Part shown: positions 1 to 53,843 of the stretch, in pieces
How the letters are laid out: each line of letters starts with the position of its first letter
Numbering within the stretch: the stretch's first letter is position 1
Source: Herpetosiphonaceae bacterium
GTDB taxonomy: Bacteria; Chloroflexota; Chloroflexia; Chloroflexales; Herpetosiphonaceae
NCBI GenBank assembly: GCA_013538855.1
Contig: JABXJS010000238.1
Span: 1-53,843 of the forward strand
Direction of reading: 5' to 3'
DNA: 53,843 nt
The notes under the pieces: model-generated
Databases searched by the model: none
What the model was told of the DNA's origin: nothing
The model's input: only the letters and a program-made list of their open reading frames with translations
Position numbers and translations under genes: made by a program

Positions 1-100
1 CGGCATGCGCCAGGCCACGCCATCGCGCACGGGCGTGGCGGCGCAGGGCCGGATTGAGCGGCACGGGCTGCGGAAAGAGCACGGCGCAGTGGTTCGACAT
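1..100 (-). CDS. Partial CDS, 5' end only, unknown
   Basis: An ATG at position 100 on the minus strand opens a frame that stays open to the window edge (33 complete codons). Third codon positions are strongly G/C, as in the neighbouring genes, which is the main reason to believe it. No clear Shine-Dalgarno sequence precedes it. It is divergent from the permease gene at 201 and would share the short intergenic region. Too little protein is visible to name a function. Confidence 0.4.
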   Translation of the reverse strand, partial: MSNHCAVLFPQPVPLNPALRRHARARWRGLAHA

Positions 101-139
101 AATGTTGGTTGTGGTGAGGCCAATAGCTCGCTGAACCTA

Positions 140-148
140 TGCTATACT
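140..148 (+). promoter_or_regulatory. Extended -10 promoter element upstream of TSUP gene
   Basis: The sequence TGCTATACT matches the extended -10 consensus TGnTATAAT with one mismatch. It lies about 50 bp before the permease start at 201. No good -35 box is visible 17 bp upstream, which fits an extended -10 promoter. The same TGC-TATA form recurs at several other promoters in the window. Confidence 0.5.
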
Positions 149-158
149 GATGGTTCTG

Positions 159-172
159 TGCGCATATGCGCA
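159..172. promoter_or_regulatory. 14-bp perfect palindrome, possible operator
   Basis: TGCGCATATGCGCA is a perfect 14-bp palindrome. A second, overlapping 10-bp palindrome (TATGCGCATA) starts at 165. It sits just downstream of the predicted -10 element, around +5 to +20 of the transcript, the typical place for a repressor site. The regulator is unknown. Confidence 0.35.
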
Positions 173-200
173 TAGTCTTATTTTTAGCAACAGGAGCGGT

Positions 201-971
201 ATGCTGATCACACTATGGCTCTGCGGGTTTGCCATGCTGGCTGGCTTTATCGACGCAGTGAGCGGCGGCGGCGGCCTGATCCAACTGCCAGCGCTGTTTA
301 TCTTGCGCAGCGATCTGCCGATCCCGATGCTGCTGGGCACGAACAAGCTGTCGTCGATTGCGGGCACCAGCATGGCGACGGCCACCTATCTGCGCAAAAT
401 CACGATTAACTGGCCCTTGCTGCTGCCGGCGGTGGTGGCCGCACTGATCGGCTCGCGGCTTGGCTCTGAGACAACCAGTCTGATCAGTCCAGACGTAGCG
501 CGGCCGCTGATGCTGGTGCTACTGGTTGCGATGGCGCTCTACACCTACTTTAAGCCCGATCTGGGCCAGATTCGGCGGGCGCATCCAGAGGGTCTGCGCG
601 GTGGGCTGATTATGCTGGGCATCGGTGGCAGCATTGGCTTCTACGATGGCTTTTTTGGCCCGGGGACGGGCAGCCTGCTGGTTTTTTTGCTGGTTGGCCT
701 GATGGGCTTTGATTTTCTTCAGGCGACGGTGAATGCGAAGGTGCTGAACTTTTGTACCAACCTGGCGGCGCTGAGCCATTTTATCCCCAGCCACCTTGTG
801 CTCTACTCGCTGGCAGTGCCGATGGCGGCGTGCAATATTCTTGGCGGCCTGATTGGCTCACATATGGCGCTGCGGCGTGGAATCGGCTTTATTCGCGTGG
901 TATTTTTGACCGTGGTGATCGCGCTCATCGCCCGCTACGGCTACGACATTATGCTCGCTATGGCGGCCTAA
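201..971 (+). CDS. Sulfite exporter TauE/SafE (TSUP) family permease
   Basis: A 256-aa polytopic inner-membrane protein of the TSUP family, whose members move sulfur-containing or organic anions (sulfite, sulfoacetate, taurine products); the substrate cannot be read from sequence. The two family half-repeats are visible: GFIDAVSGGGG near the N-terminus and GFYDGFFGPGTG near the middle, each followed by hydrophobic segments (about eight in all). I chose the ATG at 201 over an in-frame ATG at 150 because AGGAGCGG lies just before it and because the protein then starts directly in a membrane helix. A GNAT gene follows 25 nt later on the same strand, probably co-transcribed. Confidence 0.88.
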   Translation: MLITLWLCGFAMLAGFIDAVSGGGGLIQLPALFILRSDLPIPMLLGTNKLSSIAGTSMATATYLRKITINWPLLLPAVVAALIGSRLGSETTSLISPDVARPLMLVLLVAMALYTYFKPDLGQIRRAHPEGLRGGLIMLGIGGSIGFYDGFFGPGTGSLLVFLLVGLMGFDFLQATVNAKVLNFCTNLAALSHFIPSHLVLYSLAVPMAACNILGGLIGSHMALRRGIGFIRVVFLTVVIALIARYGYDIMLAMAA

Positions 972-996
972 CCGATGTCTCAAGGAGGACACAAAA

Positions 997-1560
997 ATGC
1001 AATGTGACATCTTGCGCGGGCGGCTGCTGCGCTTGGGCACACTGACAGAGGAGGACCTGCCGCTCGTGGAGCGCTGGTATAGCGATGGCCTGTTTCTGCG
1101 CCAGCTTGATCTGCGCGCTGCCCGTCCGCGCACAGCGGCCGAGCTGTGCGAGTGGATCAAGGCGGGCAATGGAGCCACCAGCTACCTGTTTGGCCTGCGC
1201 CAGATCACCACTGATGAGCTCGTTGGCTGGGTGGAGCTAGATGGTATCCTGTGGCATGCAGGCTGTGCCTGGCTGGGCCTGGCGATTGGCCCCGGTGGGC
1301 AGCAGGGGCGCGGCTTTGGGCGCGAAGGACTCCAGCTTGCACTGCGCTACGCGTTCAATGAGCTGAATCTGTGGCGTGTGCAGCTATCGGTGTTCAGCTA
1401 CAACACGCGCGCAATCGCCCTCTACGAGAGCTGTGGCTTTGTGCGTGAGGGCACCCAGCGCGAGATCGGCTGCCGCGATGGCGCGCGCTTTGACATGCAC
1501 CTGTACGGGCTGCTGCGGCGTGAGTGGCAGAACAGCGAGAGCGCCACATCTGCGGAGTGA
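997..1560 (+). CDS. GNAT family N-acetyltransferase (RimJ/SpeG-like)
   Basis: A 187-aa cytoplasmic acetyltransferase of the GNAT fold, transferring acetyl from acetyl-CoA to an amine; the acceptor is unknown. The acetyl-CoA loop is visible as GGQQGRGFGREG, followed by the helix ALRYAFNELNLWRVQLSV and the late motif NTRAIALYESCGFVREGTQRE, typical of the RimJ/RimL/SpeG branch. The start is well supported: AAGGAGG sits 8 nt before the ATG. It follows the TSUP permease by 25 nt, so the two are probably one operon. The stop codon lies inside a stem-loop that separates it from a convergent small gene. Confidence 0.88.
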   Translation: MQCDILRGRLLRLGTLTEEDLPLVERWYSDGLFLRQLDLRAARPRTAAELCEWIKAGNGATSYLFGLRQITTDELVGWVELDGILWHAGCAWLGLAIGPGGQQGRGFGREGLQLALRYAFNELNLWRVQLSVFSYNTRAIALYESCGFVREGTQREIGCRDGARFDMHLYGLLRREWQNSESATSAE

Positions 1561-1569
1561 TGTGGCGCT
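1540..1569. terminator. Stem-loop between convergent genes
   Basis: An 11-bp perfect inverted repeat (AGCGCCACATC / GATGTGGCGCT) with an 8-nt loop. It overlaps the GNAT stop codon and lies just before the end of the convergent 66-aa gene. No long T-run follows on either strand, so it is an imperfect intrinsic terminator or a 3'-end stabilising hairpin. Confidence 0.5.
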
Positions 1570-1579
1570 TGACGCGCTG

Positions 1580-1780
1580 CTATTCGTTGGTGGAGCGCTG
1601 TTCCTGCGCGCGCTGTTTATGGTAGCGGTGCATTGCGCGGCCCCACTCTTTTTGCTTTTGGCGGCGGTCATTGGGGTTGGGCGGAGCCGCTGCCTTTTTC
1701 TTGCGTGGCTGAAACTCGTTCAGCTCCTCGTCATCGTCATTCCACTCGGCCTCAAGAAAGTGGCGGGTTGAAGCTTTCAT
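1580..1780 (-). CDS. Small basic hypothetical protein (66 aa)
   Basis: A 66-aa, strongly charged protein with an acidic patch (DDDEE near residue 15-19) followed by a basic, Lys/Arg/Gln-rich second half (PRKKK, RRQKQK). It has no membrane segment or signal peptide. I recognise no family. The amino-acid make-up resembles a small nucleic-acid- or ribosome-associated protein, which is inference only. Its ATG overlaps the TGA of an upstream 42-codon ORF (ATGA), suggesting translational coupling. It is convergent with the GNAT gene. Confidence 0.55.
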   Translation of the reverse strand: MKASTRHFLEAEWNDDDEELNEFQPRKKKAAAPPNPNDRRQKQKEWGRAMHRYHKQRAQEQRSTNE

Positions 1781-1905
1781 TGGTTTGCAAACTCCACAGT
1801 AGAAAATTCAAGCCTTGAACGATCGCCATGGAGCGGCCCCAGGCGGGAGCCGATGTTTAGCGGCGCGCCTGAGGCCCGCACGCAGTGAGCTGCAACATCA
1901 TACAT
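1777..1905 (-). CDS. Possible small ORF (42 aa) coupled to the 66-aa gene
   Basis: An ATG at 1905 opens a 42-codon frame whose TGA stop overlaps the start of the next gene as ATGA. A strong AAGGAGGT sequence lies only 2 nt before this ATG, which is too close for normal initiation. A different-frame ATG at 1901 (14 codons, ending near 1857) has ideal 6-nt spacing from the same Shine-Dalgarno. So ribosomes clearly have a place to load, but which frame they read is unclear. No similarity is recognised. Confidence 0.35.
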   Translation of the reverse strand: MYDVAAHCVRASGAPLNIGSRLGPLHGDRSRLEFSTVEFANQ

Positions 1906-1928
1906 GACCTCCTTATGTGTATGCTGTC

Positions 1929-1937
1929 ATTATGCCA
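1929..1937 (-). promoter_or_regulatory. Candidate extended -10 for the small-ORF transcript
   Basis: Read on the minus strand the site is TGGCATAAT, an extended -10 with one mismatch in the hexamer. It would start transcription about 15 nt before the AAGGAGGT that serves the small ORFs. It is weaker evidence than the other promoters listed here. Confidence 0.3.
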
Positions 1938-1984
1938 ACAGCTGCCGCAGCGGCCATCAGCCGTAGGGCCGAATAGCGGCCCGC

Positions 1985-2353
1985 TTAGGCCGCAGATGAC
2001 GCAGGAATCAAAAAATGATTGACGGTGGCGAGCAGATCTTGGATATTGAAAGGCTTCAGCAGAAATGTCGAGTTGGGAAACTGCCGCTTGAGGCGCTGGT
2101 TGGCTGCGCTGATCAAGATAATCGGCACATCCTCATAGTGGGGGTTGGCGCGCACAATGTGGCACATCTTGCGGCCGTCGAGCGCCGGCATCATAATATC
2201 GCAAATGATTAAATCAGGGCGCACCAGTGCGAGGCAGGCCAGCCCCTCCTGGCCATCTTTGGCCGTCAGCACGTGGTAGCCCACATCCTCAAGCACATCT
2301 CGAATAAGCTCAAGTATAGCAATGTCGTCTTCAATAACAGCGATGGTTTTCAT
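1985..2353 (-). CDS. Single-domain response regulator (CheY-like receiver)
   Basis: A 122-aa stand-alone receiver domain. The acidic pocket (E8 D9 D10), phosphoacceptor D52 (in CDIMMP), S82 (in ISAAN) and K100-P101 (in LLKPF) are all present, so it should be phosphorylated by a histidine kinase. There is no output domain, so it signals by protein-protein contact. No histidine kinase is nearby, making it an orphan. A small hairpin (GGGCCG/CGGCCC, 1966-1982) lies just after the gene but lacks a T-run. The upstream neighbour dnaK ends in a strong terminator, so this gene probably has its own promoter. Confidence 0.93.
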   Translation of the reverse strand: MKTIAVIEDDIAILELIRDVLEDVGYHVLTAKDGQEGLACLALVRPDLIICDIMMPALDGRKMCHIVRANPHYEDVPIILISAANQRLKRQFPNSTFLLKPFNIQDLLATVNHFLIPASSAA

Positions 2354-2429
2354 GATAGCCTCAGCGATGACAAGTTCGGTTGCTTAATGATCAAGCAATA
2401 GTTATACCGACACTCATCAAAAAGAGGTT

Positions 2430-2464
2430 AAAAAAACACCCGCCACTCCGGAGAGTGACGGGTG
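2430..2464 (-). terminator. Rho-independent terminator of dnaK
   Basis: On the minus strand a GC-rich hairpin (CACCCG-CACTC pairing with GAGTG-CGGGTG, one internal mismatch pair) is followed directly by a run of seven T. It lies 15 nt after the dnaK stop codon, an ordinary strong intrinsic terminator. Confidence 0.9.
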
Positions 2465-2478
2465 CAGCGGGCGACGAT

Positions 2479-4371
2479 TTAGCTCTCGACGGTGAACTCA
2501 CCCTCGACGACGCCCTCGTCGTTGGTGTTGTCGCTGCTAGCGCTGCCACCGCTCGCCTGCTCGTTTTGGGCACCGCTGTAGGTGGCCTGGCCGATCTGCA
2601 TCAGCGTCTGCTGCAGCGTCTGCATCGAGGCGCGGATGCCCTCGGTGTCCTCGTTGGCGATCTGCTCGCGCAGGGTCGCAACCTGCGACTCAGCGGTGCT
2701 CTTGAGGGTGCTGTCGATCTTATCGCCCTCGTCGGTCAAGGTTTTCTCGACCTGGTAGGCGAGGTTATCGGCCTGGTTTTTCAGCTCGACCCGCTCGCGG
2801 CGCGACTTATCCTCAGCGGCGTGCTCCTGCGCATTCTTGACCATGCGCTCCACGTCGTCTTTGCTGAGGTTGGTGCTGGCCGTGATCGTAATCTTCTGCT
2901 CTTTGCCGGTGTTCTTATCTTTGGCCGAGACATTGATGATGCCGTTGGCGTCGATATCGAACGTCACCTCGATCTGCGGCACGCCACGCGGCGCAGGCGT
3001 GATGCCCTGGAGCTGGAAGCGCGCCAGCGTCATGTTATCGTTGGCCATCTCGCGCTCGCCCTGGAGCACGTGAATGTCAACGGCGGTCTGGCCATCGGCG
3101 GCGGTTGAGAACACCTCCGACTTGCGGGTCGGGATGGTCGTGTTGCGATCGATGAGCTTGGTCATCACGCCGCCGAGGGTTTCAACGCCCAGCGACAGCG
3201 GCGTCACGTCGAGCAGCAGCACGTCCTTGACCTCGCCGCCGAGCACGCCGGCCTGGATCGCCGCGCCAATCGCCACCACCTCATCGGGGTTGACGCCCTT
3301 GTGCGGGTCTTTGCCGGTGATCTTGCGCACCAGCTCCTGAACCACAGGCATACGCGTTGAGCCACCGACGAGCACGACCTCGTCGATCTCGGTGGCCTTC
3401 AAGCCCGCGTCCTTGAGCGCCTGGTTGAACGGGCCTTTGAGCCGCTCGGTCAGGTCGGCGGTGAGCTGCTCGAACTTCGAGCGGGTCAGCGTCATCTGCA
3501 GGTGCTTGGGGCCAGAGGCATCGGCGGTGATGAAGGGCAGGTTGATCTCTGTCTCCATCGTGCTCGACAGCTCCATCTTGGCCTTTTCGGCGGCCTCTTT
3601 GAGCCGCTGGAGCGCCTGCTTATCCTGCGACAGGTCGATGCCCTGATCCTTGCGGTACTCGTCGATAATCCAGTTGACGATGCGCTGGTCGTAGTCGTCG
3701 CCGCCAAGGTGGGTGTCGCCGTTGGTGGCCTTGACCTGGATCACGCCATCGCCGACCTCTAGCACGGAGACATCGAACGTACCACCGCCAAGGTCGAACA
3801 CGAGAATCGTCTCGTCCTCTTGCTTATCGAGGCCATAGGCCAGGGCGGCGGCGGTTGGCTCGTTGATGATGCGCAGCACTTCGAGGCCGGCGATCTGGCC
3901 GGCGTCCTTGGTAGCCTGGCGCTGGGCGTCGTTGAAGTAGGCCGGAACGGTGATGACGGCCTGGCGCACTGGCTCACCGAGGTAGGCCTCGGCATCGGCC
4001 TTGAGCTTCTGCAGGATCATCGCCGAGATCTCCTGCGGCGTGTACTCCTTGCCGGTGCGCGGCAGCTTCACGCGGGCGTCGCCGCGCGGGCCGCGGGCAA
4101 CCTCGTAGGGCACAATCTTGCGCTCGTCGGTGGTGTCATCGTACTCGCGGCCAATGAAGCGCTTAATCGAAAAGACGGTGTTATCGGGGTTGACCGTGGC
4201 TTGGCGCTTGGCCGTCTGGCCGACAAGGCGCTCGCCACCTTTGCTAAAGCCGACGATCGATGGGGTGGTGCGGCCGCCCTCGGCGTTGGGAATGACGGTC
4301 GGATCGCCCGCCTCCATCACTGCGACCACCGAGTTCGTCGTACCTAAATCAATACCTACAATCTTAGCCAT
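2479..4371 (-). CDS. dnaK: Molecular chaperone DnaK (Hsp70)
   Basis: A 630-aa Hsp70 chaperone that binds and releases unfolded segments of client proteins in an ATP cycle. The N-terminal ATPase domain begins [14 protein letters not shown] and carries the second phosphate motif ([12 protein letters not shown]) and LVGGSTRMP. The substrate-binding domain and helical lid follow, ending in an acidic tail. I chose the ATG at 4371 because GGGAGGAAATA precedes it and all Hsp70 proteins begin at this point; a 22-residue upstream extension is spurious. grpE and dnaJ are not adjacent. No CIRCE operator (HrcA site) is visible upstream. A TATAAT box and a pair of direct repeats lie upstream, and a strong terminator follows. 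Confidence 0.98.
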
Positions 4372-4442
4372 TATTTCCTCCCTAGTGTTTGTTGCCATTG
4401 GTGTGTGGATCAGGCTACAGCGTGGTGTAACCTGCACTCTCG

Positions 4443-4448
4443 ATTATA
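4443..4448 (-). promoter_or_regulatory. -10 box of the dnaK promoter
   Basis: TATAAT on the minus strand, about 72 nt upstream of the dnaK start, in the divergent region shared with P450 gene 1. No good TTGACA box lies 17 bp upstream, which suggests an activator or alternative contacts. It is the best sigma-70-type -10 in this intergenic region. I see no sigma-32-type heat-shock promoter. Confidence 0.5.
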
Positions 4449-4478
4449 CCGATCAAACGCTAGAAGGCTATTGGTTTG

Positions 4479-4496
4479 GTGTTAGCATTGTGTTAG
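4479..4496. repeat. Two GTGTTAG direct repeats, one helical turn apart
   Basis: GTGTTAG occurs at 4479-4485 and again at 4490-4496, with an 11-bp start-to-start distance. On the minus strand this reads CTAACAC-AATG-CTAACAC and lies upstream of the dnaK -10 box. It also lies between dnaK and P450 gene 1. A similar arrangement stands before P450 gene 2 (6072-6087), so it is a candidate activator or repressor site shared by the two P450 genes. Confidence 0.35.
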
Positions 4497-4639
4497 ATCA
4501 TTAATGAATCAGCGGCCTCGCGCCTGTGCCGTGGTCGAATGTGGGCCATGGGCAGTGCCTGCTGGCACCCACATGGGCTAGGCGTCTGCCTTAATTTCTA
4601 GTATGATCAGAGCTAGAGATTTTAGGAAAAAGGAGGCCG

Positions 4640-5986
4640 ATGATGGCGCGTGTTCAGCACGCACCTGGTCCGCAGCCGCGTGTGCCAGGTGCCGGATTGA
4701 AGCTGTTGCTGCAAGATCAACGTCGGTTTGTCGAAACCCTCGCCGGCTATGGCGATGTGAGCTGTTGGCCCCTCATTGGCGCGCTGCGCGTCTATCTCGT
4801 CAATCACCCCGCCTATGTTCAAGATGTGCTTGTGAAGCAGCGTGCCGCTCTGGGCAAGCATCCGCTGGAGGTTGAGATTCTGCAGCGCGTGCTGGGCAAC
4901 GGGCTCGTCACCAACCAGGGCGCTGATCACAAGCGCCAGCGCAAGCTGATGCAGCCCGCCTTTCACATGCGTCGCCTCACGCAGTATGCCCAGACGATGG
5001 TGGACTACACGCAGCGCATGCTCGACACGTGGCAGCCGGGCCAGCTGCGCGATATCGCCGCCGACATGGAGACACTGACGCTGGAGATCGTCGTGCAGGT
5101 GCTGTTTAGCGCCAGCGTCTCCGACGCCGAGGCGCGCAGCGTTGGCATTGCGCTTGATCGGATGCAGGACGACCTGCTGCACCTGAGCCGCTTTCCCATC
5201 CCCTGGCCCGCCTGGCTGCCGCTGCCGATCAACCGGCGCATCCAGCATGAGACCAGCGTGATCGACGAGGTTGTGCTGCGGGTGATCAACGAGCGGCGTG
5301 GGCAGCCCAACCCGCCCGACGATCTGCTGACGATGCTGCTTGCGGCGCGCTACGACGATGGCTCGACGATGAGCATCGAGCAGGTGCGCGATGAGGTGAT
5401 CACGGTGTTTTTGGCTGGGCAGGAGACCACCGCCAGCGCGCTGACCTGGATCTTCTACCTGCTCGCGCAGCACCCAGCCGCCGCGGCGCGCCTCTACGCC
5501 GAGGTCGATGCGGTGCTTGGCCAGCGCCCGCCCACCTTCGCCGACCTGCCACAGCTCACATGGACCGAGCAGGTGATCAAAGAGGCGCTGCGCCTGTACC
5601 CGCCCTCATGGCTGCTGAGCCTGCGCACGGCGGTGGAGCCGGTTACAGTTGGCGGCGTGACGATTGAGCCAGGCAGCATCATCATGATCTCGCCGCTGCT
5701 GCTGCATCACGATGCGCGCTGGTGGCCCGACCCGGAGCGCTTTGACCCAGATCGCTTCACGCCGGAGGCCGAGCGCGCGCGGTTGCGCCACGCCTTCATG
5801 CCCTTTGGCGCTGGTGATCGCTCGTGCATCGGCAGTGCCTTTGCCATGGCCGAGATGCAGCTGGTGCTGGCGACTGTCGCGCAGCGCGTGCGCTTCAGCC
5901 TCTATCCGCATCAGCAGGTGCGGGCGGCGACGCATATTACCCTTGGCCCGGCTGGCAGCGTTTGGCTCCAGATCGAGCCGCGCTAG
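4640..5986 (+). CDS. Cytochrome P450 (copy 1)
   Basis: A 448-aa soluble bacterial cytochrome P450, a haem-thiolate monooxygenase whose substrate is unknown. The oxygen-activation helix motif AGQETT is at 259-264, the ExxR pair at E315/R318 (KEALRLYPP), the WWPDPERFDPDRF region near 361-373, and the haem loop FGAGDRSCIG at 389-398 with C396 as axial ligand. AGGAGGCC precedes the tandem ATG-ATG start. The next gene is a P450 of exactly the same length with all motifs at the same residue numbers, so this is a recent tandem duplication. No ferredoxin or reductase gene is adjacent. A possible -10 (TATGAT, 4602-4607) lies upstream, and a terminator follows the gene. Confidence 0.96.
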   Translation: MMARVQHAPGPQPRVPGAGLKLLLQDQRRFVETLAGYGDVSCWPLIGALRVYLVNHPAYVQDVLVKQRAALGKHPLEVEILQRVLGNGLVTNQGADHKRQRKLMQPAFHMRRLTQYAQTMVDYTQRMLDTWQPGQLRDIAADMETLTLEIVVQVLFSASVSDAEARSVGIALDRMQDDLLHLSRFPIPWPAWLPLPINRRIQHETSVIDEVVLRVINERRGQPNPPDDLLTMLLAARYDDGSTMSIEQVRDEVITVFLAGQETTASALTWIFYLLAQHPAAAARLYAEVDAVLGQRPPTFADLPQLTWTEQVIKEALRLYPPSWLLSLRTAVEPVTVGGVTIEPGSIIMISPLLLHHDARWWPDPERFDPDRFTPEAERARLRHAFMPFGAGDRSCIGSAFAMAEMQLVLATVAQRVRFSLYPHQQVRAATHITLGPAGSVWLQIEPR

Positions 5987-6000
5987 CCGCTGCTGCTTGC

Positions 6001-6035
6001 AGGCGGCTCGTTTGGCGGGCCGCCTGTCGCTTTTT
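6001..6035 (+). terminator. Intrinsic terminator after P450 gene 1
   Basis: A perfect 7-bp stem (AGGCGGC / GCCGCCT) with an 11-nt loop, followed 5 nt later by TTTTT. It lies 15 nt after the stop of the first P450, so the two P450 genes are probably separate transcription units. Confidence 0.7.
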
Positions 6036-6071
6036 AAGCGTAGCGCTGTGCTAGCAGAGCAGGGCGCACGG

Positions 6072-6087
6072 TAACACTCGCTAACAT
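6072..6087. repeat. TAACAC / CTAACAT repeat upstream of P450 gene 2
   Basis: TAACAC-TCG-CTAACAT lies about 90 bp before the second P450 start. It resembles the CTAACAC-AATG-CTAACAC pair found before P450 gene 1 and dnaK, with 10-bp rather than 11-bp spacing. A shared regulator is possible but unproven. Confidence 0.3.
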
Positions 6088-6178
6088 CAACGGCCCGACT
6101 GCGGGGCCATTTGATGCTATGGTTTAAAGGGAAAGTCCAAGGTAAATTGATATACCTAAGTGCTAGGAGAGATATCTG

Positions 6179-7525
6179 ATGACAGAACAAGCGTTGATCA
6201 GCGGGCCGGAGTACGCCTGGTTTGGCGCGGGCCTCAAAGAGCTGCGCCGTGATCGGCTGGAGTTCGTGCGCAACCTCGCGCAGTACGGCGACATCAGCCG
6301 CTGGCAGCTGATCGGGCCGATCCAGTTCTACATGCTCAACCATCCGGACTATGTGCACGAGGTGCTGGTGAAGCAGCGCGACGTGTTCATCAAAGAGCCA
6401 GAGGACCTTAAGCAGCTGCGGCGCTTTCTGGGCAACGGGCTGCTGACCAACGAGGGCGCGGATCATCGACGGCAGCGCAAGCTCATCCAGCCGGCCTTCC
6501 ATCACCAGCGCCTGAAGAGCTATGCGGCCACCATGGTTGAGTTTGGCGAGGCGCTGCTGCGCACCTGGACCAGCGGCGCGGTGCTGAACATCGACGCCGA
6601 GATGACCAAGCTGACGCTGGAGATTGTGGCCAAGGTGCTGTTTAGCGCCAACGTATCGGAGGCCGAGGCGGCGGCGGTGAGCGCGGCGCTGGATGAGCTG
6701 CAGGCGGCCATGACCCAGCTTGAGCAGATGGTCGTGCCCGTGCCCGAGTGGGTGCCGATCCCGGCCAACCGGCGCATTCGCGCGGCAACCAGCATCATCG
6801 ACAAGGTCGTGTATCGCGTGATCGAGGAGCGGCGCAGCAGCGGCGCGGAGCATGTGGATCTGCTCGATACGCTGCTGCACACGCGGTACGAGGATAATGG
6901 CGAACTCATGAGCGTCCAGCAGGTGCGCGACGAGGTGATCACGCTCTTCCTGGCTGGCCACGAGACCACCGCCAACGCGCTGACCTGGACCTTCTACCTG
7001 CTGGCGCAGCACCGCGACGCCGTCGAGCGCCTGCACGCCGAGCTAGACAGCGTGCTGGCTGGCCGCAGCCCGACCGTTGACGACCTGCCCAACCTCACAT
7101 GGACCGAGATGATCATCAAAGAGTCGCTGCGGCTCTATCCGCCCGCCTGGGGCCTGAGCCTGCGCGTGAGCCAGACCGAGGTGCAGCTTGGCCCCTACAC
7201 GCTGCCGGCCAAAAGCGCCGTCGGCATCTTCCCCTACACACTGCACCGCGATCCGCGCTGGTGGCCGAACCCGGAGCGCTTCGACCCCGAGCGGTTTACG
7301 CCCGAGGCCGAGCGCAGCCGACCGCGCTACGCCTACATCCCGTTCGGCGGCGGCGACCGCATCTGCATTGGCAACGCCTTTGCCATGATGGAGGCCACGC
7401 TGCTGCTGGCGACGCTGGCCCAGCGCTTCGACCTGTACCTCCAGCCCAACCAGACGGTCGAGCTGGAGCCGCTGATCACGCTCGGCCCGGCCGACGGCAT
7501 CTGGATGCAGGCGCAGGCGCGCTAG
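6179..7525 (+). CDS. Cytochrome P450 (copy 2)
   Basis: A 448-aa cytochrome P450 paralogous to its upstream neighbour. The motifs are AGHETT at 259-264, E315/R318 in KESLRLYPP, and haem loop FGGGDRICIG at 389-398 with ligand C396. The I-helix residue is His261 here against Gln261 in copy 1, and the substrate-facing stretches (about residues 65-80 and 175-195) differ most, suggesting different substrates. AGGAGAGATATCTG precedes the ATG. It is separated from copy 1 by a terminator. Its stop codon overlaps that of the convergent ClC gene by 4 nt (CTAG). No redox partner is encoded nearby. Confidence 0.96.
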   Translation: MTEQALISGPEYAWFGAGLKELRRDRLEFVRNLAQYGDISRWQLIGPIQFYMLNHPDYVHEVLVKQRDVFIKEPEDLKQLRRFLGNGLLTNEGADHRRQRKLIQPAFHHQRLKSYAATMVEFGEALLRTWTSGAVLNIDAEMTKLTLEIVAKVLFSANVSEAEAAAVSAALDELQAAMTQLEQMVVPVPEWVPIPANRRIRAATSIIDKVVYRVIEERRSSGAEHVDLLDTLLHTRYEDNGELMSVQQVRDEVITLFLAGHETTANALTWTFYLLAQHRDAVERLHAELDSVLAGRSPTVDDLPNLTWTEMIIKESLRLYPPAWGLSLRVSQTEVQLGPYTLPAKSAVGIFPYTLHRDPRWWPNPERFDPERFTPEAERSRPRYAYIPFGGGDRICIGNAFAMMEATLLLATLAQRFDLYLQPNQTVELEPLITLGPADGIWMQAQAR

Positions 7526-9681
7526 CCAAACGCCGCCATCACGTGCCGATCGACCTGGCCGGTGATGTGATGCAGCGCCTCGGTGAGATGCTGCGGGTCC
7601 GAGAACAGCGTCAGCCGGTCGTTGGCCTGCAGGACGGTATCGCCGCGCGGGACGATCGTCTGGCGATTGCGCTCGACGGTGACGAGCAGGACGCCATCGG
7701 GCAGGTTGAGCGAGCGCACAGGCTTGCCCACGGCCGGATCGTCGGCATCAAGCTCGATGAGGTGATAGAAGACCGCCATCTCATCGAGGGCGTTCGATCC
7801 CATGACGGACTCAAAGGCGCGCATGCGGCGGAAGATCGGCTGGGCCTCGAGGGTCTCTTTGATCTCGCTGAAGGCTGGCGCGGTGGTCTCCTCATTGGTG
7901 TTGAGCACAGCGCTGGCCTGAGCGCGAATGATATCGCTCATGGTGAGCATGCCTACGAGCTTGCTGGGGCTGTTGCGCTCGACCACAGCGAGCTGGCGTG
8001 TTTCGCGCTGGTCCATCATCACCACCGCGCTGACCAGATTTTGATCAGGGTGGAGCGGCTTGCGCCGGTCGATGAGCGTCTGGATACGGCGATCACCGCC
8101 GCCCTCGGCGAGGGTGCGGCGCAGGCGAGCCTCGCTGACGAGACCCAGGAAGGCCCCATCGCTGTCGAGCAGCGGATACGACGAGACATTGGTGTTGGCG
8201 ATAGCCTGCACCGCCTCGGCCACGGTGAGATTGGACGCCAGCGTGTGTAGCTGGGTGGTCATGGCGGCGGCTACGCTGACCTGCTCAAGCGCGTGGGTGA
8301 TTGGGCGCTTGCCATGCGGCAGGTGGATGCCGTCCTGCTCCAGCAGCGCCTCGTAGACCGACAGCGGCTGCCAGTGGCGGGCGAGCGCATAGGCGATCAT
8401 GTTGGCCAGCATCAGCGGCAGAATTAGCTCGTAGCCGTCGGTTAGCTCGAAGATGATCAGCACCGAGGTGATCGGGGCGCGGATGACGCCGGCGAACACC
8501 GCGCCCATGCCCACGAGCGCGAACGCGCCCAGCTCATTGGCATTGTGCAGGATGTTCAGGTCGAGCCAGCCAAACACGCCGCCGAGCATGCCGCCGATAC
8601 ACAAAACCGGCGCAAACAGGCCGCCGGCTCCACCACTGCTATACGAAAAGACGGTTGCTAGCAGCTTGCAGGTGCCAAAGACCAGCATCACGTGCCAGAG
8701 CAGCTTGCCTGACAACGCCAGCGAGAGCGTGTCGTAGCTGGCTCCGTTGACGCCGCCGACCTCATACTTTTGAAAAAAGTAGATGGTGATGATCGTCAGC
8801 GTCCCGGCCACAAGGCCGCCGACAGCCGGACGTGACCACGCTGGCAGCGCGCGCAGGCGCTGGAAGCGCTGGCGCAGCCACAGCAGCAGCGAGTTGAAGC
8901 AGACAGAGACGACAGCGGCGGCGACGCCAAGCAGCGCATACAGGAAGAGCGCCGAGAAATGGTGGAAGCCGTAGCTGTTCGGAATATCGAACACGGGGTG
9001 CTCGCCAAGCACCGAGCGCTCGATGGCGGCGGCCAGCGCGGCGGCGATGATCACGCCTGTCAGCACCGCTTGGTCCAAGTCGCCCATCAGCTCTTCGATC
9101 ACAAAGGTGACGGCGGCGATTGGCGCATTGAAGGCGGCGGCGATACCGGCGGCAGCGCCAACCGGCAGCAGCATTTTCAAGCGGCGGCGGGGCAGCGCGG
9201 CGGCGCGGCCAAGCAGGCTGCTGATGCCTGCGCAGATCTGCACGGTCGGCCCCTCGCGGCCCAGCGAGGCCCCGGTGCCCATCTGCAGCACGCCGATTAC
9301 AAACTTGCCGATGGCGGTGCGGAAGGGCATGCGTCCGCCGCGCACCTCGTAGGCCACTTTGACCTGCGGGATACCGCTGCCGCGCGCATCGGGCACAACG
9401 TAGTACAACAGTGCGCCTGAGATCAGCCCGCCCAGTACAGGCACAGCGATTGTCCAGAACATCCAGCCGCTGCGCGCGTGGATGGCCTGCTCGATCATCA
9501 GCTGTTCGGCCTTGGTGATGGCGATATGAAAGCCAACGGCTGCAATGCCACACAGTACGCCGATGATGACGGTGAGGACGAGCATCCGCTGGCGCTCGGA
9601 GGGAATAAAGCGAACAAACCAACCTAGCGTGCGCAGGTTCATGCGTTGAAAAAAACGCGGAACCGGAATTTGGGTTTTCAT
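7522..9681 (-). CDS. ClC-type chloride channel/transporter with CBS pair and TrkA-C domain
   Basis: A membrane chloride transporter of about 719 aa (ATG at 9681; an in-frame ATG at 9708 would add 9 residues, and neither has a strong Shine-Dalgarno). ClC selectivity motifs are present: GSGIPQ (about 101-106), GREGPT (about 141-146) with the gating glutamate, and GGLFAP (about 353-358). The IEE motif near 195-197 corresponds to the internal proton glutamate of ClC antiporters, so Cl-/H+ exchange is likelier than a passive channel. Two CBS domains (about 465-590) follow, then a C-terminal TrkA-C (RCK-C) domain (about 640-710), both ligand-sensing. Its stop overlaps the P450-2 stop. Confidence 0.93.
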   Translation of the reverse strand: MKTQIPVPRFFQRMNLRTLGWFVRFIPSERQRMLVLTVIIGVLCGIAAVGFHIAITKAEQLMIEQAIHARSGWMFWTIAVPVLGGLISGALLYYVVPDARGSGIPQVKVAYEVRGGRMPFRTAIGKFVIGVLQMGTGASLGREGPTVQICAGISSLLGRAAALPRRRLKMLLPVGAAAGIAAAFNAPIAAVTFVIEELMGDLDQAVLTGVIIAAALAAAIERSVLGEHPVFDIPNSYGFHHFSALFLYALLGVAAAVVSVCFNSLLLWLRQRFQRLRALPAWSRPAVGGLVAGTLTIITIYFFQKYEVGGVNGASYDTLSLALSGKLLWHVMLVFGTCKLLATVFSYSSGGAGGLFAPVLCIGGMLGGVFGWLDLNILHNANELGAFALVGMGAVFAGVIRAPITSVLIIFELTDGYELILPLMLANMIAYALARHWQPLSVYEALLEQDGIHLPHGKRPITHALEQVSVAAAMTTQLHTLASNLTVAEAVQAIANTNVSSYPLLDSDGAFLGLVSEARLRRTLAEGGGDRRIQTLIDRRKPLHPDQNLVSAVVMMDQRETRQLAVVERNSPSKLVGMLTMSDIIRAQASAVLNTNEETTAPAFSEIKETLEAQPIFRRMRAFESVMGSNALDEMAVFYHLIELDADDPAVGKPVRSLNLPDGVLLVTVERNRQTIVPRGDTVLQANDRLTLFSDPQHLTEALHHITGQVDRHVMAAFG

Positions 9682-9818
9682 ACAGCTCAGCAATTGAACA
9701 CATAGCAAAGCCTAGGCGTGAGCACGTAGCTCACCCTGCTGGGCTATCTGCTCAGTAAGAAATCATTGCATCTAGGCCCTATTCTACACCCAATCGCCAG
9801 CTTGGCTGACAGCCGCTG

Positions 9819-11711
9819 CTATTCCAGCTCGGCCAGTGGCGCAGGATCAAGCCGCGCGCTGCTGTCGGACACAGCTTGCTCGTGGCGGAAACGGCGCATC
9901 CGCTCGGCCCACTCGTGGGCCAGGTGCTCCTCGCCGGTTGGACGAGCGCCGCGCGTCGCCTGCGCCAGCACATCGAGCGGGATTTTGGGCGTGCGGTCGG
10001 CGTAGAGCAGGCCGTTGGCCTCCTGATAGGTGTCGCTGAACTGGGTGTAGCAGAAGCCCGCGAAGATGGTGAGCGAGCGCACCACGTCGAGCAGGCGGGT
10101 GTAGGCGTCGGCGAACGCCTGCGCGTCGCTTTGGCGCGAGTAGCCCCACGTCTCCGCACTGTTGGCTGAGAAGGCGATGCCGCCAAACTCAGTTAAGATC
10201 ATCGGCTGGCCGCTGTGCGGGTGCTGCTGTAGGGTGAGGATGCGCCCGCCTGGTCGCTCACGGGCGAAGATGCGCGGCAGATTCTCCTCGTCGCCGTAGC
10301 GCCGCAGCATGCGCGCCGGATCGTCGTCGTAGTCGTGGATGCCGATGAGATCGGTGGCGACGCTCTCCCAGCCGTCGTTGCCAAGCACTAGCCGCGTGGG
10401 GTCGAGCGTCTTGGTGAGGTGATAGAGCGCCTGCACATAGTTGCGCTGCGCCGGGCTGGTCGGCAGATCGGGCACGCCCCATGACTCGTTGAAGGGCACC
10501 CAGGCCACGATGCATGGATGGCTGTAGTCGCGCTTGAGCACCGCGATCCACTCGCTGGTGAGTCGCTCGGTCGAGTCGGCGGTGAAGCGATAGGCGCTCG
10601 GCATCTCCTCCCAGACCAACAAGCCTAGGCGGTCGGCCCAGTAGAGAAAGCGCGGGGCCTCGATCTTTTGATGCTTGCGCACGCCGTTGAATCCCATGGC
10701 CTTGGCCAGCTCAACATCGCGGCGCAGCGCAGCGTCGGACGGCGCAGTGAGGCCGCTCTCTGACCAGTAGCCTTGATCAAGCACGAGGCGCAGCCGATAG
10801 GGGCGACCGTTGAGCAGCACGCGGTCGCCATCGGTGGTCAACGAGCGCAGGGCTGTATAGCTGTGGACCGTATCGAGCAACTCGCCGCGGCGGCCCCACA
10901 GCTGTAGCTCGGCCTCGATCAGAGTTGGGCTAGGCGGACTCCAGAGCAGCTCGTTGCGATAGTCGTCGATGCCCGGATCGGACAGCATGATCCGGCGGCT
11001 GACCTCGCCAGCGACGATGCTGTAGGTGTCATCGGCGAGCAGCAGGTTGCCCACGTGGAGCTTAACGCGCAGGCGCAGATCAGAGCGATCGCTGCCGCCG
11101 ATGCAGGCGTGCAGGCCGATTGTCCACTGCTCGGTGTAGGGTGTCCAGCGCAAATCCTTAATCCAGATTGCCGGCCGGTATTCAAGCCAGACCGTCTGCC
11201 AGATGCCGGTTGTGCGCGGGTACCAGATCGAGTGTGGATGCAGCAGCCAGTCCTGCTTGCCGCGCGGCTTGGCCAGATCGTGCGGGTCATCCTCCACGCG
11301 CACGCTGATGGTCTGCGCCGCCTGCTCGTGTAGATAGTCGGTGATATCGACAGCGAACGGCGTGTAGCCGCCGACGTGGGCGGCGACATTGAGACCATTG
11401 ACCCAGACTGTTGCGGCGTAGTCGATGGCTCCAAAGTGCAAGATCAGCCGCTCATCTGGCGCAGGGCTAGGGAGCGCGAGGCTGCGCTGATACCAGCACG
11501 CACGAAAGAAGCTGGTGTCGCCGACGCCGCTCAGCGGCGTCTCGGGGGCGAACGGCACGGTGATGGTTGTCTGCCAACTGACGGCTGCGGGCGTGCTCCA
11601 GCGCGCCTCGGGATCGAGCGCGAACTGCCATGGGCCATTGCAGGAGATCCAGCGCTCGCGCACGAGCTGGGGGCGCGGGTAGCTGGGGTGGGGCTGGGCT
11701 GCTGTGCTCAT
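9819..11711 (-). CDS. Glycoside hydrolase family 2 (beta-galactosidase/glucuronidase-like)
   Basis: A 630-aa retaining beta-glycosidase of GH2. It has the N-terminal jelly-roll sugar-binding domain (about 20-180), an Ig-like domain (about 185-290) and a TIM barrel (about 295-600). The acid/base is E409 in FNESWG and the nucleophile is E508 in LTEFGG. At 630 residues it resembles beta-glucuronidases rather than the 1000-residue LacZ type; substrate is not determined. No signal peptide is seen, so it should act in the cytoplasm. AAGGAGCC precedes the ATG, which overlaps the glycosyltransferase stop as ATGA. It is the last gene of a four-gene sugar operon. Confidence 0.92.
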   Translation of the reverse strand: MSTAAQPHPSYPRPQLVRERWISCNGPWQFALDPEARWSTPAAVSWQTTITVPFAPETPLSGVGDTSFFRACWYQRSLALPSPAPDERLILHFGAIDYAATVWVNGLNVAAHVGGYTPFAVDITDYLHEQAAQTISVRVEDDPHDLAKPRGKQDWLLHPHSIWYPRTTGIWQTVWLEYRPAIWIKDLRWTPYTEQWTIGLHACIGGSDRSDLRLRVKLHVGNLLLADDTYSIVAGEVSRRIMLSDPGIDDYRNELLWSPPSPTLIEAELQLWGRRGELLDTVHSYTALRSLTTDGDRVLLNGRPYRLRLVLDQGYWSESGLTAPSDAALRRDVELAKAMGFNGVRKHQKIEAPRFLYWADRLGLLVWEEMPSAYRFTADSTERLTSEWIAVLKRDYSHPCIVAWVPFNESWGVPDLPTSPAQRNYVQALYHLTKTLDPTRLVLGNDGWESVATDLIGIHDYDDDPARMLRRYGDEENLPRIFARERPGGRILTLQQHPHSGQPMILTEFGGIAFSANSAETWGYSRQSDAQAFADAYTRLLDVVRSLTIFAGFCYTQFSDTYQEANGLLYADRTPKIPLDVLAQATRGARPTGEEHLAHEWAERMRRFRHEQAVSDSSARLDPAPLAELE

Positions 11712-12940
11712 GCTGGCTCCTTGGCTGACGTATGGCTGGGCTGGGCGAGGCTCAGCGTCTGTGGTTGGGCCAGCGGGTCTGTGATCAGACTCTGCATTGC
11801 GCTGGCGATATGCTCCCAGGTGTTGCGGGCAACAATCTGGCGCTCGCGGGCGTGGCGCTGCTGGCGCGCGGCGCTGGTTTCGGCCAGCACAGCGCTGATC
11901 TTGCGGCTGAAATCGTGCTGATCGCTGGCGATCCAGATGATATCGCTCCAGTTTGCCACGACATCGGGCACGGCGGTGCTGATGATCGGCTTGTGGGCGG
12001 CCATGTACTCCAGCGCCTTGGTTGGGCTAATCGAGCGCGTCGCGTCGTTGAGCGCGAAGGGCATCAGGCAAATGTCAAAGCGCTTGAGGTAGCGGGGCAG
12101 CTCGGCGTAGGGGCGCAGGCCGGTCCAGATGATGTTGGCGCGCTGCGGCAGATCGGCGCTGCTGATCTTGGCGGTTGGGCCAACCATCACGATGGTGGCG
12201 TCTGGCTGCTCCGCAGCGATGGTGTCGAGCAGCGCCAGATCGATGCGCTCGTCGATGACGCCGTAGTAGCCAAAGACTGGGCCGTCGCAGGCGCTGATCT
12301 CCGCAGCAGCGGGTGTGTTCGGGTGCAGCGCCTGCGCGAAGTGCTGCGGATCGACGCCGCTGGCAAAGAGGTGGATGTTGTGGTGGCGCGCCTTGCGCGC
12401 GTTGTAGATGCTGCGCCCGCCGGTGAAGACAATATCGGCTTGGGCGAGCAGCTGATCCTCCTGCTGTGGCAGCTCGCTGGCCGCATAGCGAAAGTTGGCC
12501 AGCTCATCCATCACATCGTAGACGATCAGGCTGGCAGGCAGGCGGGCGATGATATCAACGGGCGCAGGCGTGTAGAACCAGAGGATTAGCGGGCGGGTGG
12601 CAACCAGCCCGGCGCTGGTGCGTGTCGCCCAGCCAGCATCGATCAACTGCTGTTCAACCATGGCAAAGTACAGTGCCTGCCGCTGCTGCGCCGTACCTGC
12701 CGCAGGCGTGACCGGCTGATAGGCGCTGAGCTGTTGGACGTGGCCGACAGGCAGCAGCTCGGGCTGATTGCTTGCCGTGCTGCGCACCTGCATTTCGTTG
12801 ATGTACAGCACTGGCATGTGCGCGGCGATGCGGGCGAGAATCTGCTGCGGGCGCTGCCACACAAAATCCCAGCCCAGGTGGGCCAAACAGACAATTCCCG
12901 GCAGTGGGCCGCTGGCTGAACTAGATGCTTGGGGGTTCAT
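11708..12940 (-). CDS. Glycosyltransferase, GT4-like (TuaH type)
   Basis: A 410-aa glycosyltransferase with the N-terminal WDFVWQRPQQ signature of TuaH-like enzymes and a C-terminal GT-B donor site (SISPTKALEYMAAHKPII, about 303-320). It would transfer a sugar from a nucleotide donor during surface polysaccharide or glycolipid synthesis. The start at 12940 is chosen because AAGGAGCACACC precedes it. A longer frame extends upstream only by running inside the preceding gene. It overlaps that gene by 20 nt and the following GH2 gene by 4 nt (ATGA), so all are translated together. Confidence 0.88.
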   Translation of the reverse strand: MNPQASSSASGPLPGIVCLAHLGWDFVWQRPQQILARIAAHMPVLYINEMQVRSTASNQPELLPVGHVQQLSAYQPVTPAAGTAQQRQALYFAMVEQQLIDAGWATRTSAGLVATRPLILWFYTPAPVDIIARLPASLIVYDVMDELANFRYAASELPQQEDQLLAQADIVFTGGRSIYNARKARHHNIHLFASGVDPQHFAQALHPNTPAAAEISACDGPVFGYYGVIDERIDLALLDTIAAEQPDATIVMVGPTAKISSADLPQRANIIWTGLRPYAELPRYLKRFDICLMPFALNDATRSISPTKALEYMAAHKPIISTAVPDVVANWSDIIWIASDQHDFSRKISAVLAETSAARQQRHARERQIVARNTWEHIASAMQSLITDPLAQPQTLSLAQPSHTSAKEPA

Positions 12941-14360
12941 GGTGTGCTCCTTCTTGCTGGGCTGGCGTGATCGCCAGCGCCAGATCGTTGCCAAACGCTG
13001 GAATGCTGGCGCTAAGGCGGCGGCTGGCGTCCACGTGCGCGTGCAGCGTGGCGGCGCAGTGGCCGCGCAGGGTATCCCAGGCGCTGATGCTGTAGCTGCC
13101 AGGCTGGAGGCCATGCAGCTCCAGCTGGAGTGTGTCGCCGCGTGGCTGGGGCGGCAGCAGGCTACCGGGCGGATGGTCGGCGGGGGTAGCGCGCAGCAGC
13201 CAGATCAGCGCCTGCTGCGCGTCGGCGCTGCCAAACAGCAGCACCGTTGGCTGATCGATGCTGGCCAGCGGCGCTACGTCCTGCGGCCGAAAGCTGCGCC
13301 AGTCGATCAGGGCGCTGAACTTGGCCATGCTGCCGAGCGCCTGGCGCATGCCTGGCGTGAGCACGTGGGGGTGGCGGGCGGGCCAGCGCATGCCCGAGCC
13401 TGCGCCGCCGCTGGCCAGGTGCGCCCACATCAGATGGCGCTCGTACTCGTTATCGAAGTCCTCTGGCAGCCAGCGCTCGTGGTCGTTGAAGAGATGGATG
13501 GGGCCGTGCTCGCTATCGGTGAAAGGCCGATCGGCGGGCACGCGGTTGCAGGCGTAGCGTACCCACTGGGCCATGGTCTTGGCGGGCATCACGGTGTCGG
13601 CCGGATGGTCGATGGTGCCCTTGTGGTAGATGTGCGTGGTGGCGAAGTCCAGCGCTGGATGGCGGAAGATCAGGTCGGCGTATGCGCCCTGGGGATCGGG
13701 GCCGAAGACCGAGAGCGTCTGCGGGCGCACGCAGCCCCAGCTGCGCTCCTCGATCTCGCGCAGGATGGTCGATATGTGCGTGATGCTGGCCGCCTGCGCG
13801 TCTGCGTCGCCGCCCCAGTAGGGGTCGATCTCGTTGAAAAGATCCCAGGCCGCGATCACGCCCGAGCCGCCCCAGCGCTGCACCACGAAGCGCAGCCGCC
13901 GTGCGAGGCAGTCGAGCACCGCCGGTGTGGTCAAAAACTCCTGCGGCCGCGCACAGGGTCCGCCGTTGGCCTGGTTGTAGGGGTGGACGTGCCAGCGCCG
14001 CGACATCCAGAACGAGTCCCACGGCGTGAGCAGCACGCGCAGGCCCAGCTGCGCACAGCGGGCCAGGAGATCATCCCAAAGCTGCACCATCAGCGGGTTG
14101 AAGCTGCCGGGATGCGTTTCGAAATAGAAGCCGTCCTCGTGGGCGTACTCGAGCATCAGCCGGATGATGGTCACGCCGCTGGCGGCGTACTCGGCCAGAT
14201 AGCGCTCGACGCTGGCGAGATCACGGCGCTCGTAGAGGCCGCGCAGGCCCGGCCAGGTGACGGCATCGTTGGCCCCGATAAACAGGAAGGGCTGACCATC
14301 TGCCGTCTCAAAGTAGCGCCCGCTGGGGGCGACGCGGATTGGCGCGAGATCTGCCGCCAT
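12921..14360 (-). CDS. GH5-like glycoside hydrolase (cellulase/mannanase superfamily)
   Basis: A 479-aa TIM-barrel glycosidase resembling GH5 and other clan GH-A enzymes. The acid/base is E178 in the AAWDLFNEID strand, and the nucleophile is probably E284 in TDSEHG. A beta-sandwich-like C-terminal segment follows (about 385-470, ending in a domain that resembles a carbohydrate-binding or DUF-type module). No signal peptide is seen. The start at 14360 uses AAGGAG about 10 nt upstream. It lies 40 nt after the flavoprotein gene and overlaps the glycosyltransferase gene by 20 nt. The substrate is not evident; the exact GH family needs a profile search. Confidence 0.8.
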   Translation of the reverse strand: MAADLAPIRVAPSGRYFETADGQPFLFIGANDAVTWPGLRGLYERRDLASVERYLAEYAASGVTIIRLMLEYAHEDGFYFETHPGSFNPLMVQLWDDLLARCAQLGLRVLLTPWDSFWMSRRWHVHPYNQANGGPCARPQEFLTTPAVLDCLARRLRFVVQRWGGSGVIAAWDLFNEIDPYWGGDADAQAASITHISTILREIEERSWGCVRPQTLSVFGPDPQGAYADLIFRHPALDFATTHIYHKGTIDHPADTVMPAKTMAQWVRYACNRVPADRPFTDSEHGPIHLFNDHERWLPEDFDNEYERHLMWAHLASGGAGSGMRWPARHPHVLTPGMRQALGSMAKFSALIDWRSFRPQDVAPLASIDQPTVLLFGSADAQQALIWLLRATPADHPPGSLLPPQPRGDTLQLELHGLQPGSYSISAWDTLRGHCAATLHAHVDASRRLSASIPAFGNDLALAITPAQQEGAHHEPPSI

Positions 14361-14400
14361 AGTGCCATACTCCTTTTGCTTGAGCCGCTGTCGGCGCACG

Positions 14401-15876
14401 CTAGCACGCGCCGACAGCGCGCTCGTGCTGCTGTTGGCGCTGCTTGACGTGCTCGGCGGCGTTGCGCCCGGCCACAAAGGCGTGGTCGGAGTTGTAGTAC
14501 TCCCACTCGCTGTAGCGTCCGGCCAGCACAATGTCGTGCTCGAGCAGCCAGGTGCGCAGCGCCTGCACCCGCGCCTGGCGGCCGTGGTCGTAGACGACAT
14601 AGGCGTAGGGCATATCGACCTCGTTGGCAACCCAGACCTCGTCGTCGGGGGTGAAGATGCCGACGCGGTGGCAGTCCGCAATGCAGCGCTGGATCAGCGC
14701 CTGGCCGGTGCAGGGTAGCGGCTTGCTGGGCGCGTAGGTGATCTCGCAGGTGAGACCGAAGCCGCCAGGTGGGTTGCAGTGCGGGCTGGCGTTGCCCTGC
14801 ACAAAAATACGGTGGAAGACGGTGTCCTCGGGATAGTAGATCCAGTGCTTCTCGGTGAGGTTTGGCCGTCCGATGCCAAGGTTAACGCAGCGCACCGAGA
14901 TGTGCCGCAGGCCCTGGGCGGCGGCCTGAAGCTGTGGCGGCACCGCGTCGCCCATGAGCGCAATCAGGATCGGCAGCGGCATGGTGCTGATCAGGTGGTC
15001 GTAGGTCAGCGTGCGGCCATCGCTGAGGGTGACGCGGTGCAGGGCTGGCGCGATGGCCGTCACGGCCGTGCCAAGCGTCAGTTCACCAGCGAGATGCGGC
15101 AGAAATGCATCCATCAGCGCCTGAAAGCCGCCGTGCAGCGGGTAGCCGAAGCGCGCATTTGGTCCCATCGGCTTGGGGACAGGCTGAAGCGCACCATCGA
15201 TGATCTCGGCGAGATCGGGCAGCGGCACCCGCCCGCCAAGCCACGATGTCTCCATCTCGCTAAGCGGTGTGGCCCACAGCTTGCGGTTGTAGGGGATCGC
15301 GAAATGTTTGGCGATGCCAGCGCCCCACACGTGGTAGATAAACTCCTCGAAGTTGCGCGGTGCGCCAGTGTGCGCTGGCTGGCGACAGGCAGCGGTGTGG
15401 CCGTTGGCCAGCTCAACCGTGCCATCGGCGCAGCAGTCGGTGATCTCAACATCTTTGCCGTCGCCTGCTGGCCGTGCGCTGTGGCCAGCGTCTTGAGTTG
15501 ATGGCGCTGGCTGGGAGCCGTAGCGCGCCTCGATCGCGCCCATGATGCACTCTTTGATGACGTCGGCAGGCAGGCCGTACAACGCGCCCTGAAACGGGTA
15601 GCGCGTATAGACGCCCTTGCTAAAGACCCAAGCCTCGCGATCCTGCCAGTGCACGTTGTCGCCGAGCAGCAGCCGGTAGAGCTCGTGAACGTAGGGGTCT
15701 TTGGAAAACATAATATGTCCGGCCATGTCGAAGGTGAATCCGCCATCCTCAATCGAGCGACACAGGCCGCCGACGTGGGCATTGCGCTCAATCAGCATGG
15801 CGTTTGCGCCGAGATGGTAGGCCGCGCTTAGCCCGGTCGGGCCAGCTCCAATCACAACAGTAGGTGTTGTTTGCAT
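14401..15876 (-). CDS. UDP-galactopyranose mutase-like FAD protein
   Basis: A 491-aa flavoprotein with an N-terminal dinucleotide fold (VVIGAGPTGLSAAYHL, G10-x-G12-xx-G15) and the family regions FEEFIYHVWGAGIAKHF and FGYPLHGGFQALMDAFL. It resembles UDP-galactopyranose mutase and related protoporphyrinogen-oxidase-fold enzymes acting on nucleotide sugars. A stretch of about 50 residues (roughly 121-172), rich in Ala, Thr and Gly with three cysteines, interrupts an otherwise conserved region and looks like a lineage-specific insertion. It is the first gene of the sugar operon. The Shine-Dalgarno is weak. True mutase activity is not certain. Confidence 0.78.
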   Translation of the reverse strand: MQTTPTVVIGAGPTGLSAAYHLGANAMLIERNAHVGGLCRSIEDGGFTFDMAGHIMFSKDPYVHELYRLLLGDNVHWQDREAWVFSKGVYTRYPFQGALYGLPADVIKECIMGAIEARYGSQPAPSTQDAGHSARPAGDGKDVEITDCCADGTVELANGHTAACRQPAHTGAPRNFEEFIYHVWGAGIAKHFAIPYNRKLWATPLSEMETSWLGGRVPLPDLAEIIDGALQPVPKPMGPNARFGYPLHGGFQALMDAFLPHLAGELTLGTAVTAIAPALHRVTLSDGRTLTYDHLISTMPLPILIALMGDAVPPQLQAAAQGLRHISVRCVNLGIGRPNLTEKHWIYYPEDTVFHRIFVQGNASPHCNPPGGFGLTCEITYAPSKPLPCTGQALIQRCIADCHRVGIFTPDDEVWVANEVDMPYAYVVYDHGRQARVQALRTWLLEHDIVLAGRYSEWEYYNSDHAFVAGRNAAEHVKQRQQQHERAVGAC

Positions 15877-16215
15877 AGCGTTGTCTTTCTAAACCAAGCG
15901 GAGATAATGGGCAGAAGCTAAGGTGAAAGAAGCGGGAGACGCCGTGAGGAGAGAGGAGGCTTACCCATAGCTTGCTCGCTGGTGCTCTTGCAACTTCTGC
16001 GCCACTACCGGACGATCTAGCTGTGCTGCTGATCACGCTCGCTCGCGACCTTTGACCCATGCATGGGGACGAAATTTTGCTATACTGAGGACAGAACCCA
16101 GAGCTACGTTTCCCTGCTCGAACCCACACCATAGCGATCGCTATTGAAAACCTAATCATTCGAGACGCTGCTCCCAGAGCGCATCTGCTGGGATTGCGCC
16201 TCAAGGATGCACGCG
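15877..16215. other. Divergent intergenic region (339 nt)
   Basis: This gap separates the minus-strand sugar operon from the plus-strand cyclase gene. On the plus strand it holds an extended -10 (16078-16086). On the minus strand I found only a poor match (CATTAT) near 15905, so the sugar-operon promoter is not resolved. I see no conserved ORF, RNA gene or strong hairpin. Confidence 0.4.
16078..16086 (+). promoter_or_regulatory. Extended -10 promoter of cyclase gene 1
   Basis: TGCTATACT, one mismatch from the extended -10 consensus, about 130 nt before the cyclase start. A TTGACC is present at 16052 but lies 23 bp away, too far to be the -35, so an extended -10 promoter is the better reading. 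The long leader has no obvious structure. Confidence 0.5.
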
Positions 16216-19200
16216 ATGAAATGTCCCCAGTGCCAGACATCGAACCCTGACATCGCCCGTTTTTGCATGCAGTGCGGCCATGCGCTAGAGGCTGCGTCGA
16301 CGGCTCCAGCGCCAGCGGTGGCGCAGCTGAGCGGCGAGCGCCGCGTGGTGACGGTGATGTTTGCTGATCTTGCAGGCTTTACCGCGCTGGCGGAGCGGAT
16401 GGACCCTGAGGCCGTGCATACGCTGATCAACGCCTGCTTTGATCAGCTGGTGCCGGTGATCGAGCGCTACGGCGGCGTGATCGACAAGTTCATCGGCGAC
16501 GAGGTGATGGCGCTATTTGGCGCGCCTGTCGCGCATGAGGATGACCCGCAGCGGGCGCTGCGGGCGGCGCTGGGCATGCTGCACGCGCTCGATCAATTCA
16601 ACCGTGATCATGCGACGAGTTTGGATCTGCATGTGGGCATCAATACGGGCCTCGTGGTAGCGAGCGGTATTGGCTCGCAAGGCCGTCAGCAGTACTCGGT
16701 GATCGGCGACACGGTGAACCTGGCGGCGCGGCTCGCCTCGGCGGCGCAGCCGGGCCAGGTCTTGGTTGGCGAGGACACCTATCGGTCGACAGCGCCCCTG
16801 TTTGACTGGCTCGCGCTGCCGCCGATGCAGGTAAAAAACCGCGCCGAGGCGGTCAACTCCTTCCAGCTACTCGGCTTCAAACCACGCCCCGAGCGCTTGC
16901 GCGGCCTGCCGGGCCTGTTTAGCCCGCTGGTTGGCCGCGAGGCCGAGCTTGAGCAGTTGATGGCCCTGACGCACGCGCTGAGCGCTGGCAGCGCCCACTC
17001 AGCGCTGCTCATCGGCGAAGCTGGCATCGGCAAAAGCCGCCTGCTAGCTGAGTGGAATGATCGCATCTGCGCGCTTGAGCAGCCACCGCGCTGGGTAGAA
17101 GGCTACTGCGTGGGCTACGGCGAGGGGCTGGCCTATCATCTCGTGCGTGATCTCGTGCGTAACCTGATTGGCCTGAGCGCTAGCTCCAGCGATGGCGAGT
17201 CGCGGCGGCTGCTCAAGCGCCTGGCCAGCGTGATCGACAGCGAGACACTGCTGCTGCTCAAGCATCTGCTGGCACTACCACTGCCCGCTGCCGAAGAGCG
17301 CCGTCTGAGCGCGCTGGACCCGCTCAATCTGCAGTCGGCCTATGTGCGGGCGCTCGCCAGCCTGCTGACCGCCAGCGCCCGTGAGCAGGCGCTCGTGCTG
17401 GTGCTCGAAGACCTCCACTGGGCCGACGATGGCTCGGTTGAGTTGCTGGTGAAGCTGCTGCCACAGCTGCTCGATCTGTCGATCGTGCTGTGTGGTACAG
17501 CGCGTCCCGAGCACGACGTGTCCGGCTGGCGCTTGGTCACGGCCCTGCACGATTTTGGCGCATCGAGCGTCATCCTTGAGGTGCATAGCCTCTCCGACAC
17601 GGCCAGCCGCCTGCTGATCGCCAACCTGCTGGAGATTGAGTCGCTGCCTGAGGCTGTGCGTGCGCTTATCCTCCAGCGGGCCGGCGGCAACCCATTTTTT
17701 GCCGAGGAGATCATTCGCTCGCTAATCGACGCGGGCCTGATTGTCCGCGATGGTGAGCGTTGGCTGGCGCAGTCAAACATCAGCACGCTCGATATTCCCG
17801 ATCAGCTCCATGGGCTGCTGCTTGGGCGCATCGACCGTCTGCCGTCCGAGGTGCAGCAGACGCTGCGCGTGGCCGCTGTGATCGGCCGCCAATTCTCGCA
17901 GGTGGTGCTCAGCGCAGTGCTCAAGCTGCTGAGCGCAGAGGCGGCGCTGCCCGCGCAGCTAGAGCGGCTGTATGCCGCCGGTCTGATCTATCCGGCGCTT
18001 GATGGCGTCGATGAGTATCTGTTTCACCACGCCCTGATTCAAGAGGTGGCCTACGCATCGCTGCTGCGCGAGGAGCGGCGGCGCTTGCATCTGGCGGTTG
18101 GCACGGTGATCGAGCAGCTCTACCCTGAGCGCCACGCCGAGCTAGCCGCGACGCTGGCCAACCACTTTAGCCGCGCCGAGTCGGTGCGGGCGATTCCCTA
18201 CTGGGTGTTGGCTGGCGATACAGCCTATCAGCAGTATGCGCTGGTTGAGGCGATTTTGGCCTACTCGCATGCGCTGGCGCTGGCGCAGGCCAACGCCGCT
18301 CCCCTCGACTGGCTGCACATCGTGCGGCGCTTGGGACGCGCGCAGGAGCTGCGTGGCCAGTATGATCAGGCCCAGGCGACATACCGGCTGCTTGCGGAGC
18401 GCGGCCAGCAGCACGGCGATGCAGCCTTGGAGTTGGTTGGCCTAACCGAGCAGGCCAAGCTCTATGCGCTGCCCCACAGCACGCATAATCCCGATCTAGC
18501 CCGTGCTGGTGTGGAGCATGCGCTGGCGCTGGCGCAGGCGCAGCAAGACCTTGCCGCCGAGGCGCGCCTGTACTGGGTGCTGGTGCTGCTGGCGAACTCG
18601 ACAGGCCAGGCCGATCTAGGCGTCACCGTTGGCGAGCAGGCGCTGGACATCTGTCGTGCGCAAAACTTGCGTGAGCAGCTGGCCTATGTGCTGCACGATC
18701 TCCACCGCACCTACCGCGCGCAGCTGCGCTGGGTCGCTGCCGCGCAGCTCCTTGATGAGGCGGTCGAGCTGTGGCGTGCGTTCGATAACTGGCCCATGCT
18801 CGCCGATGCGCTGGCCTCGGCCGCCGATCTGGCCAGCGTGCAGCACAACTATGATCGCGCCGATACACTGGCGCAGGAGGCGCTGCACTACGCCCAGCTG
18901 AGCGATAACGGCTGGACGCTGGCCTTCGCCCATATGGTGATTGGCGAGGCCTCTGCCGAGCAGGGCCAGATCGATCGCGGCCTGGAGCATCTGCGGCTGG
19001 CCAGCCAGCTTAGCCATGAGTATGGCCCGGTGATCATCTACGGCCGATCTATGCTCGAGATCTGTCAGACGCTGATGCTGCTTGGCGCGCCTGAGCTTGC
19101 CCGCGAGCAGTTTCAGCGCATCGACTTTAGCAAGCTCGATAATTTCTTTAGCCGCCTTTTCAATGGCTACAGCCTGATGATCAAGATTCGCACCGAGTAC

Positions 19201-19734
19201 TACGCTGGCAACATCGCGGCTGTCGAGCGCGACCTAGAGGATTTGCAGCAGCTGCTCACGGAGGAGCAGAGCATGAATTTGCGCTTCTTGCAGTGGGAGG
19301 AGCAGCGCCTACGCGTCGAGCTGGCAATCTACTATCAGCGCTGGGAGCAGGCGCAGGCGATCTTAGCACAGCAGGAGTCCCATGAGCTGACCCTGATGAG
19401 CAAGGCGCGTAATCTGCACCTGAGCGCTGAGGTTCAGCTTGGCCTTGGCCACTTCGACGCCGCCGAGCAGCTGCTGCAGCAGGTTATCGCGCTGGTTGAG
19501 CGCTGTCGGCTGCGTAACTTTCTCTGGCGCTTCTTAGAGACGTTTGTGCGCCTGGAGCTGCGGCGTGGCAATTTTGCGGCCGCTGCGCGCTATCAGCAGG
19601 CTGCGCTCGCTAATCTGCGCTTCATCAGTGACCACATCAGCGATCCGGCGCTCAATGCTGCGCTGTGGCAAATCGATAAGGTGCAGTTCTTGCTCACGCC
19701 GCTGGCCCCTACGCCAGAGGCGGATCTTCGCTGA
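16216..19734 (+). CDS. Zinc-ribbon / class III cyclase / AAA+ ATPase / TPR signalling protein 1
   Basis: A 1172-aa multidomain signalling protein. An N-terminal zinc ribbon (CPQC...CMQC) is followed by a class III nucleotide cyclase domain (about 40-220) with metal ligands D51 and D95, the adenine-contact type Lys in IDKFIGD (K91), and transition-state N168 and R172 (NLAARL). It looks catalytically intact and probably makes cAMP. A STAND/ORC-like ATPase follows (Walker A GEAGIGKS with K273; Walker B LVLEDLHWAD). The remaining half is TPR-like helical repeats. ATG 16216 is preferred over 16207 because AAGGA is spaced correctly only for it. A paralogue lies at 40519. Its 3' end overlaps the convergent thiamine pyrophosphokinase gene by 26 nt. 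Confidence 0.93.
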   Translation: MKCPQCQTSNPDIARFCMQCGHALEAASTAPAPAVAQLSGERRVVTVMFADLAGFTALAERMDPEAVHTLINACFDQLVPVIERYGGVIDKFIGDEVMALFGAPVAHEDDPQRALRAALGMLHALDQFNRDHATSLDLHVGINTGLVVASGIGSQGRQQYSVIGDTVNLAARLASAAQPGQVLVGEDTYRSTAPLFDWLALPPMQVKNRAEAVNSFQLLGFKPRPERLRGLPGLFSPLVGREAELEQLMALTHALSAGSAHSALLIGEAGIGKSRLLAEWNDRICALEQPPRWVEGYCVGYGEGLAYHLVRDLVRNLIGLSASSSDGESRRLLKRLASVIDSETLLLLKHLLALPLPAAEERRLSALDPLNLQSAYVRALASLLTASAREQALVLVLEDLHWADDGSVELLVKLLPQLLDLSIVLCGTARPEHDVSGWRLVTALHDFGASSVILEVHSLSDTASRLLIANLLEIESLPEAVRALILQRAGGNPFFAEEIIRSLIDAGLIVRDGERWLAQSNISTLDIPDQLHGLLLGRIDRLPSEVQQTLRVAAVIGRQFSQVVLSAVLKLLSAEAALPAQLERLYAAGLIYPALDGVDEYLFHHALIQEVAYASLLREERRRLHLAVGTVIEQLYPERHAELAATLANHFSRAESVRAIPYWVLAGDTAYQQYALVEAILAYSHALALAQANAAPLDWLHIVRRLGRAQELRGQYDQAQATYRLLAERGQQHGDAALELVGLTEQAKLYALPHSTHNPDLARAGVEHALALAQAQQDLAAEARLYWVLVLLANSTGQADLGVTVGEQALDICRAQNLREQLAYVLHDLHRTYRAQLRWVAAAQLLDEAVELWRAFDNWPMLADALASAADLASVQHNYDRADTLAQEALHYAQLSDNGWTLAFAHMVIGEASAEQGQIDRGLEHLRLASQLSHEYGPVIIYGRSMLEICQTLMLLGAPELAREQFQRIDFSKLDNFFSRLFNGYSLMIKIRTEYYAGNIAAVERDLEDLQQLLTEEQSMNLRFLQWEEQRLRVELAIYYQRWEQAQAILAQQESHELTLMSKARNLHLSAEVQLGLGHFDAAEQLLQQVIALVERCRLRNFLWRFLETFVRLELRRGNFAAAARYQQAALANLRFISDHISDPALNAALWQIDKVQFLLTPLAPTPEADLR

Positions 19735-20359
19735 ATACCAGCAGGCTGCCGCTGCCAAGGCTGATCGTGGCCTGTGTGCCGAGAAATTCATTGCTGACGC
19801 CGCGGGCTGGGCCAAGCGCTAGCTCCTCGTGTGCCAGCGGGTAGCGCAGCCCGCTGGTGACAATGCCGCCTGCCTGACCCAGCGGGATGAGCGACACACG
19901 CAGTCCGGGCTGCCCCGCCAGCTCAATGCTGCCTGGCAGCAGTAGGCGGATCGTCCAGCCAGCATCACGAATCGCCACCTGGCAGCCGCTGAGCCGCTGG
20001 TGCGCTAGTAGCAGGTAGTTGGCCAGATGCATGTCCGGCCGCCCGCCTGATGCGGCGAGAATGCTAATCTCGGTTGCGCCATGCTCGACCGCCAGCAGCA
20101 GCGCCAGCTCTAGATCGGTCTCGTTTTTCGCGACCGGAAAGCGCTCGATGAGCACGCCATGCTGCTGAAGCTGCTCTAGCAGGGTGGCTGCCAGCGAGTC
20201 CAGATCGCCGATGACGATATGGGGCCAGAGATCGAGCTGGTGGTAGTAGTGTGCACCGCCATCGGCAGCGATGCGCAGGTCGGCCTGCTCCAGCAGCGCT
20301 CGGTAGCGCTGGAGATCGGCGTTTGGCGCATCGGCTACAACCACTGCATGCAGCCCCAT
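19709..20359 (-). CDS. Thiamine pyrophosphokinase (ThiN/TPK-like)
   Basis: A 216-aa enzyme that converts thiamine to thiamine diphosphate using ATP. Family motifs are visible: ADGGAHY, GDLDSL, KNETDLELAL and GGRPDMHLAN. The length is normal for the bacterial family. The start at 20359 shares one base with the upstream HAD stop (TGATG), so translation is coupled. A longer upstream frame is only a shadow of the HAD gene. The 3' end overlaps the convergent cyclase gene by 26 nt. Confidence 0.92.
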   Translation of the reverse strand: MGLHAVVVADAPNADLQRYRALLEQADLRIAADGGAHYYHQLDLWPHIVIGDLDSLAATLLEQLQQHGVLIERFPVAKNETDLELALLLAVEHGATEISILAASGGRPDMHLANYLLLAHQRLSGCQVAIRDAGWTIRLLLPGSIELAGQPGLRVSLIPLGQAGGIVTSGLRYPLAHEELALGPARGVSNEFLGTQATISLGSGSLLVFSEDPPLA

Positions 20360-21027
20360 CAGCGATTCTCCCACAGCGGCAGGTCGAGCAGGTCGGTTAG
20401 GGCGCTCACGGTGTAGTCGGCCTGCACATCGCGCTGCGGACCGATCGGCCGCCGCACGAGCACGGTCGTCATGCCGAAGGCCGCTGCGCCCTCTAGCTCC
20501 TGCGTGTCGCCATCGCCAACATAGACAGCGGTGCGCGGATCGATGTTGAGCTGGTCGATGGCCGCTTGATAGATGGCCGGGTCGGGCTTGGCCGCGCCCA
20601 CCTCGCACGAGAGCGCCAGCGCATCGAAGTATTGCTCAAGCTCCAGCCGCTCTAGGGCGACGCTGGTCTCCGCCGAGCAGTTGGTGACGAGGCCCAGCCG
20701 GTGCCCGCGCTCGCGCAGCGCTGTCAGCGCTGGCCGCACATCCAGGTACAGCCGCAGCCCGTGGAAGTACTGCCAGCGATTGTGCACCAGTTGATCATAG
20801 ATCGCAGGCGAGACGGTGCGCTCGAGCCGCACGAGCAGCTGGTCGATCACCTCCTCCGGTGTTTGCAGCACACCAATCATGCGATCATTGAATGAGGGGG
20901 CCGAGGCCGCCTCCAGGGCCGAAAGCTCAATGCCCAGCAGGTTGGCCGAGGCTTGATTCCATACGTGATGGTCTGGATCTGGCGCTAGCAAGGTATAATA
21001 CAAATCGAGCAGCACTGGTCGTGGCAT
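20359..21027 (-). CDS. HAD superfamily hydrolase (subfamily IA)
   Basis: A 222-aa HAD hydrolase. Motif I is DLYYT with nucleophile D8; the usual second Asp is replaced by Tyr, as in haloacid dehalogenase-type enzymes (DxYGT). Motif II is TNCSA, motif III has the Lys of AKPDPAIY, and motif IV is GDGDTQE. Residues 15-90 form the cap. It could be a phosphatase or a dehalogenase-like enzyme. It is translationally coupled to thiamine pyrophosphokinase, suggesting a linked task such as removing the phosphate of thiamine monophosphate, but this is inference. AAGGAGACGCT precedes the ATG. Confidence 0.88.
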   Translation of the reverse strand: MPRPVLLDLYYTLLAPDPDHHVWNQASANLLGIELSALEAASAPSFNDRMIGVLQTPEEVIDQLLVRLERTVSPAIYDQLVHNRWQYFHGLRLYLDVRPALTALRERGHRLGLVTNCSAETSVALERLELEQYFDALALSCEVGAAKPDPAIYQAAIDQLNIDPRTAVYVGDGDTQELEGAAAFGMTTVLVRRPIGPQRDVQADYTVSALTDLLDLPLWENR

Positions 21028-21227
21028 AGCGTCTCCTTCGCTACTGTTCGGTGATCGCGTGGTGGCGGCAAAATAGAATGATGCATGGATCGTAACCGCA
21101 GGGTTAATGTGGCAAACTCTATTCTAGGATAGGCCCTGGTTTTCAGCAACTTCGCTCCCGTACCTGGGCGCTGTTAGCGGCATACGCCTTGCTCTACCAC
21201 TGGTTAGATATCACAAGGAGGAAGGCC

Positions 21228-21689
21228 ATGACTGACCAAAAATCCTATCCCAAGGCGAATCCATCTGCTGATCGTGAGGCCCAGCTGGCCGATGGCGTGC
21301 TGGAGCGCGATCATGGCGAAGACTATAACCCCAACTCCGAGGCCGTCGTCGAGGCGCATCGCGAGCGCTTCGAGGCCATCAACGACGAGCTGCGCGAGCG
21401 CCGCGAGGCCATGGAGCATGATATTCTGCCGATCATGGATGAGATTGTGGAGGAGGCCAACGCCGCCGCCCACAACCCCGACCACACGGCCATGCTGCCG
21501 CACCAAAATGAGCATCTTATCTCCGATCCTGTTGCCAGCCACGCCGGCAAGGAGCACCGTGCGCCGATGCCGCCAGAGCTGCACGACGTAACACCCACAC
21601 CGCAGCCACAGCGCGAAAGCACCGACATCGCCCACGAGGATGGCCCGGCCGTGCCTGTGCAAAGCCACTCGCTACGTAAAGATATGTAG
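21228..21689 (+). CDS. Acidic hypothetical protein (153 aa)
   Basis: A 153-aa soluble, charged protein with no membrane segment or signal peptide. The middle (about 35-75) is Glu/Arg-rich and predicted helical (EAHRERFEAINDELRERREA), while the C-terminal third is Pro/His/Glu-rich and probably disordered. AAGGAGGAAGGCC precedes the ATG at 21228, so the start is secure. A strong terminator follows. I do not recognise a family. The composition resembles small stress-related or scaffold proteins, but nothing specific supports this. Confidence 0.7.
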   Translation: MTDQKSYPKANPSADREAQLADGVLERDHGEDYNPNSEAVVEAHRERFEAINDELRERREAMEHDILPIMDEIVEEANAAAHNPDHTAMLPHQNEHLISDPVASHAGKEHRAPMPPELHDVTPTPQPQRESTDIAHEDGPAVPVQSHSLRKDM

Positions 21690-21729
21690 CACTACTGCGG
21701 CGTGTGCTGCTCAACCTAGATCGTCAAAG

Positions 21730-21757
21730 CAGGCGGACTTCCAACGTCCGCCTGTTT
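21730..21757 (+). terminator. Terminator after the 153-aa gene
   Basis: A perfect 9-bp stem (CAGGCGGAC / GTCCGCCTG) with a 7-nt loop, followed by TTTGTGTG. It separates the 153-aa gene from the chromate transporter gene. The T-run is short. Confidence 0.7.
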
Positions 21758-21773
21758 GTGTGTGCGAGGGTGT

Positions 21774-22919
21774 ATGACTGCGAAAACTCCGCTGCTGGAG
21801 CTGGCACGCCTATTCGGGCGCTTAGGACTGACGGCGTTTGGCGGCCCAGCCGCCCACATCGCTATGCTGCACACTGAGGTTGTCGAGCGCCGCCGCTGGC
21901 TCGCCGACAGCGAGTTTCTGGATTTGTTGGGCGCGACGAATCTGATTCCTGGCCCTAACTCCACCGAGATGGTGCTGCACATTGGGTTTCGGCAGGCGGG
22001 CTGGGCCGGGCTGCTGGTTGCAGGGGCTTGCTTTATCGGCCCGGCGTTTCTGCTGGTGCTGCTGTGTGCGTGGCTCTATACCCGCTATGGCACGCTACCG
22101 CAGGCGCAGGCGCTGCTCGATGGCCTGACGCCGGTCGTGATTGCAATTATCGCCGTTGCACTGATCAAGCTCGGCCGCACGGCGCTGCGCTCGTGGCTCA
22201 CCTGGGCGCTGGCCCTGGCGGTCATCGGCGGCGCGCTGCTTGGCGTCAACGCGGTGCTGCTGCTGCTGCTCAGCGGCTGTGCTACGCTGCTGGCCTTTCA
22301 AGGATGGTCGCGCGCTCGAGCGCTGCTGCTCTTGCTGCCAGCGACCGCAGCTGGTGATCCCGAGCGCAGCTGGAGCCTCGGCGGCCTGTTCATGGTGTTC
22401 TTGAAAATCGGCGCGGTGCTGTATGGATCGGGCTATGTGCTGCTCGCCTTCCTGCGCGCCGATCTGGTTGATCGACTCGGCTGGCTCACCGATCAGCAGC
22501 TGCTCGATGCAATTGCTGTCGGCCAGTTTACGCCTGGCCCGGTCTTCACTACCGCCACCTTTATCGGCTACATCATCGGCGCACCGCACGGCCTTGGGCT
22601 GCTCGCCGCTAGCGTCGCGACCATCGGCATCTTTGCACCGGCCTTTGCCCTGGTTGGCGTGACCCAGCCACTGCTCGGTCGGCTAGTACAGATCGCGTGG
22701 CTGCGTGCGGTGCTCGATGGCGTCAATGCGGCCTCGCTCGGCCTGATGGCGGCGGTGCTCGCCCAGCTGACGTGGACAACGCTGGAGCGCTCGCTGCTGC
22801 CGCTGTGGATGATCTGCAGCCTTGCCGCAGCGGCCTTTGTGCTGCTGCAGGTTAAAAAAGTCAACGCCACCTGGCTGCTGCTTGGTGGCGCTGTGCTTGG
22901 TATGCTCTGGGCAGGCTAG
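21774..22919 (+). CDS. chrA: Chromate transporter, two-domain ChrA family
   Basis: A 381-aa polytopic membrane protein of the CHR family, long type with two homologous halves. The first half has the family signature FGGPAAHIAMLHTEVV, NLIPGPNSTEM and the second repeats it with VGQFTPGPVFTTATFIGY. Family members export chromate, and some carry other anions, so the physiological substrate is not certain. GCGAGGG lies just before the ATG at 21774. An upstream TTG would give a slightly longer protein. The stop codon lies in a CTAG shared with the convergent ROK gene. Confidence 0.92.
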   Translation: MTAKTPLLELARLFGRLGLTAFGGPAAHIAMLHTEVVERRRWLADSEFLDLLGATNLIPGPNSTEMVLHIGFRQAGWAGLLVAGACFIGPAFLLVLLCAWLYTRYGTLPQAQALLDGLTPVVIAIIAVALIKLGRTALRSWLTWALALAVIGGALLGVNAVLLLLLSGCATLLAFQGWSRARALLLLLPATAAGDPERSWSLGGLFMVFLKIGAVLYGSGYVLLAFLRADLVDRLGWLTDQQLLDAIAVGQFTPGPVFTTATFIGYIIGAPHGLGLLAASVATIGIFAPAFALVGVTQPLLGRLVQIAWLRAVLDGVNAASLGLMAAVLAQLTWTTLERSLLPLWMICSLAAAAFVLLQVKKVNATWLLLGGAVLGMLWAG

Positions 22920-23869
22920 TTGAGGCTGTCGAGCGCTAGCGCAAGCCCGCCAATCGCCACGGCGTCATGGCCCAGCGATGAGGCCACCACCGGAATATGG
23001 CGCTGCGGCGTCTGGGAGACCAGCGCGTTCACTTGGTGCTCGATGGCGCGCACAAACATGTCGCCGCCCTTGCGCGTCACGACGCCGCCGAGCACCAGCA
23101 GCGCTGGATCGATCAGCTGCACAATCCCCGCGAGGCCCACCGCTAGCAGCTCGATCGCTTCGCCGACAGTTTGCTGTCCTACGCCTGGATCGGCGAACAG
23201 CGTGGTCAGGTCTTCGGTGTGCAGACCTAGCTCGCTGGCGCGGCGCAGCAGGCCATTGATCGATAGAATGTCCTCAACTTCAACCGCTCCGCCTACTTTC
23301 AAGCGCGCATGGCCGATCTCGCCGGCGCTGGTGGTGACGCCGCGATGCAGCCGTCCGTCGAGCACAATCCCGCTACCTACGCCGCTGCTTAGGTGGAGGT
23401 AGAAGAGATCGCCGACGTCGCGCCCGACGCCAAACAGGTGTTCCCCAAAGGCGATCACGCTGGCGTCGTTCTCCAGCAGCGTCATGGCATCAAACGCATC
23501 TTCAAAGCGCTCGCGCACATTGAGGTTATCCCACCCCTGCATGCGGTACGAGCGGCGGGTAATGCCCTTGATTGAGTCGACCGGCCCACCGAATCCGACG
23601 CCGATGCGCACCAGGTGGTCCCGGCGCATGCCTTCCTCTTGCAGCAGGCCATGAATCATGGTCATCACATCATCAAGCACCATGCTGGCGTTAGAGCCAG
23701 GCCGCAGATCGGCGGCGCGATGCACAACATGGGTGCCGCGAATATCAGCCAGCACGGCCCGTAGCCCATAACTGCCGATATCCACACCTAGCGCGTAGGT
23801 GTTCGGTCCAAATAGGCCCCACTCGCGGCTTGCAATTTGGTCGGCTATTGTGGCAATAGGATCAGTCAT
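22916..23869 (-). CDS. ROK family protein (sugar kinase-like) lacking the zinc cysteine motif
   Basis: A 317-aa protein of the ROK family (glucokinases, and related repressors with an added HTH; no HTH is present here). The ATP site GVDIGSYGLRAVL (28-40), catalytic D135 in LLENDAS, the G-V-G-S-G-I phosphate motif near 163-168, and E184/H187 of GEIGH are present. The CxCGxxGCxE zinc motif that normally follows the GH is absent, replaced by KVGGAVEVEDILS. Either the enzyme works without zinc or it has lost kinase activity. AAGGAGACCCGTC precedes the ATG. It overlaps the convergent chrA stop by 4 nt. Confidence 0.88.
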   Translation of the reverse strand: MTDPIATIADQIASREWGLFGPNTYALGVDIGSYGLRAVLADIRGTHVVHRAADLRPGSNASMVLDDVMTMIHGLLQEEGMRRDHLVRIGVGFGGPVDSIKGITRRSYRMQGWDNLNVRERFEDAFDAMTLLENDASVIAFGEHLFGVGRDVGDLFYLHLSSGVGSGIVLDGRLHRGVTTSAGEIGHARLKVGGAVEVEDILSINGLLRRASELGLHTEDLTTLFADPGVGQQTVGEAIELLAVGLAGIVQLIDPALLVLGGVVTRKGGDMFVRAIEHQVNALVSQTPQRHIPVVASSLGHDAVAIGGLALALDSLN

Positions 23870-23923
23870 GACGGGTCTCCTTTGGCTATGATGGCGGAAT
23901 CTGCCACCATTATTCGCCCTTTG

Positions 23924-23949
23924 ATTATAGCACGCTGCTTGTCGCTCAA
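23924..23949 (-). promoter_or_regulatory. Promoter of the ROK gene
   Basis: The minus strand has TGCTATAAT (23924-23932), a perfect extended -10, with a TTGAGC 14 bp upstream (23944-23949), closer than the usual 17 bp. An imperfect inverted repeat (ATGGCGG-AAT-CTGCCAC) follows and could be an autoregulatory site. Confidence 0.6.
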
Positions 23950-23953
23950 GCGC

Positions 23954-24586
23954 CTAGAACTGCGGCACCTGCGGCTTGTTTAGCGCCTTGATGGCCGCAA
24001 TGCCCTGATACATGGCGGCGATCATGATGACGCGGAAGATCAGGCCGCCAACCGGCGGAGTTTGGCTGCTGGAGGCGATGAGCACAATGCTGAGCACCCC
24101 ATCAACCGCGTAGATGGCGATTGCTGCGATCAGCGCAGCCACCGAGCGCCGCTGCACCATGAAGCCTAGCCCCAGCATGATTGCGCCAAAGATGATCGTC
24201 GCCCAGCCAATCCCAAGGCTCTCCAAAAAGCGGGACTCGATCAGCAGCGCCACCACGCCTAGCAGCACGTTCAGTCCACCGACGAAGTAGACAATGCCAT
24301 AGGCGACCTTGAGCTTTTGCTGCGGGTCAGCTGCCGAGCCGGGCAGCGGCTGTCCATTGCGCGTTACTCGCAGCTCGGTCGCCATGCCCGCGCGCACAAG
24401 CTGCACATGGACGGCTGAGCCATCTGGTAGCGGAAAGCTCTGCCCGGTGCGCAGCGCCTTTTGATCTGGGATAATGCCCAGCACGTGCCCGTCAAGGGCC
24501 ACCTGCAGCGTTTTGTACATGCCCTTCCACGAGAGCGTGAGCCGCTTTGGTCCGTTTGGCTCCAATGCATAGCGTTGTGTTGGCAT
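23954..24586 (-). CDS. Hypothetical membrane protein (210 aa)
   Basis: A 210-aa protein. The first ~95 residues form a beta-rich, soluble stretch (LTLSWKGMYKTLQVALDGHVLG, later HVQLVRAGMATELRVTRNG) and the rest holds four predicted membrane helices. The ATG at 24586 follows AGGAGG by 6 nt, whereas the TTG at 24592 would be too close. The gene ends 15 nt before the ROK promoter region. I do not recognise the family. Confidence 0.75.
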   Translation of the reverse strand: MPTQRYALEPNGPKRLTLSWKGMYKTLQVALDGHVLGIIPDQKALRTGQSFPLPDGSAVHVQLVRAGMATELRVTRNGQPLPGSAADPQQKLKVAYGIVYFVGGLNVLLGVVALLIESRFLESLGIGWATIIFGAIMLGLGFMVQRRSVAALIAAIAIYAVDGVLSIVLIASSSQTPPVGGLIFRVIMIAAMYQGIAAIKALNKPQVPQF

Positions 24587-24749
24587 CCTCAACCTCCTAG
24601 TGTCGTTGCAGCGGTTGGCCTTGGTTGAGTATACAAAGAGCCGTGGCGGCTGTATAGATGCTCTTTCTTTCGCGTCATGGTCAAGCTTGTGGTACGCTGC
24701 TGGCTATGGAAACAATTGCACTATTCCACACTGTGTGAAAGGTTGCAGC

Positions 24750-25316
24750 ATGAACATTGATGCCTTGTTTGACACATTCCCCGTCTTGTCTACCGAGCGC
24801 CTGCTGCTCCGCCAGCCGCGGCTGCGCGATGCCGATGATGTGTTCGCCTATGCCTCGAGCGCCGAGGTGTCGCGCTGGACAACATGGCCGCCGCACTCGT
24901 CGCCTGCTGTGAGCGCCGATGTGATCCAGATTTTTAATGCAACCTATCAGTCGCTGGCTGGGGTTGTGTGGCTGATAGAGCTGAAGGCTACGCAGCGTGT
25001 GGTTGGCTCGATTGGCCTGACGCTCAAGCCACGTGATCGCTACGCTGAGCTTGGCTATGCGCTTGGGCGTGCGCACTGGGGCTACGGCTATATGCCCGAG
25101 GCGATTAAGGCTGTGCTCGAGCTAGCGTTTGCGCAGGTGGGCCTCGTGCGGGTGCAGGCGCGCTGTCTGCCCGCTAACCAAGCTTCCGCGCGCGTGCTGG
25201 AGAAGACCGGCTTTGTCTACGAGGGGCTGCTGCGGCAGTCTATGGTGATTAAAGGCCAACCGCAGGATCTGCGAATGTACGCGATCCTGCGGCAGGATTG
25301 GCAGCAGACCAGCTAG
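24750..25316 (+). CDS. GNAT acetyltransferase (RimJ/RimL type)
   Basis: A 188-aa GNAT acetyltransferase of the ribosomal-protein/diverse-acceptor branch (RimJ/RimL). It contains LSTERLLLRQPRLRDADDVFAY at the N-terminus, LGYALGRAHWGYGYMPEAIKA carrying the acetyl-CoA loop, and ARCLPANQASARVLEKTGFVYEG near the C-terminus. AAAGG lies 7 nt before the ATG at 24750. A longer frame upstream is not supported. It stands alone, convergent with the MutL-like gene 5 nt away. Confidence 0.9.
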   Translation: MNIDALFDTFPVLSTERLLLRQPRLRDADDVFAYASSAEVSRWTTWPPHSSPAVSADVIQIFNATYQSLAGVVWLIELKATQRVVGSIGLTLKPRDRYAELGYALGRAHWGYGYMPEAIKAVLELAFAQVGLVRVQARCLPANQASARVLEKTGFVYEGLLRQSMVIKGQPQDLRMYAILRQDWQQTS

Positions 25317-25321
25317 GATAT

Positions 25322-27463
25322 TTACTTGCGGCGGAACCAGCCCTTGCGCGATTTATTCTGCTCTAGCTCCGCGCGCAGGTCCGAGAAGTCGGCTGGGTTG
25401 CTGGGCTGGCTGCGCTCGCCGAGGTCCACAACGCCATCGGGGGTGTCGTGGTCGTCTGGTGCATCGAGCATCCAGCTTGGCACCTCTTCGATGCCAAACT
25501 CGGTTGGCGGCGGCTGCACAAGGCCCTCTTGTTCTAGGTCCTGGCGCAGCCACTCGGGCATATCGGCGGTGATGACTGGCTTGGTCGTGGGCTGCGGCTC
25601 GTCCTCCGGCGGGGCCTCTGGCGCAATCATGTGCACCGGTTCGACCGACATAGGCTCGCTGATTTGATATGGATTTGTGCTTGGCACAGCGCCAAGCTGC
25701 GCCATCCAGCCCCAGATCTGCGTGCGCCGCACCGCTGGATCAGCGCTAAGCTGGAGCGGTCGGCCGCGTGCGTCAATCACGACGCCAAGGATCGACCCCT
25801 CCAGCGCTGCAATATCAGACTGGACCTCGGCTCCTGGCTCATTGTCGCCGATGCGCACGGTGCGCGCTGGCCGCAGCACCAGCGTGCCACGCTGGCCACG
25901 TGGCAGCTCTAGATTGCGAATTTCGCCCTGGCGCACCTGGATGGTCTGTGGCTCACCGCCGACTGGGGTGAGCACAGCCTCAACAGCGATCTCGCCTGCG
26001 CGGCCTGGATCATTGATCACGATGCAGCTTGCCAGCATGCCCGTGCGCAGCGCATCCTGCTCTAGCACGCAGTACGCCGCCTCTGGGTGCTGCCAGCCAA
26101 GCGCGCCACAGAGCGGCAGCAGCATCTCGCGATCAAGGTAGATATCGGTGATCATCGGGCTGGCGGCGGCGGCCTCTGGCAGTGCATCGAGCACCATCAG
26201 CAGCGCCTCGGCTGGATGGGCCACGTGGGTGAGGCTGCCACCGCTGGCGATCACAAAGTCGAACAGCAGCTCCGGCTGCTCGTCGTGGAGCGCCTCCATA
26301 CCGATTTTAAGCGCCTCACGCGCGAGCGCTTGGCTGAAGAAGAGATCTTCTTGGGTGATTGGGACGATCTGCGGGCGCAGCAAGATGTTCAGCACCCGCT
26401 CGCGCACCTGCTGCTCGGTTTGGGTAAATGGGAGCCAGCGACTGATGCCGCTCGTGCCCGCCTGATCGAGGATGCCCGCTGCACCGTAGCCTGTGCCGCA
26501 GTTGGCCAAGATCGCCAGCGCCTGCTTTTGTTCGTGCTCATGCGCATAGACTAGCGCGGTCGAGAGTGCCCCGACATCGAGCACCAGTACGGCGCGCTCG
26601 GTGTGGCGGCTCAGAAAGCGTGTAATTGGCAGCAGGCACTCTGCCGTTGTGCGTAGCGGCACCGTCGTCATGCTGCGCAATCGATTATAGCCCGGCAGAT
26701 TGGGCAGCACCTTGTCATTGTAGATGCGCATCAGCTCATAGCGCGCTGGCATCAGCTGTTCGGTTTCGAGATCCGGGCGCACATTTGCGGCAACTGTAAT
26801 CGGCACAATCGTTGAAAGCGCCTCTTCAACAATCGGATATGCGGCGCTGTTGCCGCTGAACAGCAGGTGCGCAAACTCACGATTGGTCGACTGATCGCGG
26901 CGCAGCAGGGTGAACCCGAGCATGTGGGCCAAGCGCTCAACCGGTGTGACGTTGCCGCCCTCGGTGCCGCCAGCCAGCAGCACGGTGGCTGCCGGCAGCC
27001 GCGCGAGCTGCGTGAGCTGGTGGTCAATCCAGCTCTCCCCCTCTGGGAGAATCTGATCGCGCTGCTCGTCGAGCGTGACGGTGCCCAGCAGGGTGGCATA
27101 GGTGGACTGCGCAACACGCTGAAGACTCGCGCCAGTTGTGTCCTGTGAGATGGCCGCGAGCACCACTGGCAGCGCACCGGCCGCGCTACTGATGAACACG
27201 GCCAGATCAACCCCGCTGCCATCAGGCCGATGTGGAGTGAGTGGCCCATATTCCGATATGAGCTGGCGCGCTGTGAGTGCTTCGATCTTTTTGAGCGCGG
27301 CTTGAATGCCGATCCAAGCGTCGGCTTCGGGCAATTCCAAGGTGGATAGAGCCTGGGCCTGAGCTACGGCGCGATAGTCGCCCGCTACTTGATCGATCAG
27401 CACCACATTGGTGAACAACGTGCCGATGTCAACCACCAGTAATGCAGATGGATCGGAGGCCAT
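25322..27463 (-). CDS. MutL/GlmL-like ASKHA ATPase with PxW-motif tail
   Basis: A 713-aa protein resembling glutamate mutase accessory protein MutL (GlmL), an ASKHA (actin/Hsp70-like) ATPase. The phosphate-1 motif is VVDIGTLFTNVVLID (10-24). LLAGGTEGGNVTP (about 171-183) and VLVLDVGALSTALVYAHE further on are typical of this family. No mutase genes are nearby, so it is not acting on glutamate mutase here. Its C-terminal tail (from about 600) is low-complexity and contains PEWL (636-639) and PSWM (662-665), the motif found about 24 times in the neighbouring zinc-ribbon protein. GAGGAAAC precedes the ATG. It is the last gene of the membrane operon. Confidence 0.85.
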   Translation of the reverse strand: MASDPSALLVVDIGTLFTNVVLIDQVAGDYRAVAQAQALSTLELPEADAWIGIQAALKKIEALTARQLISEYGPLTPHRPDGSGVDLAVFISSAAGALPVVLAAISQDTTGASLQRVAQSTYATLLGTVTLDEQRDQILPEGESWIDHQLTQLARLPAATVLLAGGTEGGNVTPVERLAHMLGFTLLRRDQSTNREFAHLLFSGNSAAYPIVEEALSTIVPITVAANVRPDLETEQLMPARYELMRIYNDKVLPNLPGYNRLRSMTTVPLRTTAECLLPITRFLSRHTERAVLVLDVGALSTALVYAHEHEQKQALAILANCGTGYGAAGILDQAGTSGISRWLPFTQTEQQVRERVLNILLRPQIVPITQEDLFFSQALAREALKIGMEALHDEQPELLFDFVIASGGSLTHVAHPAEALLMVLDALPEAAAASPMITDIYLDREMLLPLCGALGWQHPEAAYCVLEQDALRTGMLASCIVINDPGRAGEIAVEAVLTPVGGEPQTIQVRQGEIRNLELPRGQRGTLVLRPARTVRIGDNEPGAEVQSDIAALEGSILGVVIDARGRPLQLSADPAVRRTQIWGWMAQLGAVPSTNPYQISEPMSVEPVHMIAPEAPPEDEPQPTTKPVITADMPEWLRQDLEQEGLVQPPPTEFGIEEVPSWMLDAPDDHDTPDGVVDLGERSQPSNPADFSDLRAELEQNKSRKGWFRRK

Positions 27464-27490
27464 AATGTTTCCTCTGCCCGGCGGTCTAGC

Positions 27491-28144
27491 CTAGCCCAGA
27501 CCAAGCTGCCGGGTAATAAACTGAACTCGGTCGATGAGTGCGGTCTGGTAGGTTAGCAGTGCGCCACCAAATGCAACGCCAAGGCTAATAACCAGCAGCC
27601 AGTGTCCAATGCTATGGATGCCGCTTGCCGCTGGTTGCTCACCTTCAGTTGGCTGTTTTGAGCGCGTGAATGAAAACGAGAGCAGCACCAAGACGACGCC
27701 GATAACCAGCACAATCTTGCCGATGACGACGCTGAGGTCAGGTGCGTTGGTGAAGGTGTTGATCGATACAAGCGAGTCGCTGATCTGTGGGAGCACAGTT
27801 CCAGCGATGGTTCCCATCAGCGCCACCGCTGCGCCGACCCCAAACAAAATCGCCAGTGGAAAGTTGGCCAGCCAGCTAAACTGTTGACTGCCGAGACGTG
27901 TGAACAACAGTACACTGAGCACAATCGGGATGAGCCAGATCGTCTGCCCGATACTTGGCCCTGCTTCGACCATACCGCGCGCTGGCTCGACCAGGACATT
28001 TGTGAGCAGCACGGTGACCGTGTAGCCCAGCCCTAGCCCCACAAAGAAGTACTGGCTAAAGCGAAACAGCGGGTTATCACCAAATGCACGACTAAGCACG
28101 ATCAGTGTTAGTCCAAAGGCGATCCAGGGCCAGATCGCGTCCAT
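27491..28144 (-). CDS. Polytopic membrane protein, membrane operon
   Basis: A 217-aa integral membrane protein with about six or seven predicted helices; the chain opens directly into a helix (WPWIAFGLTLIVLSRA). A charged loop near residue 170 (TRSKQPTEGEQP) should face the cytoplasm. The ATG at 28144 shares a base with the TGA of the upstream gene (TGATG), with AAGGAG 8 nt before, so it is translationally coupled. No family is recognised. Confidence 0.82.
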   Translation of the reverse strand: MDAIWPWIAFGLTLIVLSRAFGDNPLFRFSQYFFVGLGLGYTVTVLLTNVLVEPARGMVEAGPSIGQTIWLIPIVLSVLLFTRLGSQQFSWLANFPLAILFGVGAAVALMGTIAGTVLPQISDSLVSINTFTNAPDLSVVIGKIVLVIGVVLVLLSFSFTRSKQPTEGEQPAASGIHSIGHWLLVISLGVAFGGALLTYQTALIDRVQFITRQLGLG

Positions 28145-31100
28145 CAATCGTTCTCCTTCTGCCGCCGTCGCTGAGCACGGCTGCGGACTCCGGCGATGCC
28201 GCCGCCTAGGACGATCACGACGATCATGAGACCACCTAGCGAGATGGCGTTTTCGGAAGCGTTGCTGTTGGCCGCTAGTCCAAGCTGATTCGCATAGGCT
28301 TGCATACCTGCTAGCCCGTTGATTTGGTACATTGCTGCGCCTTCAATATGAATGTAGGGCAGATTAAGCGGCGCGCTTTCGTTGGTTGTGAGCACCGCGA
28401 CTGGCAATGTACGGTCAACAGCCCAAACTTGCTCGACCCACTGGCGCACGTCATCTGGGCTATCGGCTACGATGACGAGCAGATCGAAATCTTGCATGCT
28501 GCTGATGATTGGCCGCTCGAAGCGAATGCTGCTGCCTTGGCCTGTGACTTTCGAGAAAAAGCCGATGAAGTTGATATCGTTCGCCGAGTTGAGCTGTTTG
28601 ATGCGGTCGCGTAGCACGTCGCGCGTGTGTTGGGCCAGATTGGCCAGCGCTGTGCTGCCGCCGGCAAAGTACGCTAGATTGATAAAGTCCGCGCCGGGAG
28701 TCAGCCCCGCTTGGCGTAGCTGGAGCGCTTCTCGATCTGCCACCAGCGTGCCTTGGACATCTGTTGACATAAGCAGCATCGGTGCATGTTGTGCTTGCAG
28801 GTGTTGCATCACAACATTGGTCAGCGGCTCTAGCTCGGCGCTACGGCGTAGATCGGCCTCGTAGGCGATCAACACGCGACTATCGCTGTTCAAGTCATTG
28901 ATATAAGTGTACAGCCCCGCCACATCGCCGCCGAGCCGATTTGGCCCGGTAAGTGGCAGATCCTGAACCACAAACGGTGTCAAAATTGCCAAGAGCAGCA
29001 GGAGCGCAATGATCCGATCAATGCCCACCTTTTGCCACCAGCGCTTGGATACTGCTGCCTCCTCGGCAGCTGGCTCCGGCAGCGGCTGCATAATGATCTC
29101 GCGCAAGAGGTTGGCTGCGGCCAACCGCTCTGGCGACGGCTCGAATGTTGGCGGCAGCGGCACATCAGAGCGACGCGTCGGCTGCTCTGTTGCTACCTCG
29201 GCTGTTGGTGTTGTTTCCTCTGGTCCAAGCACGCGCAGCCAGTCTGGTGTCTCACTTGTCTCCGTCTCTGCCTCTGCGGATGGTGACGGCTGTTCTGGCT
29301 CTTTGACACTCTGGCGTAGCCAGGCTGGTAGGTCAACATTGCTCAACAAGCTGTCATCCACGGCAGCAGTCGAATCATCATCCAGCAACCAAGAGGGCGC
29401 AGTGGGCTGACTGCTTGGCTCATCGAGCCGAACTGTGGTGGCTGGTGCTGTTGGTAGATCCTCGCTCAACCAGCTTGGAGCTGCTGACTCGGCGTCGCTT
29501 GCGGCTTGCTCCACGTCGCCGACACCTGTTAGAGGCGCTTCAGGTGTGTCTTCTTCCGCCTGGAGCCAAGCCGGAATATCACTGGTACTTGCGAGTGTAC
29601 CATCAACGTCGCGTAGCCACTCTGGTACTGTTTGCTGCTCTTGATGCGCAGGCCCTGTAGACGATTCTGCTGACTGCTCCACCTCCGCTGTCTCAGTGTC
29701 CTGCAGCCAGGGGGGCACATCGTCCTGCTCAAGGGCAACGGTGGGTGTGCCCTGCGCATCAGGCGTTTCAGTAGCCTGGAGCCACGGGGGTACATCGTCC
29801 TGCTCAAGCGCAACGGTGGATGTGTCCTCCGCTACTGTCTCAGTGTCCTGCAGCCACGGGGGCACATTGTCCTGCTCAAGGGCAACGGTGGGTGTGCCCT
29901 GCGCATCAGGCGTCTCAGTGTCCTGCAGCCAAGCAGGAATACCGCTAACTGGTGTTTCTGCGGCGCTTGGCGCATCCGTTTGTGCGTCTTGCATCCACGG
30001 TGGAGTCTCAGCAATGGGGCTTTCATTCGGCCCCCATGCGGGCACTGTTGTACTATCTAGCGTTGCTGCAGGAACTATCGGCTCGCTTGACTCAGCCATC
30101 CGCAGCCACTCGGGAATATCTGTTGCTTGGTCTGGCTGCGCATCGGCTGCTTCAGCCTGGGCTGCTTCACTCGACTCAGCGTTTTGCATCCAACTAGGCA
30201 TCTCCGTTGGTGTCTGAGTTACGGGATGGAGATCTTCATCGGATATTTCAACAATGGGCGGCTCACTATCCAGATCTTGGAGCCACGTTGGTAGATCACC
30301 TGTGGCTGGCTTGGTAATATCAGGCGACTCAAAGCCAAGCTTATCATTTTTCGGAGCAGACACGTTGTTCTGCTCTGGCTCAAGTGCACGCACCCAGTCC
30401 GGAAGGTGCGTCCCTTGTTCGCCATGGTCTTCAGTAGGCTGCTCGTTCTCGGCTTCAGCTGAATGTGCCGCTGGTGGTGGGGTGGATTGATCGGTCGTTT
30501 CAAGCTCGCGCAGCCACTCAGGACCATCCTCGTCCATTCCGCTGCTCGCAGCTGGTTGAGTAGGTGGCGGCGTGGCCGGGGCCTCGTCGCGGAGCCAGGG
30601 CGGCACGTCGTCGCCTGCATCATCGGCGGCGGGCTGGGCCTGGGCGGCTGGAGGCGGTGCGGCCTGATCGGTAGGCTGAAGGTCGCGGAGCCAATCGGGC
30701 ACATCGTCGTCCATGGTGCTCGGAGCAGGAGCCTGAGCAGCGGCTGGTGGCGGTGTGGCCGGGGCCTCGTCGCGGAGCCAGGGTGGCACGTCGTCGCCTG
30801 CATCATCGGCGGCAGTGGGCTGGGCCTGGGCAGCAGGCGCACTTGACTGTTGTAGATCGGCTAGCCATGCTGGCAGCGGCTCACTATCGCCGAGTGCAGG
30901 CTCAGGCTGACTCGGAGGTGGTGGTGTCTCTGGTGGCGGAGTTGAAGCCTGAAGCTCTCGCAGCCAGTCTGGCAGATCAGTTGGCGTGCTTTGTTGCGGC
31001 GATTGTGGGCTAGGCTGCGCCGTATCAGGCTGATCAAGCCCTTGTAACCATGGTGGCAGGTCACTTGGAGCGGAGGCTTGCGACTGGCTTGGCGGTGCAG

Positions 31101-31296
31101 GTGCATCTCTGAGCCAGTCGGGAGTATCACCGCTTTGAGGCGACTGAGGACTAGCCGAATCACCTGACTGATCAAGCTGTTGCAGCCAAGGAGGCAATGT
31201 TGCATCGTTGTTTGCAGCCGGGGTGAGTGGCGCGTTACAACGAACACAAAAAACCCGATCAGGGCTGTTCGGCGTGCCACATTGTGGACAGTACAT
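28144..31296 (-). CDS. Zinc-ribbon protein with about 24 PxW motifs and an extracytoplasmic domain
   Basis: A 1050-aa protein. An N-terminal zinc ribbon (C3, C6, C17, C20) is followed by a very long acidic low-complexity region (about 35-690) with roughly 24 copies of P-x-W-(L/M/V)-x, for example PPWLQD, PDWLRD, PAWLQD. A membrane helix at about 761-778 leads to a ~240-residue extracytoplasmic alpha/beta domain, and a second helix (about 1019-1037) returns to a short basic tail. By this topology the motif region is cytoplasmic. Near-identical DNA repeats inside it show recent expansion. AGGAGGCGGCC precedes the ATG. It shares its motif with the MutL-like neighbour. Function unknown; I propose a scaffold. 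Confidence 0.82.
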   Translation of the reverse strand: MYCPQCGTPNSPDRVFCVRCNAPLTPAANNDATLPPWLQQLDQSGDSASPQSPQSGDTPDWLRDAPAPPSQSQASAPSDLPPWLQGLDQPDTAQPSPQSPQQSTPTDLPDWLRELQASTPPPETPPPPSQPEPALGDSEPLPAWLADLQQSSAPAAQAQPTAADDAGDDVPPWLRDEAPATPPPAAAQAPAPSTMDDDVPDWLRDLQPTDQAAPPPAAQAQPAADDAGDDVPPWLRDEAPATPPPTQPAASSGMDEDGPEWLRELETTDQSTPPPAAHSAEAENEQPTEDHGEQGTHLPDWVRALEPEQNNVSAPKNDKLGFESPDITKPATGDLPTWLQDLDSEPPIVEISDEDLHPVTQTPTEMPSWMQNAESSEAAQAEAADAQPDQATDIPEWLRMAESSEPIVPAATLDSTTVPAWGPNESPIAETPPWMQDAQTDAPSAAETPVSGIPAWLQDTETPDAQGTPTVALEQDNVPPWLQDTETVAEDTSTVALEQDDVPPWLQATETPDAQGTPTVALEQDDVPPWLQDTETAEVEQSAESSTGPAHQEQQTVPEWLRDVDGTLASTSDIPAWLQAEEDTPEAPLTGVGDVEQAASDAESAAPSWLSEDLPTAPATTVRLDEPSSQPTAPSWLLDDDSTAAVDDSLLSNVDLPAWLRQSVKEPEQPSPSAEAETETSETPDWLRVLGPEETTPTAEVATEQPTRRSDVPLPPTFEPSPERLAAANLLREIIMQPLPEPAAEEAAVSKRWWQKVGIDRIIALLLLLAILTPFVVQDLPLTGPNRLGGDVAGLYTYINDLNSDSRVLIAYEADLRRSAELEPLTNVVMQHLQAQHAPMLLMSTDVQGTLVADREALQLRQAGLTPGADFINLAYFAGGSTALANLAQHTRDVLRDRIKQLNSANDINFIGFFSKVTGQGSSIRFERPIISSMQDFDLLVIVADSPDDVRQWVEQVWAVDRTLPVAVLTTNESAPLNLPYIHIEGAAMYQINGLAGMQAYANQLGLAANSNASENAISLGGLMIVVIVLGGGIAGVRSRAQRRRQKEND
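29701..29922. repeat. Three near-identical 72-75 nt tandem repeats within the zinc-ribbon gene
   Basis: Units start at 29701, 29776 and 29848 (75, 72, 75 nt). The first and third are almost identical over their whole length. Each encodes a PPWLQ(D/A)T(E) block with the acidic linker. They are recent tandem duplications within the coding sequence. Confidence 0.75.
30562..30828. repeat. Repeated ~82 nt block inside the zinc-ribbon gene
   Basis: The segment at about 30562-30643 recurs almost unchanged at about 30743-30828, 181 nt apart. Both encode a DVPPWLRDEAPATPPP-type stretch. Together with the repeats at 29701 it shows that PxW blocks were multiplied more than once. Confidence 0.7.
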
Positions 31297-31308
31297 TGAG
31301 GCCGCCTC

Positions 31309-31974
31309 CTAGCGATCTAAATATGGCCGGTCAAGACCAAGAATAATGCGAACACTGGCGACAACTGCGCCGATTGCTGCGCCAAGTGCAAGCCCGCGTA
31401 GCCCAGCCAAAGCGAGGTACTGTTGGATCCAAACGGCAGTTTCACCAACAAAAGGCAGCCATGCTGTTATGGGAAGCTGTAGCAGCAGCATGAATGTTGC
31501 TACCACTGTGACCACAACGGCCTCGCGGCTGCCGCTGCCCAAAGCACGGATAGCGGCTGTTAGCGCAAAGAATGTCAAGAGTGCCAGCAGACTAACACTC
31601 AACGGCGTGTAGACCCAGCGCACCACATCTTGAAACAAGCTTGTTTCAAGGACAATCGGCTGAGCCTCGGCAAAGTTGCTGTAGAGCGCCAACCCTGGAG
31701 GAATGAGGACGCCGATCAAGAGCGCGACGCTGTAAGGCCAGCGTGGATGGCGACGGCGTAGGCGACCTAGATGGAACCAGACAACGTTGGCGACGCCAAC
31801 CAGCACGGCAAAGGCCGCCAAAAACTGTGCCAGCTCTAAAACCTGCTGGCTTGCTTCGCTGATTCCGCTGATATTGGCAAACAGGCGATCAAACAGGATC
31901 AAAATACCAGCTACACTCCCGAGCAGGATGGGAATGAGGCGCTTGAAATCACGGAGAAGTTGAAGTTGACGCAT
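31309..31974 (-). CDS. Polytopic membrane protein, membrane operon
   Basis: A 221-aa integral membrane protein with about six predicted helices. The N-terminal residues RDFKRLIPILLG lead into the first. It overlaps the upstream DUF6754-like gene by 26 nt, and the zinc-ribbon gene starts 12 nt after its stop. No family is recognised. Position and topology suggest it is a membrane partner of the zinc-ribbon protein. Confidence 0.8.
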   Translation of the reverse strand: MRQLQLLRDFKRLIPILLGSVAGILILFDRLFANISGISEASQQVLELAQFLAAFAVLVGVANVVWFHLGRLRRRHPRWPYSVALLIGVLIPPGLALYSNFAEAQPIVLETSLFQDVVRWVYTPLSVSLLALLTFFALTAAIRALGSGSREAVVVTVVATFMLLLQLPITAWLPFVGETAVWIQQYLALAGLRGLALGAAIGAVVASVRIILGLDRPYLDR

Positions 31975-32863
31975 TCACAATCCCCTGTCTGGCGGGTACT
32001 CCAGGAAAACTGCTGTTGATAATTCCCAGGTCCTGCAGCGACCATAAGATGATACCTACAACAATGACCGCGATCAGTAGGTACCGAATTGCATCGTGGG
32101 TAAGCACACGCGCCAATCCAATCGGGGTTGGTGCGACATACGCCTCAGCAACGTAGATTTCTTCTCCATACAGTGTTTGATCTGCAGTGAGTATCACGGC
32201 TGCTAGCGAGGATGGGTTGGTGGTGCCAGCAATCTGTTGAATGCCTGCTTGTTGACCCTGCTCTCCAAGCAGCAGGTAGCTTTCGCCAAAGCCGCCCACA
32301 GCCACGCTGGCCTCCATTGGCTCATAAAGGTAGCGCTGACCAACACCTGCGGCAAAGGCAAGTGAATCATGATCGGCATATAAGCGCACTGACTGAGGAT
32401 CGTAGTCTTCTGTGTAGCCTGCGTCGCGGTAGGTTGCATGAATTGCCCCCCGCAGTGCTAGGTGTGCTACTGCATCGCCGCTGGAGGCTGTGACAGTGCC
32501 ACCACGCCGTGCTGCGCCGCTTGACACCCGCTGCGCAAGCATCAACCCAGCAAACATCGCCGGGCTGATTGTTTCCCCATGCAGAGATCCGCTTCCTGGT
32601 GTGATGTGCACTGGCTGCCCGGTTTCGGCTGCTCTGGCTAGCGCTGTATCAAGCTCATCAAGGGCTGGTAAAGGCCGTAGGTTGACCTTACGTCCGCCAG
32701 AGATGACCCGACCATACAAAAATGGTAAGGCAATAGCCATACTAATAAGCAGAATAGTTACAAGCAGATCGAACAGTGACACGCTGAAGCCCTCGTTGTA
32801 GAATCTATGAGGATCTGGTGCGAGAATTGCGCTGAGTGTAGCCCATTGACTCTGGTTTGTCAA
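31949..32863 (-). CDS. DUF6754-like membrane protein
   Basis: A 304-aa protein with an N-terminal membrane helix (about 28-50), a soluble domain of ~190 residues (about 65-255) and a C-terminal helix (about 260-280). The soluble part has an N-terminal glycine-rich stretch (ITPGSGSLHGETISPAMFAGL) and conserved-looking polar blocks (GDAVAHLALRGAI). From memory it resembles the DUF6754 family of Chloroflexi; this is not verified. It starts with TTG overlapping the upstream TGA (TTGA), with no strong Shine-Dalgarno, so coupling from the 88-aa gene is probable. The next gene overlaps it by 26 nt. Confidence 0.72.
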   Translation of the reverse strand: MTNQSQWATLSAILAPDPHRFYNEGFSVSLFDLLVTILLISMAIALPFLYGRVISGGRKVNLRPLPALDELDTALARAAETGQPVHITPGSGSLHGETISPAMFAGLMLAQRVSSGAARRGGTVTASSGDAVAHLALRGAIHATYRDAGYTEDYDPQSVRLYADHDSLAFAAGVGQRYLYEPMEASVAVGGFGESYLLLGEQGQQAGIQQIAGTTNPSSLAAVILTADQTLYGEEIYVAEAYVAPTPIGLARVLTHDAIRYLLIAVIVVGIILWSLQDLGIINSSFPGVPARQGIVNASTSTSP

Positions 32864-33126
32864 CTTTCTAGGGCTTGTAGATAGCCTATTAACTCCTGCC
32901 AGCTTGCTTCATCTTCGAGTGCAACTGCATATGTATGGAGTGCGCTGCGCCACGGTGCAATTGGTGTTATTGGCTGTAGTACAAGCAGGAGTTGGCTTGC
33001 GACGACACTTGCACCTTTTCCCATTCCCAGCAAAGTTTGGGCCACCCCGCCAAGCCGCCAACGGTGGATGTGCGCCGCAAGCTGCTGTAATGCCTGCTGC
33101 CGCTGCTCGAGATTTAGCTCATCCAC
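32860..33126 (-). CDS. Hypothetical protein (88 aa)
   Basis: An 88-aa, mostly helical, soluble protein with no recognised family. Its start overlaps the dtd 3' end by 8 nt with ACAGGA just upstream, and its stop overlaps the next gene's TTG start by 3 nt. This tight arrangement argues that it is a real gene. No functional hint is visible in its sequence. Confidence 0.6.
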   Translation of the reverse strand: MDELNLEQRQQALQQLAAHIHRWRLGGVAQTLLGMGKGASVVASQLLLVLQPITPIAPWRSALHTYAVALEDEASWQELIGYLQALES

Positions 33127-33580
33127 GTCCTGTGCTCCACTCAGCTGTATCGAGAATCAAGGTGACTGGTCCGTCGTTCACCAGCTGCACATCCATGTGC
33201 GCGCCAAACTGGCCGCTGGCAACCTGCACACCTTGCTGCCGCACATAGGCGCAGAACTGCTCAACCATGGGTGCCGCCTGCTCTGGCGGCGCGGCCGCTG
33301 CCCAGCTTGGCCGCCGACCTTTGCGCGTCTCCGCATACAAGGTGAACTGCGACACAACCAGCATTGCGCCGACGCCATCGCTAAGACTGCGGTCAAAACG
33401 CCCCTTTGTACCAGGAAAGAGGCGTAGGCTGATAATCTTATCGGCAAGGCGGCGTAGCTCTAGCTCGGTGTCGCTGTGCGTGATGGCGAGCAGCACAAGC
33501 AGTCCTTGCTCAATGGCTCCGACAGTCTGCTCATCGACCACCACCTGCGCCTGCTGCACGCGCTGAAGCACTGCGCGCAC
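33119..33580 (-). CDS. dtd: D-aminoacyl-tRNA deacylase
   Basis: A 153-aa enzyme that hydrolyses D-amino acids (and glycine) from tRNA, protecting translation. It begins MRAVLQRVQQAQV and contains the catalytic motifs SQFTLYA and NDGPVT, both complete. Length is normal. The start is GTG at 33580, sharing one base with the TAG stop of the PIN-TRAM gene (TAGTG), so it is translationally coupled. Confidence 0.96.
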   Translation of the reverse strand: MRAVLQRVQQAQVVVDEQTVGAIEQGLLVLLAITHSDTELELRRLADKIISLRLFPGTKGRFDRSLSDGVGAMLVVSQFTLYAETRKGRRPSWAAAAPPEQAAPMVEQFCAYVRQQGVQVASGQFGAHMDVQLVNDGPVTLILDTAEWSTGRG

Positions 33581-34701
33581 TAGCTACGGCCTCCGTCGCG
33601 ATAGGCCCCGGCGCTGCCCATCAACCGCCCAAAGATCATGCGGCCACGCTCGTTGGCCCACACGCGGTTGACCACAACGCGCACATCTTCGCCGATGTGT
33701 TCGCGGGCATCCTCGACCACAACCATGGTGCCATCTTCTAAATACCCAATGCCTTGCTCGCGCTCACGACCTTCCTCGCGAATATTGATGATCAGCATGT
33801 CGCCGGCCACAGCGGGTGGACGCACGGCATCGGCGAGCACATTCAGGTTGAGCACCTGGATCTCTTGCAGCTCGGCGATCTGGCTAAGGTTTTTATCGTT
33901 GGTGATGATCGCCCGCTCTTGTTGCATGGCCAGTGCGATAAGTTTTTGATCGACGCCGCGCACACCAGATACATCATCGTTGGTGAACTCGATCGTGATC
34001 GCCTCATCTTTCTGCATCTCGTTTAAAAGATCAAGCCCGCGCCGTCCGCGCATGCGCTTCTGATCATCGCCTGAGTCTGCCAGCATCTGCAGCTCGTTAA
34101 GCACAAAGCGCGGCACGATCAGCACGCTATCTAGAAACCCGCTGCGCACAACGCTCATGATGCGGCCATCAATAATGGCGCTGGTATCGACAAGGCAGGC
34201 GCGCCCGAAGTTAGGCATCTCGTTCCGCGCACGCCGCTTGCCACCACGTAGCTGCTGCCCAATCTGCCAAAGCTGCTCGCTGTGGCTAATCAGGGCAACC
34301 ACAGCAAAATAGACCGTGAGCGTTGCGACAATCAGCGGTAGGTAGCTGCCAAACACGCCCGGCAGATGACTGAGCGGGATCGTGAGGAGTGCGCCAAAAA
34401 TTGCGCCAATCAGAATCCCAATGGTTAGCCCCGCTATGTCTGTGAGCGAGGCCCCGCGCAGGCGTCGATTGATATCACGGATTGGATCAAGCACGAAGCG
34501 GTGAGTCATCAGTAGGCCAATGCCGGCCCCAGACAAAGCCAGGAGCTGTGTGGCTGTGACTTCATCGGTCGTTGGTGGATTGCTCGAGACCAGTGATCCA
34601 AACCACCAGCCAAAGTAGCCTAATCCGAGCATGCCCAGCATGCGCACCCAGAAATCAAAACTAAATAAACGATCGCCTTTCTTTGGACGACGTTCAAGCA
34701 T
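33580..34701 (-). CDS. PIN-TRAM membrane protein (YacL-like)
   Basis: A 373-aa protein: about four N-terminal membrane helices (to ~165), a PIN nuclease-type domain (about 175-300; acidic residues start with LVDTSAIIDGR, with D at NDKNLSQIAELQ), and a TRAM domain at the C-terminus (about 310-365, MLIINIREEGREREQGIGYL), which binds RNA. This is the YacL family. It probably degrades or processes RNA at the membrane; substrates are unknown. AGGATT precedes the ATG. It is the first gene of the eight-gene minus-strand block. Confidence 0.9.
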   Translation of the reverse strand: MLERRPKKGDRLFSFDFWVRMLGMLGLGYFGWWFGSLVSSNPPTTDEVTATQLLALSGAGIGLLMTHRFVLDPIRDINRRLRGASLTDIAGLTIGILIGAIFGALLTIPLSHLPGVFGSYLPLIVATLTVYFAVVALISHSEQLWQIGQQLRGGKRRARNEMPNFGRACLVDTSAIIDGRIMSVVRSGFLDSVLIVPRFVLNELQMLADSGDDQKRMRGRRGLDLLNEMQKDEAITIEFTNDDVSGVRGVDQKLIALAMQQERAIITNDKNLSQIAELQEIQVLNLNVLADAVRPPAVAGDMLIINIREEGREREQGIGYLEDGTMVVVEDAREHIGEDVRVVVNRVWANERGRMIFGRLMGSAGAYRDGGRS

Positions 34702-34890
34702 AATCCTAAAACCTCATATACGATCCCGTGTTCAGGGGTTGCGGAAATTTGCACTTCTATAATTTAATGATGCTGTCTGCTGTTTGATGCTCGGGCCTTG
34801 ATCATGCGCCTAAACGTACCTACAGCGCTAGCGGTGCGGCACACCCATGGCGTGAGCAGCAGCTACAGTGACTGACTGATGAGTTCAACT

Positions 34891-36321
34891 TTAGTCGAAC
34901 TCATCATCGTCTGGCTCGTAGACAGTCTCGGCAGTTGATGGTTCGCCTTGGCTCGGCGCAGGCTGACCGACCAGCGCGCCGCGCACGGCCTCGCCAAGCG
35001 CACGCACGCCTTGGGTTTCAAAGCCTGCAAACTGTGGCAGTGGGTCGAACTGCGGCACAAGCGCACGGGTGAAGCCAAGCTTAGCCGCTTCGTTGAGGCG
35101 GCGCTCAAGCTGGCTGACAGAGCGTAGCTCGCCGGACAACCCGACTTCACCAACGAGCACCATGTGTGGGTCAACCCGTTGGTTGCGGTATGACGAAGCG
35201 ATGGCTGTGGCAACTGCCACATCCACTGCTGGCTCGTTAATGCGTAGTCCGCCAACAACATTTACATAAATATCTTGATTGAAGAGCGGCAGGCCCACCC
35301 GCTTGGCCAGCACAGCGACAAGCATCACCAGCCGGTTTGGATCAAATCCATTGGCGGTGCGGCGGGGCTGTGCGTTTGCAGTATGGCTCGTCAGCGCCTG
35401 CACTTCAATCAGCAGCGGTCGTGTTCCTTCGAGCGTGACGGCCACCGTAGAGCCAGGTGTGCCTGCGCTGCGCTCGGCCAAGAAGACCTGTGACGGGTTG
35501 GCCACCTCGATCATCCCGGCTTGGCTCATCTCAAATACACCAACCTCGTTGGTTGACCCAAAGCGATTTTTAACCCCCCTGATCAGGCGGTACTGGTGAA
35601 AGCGATCACCCTCAAGGTACAGCACAACATCGACAATGTGCTCGAGCACGCGCGGGCCAGCAATTGCGCCCTCTTTGGTGACATGGCCAACCAAAAACAT
35701 GGAGATGTTGTGCTCTTTCGCCATGCGCAGCAGGCGCATCGCACCCTCGCGTACCTGCGTAACGCTGCCAGCAGCGGAGGTGAAATCTTCGCTGTAGATC
35801 GTTTGGATCGAGTCGACAATCACAAGCTTCGGCTGCATCTGCTCAATGCTGGCTAGCGCTGCGTCGAGGTTTGTCTCGGCAAGCACAAACAGCTCATCGG
35901 GGTTGATGCCTAGCCGCGAGGAGCGGAGCTTGATCTGCTGCTGCGACTCCTCCGCCGATACATACAATACCGGCCCCACATCGTGGGCGAACTGTGCGCT
36001 TAGCTGTAGCAGCAGCGTGCTTTTGCCAATACCTGGATCACCGCCAATGAGCACGACCGAGCCAGGTACGATGCCGCCGCCGAGCACGCGCGCAAGCTCG
36101 CTTCCGCGCACTGGGAGCCGCTCAGTCTCGCCAAGCACGATCTGCGGTAGCGGTGTTGGTTGGTTGATCTGCGTGCGAGTGGCGCGTCCGCTAGTACTTG
36201 TCTTCGCCGTCACTTGCTCGACAAGGCTATCCCATGTACCACATTCGGGGCATTTTCCCATCCACCGAGGATGCTGCGCGCCACACTGCTGACAGATGTA
36301 AATTGTGCGTTGTTTGGCCAT
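34891..36321 (-). CDS. radA: DNA repair protein RadA (Sms)
   Basis: A 476-aa RecA-like helicase that helps process recombination intermediates. The zinc finger is C10, C13, C24, C27; Walker A is GGDPGIGKST (93-102, K100); KNRFGSTNEVGVF is the RadA-specific motif; the C-terminal half is the Lon-protease-like domain. The tail is acidic (YEPDDDEFD). The ATG at 36321 was chosen by homology at MAKQRTIYIC; the Shine-Dalgarno is weak. It diverges from lipA across about 145 nt holding two facing promoters. A 10-bp inverted repeat spans its stop codon (34877-34906) but has no T-run. Confidence 0.97.
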   Translation of the reverse strand: MAKQRTIYICQQCGAQHPRWMGKCPECGTWDSLVEQVTAKTSTSGRATRTQINQPTPLPQIVLGETERLPVRGSELARVLGGGIVPGSVVLIGGDPGIGKSTLLLQLSAQFAHDVGPVLYVSAEESQQQIKLRSSRLGINPDELFVLAETNLDAALASIEQMQPKLVIVDSIQTIYSEDFTSAAGSVTQVREGAMRLLRMAKEHNISMFLVGHVTKEGAIAGPRVLEHIVDVVLYLEGDRFHQYRLIRGVKNRFGSTNEVGVFEMSQAGMIEVANPSQVFLAERSAGTPGSTVAVTLEGTRPLLIEVQALTSHTANAQPRRTANGFDPNRLVMLVAVLAKRVGLPLFNQDIYVNVVGGLRINEPAVDVAVATAIASSYRNQRVDPHMVLVGEVGLSGELRSVSQLERRLNEAAKLGFTRALVPQFDPLPQFAGFETQGVRALGEAVRGALVGQPAPSQGEPSTAETVYEPDDDEFD

Positions 36322-36381
36322 AATGAAGAAGAACAAGACCCTTTGCTGGTGTGCTGTTACAGCGGTACTAGTACTCCTTCA

Positions 36382-36390
36382 ATTATAGCA
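36382..36390 (-). promoter_or_regulatory. Extended -10 promoter of radA
   Basis: TGCTATAAT on the minus strand, a perfect extended -10, about 60 nt before the radA start. No -35 matches well. It faces the lipA promoter on the other strand within 20 bp. Confidence 0.65.
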
Positions 36391-36399
36391 TGGGCTGCG

Positions 36400-36428
36400 T
36401 TGTCGTGGCGCTTGCTTTCGTGTATACT
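36400..36428 (+). promoter_or_regulatory. Promoter of lipA
   Basis: TTGTCG (36400-36405) and TATACT (36423-36428) are separated by 17 bp, a standard sigma-70 layout with 4/6 and 5/6 matches. Transcription would begin about 30 nt before the lipA start. Confidence 0.65.
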
Positions 36429-36466
36429 TCGGAGGTATAGATCAATGATTGGTAAAGGATACTGGT

Positions 36467-37393
36467 ATGCCATCGACGCCCAACCGACAGCGAAAGCCGG
36501 AATGGTTGCGCAAACCAGGGTCGCTCTCCCCGCAGCTGCGGAATGTGCGTCAACTACTCCGCGACCTCAATCTCAACACGGTGTGTGAAGAAGCCTCGTG
36601 CCCGAATATCGCTGAATGCTTTGGTCGCCAAACTGCTACCTTCATGATCGGCGGCGATCGCTGCACGCGGCGCTGTCACTACTGTGACATCGCAACGGCC
36701 CGGCCTTTTCCGCTCGATCCTTCCGAGCCAGGCCGCGTCGCCGAGGCAGCGGCACGCTTGAATTTGCGCTATGTTGTGGTGACGGCGGTTGCTCGTGATG
36801 ATGTTAAGGATGGCGGCGCGCGCCACTTCGCCCGCACCATTGCAGCTATCCGTCAGCGTCTGCCAGCGGCCCAGGTCGAGGTGCTCATCCCCGATTTCAA
36901 GGGCGATCCGGCGGCACTGGCCACGGTTTTGGATGCGCAGCCCGATGTGCTCAACCACAACATCGAGACGGTCAGGCGCTTGTTTAAATCCGTTCGGCCT
37001 CAGGGCGGCTACGAGCGCACCCTTGAGCTGCTGGCCCGCGCTCGCGAGCTAGCCCCAACAATCACCACAAAATCGGGGTTTATGGTTGGCCTAGGCGAGA
37101 CCGAGGCAGAAGTTTTGGCCACGTTGGACGATCTGCGCGCCGTCGGCGTCGATCTAGTCACCATTGGTCAGTATCTCCAGCCGTCACTTGAGCACGCCCC
37201 TGTCGCCGCGTATGTGCCGCAGGAGCAGTATGCTGTCTACCGTGCCTACGGTGCCAAGCTCGGCTTCCGCGCCACATTTGCTGGTCCATTTGTCCGCTCC
37301 TCGTTTCATGCGGGGGAATTGCACCAACAAAGTCATACCGGGGTATCCGACCCGCATGTTCCCGCAAGTTGGATCGCTCTGGAAACACGCTAG
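36467..37393 (+). CDS. lipA: Lipoyl synthase
   Basis: A 308-aa radical SAM enzyme that inserts two sulfur atoms into octanoyl groups to make lipoyl cofactor. Both iron-sulfur clusters are present: the auxiliary one (C40, C45, C51 in CEEASCPNIAEC) and the SAM one (C66, C70, C73 in CTRRCHYC). SSFHAGE near the end includes the Ser that ligates the auxiliary cluster. ATG at 36467 is preferred over a TTG at 36449 because AAAGGA is suitably spaced. The TPR/zinc-ribbon gene starts 9 nt after its stop. Confidence 0.97.
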   Translation: MPSTPNRQRKPEWLRKPGSLSPQLRNVRQLLRDLNLNTVCEEASCPNIAECFGRQTATFMIGGDRCTRRCHYCDIATARPFPLDPSEPGRVAEAAARLNLRYVVVTAVARDDVKDGGARHFARTIAAIRQRLPAAQVEVLIPDFKGDPAALATVLDAQPDVLNHNIETVRRLFKSVRPQGGYERTLELLARARELAPTITTKSGFMVGLGETEAEVLATLDDLRAVGVDLVTIGQYLQPSLEHAPVAAYVPQEQYAVYRAYGAKLGFRATFAGPFVRSSFHAGELHQQSHTGVSDPHVPASWIALETR

Positions 37394-37402
37394 GAGGTCA
37401 TT

Positions 37403-38080
37403 ATGACTCCTTCTCGTGAGTCTGAATTGCTGGCTGAAGGTATTCGTGCCGCAAAGCAGGGTATGCAATCACACGCTCGCGAGCTGCTGACGCAGGTCTT
37501 GGCCATGAATGTTGGCAGCGAGCTGGCTTGGCTGTGGATGAGCAGCGTTCTCGATACGCCCGCCCATCGCCGCGACTGTTTGATTCGTGTGCTCAAAATC
37601 AATCCGAACAATGAGATTGCCCAGCGCGGCTTGGCGACGCTCCAGTCACAGCTAGCGGTTGAGCCACCACCTGTCGCACCGCCAACGCCTGCGGCACCTG
37701 TTGTCATCAGCGACCCTGTAACCTGCCCGTTTTGTCAAGCACAAACCGATGCTACACAGCAAGACTGCGTCGCCTGCGGTGAACATGTGATCTTAAGCTG
37801 TCCTACATGTGACAGCCCTGTCCATCTGTGGGAGACAACGCGCTGCCCCTGCGGCGAGGGCCTGCGCCACTATATTTTCTTTCCTGATGGTATCGATCAC
37901 GAGGGCCTTGGTCAGCGCTATGCTATGGCCGAGCGCTGGGAGGCGGCGGCGCGCCAGTGGGATCGTGCGCTGCACGATGGCTCGCACATCTCTATGCTGC
38001 ACCGCAAGCTGGCTCAGGCCTACGATAAAATTGGTAAAACAGCGGAGGCTCAGTATCATCGGCAGGTTGCGACAACCTAG
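37403..38080 (+). CDS. TPR / zinc-ribbon protein, copy A
   Basis: A 225-aa protein with an N-terminal TPR-like helical region (about 5-85; LAWLWMSSVLDTPAHRRDCLIRVLKINPNN), a proline-rich linker (86-103), a double zinc ribbon (CPFC, CVAC, CPTC and CPCG, about 108-152) and a C-terminal helical repeat (about 165-215). AGGAGGTCATT precedes the ATG. The following gene has the same architecture, so the pair is a tandem duplication. No enzyme motif is visible; TPR plus zinc ribbon suggests a protein-binding adaptor. Confidence 0.82.
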   Translation: MTPSRESELLAEGIRAAKQGMQSHARELLTQVLAMNVGSELAWLWMSSVLDTPAHRRDCLIRVLKINPNNEIAQRGLATLQSQLAVEPPPVAPPTPAAPVVISDPVTCPFCQAQTDATQQDCVACGEHVILSCPTCDSPVHLWETTRCPCGEGLRHYIFFPDGIDHEGLGQRYAMAERWEAAARQWDRALHDGSHISMLHRKLAQAYDKIGKTAEAQYHRQVATT

Positions 38081-38103
38081 CCCAGTGGATGTGGAGAATG
38101 GCT

Positions 38104-38925
38104 ATGGCTGGAAGTGATGAGTTGTTGGCGCAGGGTATTGCGGCGGCGAAGGCAGGTCAGCGTGATGCTGCGCGCCAGCTCTTTCAAACGTTGCTGCGCC
38201 AAGATCCCCGTAGCGAGCTAGGCTGGCTATGGCTCAGCGGGCTGCTGGATGCCCCTGCCCAGAAGCGCGACTGCCTCCAGCGCGTGCTGGCGATTAATCC
38301 CCACAATGAGCTGGCCCTACGCGGTTTGCAGCAGCTTGCCCAAAGCGAGGCGGCTTCATTTTTGGCAACGTTTGAGCCGCATCAGCCAAGCGCGCCGAAG
38401 ACAATTGCACCGCCCGCCTCGGAGGTGCAGGCCCCACTCCCGCTCCCGATCACACTGGCCGCTCCCGCCCCTGTTCCTGTAGCAGCGGCTCAAGTTCAGG
38501 AAACGGCACCTGCCACAGCAGCTCCGGCGGTTGTGGATCTCCCCCCGCCATCCGATGTCGTCGATGCACCATGCGTGTTCTGCGGCGCTCCCACTGGCCC
38601 GTCTGGTGAATGTGCCGCCTGCGGCATGGAGCAGATCTTCGACTGTCCTGAGTGTGGACGCCACATCGACCTGCGCGAGCACATGGTCTGCGAGTGTGGC
38701 TTTGATATGAAGGTGTTTATTGTCAATGGCCAGCTGCGCCGCGAGCAGCTGGGCGATCTCTACCGCGATCGCGATTATCCCGCAGCTGCGGTTAAGCAGT
38801 GGAAGGCTGCCCTTGATAGCAGCTCGAGATCTGCTGATCTCCACCGCAAGATCGCTGCTATCTACCTCGACCTCGGCCTGATTGAGCAGGCGCGCAAGCA
38901 CAACGATTTATCAAAAAAACGATGA
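38104..38925 (+). CDS. TPR / zinc-ribbon protein, copy B
   Basis: A 273-aa paralogue of its upstream neighbour: N-terminal TPR region (LGWLWLSGLLDAPAQKRDCLQRVLAINPHN), a much longer Ala/Pro-rich linker, a double zinc ribbon (CVFC, CAAC, CPEC, CECG) and a C-terminal helical repeat (NGQLRREQLGDLYRDRDYPAAAVKQW). The TPR stretch is more than 60% identical by eye. GTGGAG lies 7 nt before the ATG at 38104; ATGs at 38089 and 38098 are possible. Its stop overlaps the rsmG start by 4 nt (ATGA). Confidence 0.82.
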   Translation: MAGSDELLAQGIAAAKAGQRDAARQLFQTLLRQDPRSELGWLWLSGLLDAPAQKRDCLQRVLAINPHNELALRGLQQLAQSEAASFLATFEPHQPSAPKTIAPPASEVQAPLPLPITLAAPAPVPVAAAQVQETAPATAAPAVVDLPPPSDVVDAPCVFCGAPTGPSGECAACGMEQIFDCPECGRHIDLREHMVCECGFDMKVFIVNGQLRREQLGDLYRDRDYPAAAVKQWKAALDSSSRSADLHRKIAAIYLDLGLIEQARKHNDLSKKR

Positions 38926-39635
38926 TTGATACACCACTGCTTACATCCACCCTCGCTGCCTGGGAGATTGCCACCACGCCAGAGCAGATCGAGCGCTTCG
39001 CTGCCTACTTGGCGCTGCTCGCTGAGTGGAATCAGCGCATGAACTTGGTTGCTGCATCCACCCTCGCGGATAGCACCCGCCGCCACCTGCTCGACTCGCT
39101 GGCGCTTGCCCCCGCCTGGTCGGCCGCTACGCCGCCTGCAACGCTGGCTGATGTCGGCTCTGGCGCTGGCTTGCCAGGTATTCCGCTGGCTATCCTGTGG
39201 CCGCAAACCCAGGTTACGCTGATCGAGTCCATTGGCAAGAAGGCGACCTTTCTTGCGCATGTGGCCACTGAGCTGCAGCTGGCCAATGTGCGTGTGCTGA
39301 GCGAGCGCGTCGAAACGCTCGGCCACGGTCCACTGCGCGAAACGTGTGCGCTGGTGACAGCGCGCGCAGTTGCCCAGCTCGCCACGTTGGCTGAGTACTG
39401 CCTGCCCCTCTGCCATATCAACGGCGTTTGGCTGGCTCCCAAAGGTGCAGCTGTCGATGCCGAGCTGGCCGCCGCTGAGGCGGCGATTGCGCGCCTTGGC
39501 GGGCGCACCGCTGGCGTGTACGATGTGCTCGTTCCCGATGAGCCGCTGCGCGCGTTGGTTGTGGTTGAAAAGATCAAGCCAACTCCCCCAGGCTATCCCC
39601 GCGCTGTTGGCGTGCCGGCACGCCAGCCGCTGTAA
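38922..39635 (+). CDS. rsmG: 16S rRNA (guanine-N7)-methyltransferase RsmG (GidB)
   Basis: A 237-aa SAM-dependent methyltransferase that methylates G527 of 16S rRNA. It shows RHLLDSLAL, the SAM-binding DVGSGAGLPGIPLAI, LIESIGKKATFL and TARAVAQL. The length matches the family. It starts within the stop of the preceding zinc-ribbon gene (ATGA), so it is translationally coupled. It is the last gene of the lipA operon. Confidence 0.96.
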   Translation: MIDTPLLTSTLAAWEIATTPEQIERFAAYLALLAEWNQRMNLVAASTLADSTRRHLLDSLALAPAWSAATPPATLADVGSGAGLPGIPLAILWPQTQVTLIESIGKKATFLAHVATELQLANVRVLSERVETLGHGPLRETCALVTARAVAQLATLAEYCLPLCHINGVWLAPKGAAVDAELAAAEAAIARLGGRTAGVYDVLVPDEPLRALVVVEKIKPTPPGYPRAVGVPARQPL

Positions 39636-39664
39636 CGTTGCTGGGAAAATCGACGTATTATCCA

Positions 39665-39694
39665 TTGCGAGGCAAGAAACCTGTGTGCTAGAAT
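39665..39694 (+). promoter_or_regulatory. Promoter of pspA
   Basis: TTGCGA (39665-39670), 18-bp spacer, TAGAAT (39689-39694), preceded by TGC to give the extended -10 TGCTAGAAT. AAGGAGG follows before the pspA ATG. Since no sigma-54 site is seen, PspA is not controlled as in E. coli. Confidence 0.65.
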
Positions 39695-39735
39695 GAGCCT
39701 CATCAATAGCTGGCAAGTCTGCAAGGAGGACCTCT

Positions 39736-40401
39736 ATGTCGCTTTTGAGTCGCGTCCGTGATCTGGTCAGTGCCAACTTGAATTCAATGCTCGATTCCGC
39801 TGAAGACCCCGAGAAAATGGTCAACGAGTACATGCGCCAGCTCCAAGAGCAGCTGTACGAGGCCAAGACGGCTGTTGCCTCCGCAATGGCCGATGAGACA
39901 AAACTCCACAATAAAATGGTAAGCTTCCAGGCCGAGGCCGATCAGTGGCAGTCCAAGGCTGAAGCTGCCGTGCGCGCTGGCGACGATGAGCTTGCTCGTG
40001 CGGCGCTCTCGCGTAAGAACTCGGCGCAGAAGATGGCCGATACCTACCGCGAGCAGTACAAGGCCCAGGACGAGCAGGTCGAAGCCTTACAGGACGCGCT
40101 GGTCAAGCTCGAGTCCCGCATCTCCGAGGCTAAGGCCAAACGCGAGCTGATTATTGCCAAGAAAAACCGCGCTCAAACCCAAGAGACGATCCAGCGCACG
40201 GTGCAGGGCCTCGGCAACACCAGTGCTATGGATAAGCTGTCCCAAATGGAAGAGCGTGTCGACGATCAGCTCGCCCGCGCCAACGCCATGGCCGAGCTTG
40301 AGGGTGACTCGCTCGAAGCACGCTTTGAGGATCTCGAGCGCGATACCGCCGTCGACGATGAGCTGGCTGCGCTGAAAGCCCGCATGGGTAAAAATTCGTA
40401 G
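39736..40401 (+). CDS. pspA: PspA/IM30 (Vipp1) family membrane-stress protein
   Basis: A 221-aa coiled-coil protein of the ESCRT-III-like PspA/Vipp1 family, which oligomerises on the inner face of the membrane and protects it under stress. It begins LSRVRDLVSANLNSMLDSAEDPEKMV, the family signature, and is coiled coil from about 25 to 160. The tail (DELAALKARMGK) is typical of PspA. CAAGGAGGACC precedes the ATG. The gene is flanked by its own promoter and terminator, so it is a single-gene unit. Confidence 0.95.
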   Translation: MSLLSRVRDLVSANLNSMLDSAEDPEKMVNEYMRQLQEQLYEAKTAVASAMADETKLHNKMVSFQAEADQWQSKAEAAVRAGDDELARAALSRKNSAQKMADTYREQYKAQDEQVEALQDALVKLESRISEAKAKRELIIAKKNRAQTQETIQRTVQGLGNTSAMDKLSQMEERVDDQLARANAMAELEGDSLEARFEDLERDTAVDDELAALKARMGKNS

Positions 40402-40432
40402 GCCGCTTATTCTCTACGTTCGTTACTACCGC

Positions 40433-40461
40433 AAGCCGAGAGCGACCAGCTCTCGGCTTTG
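40433..40461 (+). terminator. Terminator after pspA
   Basis: A perfect 10-bp stem (AAGCCGAGAG / CTCTCGGCTT) with a 7-nt loop, followed by a short T-run. It lies about 30 nt after the pspA stop and just before the next promoter. Confidence 0.75.
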
Positions 40462-40476
40462 TGTTGGCCGCCTTTT

Positions 40477-40485
40477 TGCTATACA
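40477..40485 (+). promoter_or_regulatory. Extended -10 of cyclase gene 2
   Basis: TGCTATACA, an extended -10 with two hexamer mismatches, about 35 nt before the start of the second cyclase gene and right after the pspA terminator. No good -35 is visible. Confidence 0.45.
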
Positions 40486-40518
40486 GACTACGAATGTAGT
40501 TATTGGAGTAGCTGGATT

Positions 40519-43500
40519 ATGCCATCGTTTCTGACATGTTCTGCCTGTGGCTTTGCTGAGAACTCGGTTCGGGCGCGCTTCTGCGGTGCTTGCGCCCAAC
40601 CGCTGCCCCAGGTGTGCCCTGCGTGCCAAGCAGTCAACCCACCTGGATTTCGCTTTTGTAGCCAGTGCGCCACACCACTTGGCTCACAGCTGCGCCAGCA
40701 GTCCACCCGGCGGGTTGTGACAGTGCTGTTTGTCGATGTGTGTAACTCTACTGCATTAACCAATGAGCTAGGCGCGGAGCGCATGTACAGCTTGCTCGAT
40801 CCGTGCCTGCGGCGGCTGAGTGAGACGGTGCGGCGCTTCGAGGGCAGCATCGATAAGTTCACCGGCGATGGTTTGATGGCGGTCTTCGGTATGCCTACCG
40901 CTCTAGAGCAGCATGCCGTCCAGGCCGCCTACACGGCCCTGGCCATGTTCGATGAGCTTAAACGCTACAATGACTCGATCCAGGGCACAGAGCAGGTCAC
41001 TATTCAGCTACGCATCGGCTTGGCCAGCGGTGAAGTGATCGCTGGCCGCCTTGGCTCCGATCGCCTGAGTGATACAACCGTGATTGGCGATGTGGTCAAC
41101 TTGGCTGCCCGCCTCCAGCAACATGCCAACCCAAATCAAATTTTAATCAACGATGTCGCAGCACAGCTGGCTGCTTCGGTCTTTGAAATTGAAGAGCGCG
41201 CACCAGCCAGTCTCAAAGGCTATACTAATCCGGTGGCGGAGTTCTGCTTAATCAATAAACGTAGCACGACTACGCTCTTGCGCGGCAGCAGCGCCGTGCA
41301 GGCTCCCTTGTTTGGCCGAGCCGATGAGCTACGGCAGCTCGAAGAGGCAACCCTGCTGCTGGAAAGCACAATGGGCGGCGCTGTCTGTATTGTCGGTGAG
41401 GCTGGCATCGGCAAGTCGCGGCTGACCCACGAGCTGCTAGAGCGCATATCAACCCGGGCGATCACCGTCTATGAGGGTGACTGTAGCTCGGCCACGCGCA
41501 TTGTCCCCTACAGTGTGTTTATTGGGGTGGTGCGCGATATGTGCGGTATCAATGCTACCGATCAGCGCGATACCGTGCGCCAGAAGATCAACCTCGCTGT
41601 GCGCGAAAGCGGCGTCGAGCACGTCAATGCCGTTGTGCCCTATCTGGAGTACCTCCTGTCGATTGAGCTTGTCGATGAGCAGCTGCTCAAGCGCATCAAG
41701 CACTTGGAGCCAGCCCAGCTCAAGCAGCAGGTCTTTTTGGCCTTGCGCACGCTGATTACGGCGCAAACCAAGCTCCAGCCCGTGCTGCTGGTGCTCGATG
41801 ATCTGCAGTGGATCGATGAGCTGTCGATTGAGGTAATTGCCATGCTCGCCGATTTGATCGATACTGCGCCGCTGATGCTCTACTTGGTCGCGCGCGATGA
41901 GTACCCCGCTGCTGTGCAGACAATGTTCGACCAGGTTGCAGCCAAGGCCGCCCAGCGCGGCTTGTCCCTCGCCCTCGGCCACTTAGATCAGCCTGCTTTG
42001 CAGCAAATGGTGCGCGCACTGATCCCCTTTGCCTCCGATAGTGTGGTGGAGCAGCTAGCCGAGTACGCCGACGGCATTCCATTCTATCTGGAAGAGCTTG
42101 TCCATCATATCCTTGAGGTTGGCGTTGATCTCCAGGCCGCCGAGGCCGAATCGCTCAGCTTGCAGCGCATTCCTCTGTCGCTGGAGGCGTTGCTGCGCGC
42201 ACGCTATGATCGTCTACCGCCAGCGCTACAGGATACGCTGGCGCTCGCGGCCACAATCGGTCGGCGCTTTTCGGTGACGCTGCTGCAGGCGCTCGACTCA
42301 TCGCCCGATCTGCCGCAGCGCCTGACCCAGCTGCGCGACCGTGCCCTCGTGCGCCCCCGTCGCTCAAATAGCAATGAGTGGACGTTCCAGCACCTCCTGA
42401 TGCAGGAGACGGTCTACAACAGTCTGTTATCTGATCAGCGCCGCGATCTCCATGGGGCAATTGGCCTTACCTTAGAGCAGCTGGCCGGTGATCGGATCGA
42501 TGAGCAAGTTGAAACACTCGCCTTCCACTTTGCCCGCTCTGAGCAGTTGCCCAAGGCGGTCTACTATGGCATCCTGTCTGCCGAGCGCGCAGCAGGCCGC
42601 TATGCCAACGATGATGCGCTGCGCTCCTATGCTAGCGTCGCCACACTGCTTGAGCAGCTCTCGCCCCCCGATTGGCACGCCCAGGCAACCATCGCCTATG
42701 GTCGCGCTGCGGTGCTGACCCACCTTGGTCGCTATGGCGAGGCCCGCGATGCCTGTATGTCTGGATTAGCCACCGTGGTTAATCTGCAGCCGCAGGATCC
42801 TAATCTGCACTCCGCTCTCGAGCGTCAGGTTGCCCTCGTGGAGGAGAAGCAGGGCAACTATGCCGAGGCGGCCGCGCACCTCGATCATGCCCGTGATGTC
42901 CTTGGCGACGGCGATTTGCTGGATCACGCCAACATTGATGCTGCCGCTGGCTGGCTTGCTTTTATGCAGGAGGAGCTGGTTCAGGCCGAACGGTTGCTGC
43001 TTTCGGCGCTGACTATCGCTGAGACCTACGATCATACGGGTTTACAAACAAAAGTGCTTAATCGGCTCGCCGGTATTGAGTGGCGGCGCGGCAATCTCGC
43101 GAAAGCCAGCGCTCTGGTCTTTCAAAGCCTCGAGATGAGCCAGCGCTTAAATGATATCGGTGCGGTGGCTCGCGCCTACAATAACTTGGGCATTCTGGCC
43201 GTCGAAGGCGCGAACTGGACCGAGGCTGTCGAGTACTATAATCGTAGCATGGCCGCCTACGTTGACACCAACGATATCAGCGGCCAGATCCAAACAGCAG
43301 TCAATCAGTCGATTGCCTTGATGATGCAGGGCCAGCTCGATGCGGCACTGCGCCTTCTGCGCATGGCCTACTCGCTCTCTCGTCAGATCGGTGATCGTCT
43401 GCATATGGCGTATGCGCTCTTTCACCAGGGGCGCATATCCTTTTTTGCCGAAGATCTGCTGCGCGCTCGACGCTACTTTATTGAGGCCGAGTGTATTTAT

Positions 43501-43896
43501 CGCGAGATCGGCGGCCATGTTAGTAACCGTGCGGATATAGCCGAGAATCTGGCGCGCATTGCGTGGTGTAACGGGCGCAGCAAAGCGGCCCAACGCTTGC
43601 TGCAGCGCACCACGAGGCTGGCGCTCTTGTCTGGTGAGCGCATTGCTATGTACCGCGCTGAGCGTCTGCGCGCTTTCTTGGCGCTTCACGCTGGTCAACT
43701 TACTGAGGTTGAGACCGTGCTTGAGCATTTGCACACACAGCCTGCTGGTGCGCTTGAGCAGGCTGAGCTTGCGCTCGTCACGGCAATGTTCGAGCGTGAG
43801 CGCGGGAATAGCCACCTGGCGCTGGAGGCGGAAACAGAGGCGCAATATCACTATGAGCAGGCGCGCATTCCACCGCTGCTCCGTCGGTTTATTTGA
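40519..43896 (+). CDS. Zinc-ribbon / class III cyclase / AAA+ ATPase / TPR signalling protein 2
   Basis: A 1125-aa paralogue of the protein at 16216. It has two zinc ribbons (C7, C10, C22, C25 and C33, C36, C47, C50), a class III cyclase domain (metal ligands D73 and D117; K113 in IDKFTGD; N194 and R198), a STAND/ORC-like ATPase (Walker A GEAGIGKS with K299; Walker B VLLVLDDLQW with D427/D428), and a long TPR-like half. All cyclase catalytic positions that I could locate are intact. GGAG is about 10 nt before the ATG at 40519. It stands alone between terminators. It probably couples a protein-binding input to cAMP synthesis. Confidence 0.93.
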   Translation: MPSFLTCSACGFAENSVRARFCGACAQPLPQVCPACQAVNPPGFRFCSQCATPLGSQLRQQSTRRVVTVLFVDVCNSTALTNELGAERMYSLLDPCLRRLSETVRRFEGSIDKFTGDGLMAVFGMPTALEQHAVQAAYTALAMFDELKRYNDSIQGTEQVTIQLRIGLASGEVIAGRLGSDRLSDTTVIGDVVNLAARLQQHANPNQILINDVAAQLAASVFEIEERAPASLKGYTNPVAEFCLINKRSTTTLLRGSSAVQAPLFGRADELRQLEEATLLLESTMGGAVCIVGEAGIGKSRLTHELLERISTRAITVYEGDCSSATRIVPYSVFIGVVRDMCGINATDQRDTVRQKINLAVRESGVEHVNAVVPYLEYLLSIELVDEQLLKRIKHLEPAQLKQQVFLALRTLITAQTKLQPVLLVLDDLQWIDELSIEVIAMLADLIDTAPLMLYLVARDEYPAAVQTMFDQVAAKAAQRGLSLALGHLDQPALQQMVRALIPFASDSVVEQLAEYADGIPFYLEELVHHILEVGVDLQAAEAESLSLQRIPLSLEALLRARYDRLPPALQDTLALAATIGRRFSVTLLQALDSSPDLPQRLTQLRDRALVRPRRSNSNEWTFQHLLMQETVYNSLLSDQRRDLHGAIGLTLEQLAGDRIDEQVETLAFHFARSEQLPKAVYYGILSAERAAGRYANDDALRSYASVATLLEQLSPPDWHAQATIAYGRAAVLTHLGRYGEARDACMSGLATVVNLQPQDPNLHSALERQVALVEEKQGNYAEAAAHLDHARDVLGDGDLLDHANIDAAAGWLAFMQEELVQAERLLLSALTIAETYDHTGLQTKVLNRLAGIEWRRGNLAKASALVFQSLEMSQRLNDIGAVARAYNNLGILAVEGANWTEAVEYYNRSMAAYVDTNDISGQIQTAVNQSIALMMQGQLDAALRLLRMAYSLSRQIGDRLHMAYALFHQGRISFFAEDLLRARRYFIEAECIYREIGGHVSNRADIAENLARIAWCNGRSKAAQRLLQRTTRLALLSGERIAMYRAERLRAFLALHAGQLTEVETVLEHLHTQPAGALEQAELALVTAMFERERGNSHLALEAETEAQYHYEQARIPPLLRRFI

Positions 43897-43919
43897 TTGC
43901 GTCAAACTGCTTGCCTTGA

Positions 43920-43980
43920 CACACAGCGTGGCTCCTTGAGACTAGTACTCAAGGAGCCACGCTGTGTGCTGTACGTTTTT
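43920..43980 (+). terminator. Long perfect hairpin terminator between convergent genes
   Basis: A perfect 21-bp inverted repeat (43920-43940 and 43948-43968) with a 7-nt loop, followed by GTTTTT near 43976-43980. It fills the gap between cyclase gene 2 and the convergent subtilase gene. On the minus strand no T-run follows, so it acts mainly for the plus-strand gene, though such a long stem may stop both. Confidence 0.8.
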
Positions 43981-43988
43981 GTGATGTC

Positions 43989-45917
43989 TTAGCGCTCTAA
44001 GATAACGCTGCCAGCCCAGGAGGAGTAGCTGCCAGCCCACGAATGGTAGCTGCCAGCCCAGGAGGAGTAGCTGCCAGCCCAGGAGGAGTAGCTGCCAGCC
44101 CAGGAGGAGTAGCTACCAGCCCAGGAGGAGTAGCTACCAGCCCAGGAGGAGTAGCTGCCAGCCCAGGAGGAGTAGCTGCCAGCCCAGGAGGAATAGCTGC
44201 CAGCCCAGGAGGAGTAGCTGCTGCCGCCTACCGTCGTTGGGAATGAGAAGATGCCGGTTGCTTCGTCAAACTCGGTTGCGCCCATGTAGTGGGTGCCACT
44301 TTCTGGATCACGGTCAAGTGTCAGATCAAGCCCCGCGTTGGCTGAATCGCTTGATGTGCTGGCGAGCGTAGCAGCAAGATCAACCTTACCAGCCCCCTGC
44401 TGCCAGATCGAGTAGACCGCCTGATCTTGATCATCGACAGCGAGCTGAGCCGTGCTCAGCAGTCGGTATTTGATTTGATCATTGGTTAATGTGGGGGTTT
44501 GCTCGAGCATCAGCGCGACGATGCCTGATACCTCAGCGGCGGCCATCGATGTTCCACTCAAGTAGTAGTAATTGAGATCAGCCGATGTCTTAAACTTCGG
44601 CAGCTCCAGCTTTGCCTTGAGGTCTACGAGACCTGCTTGGCCAGCAAGTGCGCTGTTGGCCGGAAATGGCGCGAGCACACGCGAGCCAGGTGCCAGGAGA
44701 TCCGGCTTGATGAATTTGCTTTCGGTTGGACCAGTCGATGAGTAGACCGCCAGTTGATCAACGCCATTGTCGGTGTAGACGCCGGGCTTGATTGCGCCAA
44801 CGGTGATAACGTATGGTATGTTACCTGGAGCCATAACTGTTACAGGCTCAGGCCCGCTGTTACCGGCAGCAACCACAACGGTGATGCCAGCATCCCATGC
44901 GGCCATTACAGCTTGATTGAGCGCATCGTACCAGTAAGGGCTGGCAACTGTCGCCTGCAGCGACAGATTTAAGACTTTAACATTCAAAATGGCGTTATGC
45001 TCGATGATCCACTGGATGCCCTCAATAACGCGGCTGTACGGTGCCATGCCTTTGCTATCGAGCGCCCGAATAACCACGAGGTTAGCCTTGGGCGCAATGC
45101 CTGTGCGCGCTTCTTTCGTTGTGCCGGTTTTGCGGTTGTCGGCGATTGTGCTCAGCACATGCGTGCCATGGCCATAAGAGTCACTGCTGTTGGTGATGCG
45201 GCTGTTGGTCACCAGATCATGGAATACAATAAACCACTCATGATCGTTATAGAAGAGCGTACGATCATCGACTTGGTGCCAGTGATCCGGTTTATCCAGC
45301 GGTGGCATGCCGGAGTCGATCATCGCTACGGTCACGTTTTCGCCATCAATACCTTGTGCATGCAGCAGATCGGCTCCGACAGTCTGCGAAGGAAACAACA
45401 TCGATGTTGGCTGGGCACCACCGATGCAGCCATCAGTCGCCATTTTATCTTCTTCACCATCACAACCGCCTGGTGGTGGTGGGCTTGTCTCAGAGTCTGG
45501 AATGTCGATAATTCTCAGGCCACTCTCTGGTTGTACCGCCTCGGCTTGGGTCGGCGGGCTTTTTTCAGCGCTGTTTGCTTGCAGCTGTGCGTTGACTTGA
45601 AGCTGACCTGGTGTTTCGACGCGATCATCGGCGGTGGTGATCGGCGCATCGAGCATAACGAATAGCCCGGCCTGCTCTAACGAGGGAATAGCCCCTGCTG
45701 GTACAGTGGCAACAACAGCATCGATAATATCCAGCGATTTAATAACGTGTCCACCGTAGTTCTGTACTGCCTGTGCTGCTTGCTCACTCGAAGCGCCGCG
45801 TACAATCAACTGCTGTGATTGTGCTACGGTTCTTGTAGATACACTTGGAATGAACAGCAAGCATACAGCAACAACTATGGCGATGAAGCGGTACAGCGAC
45901 GTTTTGTGTACGCCCAT
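43989..45917 (-). CDS. Secreted subtilisin-like serine protease (S8) with C-terminal heptapeptide repeats
   Basis: A 642-aa exported protease. A hydrophobic signal segment (about 8-27) is followed by an inhibitor-like N-domain (about 35-95) and the S8 domain with D201 (MIDSGMP), H250 (GHGTHV), oxyanion N353 (AAGNSG) and S457 (GTSMAA). The C-terminus holds ten tandem copies of SYSSWAG (one has SYHSWAG), each 21 nt, then SVILER. GGAGGTCGAGAG precedes the ATG. It should be active outside the membrane; the repeats resemble a surface-binding or fibrous module. It is transcribed alone. Confidence 0.93.
   Translation of the reverse strand: MGVHKTSLYRFIAIVVAVCLLFIPSVSTRTVAQSQQLIVRGASSEQAAQAVQNYGGHVIKSLDIIDAVVATVPAGAIPSLEQAGLFVMLDAPITTADDRVETPGQLQVNAQLQANSAEKSPPTQAEAVQPESGLRIIDIPDSETSPPPPGGCDGEEDKMATDGCIGGAQPTSMLFPSQTVGADLLHAQGIDGENVTVAMIDSGMPPLDKPDHWHQVDDRTLFYNDHEWFIVFHDLVTNSRITNSSDSYGHGTHVLSTIADNRKTGTTKEARTGIAPKANLVVIRALDSKGMAPYSRVIEGIQWIIEHNAILNVKVLNLSLQATVASPYWYDALNQAVMAAWDAGITVVVAAGNSGPEPVTVMAPGNIPYVITVGAIKPGVYTDNGVDQLAVYSSTGPTESKFIKPDLLAPGSRVLAPFPANSALAGQAGLVDLKAKLELPKFKTSADLNYYYLSGTSMAAAEVSGIVALMLEQTPTLTNDQIKYRLLSTAQLAVDDQDQAVYSIWQQGAGKVDLAATLASTSSDSANAGLDLTLDRDPESGTHYMGATEFDEATGIFSFPTTVGGSSYSSWAGSYSSWAGSYSSWAGSYSSWAGSYSSWAGSYSSWAGSYSSWAGSYSSWAGSYHSWAGSYSSWAGSVILER
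44008..44217. repeat. Ten exact 21-nt tandem repeats
   Basis: Ten 21-nt units run without a break from 44008 to 44217, encoding the SYSSWAG heptads at the subtilase C-terminus. Unit two has a single amino-acid change (S to H); others differ only by silent bases. The near-identity points to recent expansion or gene-conversion upkeep. This is a coding repeat and not a CRISPR array, since there are no spacers. Confidence 0.95.
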
Positions 45918-46025
45918 CTCTCGACCTCCATATGCTAGTTGGGAACATTGTCATGGATAATTAGTAGCAATGGATATACCAAGAGATTTTGCTAAGCCAT
46001 TGCGTATTATGAGGATTGATCGTAG

Positions 46026-46997
46026 ATGTCAGCAGCTACTTCACCATCACGTTTCTATCACCTTCGGCCACGGGCGCGCGGCACCAGCAGCCGCTTTTCG
46101 ACCGCGCATCTGTCGTACTCCTGGCGCTGGATTGCCGCTGCCGCCACCGGTGTGGCTGGGCTGGCTGGCCTCATGCTGCCTGAGCGCAGTCGGCGCTGGG
46201 GATTGGGGCTGGCCGGTGGTGCCAGTGCGCTCGTCGGTGCTGGCGCGCTCTGGGGCTGGCGTAGCATCAAGCGCCTGCACCACACCGAGCAGACGCTGTT
46301 CCTTGGCGAGCTTCCAGCGCCATTCGATGGTCTGCGCATCGCTCAGCTCAGCGACTTCCACTTTGGGCCGCACTATGCGCGCTCTGTGGCTCAGCAGGCG
46401 CTTGATGCTGTGCAGGCACTCCAGGCCGATATCATTGTGCTTACCGGAGATTTTGTGGATACCATCGACGACCTGGAGCCGCTGTGTACTACGCTGGCAG
46501 GCATTCAAGCTCCGCTCGGTGTCTATGCCTGCCTGGGCAACCACGACTACTGGAACGATCCGGCGCTCATTGCCCAGTCACTCGATGCGCTTGGCATCCA
46601 TGTGCTGATCAACGAGCATCGGCTGCTTGAGCGGGATACAGCGTGCTTAGCGCTGGCTGGTGTCACCGACCCATGGTTCGGGGAGCCTGATCTGCAGCAG
46701 GCGCTGGCGGGCGTGCCGTCAGACACGCCGGTGCTGCTGCTGGCCCACTGCCCCGATTTTTTTGACCATGCGGCTGCTGCAGGTGTGATGCTCCAGCTCT
46801 CTGGGCACACACATGCTGGACACATTGATCTGCCGCTGCTTGGGCCGCTTGTGCTGCCGCGGCTAGGGCGGCGCTACTATCGCGGGCGCTACAAGCAGCG
46901 CGATTCAGCCCTCTACGTCAATCGTGGTCTAGCTGGCCTGCCGATTCGCCTGGGCACTGTTCCAGAGGTAACGCTGCTAACCTTACGCTGTGGCTAA
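46026..46997 (+). CDS. Metallophosphoesterase (YkuE/LpxG-like)
   Basis: A 323-aa calcineurin-type phosphoesterase with two short N-terminal hydrophobic segments (about 33-50 and 57-75) that should anchor it in the membrane. Metal-site motifs are all present: SDFHFG (about 109-114), GDFVD, GNHDYW, AHCPDFFD and GHTHAGHI. Members of this branch act on phosphodiesters or lipid-linked substrates; the true substrate is unknown. The Shine-Dalgarno is weak. The stop overlaps the convergent PrsW gene by 4 nt. Confidence 0.92.
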   Translation: MSAATSPSRFYHLRPRARGTSSRFSTAHLSYSWRWIAAAATGVAGLAGLMLPERSRRWGLGLAGGASALVGAGALWGWRSIKRLHHTEQTLFLGELPAPFDGLRIAQLSDFHFGPHYARSVAQQALDAVQALQADIIVLTGDFVDTIDDLEPLCTTLAGIQAPLGVYACLGNHDYWNDPALIAQSLDALGIHVLINEHRLLERDTACLALAGVTDPWFGEPDLQQALAGVPSDTPVLLLAHCPDFFDHAAAAGVMLQLSGHTHAGHIDLPLLGPLVLPRLGRRYYRGRYKQRDSALYVNRGLAGLPIRLGTVPEVTLLTLRCG

Positions 46998-47962
46998 GAG
47001 ACAACTGATGATTGCGATTGAGCTGTGGGATTTTGCTGGAGCTGGAGGATGTGTTGGCGCAGCGGCAGCAGGTCGTGGGGGCGACAGTGATCGTCGCCAA
47101 TGTGCAGTTGATACTTCAAAAAAGCCAGCTCGGTGAGCAGATGGTGTAGCTCACGTGTTTGCCGGTAGGCGCTCCATCCTTGGCGGGTGAGCGCCTGCCA
47201 CTGCGTGCGTAGGCGGCGACGGCTGGAGTGAACGATCGCGTAGGTGCTGCTATCAATGAGGCCGTTGGAGATCTCCTCCACAAGCTCGTGCTCGATCCAG
47301 TACTGCTCACGCCGCCATGCGATCATAGCCACAAGGACGACTACGAGCACGCCGCCGCTGTTGACGATCCATGAGAGCAGCACGCCTGGAAACGGCAGGC
47401 CGGAGGCCTCGTTGTGCAGCGCATGAAAGAACATGGCGAGCAGCAGTGCGCCAGGAAATGCGAGCCAGCCGCTCCAGGAGCGCTTATTGTAGCGCACCAT
47501 CCCCAATGTTACGCCGACGATGCTCGTGAAGAAGGCGTGATTGAACCCGAACAGCACGATGCGCAGCCAGAGCAGCGATGAGAGTGCGCTGCCTTCACGG
47601 TAGAAGTAGAGCGCATTTTCGGTCATCGAGAACCCAAACCCAATCAGTGAGCCATAGATAATGCCATCTAGGATGCCATCAAACTCGTAGCGGAAGAAGA
47701 TAAAGATGCCTAGCAGCGCTAGTGCTTTGAGTGGCTCTTCAACAAGTGGAGCGAGCCAGATCGAGTTTGACCCTTGGCCCATACCAAGGGTGGTGGGAAT
47801 ATCTTGCTCTGCCACCAGCGAGATGGCGACAGCTGGCACCGCACCCCATACAAATACCGCGACTAACAGCGGCAGCGGCTCTTTCTCATAGCGATCCAGC
47901 CACCACAGCAGCCCAACATAGAGGAGTGTTGGCAAGCTGGTGAGCAGTAAAATTAGCACCAT
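46994..47962 (-). CDS. PrsW-like intramembrane metalloprotease
   Basis: A 322-aa protein with about eight predicted membrane helices in the first 230 residues and a helical cytoplasmic tail. The PrsW motifs are visible: EEPLK (in LAPLVEEPLKAL), FSMTENALYF, FNHAFFT and FFHALHNE, which hold the metal-binding glutamates and histidines. B. subtilis PrsW cleaves an anti-sigma factor; no such gene is adjacent here. The start is 4 nt after the AOR stop, so it is probably translated with it. It lies in an operon with murein-recycling genes. Confidence 0.9.
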   Translation of the reverse strand: MVLILLLTSLPTLLYVGLLWWLDRYEKEPLPLLVAVFVWGAVPAVAISLVAEQDIPTTLGMGQGSNSIWLAPLVEEPLKALALLGIFIFFRYEFDGILDGIIYGSLIGFGFSMTENALYFYREGSALSSLLWLRIVLFGFNHAFFTSIVGVTLGMVRYNKRSWSGWLAFPGALLLAMFFHALHNEASGLPFPGVLLSWIVNSGGVLVVVLVAMIAWRREQYWIEHELVEEISNGLIDSSTYAIVHSSRRRLRTQWQALTRQGWSAYRQTRELHHLLTELAFLKYQLHIGDDHCRPHDLLPLRQHILQLQQNPTAQSQSSVVS

Positions 47963-47966
47963 AGCA

Positions 47967-49793
47967 TCACGGTTGATTCCAAGGTCGGGTGTCGGGTTCA
48001 GGAATGCTCAGCTCATGGAGGCGCGCAGCAGTTGGCACACCGTCTGCATCCCACATATGAATAGTGTAGTAGCGGGCCAGCATCGTGTTGAGGTCGGGCA
48101 GTTGGTTGGCGGCGGGTCCCTTGGTCAGCGGCTCAGCCACCCAGCGCTCGGGCATCGTATCCGCGTGGCCCCACTGTAAAGCCAGCAGGCGCTCGACAGT
48201 GATAATGCGCTCACCGAGCTTACCTAGCTCTTGCGGCGAGATCGTCTTGCCTAGATCGGCGCTGAGGATTGTGGCCAGCTCTTTTGGGGCAACCTGGTAG
48301 GCCAGCAGAGCCAGCCGTCGGCAGAGACCAGCGGTGTCTAGCCCAGCGATGAAGCGCTCGTGCCAGATCAACCGCTCAGCCTTGCCCTCCACCTGATGGG
48401 GGTCAGGTTGGCCAGCTTCGGACTGGAGCCAGGTAGGCGGGTTATGCAGCCACTCATACCAGGGCATCGCCGAGCGTGCATCGCCACCGATAGAGCTTGT
48501 GGCTAGGTGCAGCGCCCAGCCTTGCGCAGCACGTGGATCAAGAGGGGTTTGTACAAGCCAGTTGGCAATCGGAGCAAAGCGATCGCTATGATAGAAGACC
48601 TCGCTCATCTCACCGACACCAAGCGAAAGTAGTCCGCCAACGCCGTTTTTGGCAGCTAGCGCGTCGATAGCGTCGAGGACGCCCTGCTCGTCGCCCCACT
48701 TAAGCGGGTACTGATGGGTTAGCTCGCGCTGGTAGCACTCCATAAGAAAGGCGATTGCGTTGGCGGTAGCGTTCGGATCTAGCCCATACAGCAGGCAGCG
48801 GCGATGGGCCTCGATGATAACGGCGGTTGACTTAATCCCGCAGCGCGCCCCGAACCCGGCGATTGACTCAAGCTCTGGCCGCGGTGTGAACGTGGCCCCA
48901 ACGTAGTCGCTGTAGCAGGGCATGGGGCAGCGCGGGCAGCCGTGCGGGTTGCGTGGTGCAAACTGCGCGAACTTCTCGGCCGCCAGATTTTTGATCTGTG
49001 GAACATCGGCGTCTTGGCCATTGCGCCCGGTCAGACCGCCTTCTTTGTAGGCGAGGTCGATATAGTAGGTTGACCCGTACGTGCGCATCACCGTGGCGAG
49101 CGGGTCGTGGTCGAGCCGCTCATTAATCGGGTTGAATGCGGCTAGAAACTCTTTCGGGCGTGCTGGTTTGACCATCCGCGTGCCGCGCACCACCACGGCC
49201 TTTAGCCGCTTGTGCGCCATGACTGCGCCCGTGCCTCCGGCTGGCTCGGCTAAGTAGCGACCCTCGGAAACAAGGCTTGAGTAGGGCAGAATGTGCTCGC
49301 CAGCCGGCCCAAGCGTGAGCACGCGATAGTCATCTCCGTGCTCGGCCATCAGGCGGTTGGTTATTTCAATAGTGTCAAGCCCATTCAGGTGATTAGCGGG
49401 ATAAAGCTCTGCCTGTTGGTTGTCAACTACCAGGTACAACCATGCAGTGGCTTGGCCAACAATCCATATGAGATCGTAGCCTGCGCGCTTAAGTGCACCG
49501 CCCCAGTCGCCCTCCGCCCAGCTGTGGATCAGCCCACCGGTGATCGGCGAGCGGGTGGTGGCAACAAATCCGCCGGTGGCGTAAGCTGGCGTGCCACCCA
49601 ACAGGCCCGGAGTGATCAGCAATGGGTTATCTGGTGAGCGCGCAGGGGTATCTGGCGGAACAAGATGATAAAACAGCCCACTGTTGAGGCCACGCCCGCC
49701 AAGATACAGCTCACGGATGAGCGCAGGAATCTCAAACGTCGACGTGGTTGCTGTATCAAGATTGACACGTAAGGCACGTCCTGCAAATGACAT
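47967..49793 (-). CDS. Aldehyde:ferredoxin oxidoreductase (AOR) family tungsten/molybdenum enzyme
   Basis: A 608-aa enzyme of the AOR family, which oxidises aldehydes to carboxylates at a tungsten- or molybdenum-pterin site and reduces ferredoxin. The iron-sulfur cysteines are C286, C289, C293 (CPRCPMPC) and C491 (AGLC). The N-terminal start (GRALRVNLDT) and RELYLGGRGLN are typical. CGAGGAGAGCC precedes the ATG. It has its own predicted promoter, and PrsW follows 4 nt later. The substrate and the cofactor metal are not evident, and no ferredoxin or cofactor-synthesis gene is nearby. Confidence 0.93.
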   Translation of the reverse strand: MSFAGRALRVNLDTATTSTFEIPALIRELYLGGRGLNSGLFYHLVPPDTPARSPDNPLLITPGLLGGTPAYATGGFVATTRSPITGGLIHSWAEGDWGGALKRAGYDLIWIVGQATAWLYLVVDNQQAELYPANHLNGLDTIEITNRLMAEHGDDYRVLTLGPAGEHILPYSSLVSEGRYLAEPAGGTGAVMAHKRLKAVVVRGTRMVKPARPKEFLAAFNPINERLDHDPLATVMRTYGSTYYIDLAYKEGGLTGRNGQDADVPQIKNLAAEKFAQFAPRNPHGCPRCPMPCYSDYVGATFTPRPELESIAGFGARCGIKSTAVIIEAHRRCLLYGLDPNATANAIAFLMECYQRELTHQYPLKWGDEQGVLDAIDALAAKNGVGGLLSLGVGEMSEVFYHSDRFAPIANWLVQTPLDPRAAQGWALHLATSSIGGDARSAMPWYEWLHNPPTWLQSEAGQPDPHQVEGKAERLIWHERFIAGLDTAGLCRRLALLAYQVAPKELATILSADLGKTISPQELGKLGERIITVERLLALQWGHADTMPERWVAEPLTKGPAANQLPDLNTMLARYYTIHMWDADGVPTAARLHELSIPEPDTRPWNQP

Positions 49794-49828
49794 CGTGGCT
49801 CTCCTCGCTGGAGCAAACTATACGCCCT

Positions 49829-49857
49829 ATTGTACCGCAGGTGACGGGCAACGGCAA
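49829..49857 (-). promoter_or_regulatory. Promoter of the AOR gene
   Basis: On the minus strand TTGCCG (49852-49857) and TACAAT (49829-49834) are 17 bp apart, a standard sigma-70 layout. It lies inside the 96-nt gap after the epimerase gene, so AOR and PrsW may be transcribed separately from it. Confidence 0.55.
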
Positions 49858-49889
49858 CGCACCCATGCTGCCGCTGCCATAGGTCCATG

Positions 49890-50903
49890 TTACCTGCTGG
49901 CCAGCATTGGCACGACACCAAGGCCAGGCCCCGCTGGGACTTGTAGTGTTGCTCCAGTATACATTAGGCCGCTCGTAGGGTCGTTGTTAATCAGAAGTGG
50001 CCCATCAAGATCGATCCAATCCGCCAGCCCGGCCAGCGTCAGTGCTCCGGCGACTCCAAGACTGCTTTCAATCATACACCCTAGCATGACGTGAAGGCTG
50101 TGGGCACGTGCAACCTGAATTGCAGCATAGGCGGCGTTAATCCCGCCAGCTTTCATCAGTTTGATATTCACCCCATCAACATAGTCGGCCCAGGCTGCAA
50201 CATCTGCGGCTGTTTTGATCGGCTCGTCGGCGATAATTGGCACCGGATAGCGCTGCTGTTTGAGCAGGGCATAGCCTTCACGGTCTGCGCCTGGCAGGGG
50301 TTGCTCGATCAGCTCGATATCATGCTCGAGCAGGGCTGGAATGAGCCGCTGCGCGCTTGCTCGATCCCAGCCACCGTTGGCGTCAATACGGATGCGGGCT
50401 TGTGGTGCAACCTGCCGAATCGCTGCGATGCTCGCCAGATCTTGTGGCCCACCAAGCTTGATTTTGAAAATTGGATACTGCGCGGCGGCCTGCACCTGCG
50501 CCTCAACGCTGGTTGGGTCGGCGATTGGTATGGTGAAAGAGGTTTGGGGAATGCGTAGCCCCGCTAGCCCCAAGATGGCCCGTGTTGGTTGACCAAGCTG
50601 CTTGCCTAGCGCATCGTGGAGCGCTAGGTCGATTGCTGCCTTGGTTGCTTGGCTGGCTCCTTCAAGCTGGCTGAGCACCATGACAATCTGGCTTGGCTCG
50701 CTGATAGCGCTGAGCTGCTGCCGATGCTGCTCGATCCAGTCCATCACCTGGGCGGCGGATTCTCCATGGTATGCCACCGGGGCGGCCTCGCCCCAGCCAT
50801 CGCCAAGCCGTAGCAGCACGTTGTTGCGCGTGTCGCTGGCTCCATGGGCGATACGAAACGTGGTACGTAGGTTCAGTGTGATCGGAATGCTCTCACAATT
50901 CAT
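49890..50903 (-). CDS. Dipeptide epimerase (L-Ala-D/L-Glu epimerase-like, enolase superfamily)
   Basis: A 337-aa enzyme of the enolase superfamily, epimerising dipeptides such as L-Ala-D-Glu from murein. The catalytic Lys is in FKIKLG, metal ligands are in DANGGW, IEQPLP and ADEP, and the second Lys is in NIKLMKAGG. It overlaps the NlpC/P60 gene by 4 nt (ATGA) with GGAGGCC before it. The B. subtilis YkfB-YkfC pair has the same gene partners, which supports a murein peptide salvage role. Confidence 0.92.
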   Translation of the reverse strand: MNCESIPITLNLRTTFRIAHGASDTRNNVLLRLGDGWGEAAPVAYHGESAAQVMDWIEQHRQQLSAISEPSQIVMVLSQLEGASQATKAAIDLALHDALGKQLGQPTRAILGLAGLRIPQTSFTIPIADPTSVEAQVQAAAQYPIFKIKLGGPQDLASIAAIRQVAPQARIRIDANGGWDRASAQRLIPALLEHDIELIEQPLPGADREGYALLKQQRYPVPIIADEPIKTAADVAAWADYVDGVNIKLMKAGGINAAYAAIQVARAHSLHVMLGCMIESSLGVAGALTLAGLADWIDLDGPLLINNDPTSGLMYTGATLQVPAGPGLGVVPMLASR

Positions 50904-51943
50904 TCGGCCTCCGCATAGCGCCGAATCGCGATCAAACCAGGATCGTTTTGCTGCACAAAGCGCGCGTGCACTTCGTCGATTGGGTCGATTGTCACCGCCC
51001 AGCGTCGCTGGTTGGCGTGGATCATCTCATCGGCATTCAGCGCAATCGACACGTGGGTAATATTGTGGTGGCGCTCGGTGTCGCTGCGTGAGGCCCAGAA
51101 GAGCAGGTCGCCTGCTTGAATGTCGGCGCGCTCAACGCTGTGCCCATAGTCGACCTGCTGATCAGCATCGCGTGGCAGCTGGTGGCCCATCCATAGGTAG
51201 AATGCCTGCGCCAGCCCCGAGCAGTCAAAGCCGTAGCTGCTGCTGCCGCCCCAGAGATAGGGTACGCCGATAAACTTCTGCACCTCGGTCAGTGTCTCAC
51301 GACAGCCAGTGCGCGTGAGCTGCGGGCGATCCTCAAGCGGCATCAGATCATCTGCGTTGGTCATAGATGGGGTTCCATCTGGTGCTACCCAGAAAGCCAT
51401 GCCATCACGGAACTCATCAATTGGCAGCGGTGTCTGCCAGGGCAGCAGGGTGATCTGGGTGCCCTCTAACCCATAGACTGGCTGCAGCCGTGTGCTTACC
51501 ACATGGGTGGCGTTGCCGCGAAAATCTCCTGCCTGGGCTGCTGCTATCAGGCCATGCTCTGAGATCCAGCCGAGATAGCCATCGCTCAGCCGCACACGCC
51601 ACCATGCTTGTTCGTGGTACAGCAGCTCAAGCGCCTCGCCATACATGGCCTGCGAGACAAGCTCGTGCTGCCGACCTGGCTGCGCCCGCACATCGGCGAC
51701 AGACCAGGTAACAAGGCCGCGCTGGTACTGTGGCCCATGGGTAAGCACAAGGATTTCATCTTGAATGTGCGCGCCGTGAGTGTGCGCCAGCTGGAGAATC
51801 TGCTGATGGTGGGTAGCCTCTAGCACCATGCCACGGAGAATCAGCGCCGTTGCCGTTGATTCGACTGATACATTGATGATCGACGTGCGTGGATCAAGCG
51901 TGGCACGAAAAGAGGCGATGTCTTGTTGCAGCGATTGTGACAT
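50900..51943 (-). CDS. NlpC/P60 cysteine peptidase (YkfC-like)
   Basis: A 347-aa peptidase. Two SH3-like domains occupy about residues 25-200; the catalytic domain follows with Cys in SSYGFDCSGLAQAF and a His in HHNITHVSIAL. It should cleave gamma-D-glutamyl bonds in murein peptides. No signal peptide is seen, so it acts in the cytoplasm as expected for recycling. The ATG at 51943 follows AGGATGATC; the in-frame ATG two codons earlier (51949) is less well spaced. It is 2 nt from the upstream GNAT gene and overlaps the epimerase gene. Confidence 0.92.
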   Translation of the reverse strand: MSQSLQQDIASFRATLDPRTSIINVSVESTATALILRGMVLEATHHQQILQLAHTHGAHIQDEILVLTHGPQYQRGLVTWSVADVRAQPGRQHELVSQAMYGEALELLYHEQAWWRVRLSDGYLGWISEHGLIAAAQAGDFRGNATHVVSTRLQPVYGLEGTQITLLPWQTPLPIDEFRDGMAFWVAPDGTPSMTNADDLMPLEDRPQLTRTGCRETLTEVQKFIGVPYLWGGSSSYGFDCSGLAQAFYLWMGHQLPRDADQQVDYGHSVERADIQAGDLLFWASRSDTERHHNITHVSIALNADEMIHANQRRWAVTIDPIDEVHARFVQQNDPGLIAIRRYAEAE

Positions 51944-51945
51944 GA

Positions 51946-52431
51946 TCATCCTGTTCTGTTTGAAGAAAGCGGCTGGAATCCACATTCAATAAGGATGCGA
52001 GCGTGAAACGAATCGGCAGGGGCGGTTGTCCAAACATGGCTATAGCGGGCGTGGTGCAGCGCAGCAAGCGAGGCCGTGATAAGCATGTGCTCTAAACCTC
52101 GCTGCTGAAGTGCTGGTGCCACTGCTAGGTCAATCAGCCATGGCCGCTCCGCGTTGCGCACAACGATGCTGGCGGCTAGCAACCCGGCGCGCCCGGCAAA
52201 CCCAAACGAGCATGCTGGTAGAAATAGCCCATGGCCACCTTGGAGCAGACTAATCGCATAGTCGATCCAGCCACCTAACTGTTGCGGCTGGTGCGCGTGG
52301 GGTAGCGTCGGCGCAGCAGAGAGCAGATGCCCGAGGTCGAGCGCGTCCTCTGGCTGAATGAACCGCAACGGGTAGCTGCTGACTGCTGGATCAGCAGCCG
52401 TTGTAGCGACAAATTCAACCAGCGTGCTCAT
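51946..52431 (-). CDS. GNAT-like acetyltransferase
   Basis: A 161-aa protein with a GNAT-like C-terminal half: beta-strand plus acetyl-CoA loop in IDLAVAPALQQRGLEHMLI and the final HARILIECGFQP. The N-terminal half is less typical. The ATG at 52431 has GGGAG 6 nt upstream. It is the first gene of the murein-salvage group, 2 nt before the NlpC/P60 gene. It may modify an amino group on the released peptide or sugar, but this is inference. Confidence 0.75.
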   Translation of the reverse strand: MSTLVEFVATTAADPAVSSYPLRFIQPEDALDLGHLLSAAPTLPHAHQPQQLGGWIDYAISLLQGGHGLFLPACSFGFAGRAGLLAASIVVRNAERPWLIDLAVAPALQQRGLEHMLITASLAALHHARYSHVWTTAPADSFHARILIECGFQPLSSNRTG

Positions 52432-52527
52432 GAATGTCTCCCATCCAGGTTTGCGTATGTCCATACTATCATATATTCGGTTTTGATGATGCTACGGAAA
52501 TCAGCCTAAAGACCTACAAGATGCCTC

Positions 52528-52557
52528 TTGACGGTCGGTCGTAGGAGGTGCTATGCT
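52528..52557 (+). promoter_or_regulatory. Predicted promoter in the structured region
   Basis: TTGACG (52528-52533), 18-bp spacer, TATGCT (52552-52557), with TGC before the hexamer (extended -10). It would start RNA near 52564, ahead of a 32-codon ORF and a strong terminator. Confidence 0.5.
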
Positions 52558-52585
52558 ACACCAGTATCTGTCGTTATTGGTCTAA
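52553..52585 (+). CDS. Possible 10-codon mini-ORF
   Basis: A 10-codon ORF (MLHQYLSLLV) preceded by GGAGG spaced 5 nt before. It overlaps the predicted -10, so either the promoter lies upstream or this ORF is not expressed. If transcribed from upstream, it could be a leader peptide. Confidence 0.2.
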   Translation: MLHQYLSLLV

Positions 52586-52618
52586 TTATCTCTAGTGTAA
52601 GGAAATGGAGGGTCTTTG

Positions 52619-52717
52619 ATGAACACTTTCATCTACACCCAAGTGCGGCTTCTCGCACCCAACGCAGCTGACGTTGATGGTAGCAGTGCGCCCATTTCCT
52701 GCTTGCTTATGTTATAG
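52619..52717 (+). CDS. Small ORF, 32 aa, possible leader peptide or small protein
   Basis: GGAGGG lies 6 nt before an ATG that opens 32 codons, ending in a hydrophobic tail CLLML. A strong terminator follows 16 nt after the stop, and a plausible promoter lies about 60 nt upstream. So it may be a complete tiny gene, or a leader whose terminator attenuates the gene at 52857. I recognise no similarity. Confidence 0.4.
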   Translation: MNTFIYTQVRLLAPNAADVDGSSAPISCLLML

Positions 52718-52732
52718 TTCCTGAAGCAATGC

Positions 52733-52770
52733 GGGCCGTGGGCGAGAAAAGCGCTCACGGCCCCTTTTTT
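52733..52770 (+). terminator. Strong intrinsic terminator or attenuator
   Basis: A 12-bp stem (GGGCCGTGGGCG / CGCTCACGGCCC, one G-U pair) with a 7-nt loop and a run of six T. It is the strongest hairpin of the region. Its 3' arm (52753-52763) is exactly complementary to 52797-52807 in the next hairpin. Confidence 0.85.
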
Positions 52771-52796
52771 ATGTAATTGGGCCGACTCCCACAGAT

Positions 52797-52830
52797 GGGC
52801 CGTGAGCTTTGGTAGCAAAGTTTACGGCCC
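52797..52830 (+). promoter_or_regulatory. Second hairpin, related to the terminator
   Basis: A 15-bp stem (two wobble pairs) with a GTAG loop, GGGCCGTGAGCTTTG pairing with CAAAGTTTACGGCCC. It lies in the leader of the 69-aa gene and shares its GGGCCGTG arm with the terminator hairpin upstream. No T-run follows, so it is a structural or regulatory element. Confidence 0.5.
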
Positions 52831-52856
52831 ATTTAGTTCTGTTCAGGAGGCTCCCG

Positions 52857-53066
52857 GTGTTGATGCTGGATCGTGATGGCTCAGTCCTGTTCACTGAGGA
52901 ACGAAAGCCCCGCCCAGTGATGCCACTTAAGCGCGGCTACGCCGAGTTGAACCACCGACCAAACGAAGATCAGACCAGCCGGATTAGCCAGCTGCTGGCC
53001 CTCGCCTTTGATCAGTTAGGCTTTCGCTGGTTGGAACTGCGCGTCTCTGATGCGAGCGATGAGTAG
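52857..53066 (+). CDS. Small hypothetical protein (69 aa)
   Basis: A 69-aa soluble protein of unknown family. The chosen start is GTG at 52857, 6 nt after AGGAGG; the in-frame ATG at 52863 is an alternative. It is charged, starting LMLDRDGSVLFTEERKPRP and ending with a helical LLALAFDQLGFRWLELR stretch. The mRNA leader contains the two hairpins just upstream. It has no obvious partner and lies 125 nt before rsgA. Confidence 0.55.
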   Translation: MLMLDRDGSVLFTEERKPRPVMPLKRGYAELNHRPNEDQTSRISQLLALAFDQLGFRWLELRVSDASDE

Positions 53067-53191
53067 GTTGTCGCTCGCATTGGCCCTATATCTGAACACT
53101 AGCTACTGCTAGAGGAGTAACCAATGACTTTTAATTGCACACTGCGTTTGTCACGACAGATGCCCGCTCAGGGTATCGAGGAGTTTTGCCG

Positions 53192-53785
53192 ATGAATGGA
53201 ACGATCATGCGGGCCCAAAGTGGCTTTTTCTGGGTGCAGCTCGATGAAACAGACGAGATCCTCCGCTGTACGCTCCGTGGTCGGCTGAAGAAACAGCGCC
53301 AGTATACTGATCTTGCCGTTATCGGCGATCATGTGCGCGTGACTAAAACAGTGCCCGGCGAGGGCGCGGTTGAAGAAGTATTTCCCCGTGAGCGCAAGCT
53401 TTCGCGTAAGTCGCCCAAGGGCGGCGGCTGGTTTGAGCAGATTATTGTCGCGAATGTCGATCTTGTGCTTGTCACCTTTGCTGTTGCCCATCCAGAGCCA
53501 CACGTCCGTATGATTGATCGTTTTTTGCTCGTGGCCGAGTACAATGAGCTAGAGGCTGTGGTCATCGCTAATAAGTGCGATCTTGTGATGGACTCTGCTG
53601 CCGAGGAAACCTTTGGCATCTATGCCCAGATCGGCTACCCGGTGATCTATACCAGCGCCACCACCGGTCAGGGGATTGATGCTGTACGCCACCGTATCCA
53701 AGGCAAGATCTCGGCGTTTTCTGGGCCATCGGGTGTCGGCAAATCTAGTCTCAGTAGATCACAGGACTCCCTGGGGCCAGGGTAA
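53192..53785 (+). pseudogene. rsgA: rsgA, truncated after the Walker A motif
   Basis: The first 187 residues are a normal RsgA (small-subunit assembly GTPase): N-terminal OB-fold and the circularly permuted GTPase beginning with G4 (NKCD, 127-130), G5 (TSAT) and G1 (GPSGVGKSSL, 178-187). Ten residues later a stop appears and no G2, G3 or zinc domain follows in any frame to the window end. The start at 53192 is chosen by homology (MNGTIMRAQSG) with GAG upstream. The break lies near 53753, so the gene is interrupted by an insertion or joined wrongly in assembly. Confidence 0.8.
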
Positions 53786-53843
53786 ACGGTGTGGCGGCCG
53801 AATCGTGCGGTATCCTTTGTGGTGCCAACCAAGAAAGGAACCG
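53753..53843. other. Unrelated sequence at the window edge, possible insertion element end
   Basis: After the GKSSL codons of rsgA the sequence loses similarity to the family in all three frames. It contains CCCTGGGGCCAGGG, a short inverted repeat, followed by GTAAACGG. An insertion sequence at a contig end would look like this, since repeats often terminate assembly, but no transposase is visible in 91 nt. An assembly chimera is equally possible. Confidence 0.35.

Follow-up and report, generated by a model that had tools for sequence, protein, structure and literature searches.

The window, by which we mean the whole stretch of DNA that was analyzed, is 53,843 nt long and corresponds to contig C197 of a 6.3-Mb genome from a Herpetosiphonaceae bacterium. 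We found all five open reading frames of the block under study on the minus strand: a DUF6754 protein, the membrane protein TM221, a zinc-ribbon/Rossmann protein, the membrane protein TM218, and a MutL-type ASKHA ATPase (MutL). In this gene order, the spacings are -26, +12, -4, and +27 nt, in agreement with the preliminary description of this DNA, which had reported five consecutive genes with overlaps or gaps of at most 27 nt. The DUF6754 gene (positions 31949 to 32782, minus strand, as are all features below) is followed by TM221 (31309 to 31974), which was recognized by helix prediction, by homologues in the equivalent position of intact clusters, and in alignment A6. The third gene (28144 to 31296) encodes a conserved partner of 1,050 aa with three parts. 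These are a zinc ribbon at residues 2 to 24 (31225 to 31293), a linker with 24 P-x-W-[LMV] (PxW) motifs by motif count at residues 35 to 687 (29236 to 31194), and a Rossmann-like domain between two transmembrane (TM) helices at residues 762 to 1035 (28192 to 29013). TM218 (27491 to 28147), also a conserved partner, carries a GT-x-x-PQ motif in alignments A1 and A7, and the four genes from DUF6754 to TM218 are contiguous in the window. The last gene encodes the 713-aa MutL (25322 to 27463), whose tail has PxW motifs at residues 636 and 662 and a basic GWFRRK end.

A promoter scan placed the sequence TTGACA-N17-TACACT upstream of the block (32835 to 32863), with the -35 box at 32863 to 32858 and the -10 box at 32840 to 32835. 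TTGACA followed after a 17-nt spacer by TACACT or TAAACT was present upstream of DUF6754 in 16/16 loci of the order (Chloroflexales), while promoter-like matches in the region overall showed no excess over shuffled sequences. The preliminary description had started DUF6754 at the TTG at 32863, giving 304 aa. However, this TTG is the first base of the conserved -35 box, and the homologues begin at the GTG at 32782. Because of the position of the promoter and the start position of the homologues, GTG 32782 is the likely start, and the product is then 277 aa rather than 304 aa. The block had also been described as cotranscribed with the genes for a PIN-TRAM protein and dtd. We found that dtd ends 255 nt upstream of the block and that PIN-TRAM, dtd, and radA adjoin it in only part of the order, this linkage being missing from some of its families. 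Given this distance and the conserved promoter of the block itself, cotranscription would at best be read-through, and a functional link of the block to PIN-TRAM and dtd is not supported. PIN-TRAM, dtd, and radA were rejected as parts of the system, since their linkage is limited to the order and the block starts from a promoter of its own.

The membrane proteins agreed well with what had been noted from the sequence alone. The DUF6754-like member with two helices matched Pfam PF20539 (E = 3.5e-35, 121.8 bits against a cutoff of 27), and AlphaFold2 modeled it as a Rossmann-like domain flanked on either side by a TM helix (pLDDT 92, pTM 0.84). The two polytopic proteins, TM221 and TM218, have six predicted helices each and matched no Pfam or NCBIfam family. 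Their alignments showed few conserved polar residues in the membrane helices. Thus, a classical secondary transporter is not favored. For the 1,050-aa protein, said earlier to join a zinc ribbon to a large outer domain, the ribbon matched Pfam Zn_Ribbon_1 (PF13240; E = 9.6e-06), and AlphaFold2 gave the C-terminal part the same TM helix, Rossmann-like domain, TM helix arrangement (pLDDT 88, pTM 0.81). We compared the K+R bias in about 55 homologues of each protein; it placed the Rossmann domain of the zinc-ribbon protein outside (flanks 2.7/3.4 versus loops 0.7/1.35) and that of DUF6754 inside. The predicted membrane complement is therefore two TM-Rossmann-TM subunits of opposite topology and two six-helix subunits.

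Structure comparison of both TM-Rossmann-TM domains returned generic Rossmann matches only (Z of 8 to 11). Foldseek searches with the two models gave the same outcome, and the best VIA-align match of the outward domain was again a generic Rossmann fold (Z of 9.3). Since this fold class is so common, fold likeness does not show function. In a profile comparison, DUF6754 and the outer Rossmann domain aligned over most of their length, but the probability was 4.7%, and we do not claim that the two are paralogous. In other phyla, DUF6754 carries an extra outer segment that looks fibronectin-III-like by eye, although Pfam made no such call. The zinc ribbon and PxW linker are Chloroflexota specific. 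The number of PxW motifs ranges from 0 to 63 among homologues, and the motif is absent from the forms of about 280 aa found elsewhere; ORF starts of homologues were set mechanically, and some of the stated lengths are too long.

The ATPase matched Pfam MutL PF13941 (E = 6.6e-62, 210 bits against a cutoff of 27), with residues 9 to 470 aligned to positions 2 to 449 of the model. Its ATP-binding motifs are recognizable (DIGTLFTN, DVGALST, and ASGGS) and are canonical in the MutL proteins of other phyla (ATDCGSTTTK, GVDIGGATTD, and GSGG). From these motifs, we infer that MutL binds ATP and has ATPase activity. Beyond the Pfam model lies a C-terminal domain (25664 to 26053) with the motif LGVVIDARGRPL at residues 559 to 570, and this domain is conserved across a MutL set of 57 sequences.

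Directly after MutL, loci outside the order encode a sixth component, a barrel-sandwich/KOW protein of about 350 aa that we call BSH. BSH is absent from the five-gene block of the window. It is encoded elsewhere in the source genome (G000), at positions 2599 to 3717 of contig C44 (E = 1e-72). Despite being unlinked in the source genome, it was kept in 28/31 relatives, and the genus without MutL (G010 and G029) was also without BSH. Among 151 Chloroflexota genomes, all 37 with DUF6754 carried BSH, and 36/37 had a Pfam MutL match; in the locus (L098) of the single exception, G087, MutL is present but truncated where the contig stops. MutL and BSH occurred together in 73 of the 151 genomes (Fisher p = 2e-16), and the Fisher p values for co-occurrence in Chloroflexota ranged from 1e-10 to 2e-16, all uncorrected for shared ancestry.

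The five genes are colinear in all four sampled families of the order, apart from contig-truncated loci and two degenerate ones (G012 and G021). The same order was found in six other Chloroflexota families (f9, f10, f12, f15, f33, and f42), a comparison in which two loci (L095 and L097) end at a contig boundary, and it was kept in nearly every complete Chloroflexota locus with DUF6754 that we examined. To look more widely, we scanned GTDB genomes with a pattern from MutL alignment A3, the C-terminal LGVVIDARGRPL motif, and obtained 567 relatives from several phyla. The best 80 of the 567 came from Anaerolineae, Armatimonadetes, Poribacteria, Eisenbacteria, Planctomycetota including Brocadia, Sumerlaeota, Cloacimonadota, Calditrichaeota, and others. 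In several non-Chloroflexota loci the order was MutL-BSH-DUF6754-TM221-Rossmann-TM218, which is the Chloroflexota order permuted cyclically; such permuted clusters were found in Planctomycetota, Armatimonadota, Sumerlaeota, and others. Where MutL was unlinked, DUF6754-TM221-Rossmann-TM218 was still contiguous in nearly all loci. One locus (L201) has two copies of this membrane module next to a single MutL-BSH pair. Component identity between phyla is about 20 to 30%. DUF6754 was present in 25/28 genomes with a MutL relative, while two genomes (G191 and G192) had MutL and no DUF6754 was found in them. It was also present in 22/79 and 51/61 genomes sampled from two further phyla and in 0/14 control genomes. 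In other phyla, two small proteins are often encoded ahead of MutL or DUF6754; one has two TM helices, and the other is helical and carries a conserved FLES motif.

The gene order is thus kept in Chloroflexota and permuted in other phyla, and no component matches a characterized pathway. For these two reasons, we count the earlier interpretation, a membrane assembly served by an ATPase, as supported. We hold it as almost certain that the six core proteins (MutL, BSH, DUF6754, TM221, the TM-Rossmann-TM protein, and TM218) are a conserved functional system, and they probably also form one physical complex. From the combination of an ATPase, a scaffold, and membrane subunits, we infer an energized membrane complex. 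In the best full explanation we can offer, to which we give an even chance, it is an ATP-switched membrane system with MutL-BSH docked on a membrane unit. In the cytoplasmic membrane, the four membrane proteins would come together as a single unit, made of two six-helix and two TM-Rossmann-TM subunits, with the Rossmann domain of DUF6754 inside and that of the zinc-ribbon protein outside. MutL, together with BSH, would dock on the inner face. ATP binding or turnover by MutL would then switch the conformation of the unit and couple its inner and outer domains, and the zinc-ribbon/PxW tail of Chloroflexota may serve as a multivalent tether that concentrates MutL and BSH at the membrane. As for the output, ATP-driven or ATP-gated transport is the most likely option, which we favor only tentatively. 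Trans-membrane signaling or mechanical coupling is nearly as likely, and the least probable of the three is that the system assembles or chaperones some other membrane component.

A different reading is that these genes represent one conserved regulon or pathway and not one complex, in which the membrane module senses or signals while MutL-BSH work on a different target, in the cytoplasm. The main argument for one process without one complex is that the two modules are separable. MutL-BSH are unlinked from the membrane module in several phyla, and some Chloroflexota (f20) lack the membrane genes but still encode MutL, BSH, and a soluble ribbon-PxW protein. Thus, the ATPase part also serves a role independent of the module. 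Similarly, G012 and G021 retain the ribbon-PxW protein and MutL, while their membrane genes have been truncated or lost. The neighborhood of BSH in the order also speaks for this reading, since BSH adjoins genes for a hybrid histidine kinase and for a response regulator that weakly resembles roadblock/MglB proteins. However, all components, where present, regroup in one cluster in distant phyla and in the same cyclic order, which is typical of stoichiometric partners. We consider a shared regulon without a complex rather unlikely.

The ASKHA ATPase, membrane proteins with outer domains, and multivalent cytoplasmic tether would also fit an actin-like-ATPase platform at the inner membrane that drives or aligns an envelope machine, in the manner of PilM-PilN-PilO in type IV pili. 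Three observations make this improbable. MutL has no PilM/FtsA-family match, hmmscan against Pfam having returned PF13941 alone at E ≤ 0.1; PilN and PilO are bitopic, whereas two partners here have six helices; and no pilus genes were recognized in the neighborhoods.

The membership of the window protein in Pfam MutL raises the question of whether it acts like GlmL, as a chaperone that reactivates a B12-dependent mutase, its membrane neighbors being incidental. The known members of the family, GlmL and Or-4, serve amino-acid mutases. However, the window MutL scored 78.7 bits against the NCBIfam GlmL equivalog, where the cutoff is 475, and a Planctomycetota homologue scored 236 bits against the same cutoff. 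Glutamate mutase (PF06368) had no match in the source genome, bearing out the earlier remark that the ATPase gene occurs here without it, and was above the cutoff in only 1/151 Chloroflexota. That single genome also has the strongest MutL matches, which presumably are true GlmL. Because its score is far below the cutoff, it has an extra C-terminal domain, and its genome is without glutamate mutase, the window MutL is, as judged from sequence, not GlmL. Together with the strict linkage of MutL to membrane genes across phyla, these data largely refute a mutase chaperone, which we consider very improbable. An anti-phage defense system has even less to recommend it: undescribed conserved membrane/ATPase sets often prove to be defense systems, and this set has that general likeness, but no system model of PADLOC-DB 2.0.0 matched any of eight components at E ≤ 0.1, and the genes are near universal in one phylum (51/61) rather than in patchy islands.

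We searched the open-access literature and found that DUF6754 was not named in it, and the literature on glutamate mutase/MutL in Chloroflexi and on GlmL held nothing about this cluster. Sequence searches of the PDB gave no meaningful match with alignments A3 (MutL), A4, and A5 and weak KOW and barrel-sandwich matches with alignment A2. The six-gene set is thus absent from the family libraries, structures, defense database, and literature searched and is apparently an undescribed system, whose function may later fit a known class. Its occurrence in many bacterial phyla suggests that its job is probably important. A multicomponent membrane system that has survived so deep a divergence, with DUF6754 in 51/61 sampled genomes of one phylum, would be a missing piece of basic membrane biology. 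If the ATP-switched membrane system is correct, it also gives a new job to the MutL/GlmL ATPases, so far accessory proteins of amino-acid mutases. It is conceivable, at somewhat less than an even chance, that the system represents a novel class of bacterial membrane machines driven by ATP and spread over many phyla. Its four-subunit membrane unit, with Rossmann domains on both faces, would be powered or gated by a MutL-type ASKHA ATPase, rather than a P-loop or rotary one, acting with a barrel-sandwich adaptor.

Among known systems, the PilM-PilN-PilO(-PilP) platform of type IV pili likewise joins an ASKHA ATPase to a complex in the inner membrane; it serves as a working analogy only, since no homologous component was detected in the six-gene system. 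In their models, both TM-Rossmann-TM domains have a generic Rossmann-like fold, as do sirtuin, transhydrogenase dIII, and the gating domains of RCK/TrkA/KtrA, but sequence similarity to these was not found. The window DUF6754 protein is a member of PF20539, a Pfam family without a mechanism. BSH has weak similarity to the barrel-sandwich domains of the RnfC/NqrA N terminus and of biotin/lipoyl proteins and to the KOW domains of NusG/SPT5. Unlike these, it comes without redox subunits or a significant whole-protein match and is tied to MutL. MutL resembles the GlmL/MutL protein of glutamate mutase (NF040745 and PF13941), with which it shares the ASKHA ATPase core and recognizable phosphate and adenosine motifs. 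However, the window MutL falls below every equivalog cutoff and has an additional C-terminal domain, and in a genome without the mutase its partners are membrane proteins and the BSH-KOW protein.

We compared the DUF6754 protein of the membrane module with the outer Rossmann protein by aligning their family alignments, A4 and A5. The match extended over most of the length and included one transmembrane helix, at a probability of only 4.7%. The two may be distant paralogues with opposite topology.

A basic aromatic C-terminal tail (GWFRRK; GWRRIFGR) is common to the window's MutL, the ASKHA-type ATPase, and to the ribbon-PxW proteins (zinc-ribbon proteins with a P-x-W linker) of Chloroflexota families f20 and f38. 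The MutL C-terminus with its tail lies at 25322-25350 of the window, and ribbon proteins with a basic aromatic tail were found in loci L111, L114 and L122. It is possible that the tail of these proteins acts as a peripheral membrane anchor.

We observed degenerate clusters in L046 (genome G012) and L047 (genome G021). In these clusters DUF6754 is missing or truncated, TM221 and TM218 are lost, and the Rossmann domain ends after its first transmembrane helix, while MutL and ribbon-PxW are retained. In L201 the four-gene membrane module is present as a tandem duplicate (13164-20402), and L188 contains a second Rossmann gene (5881-8612). A Chthonomonas genome carries an additional divergent copy adjoining MutL-BSH (L266; G176:C158), in which the DUF6754 match is much weaker; this copy was possibly acquired.

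In the Poribacteria records (L138-L187), MutL is mostly solitary, beside oxidoreductase and sugar-isomerase-like genes, and the membrane module is located elsewhere in the genome. At L139, L152, L195, L200 and L201, which together represent at least two phyla, gcvPA-gcvPB or gcvPB alone, encoding glycine dehydrogenase subunits, lies immediately upstream of the MutL cluster. Many loci outside Chloroflexota have two extra small protein families 5' of MutL or DUF6754, a helical "FLES" family of ~125 aa and a two-TM family of ~150 aa (examples at L204:9601-9993 and L152:9159-9611), neither of which had a match in Pfam.

In the window's order, the gene for BSH, the barrel-sandwich/KOW protein, is followed 3' by a hybrid histidine kinase and/or response regulator (L215, L216-L224); in L215 (G000:C44:1-14000), BSH and its downstream genes occupy 2509-6536. 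An ATP synthase operon is often downstream of BSH at these same loci. The response regulator near BSH has weak similarity to MglB/roadblock.
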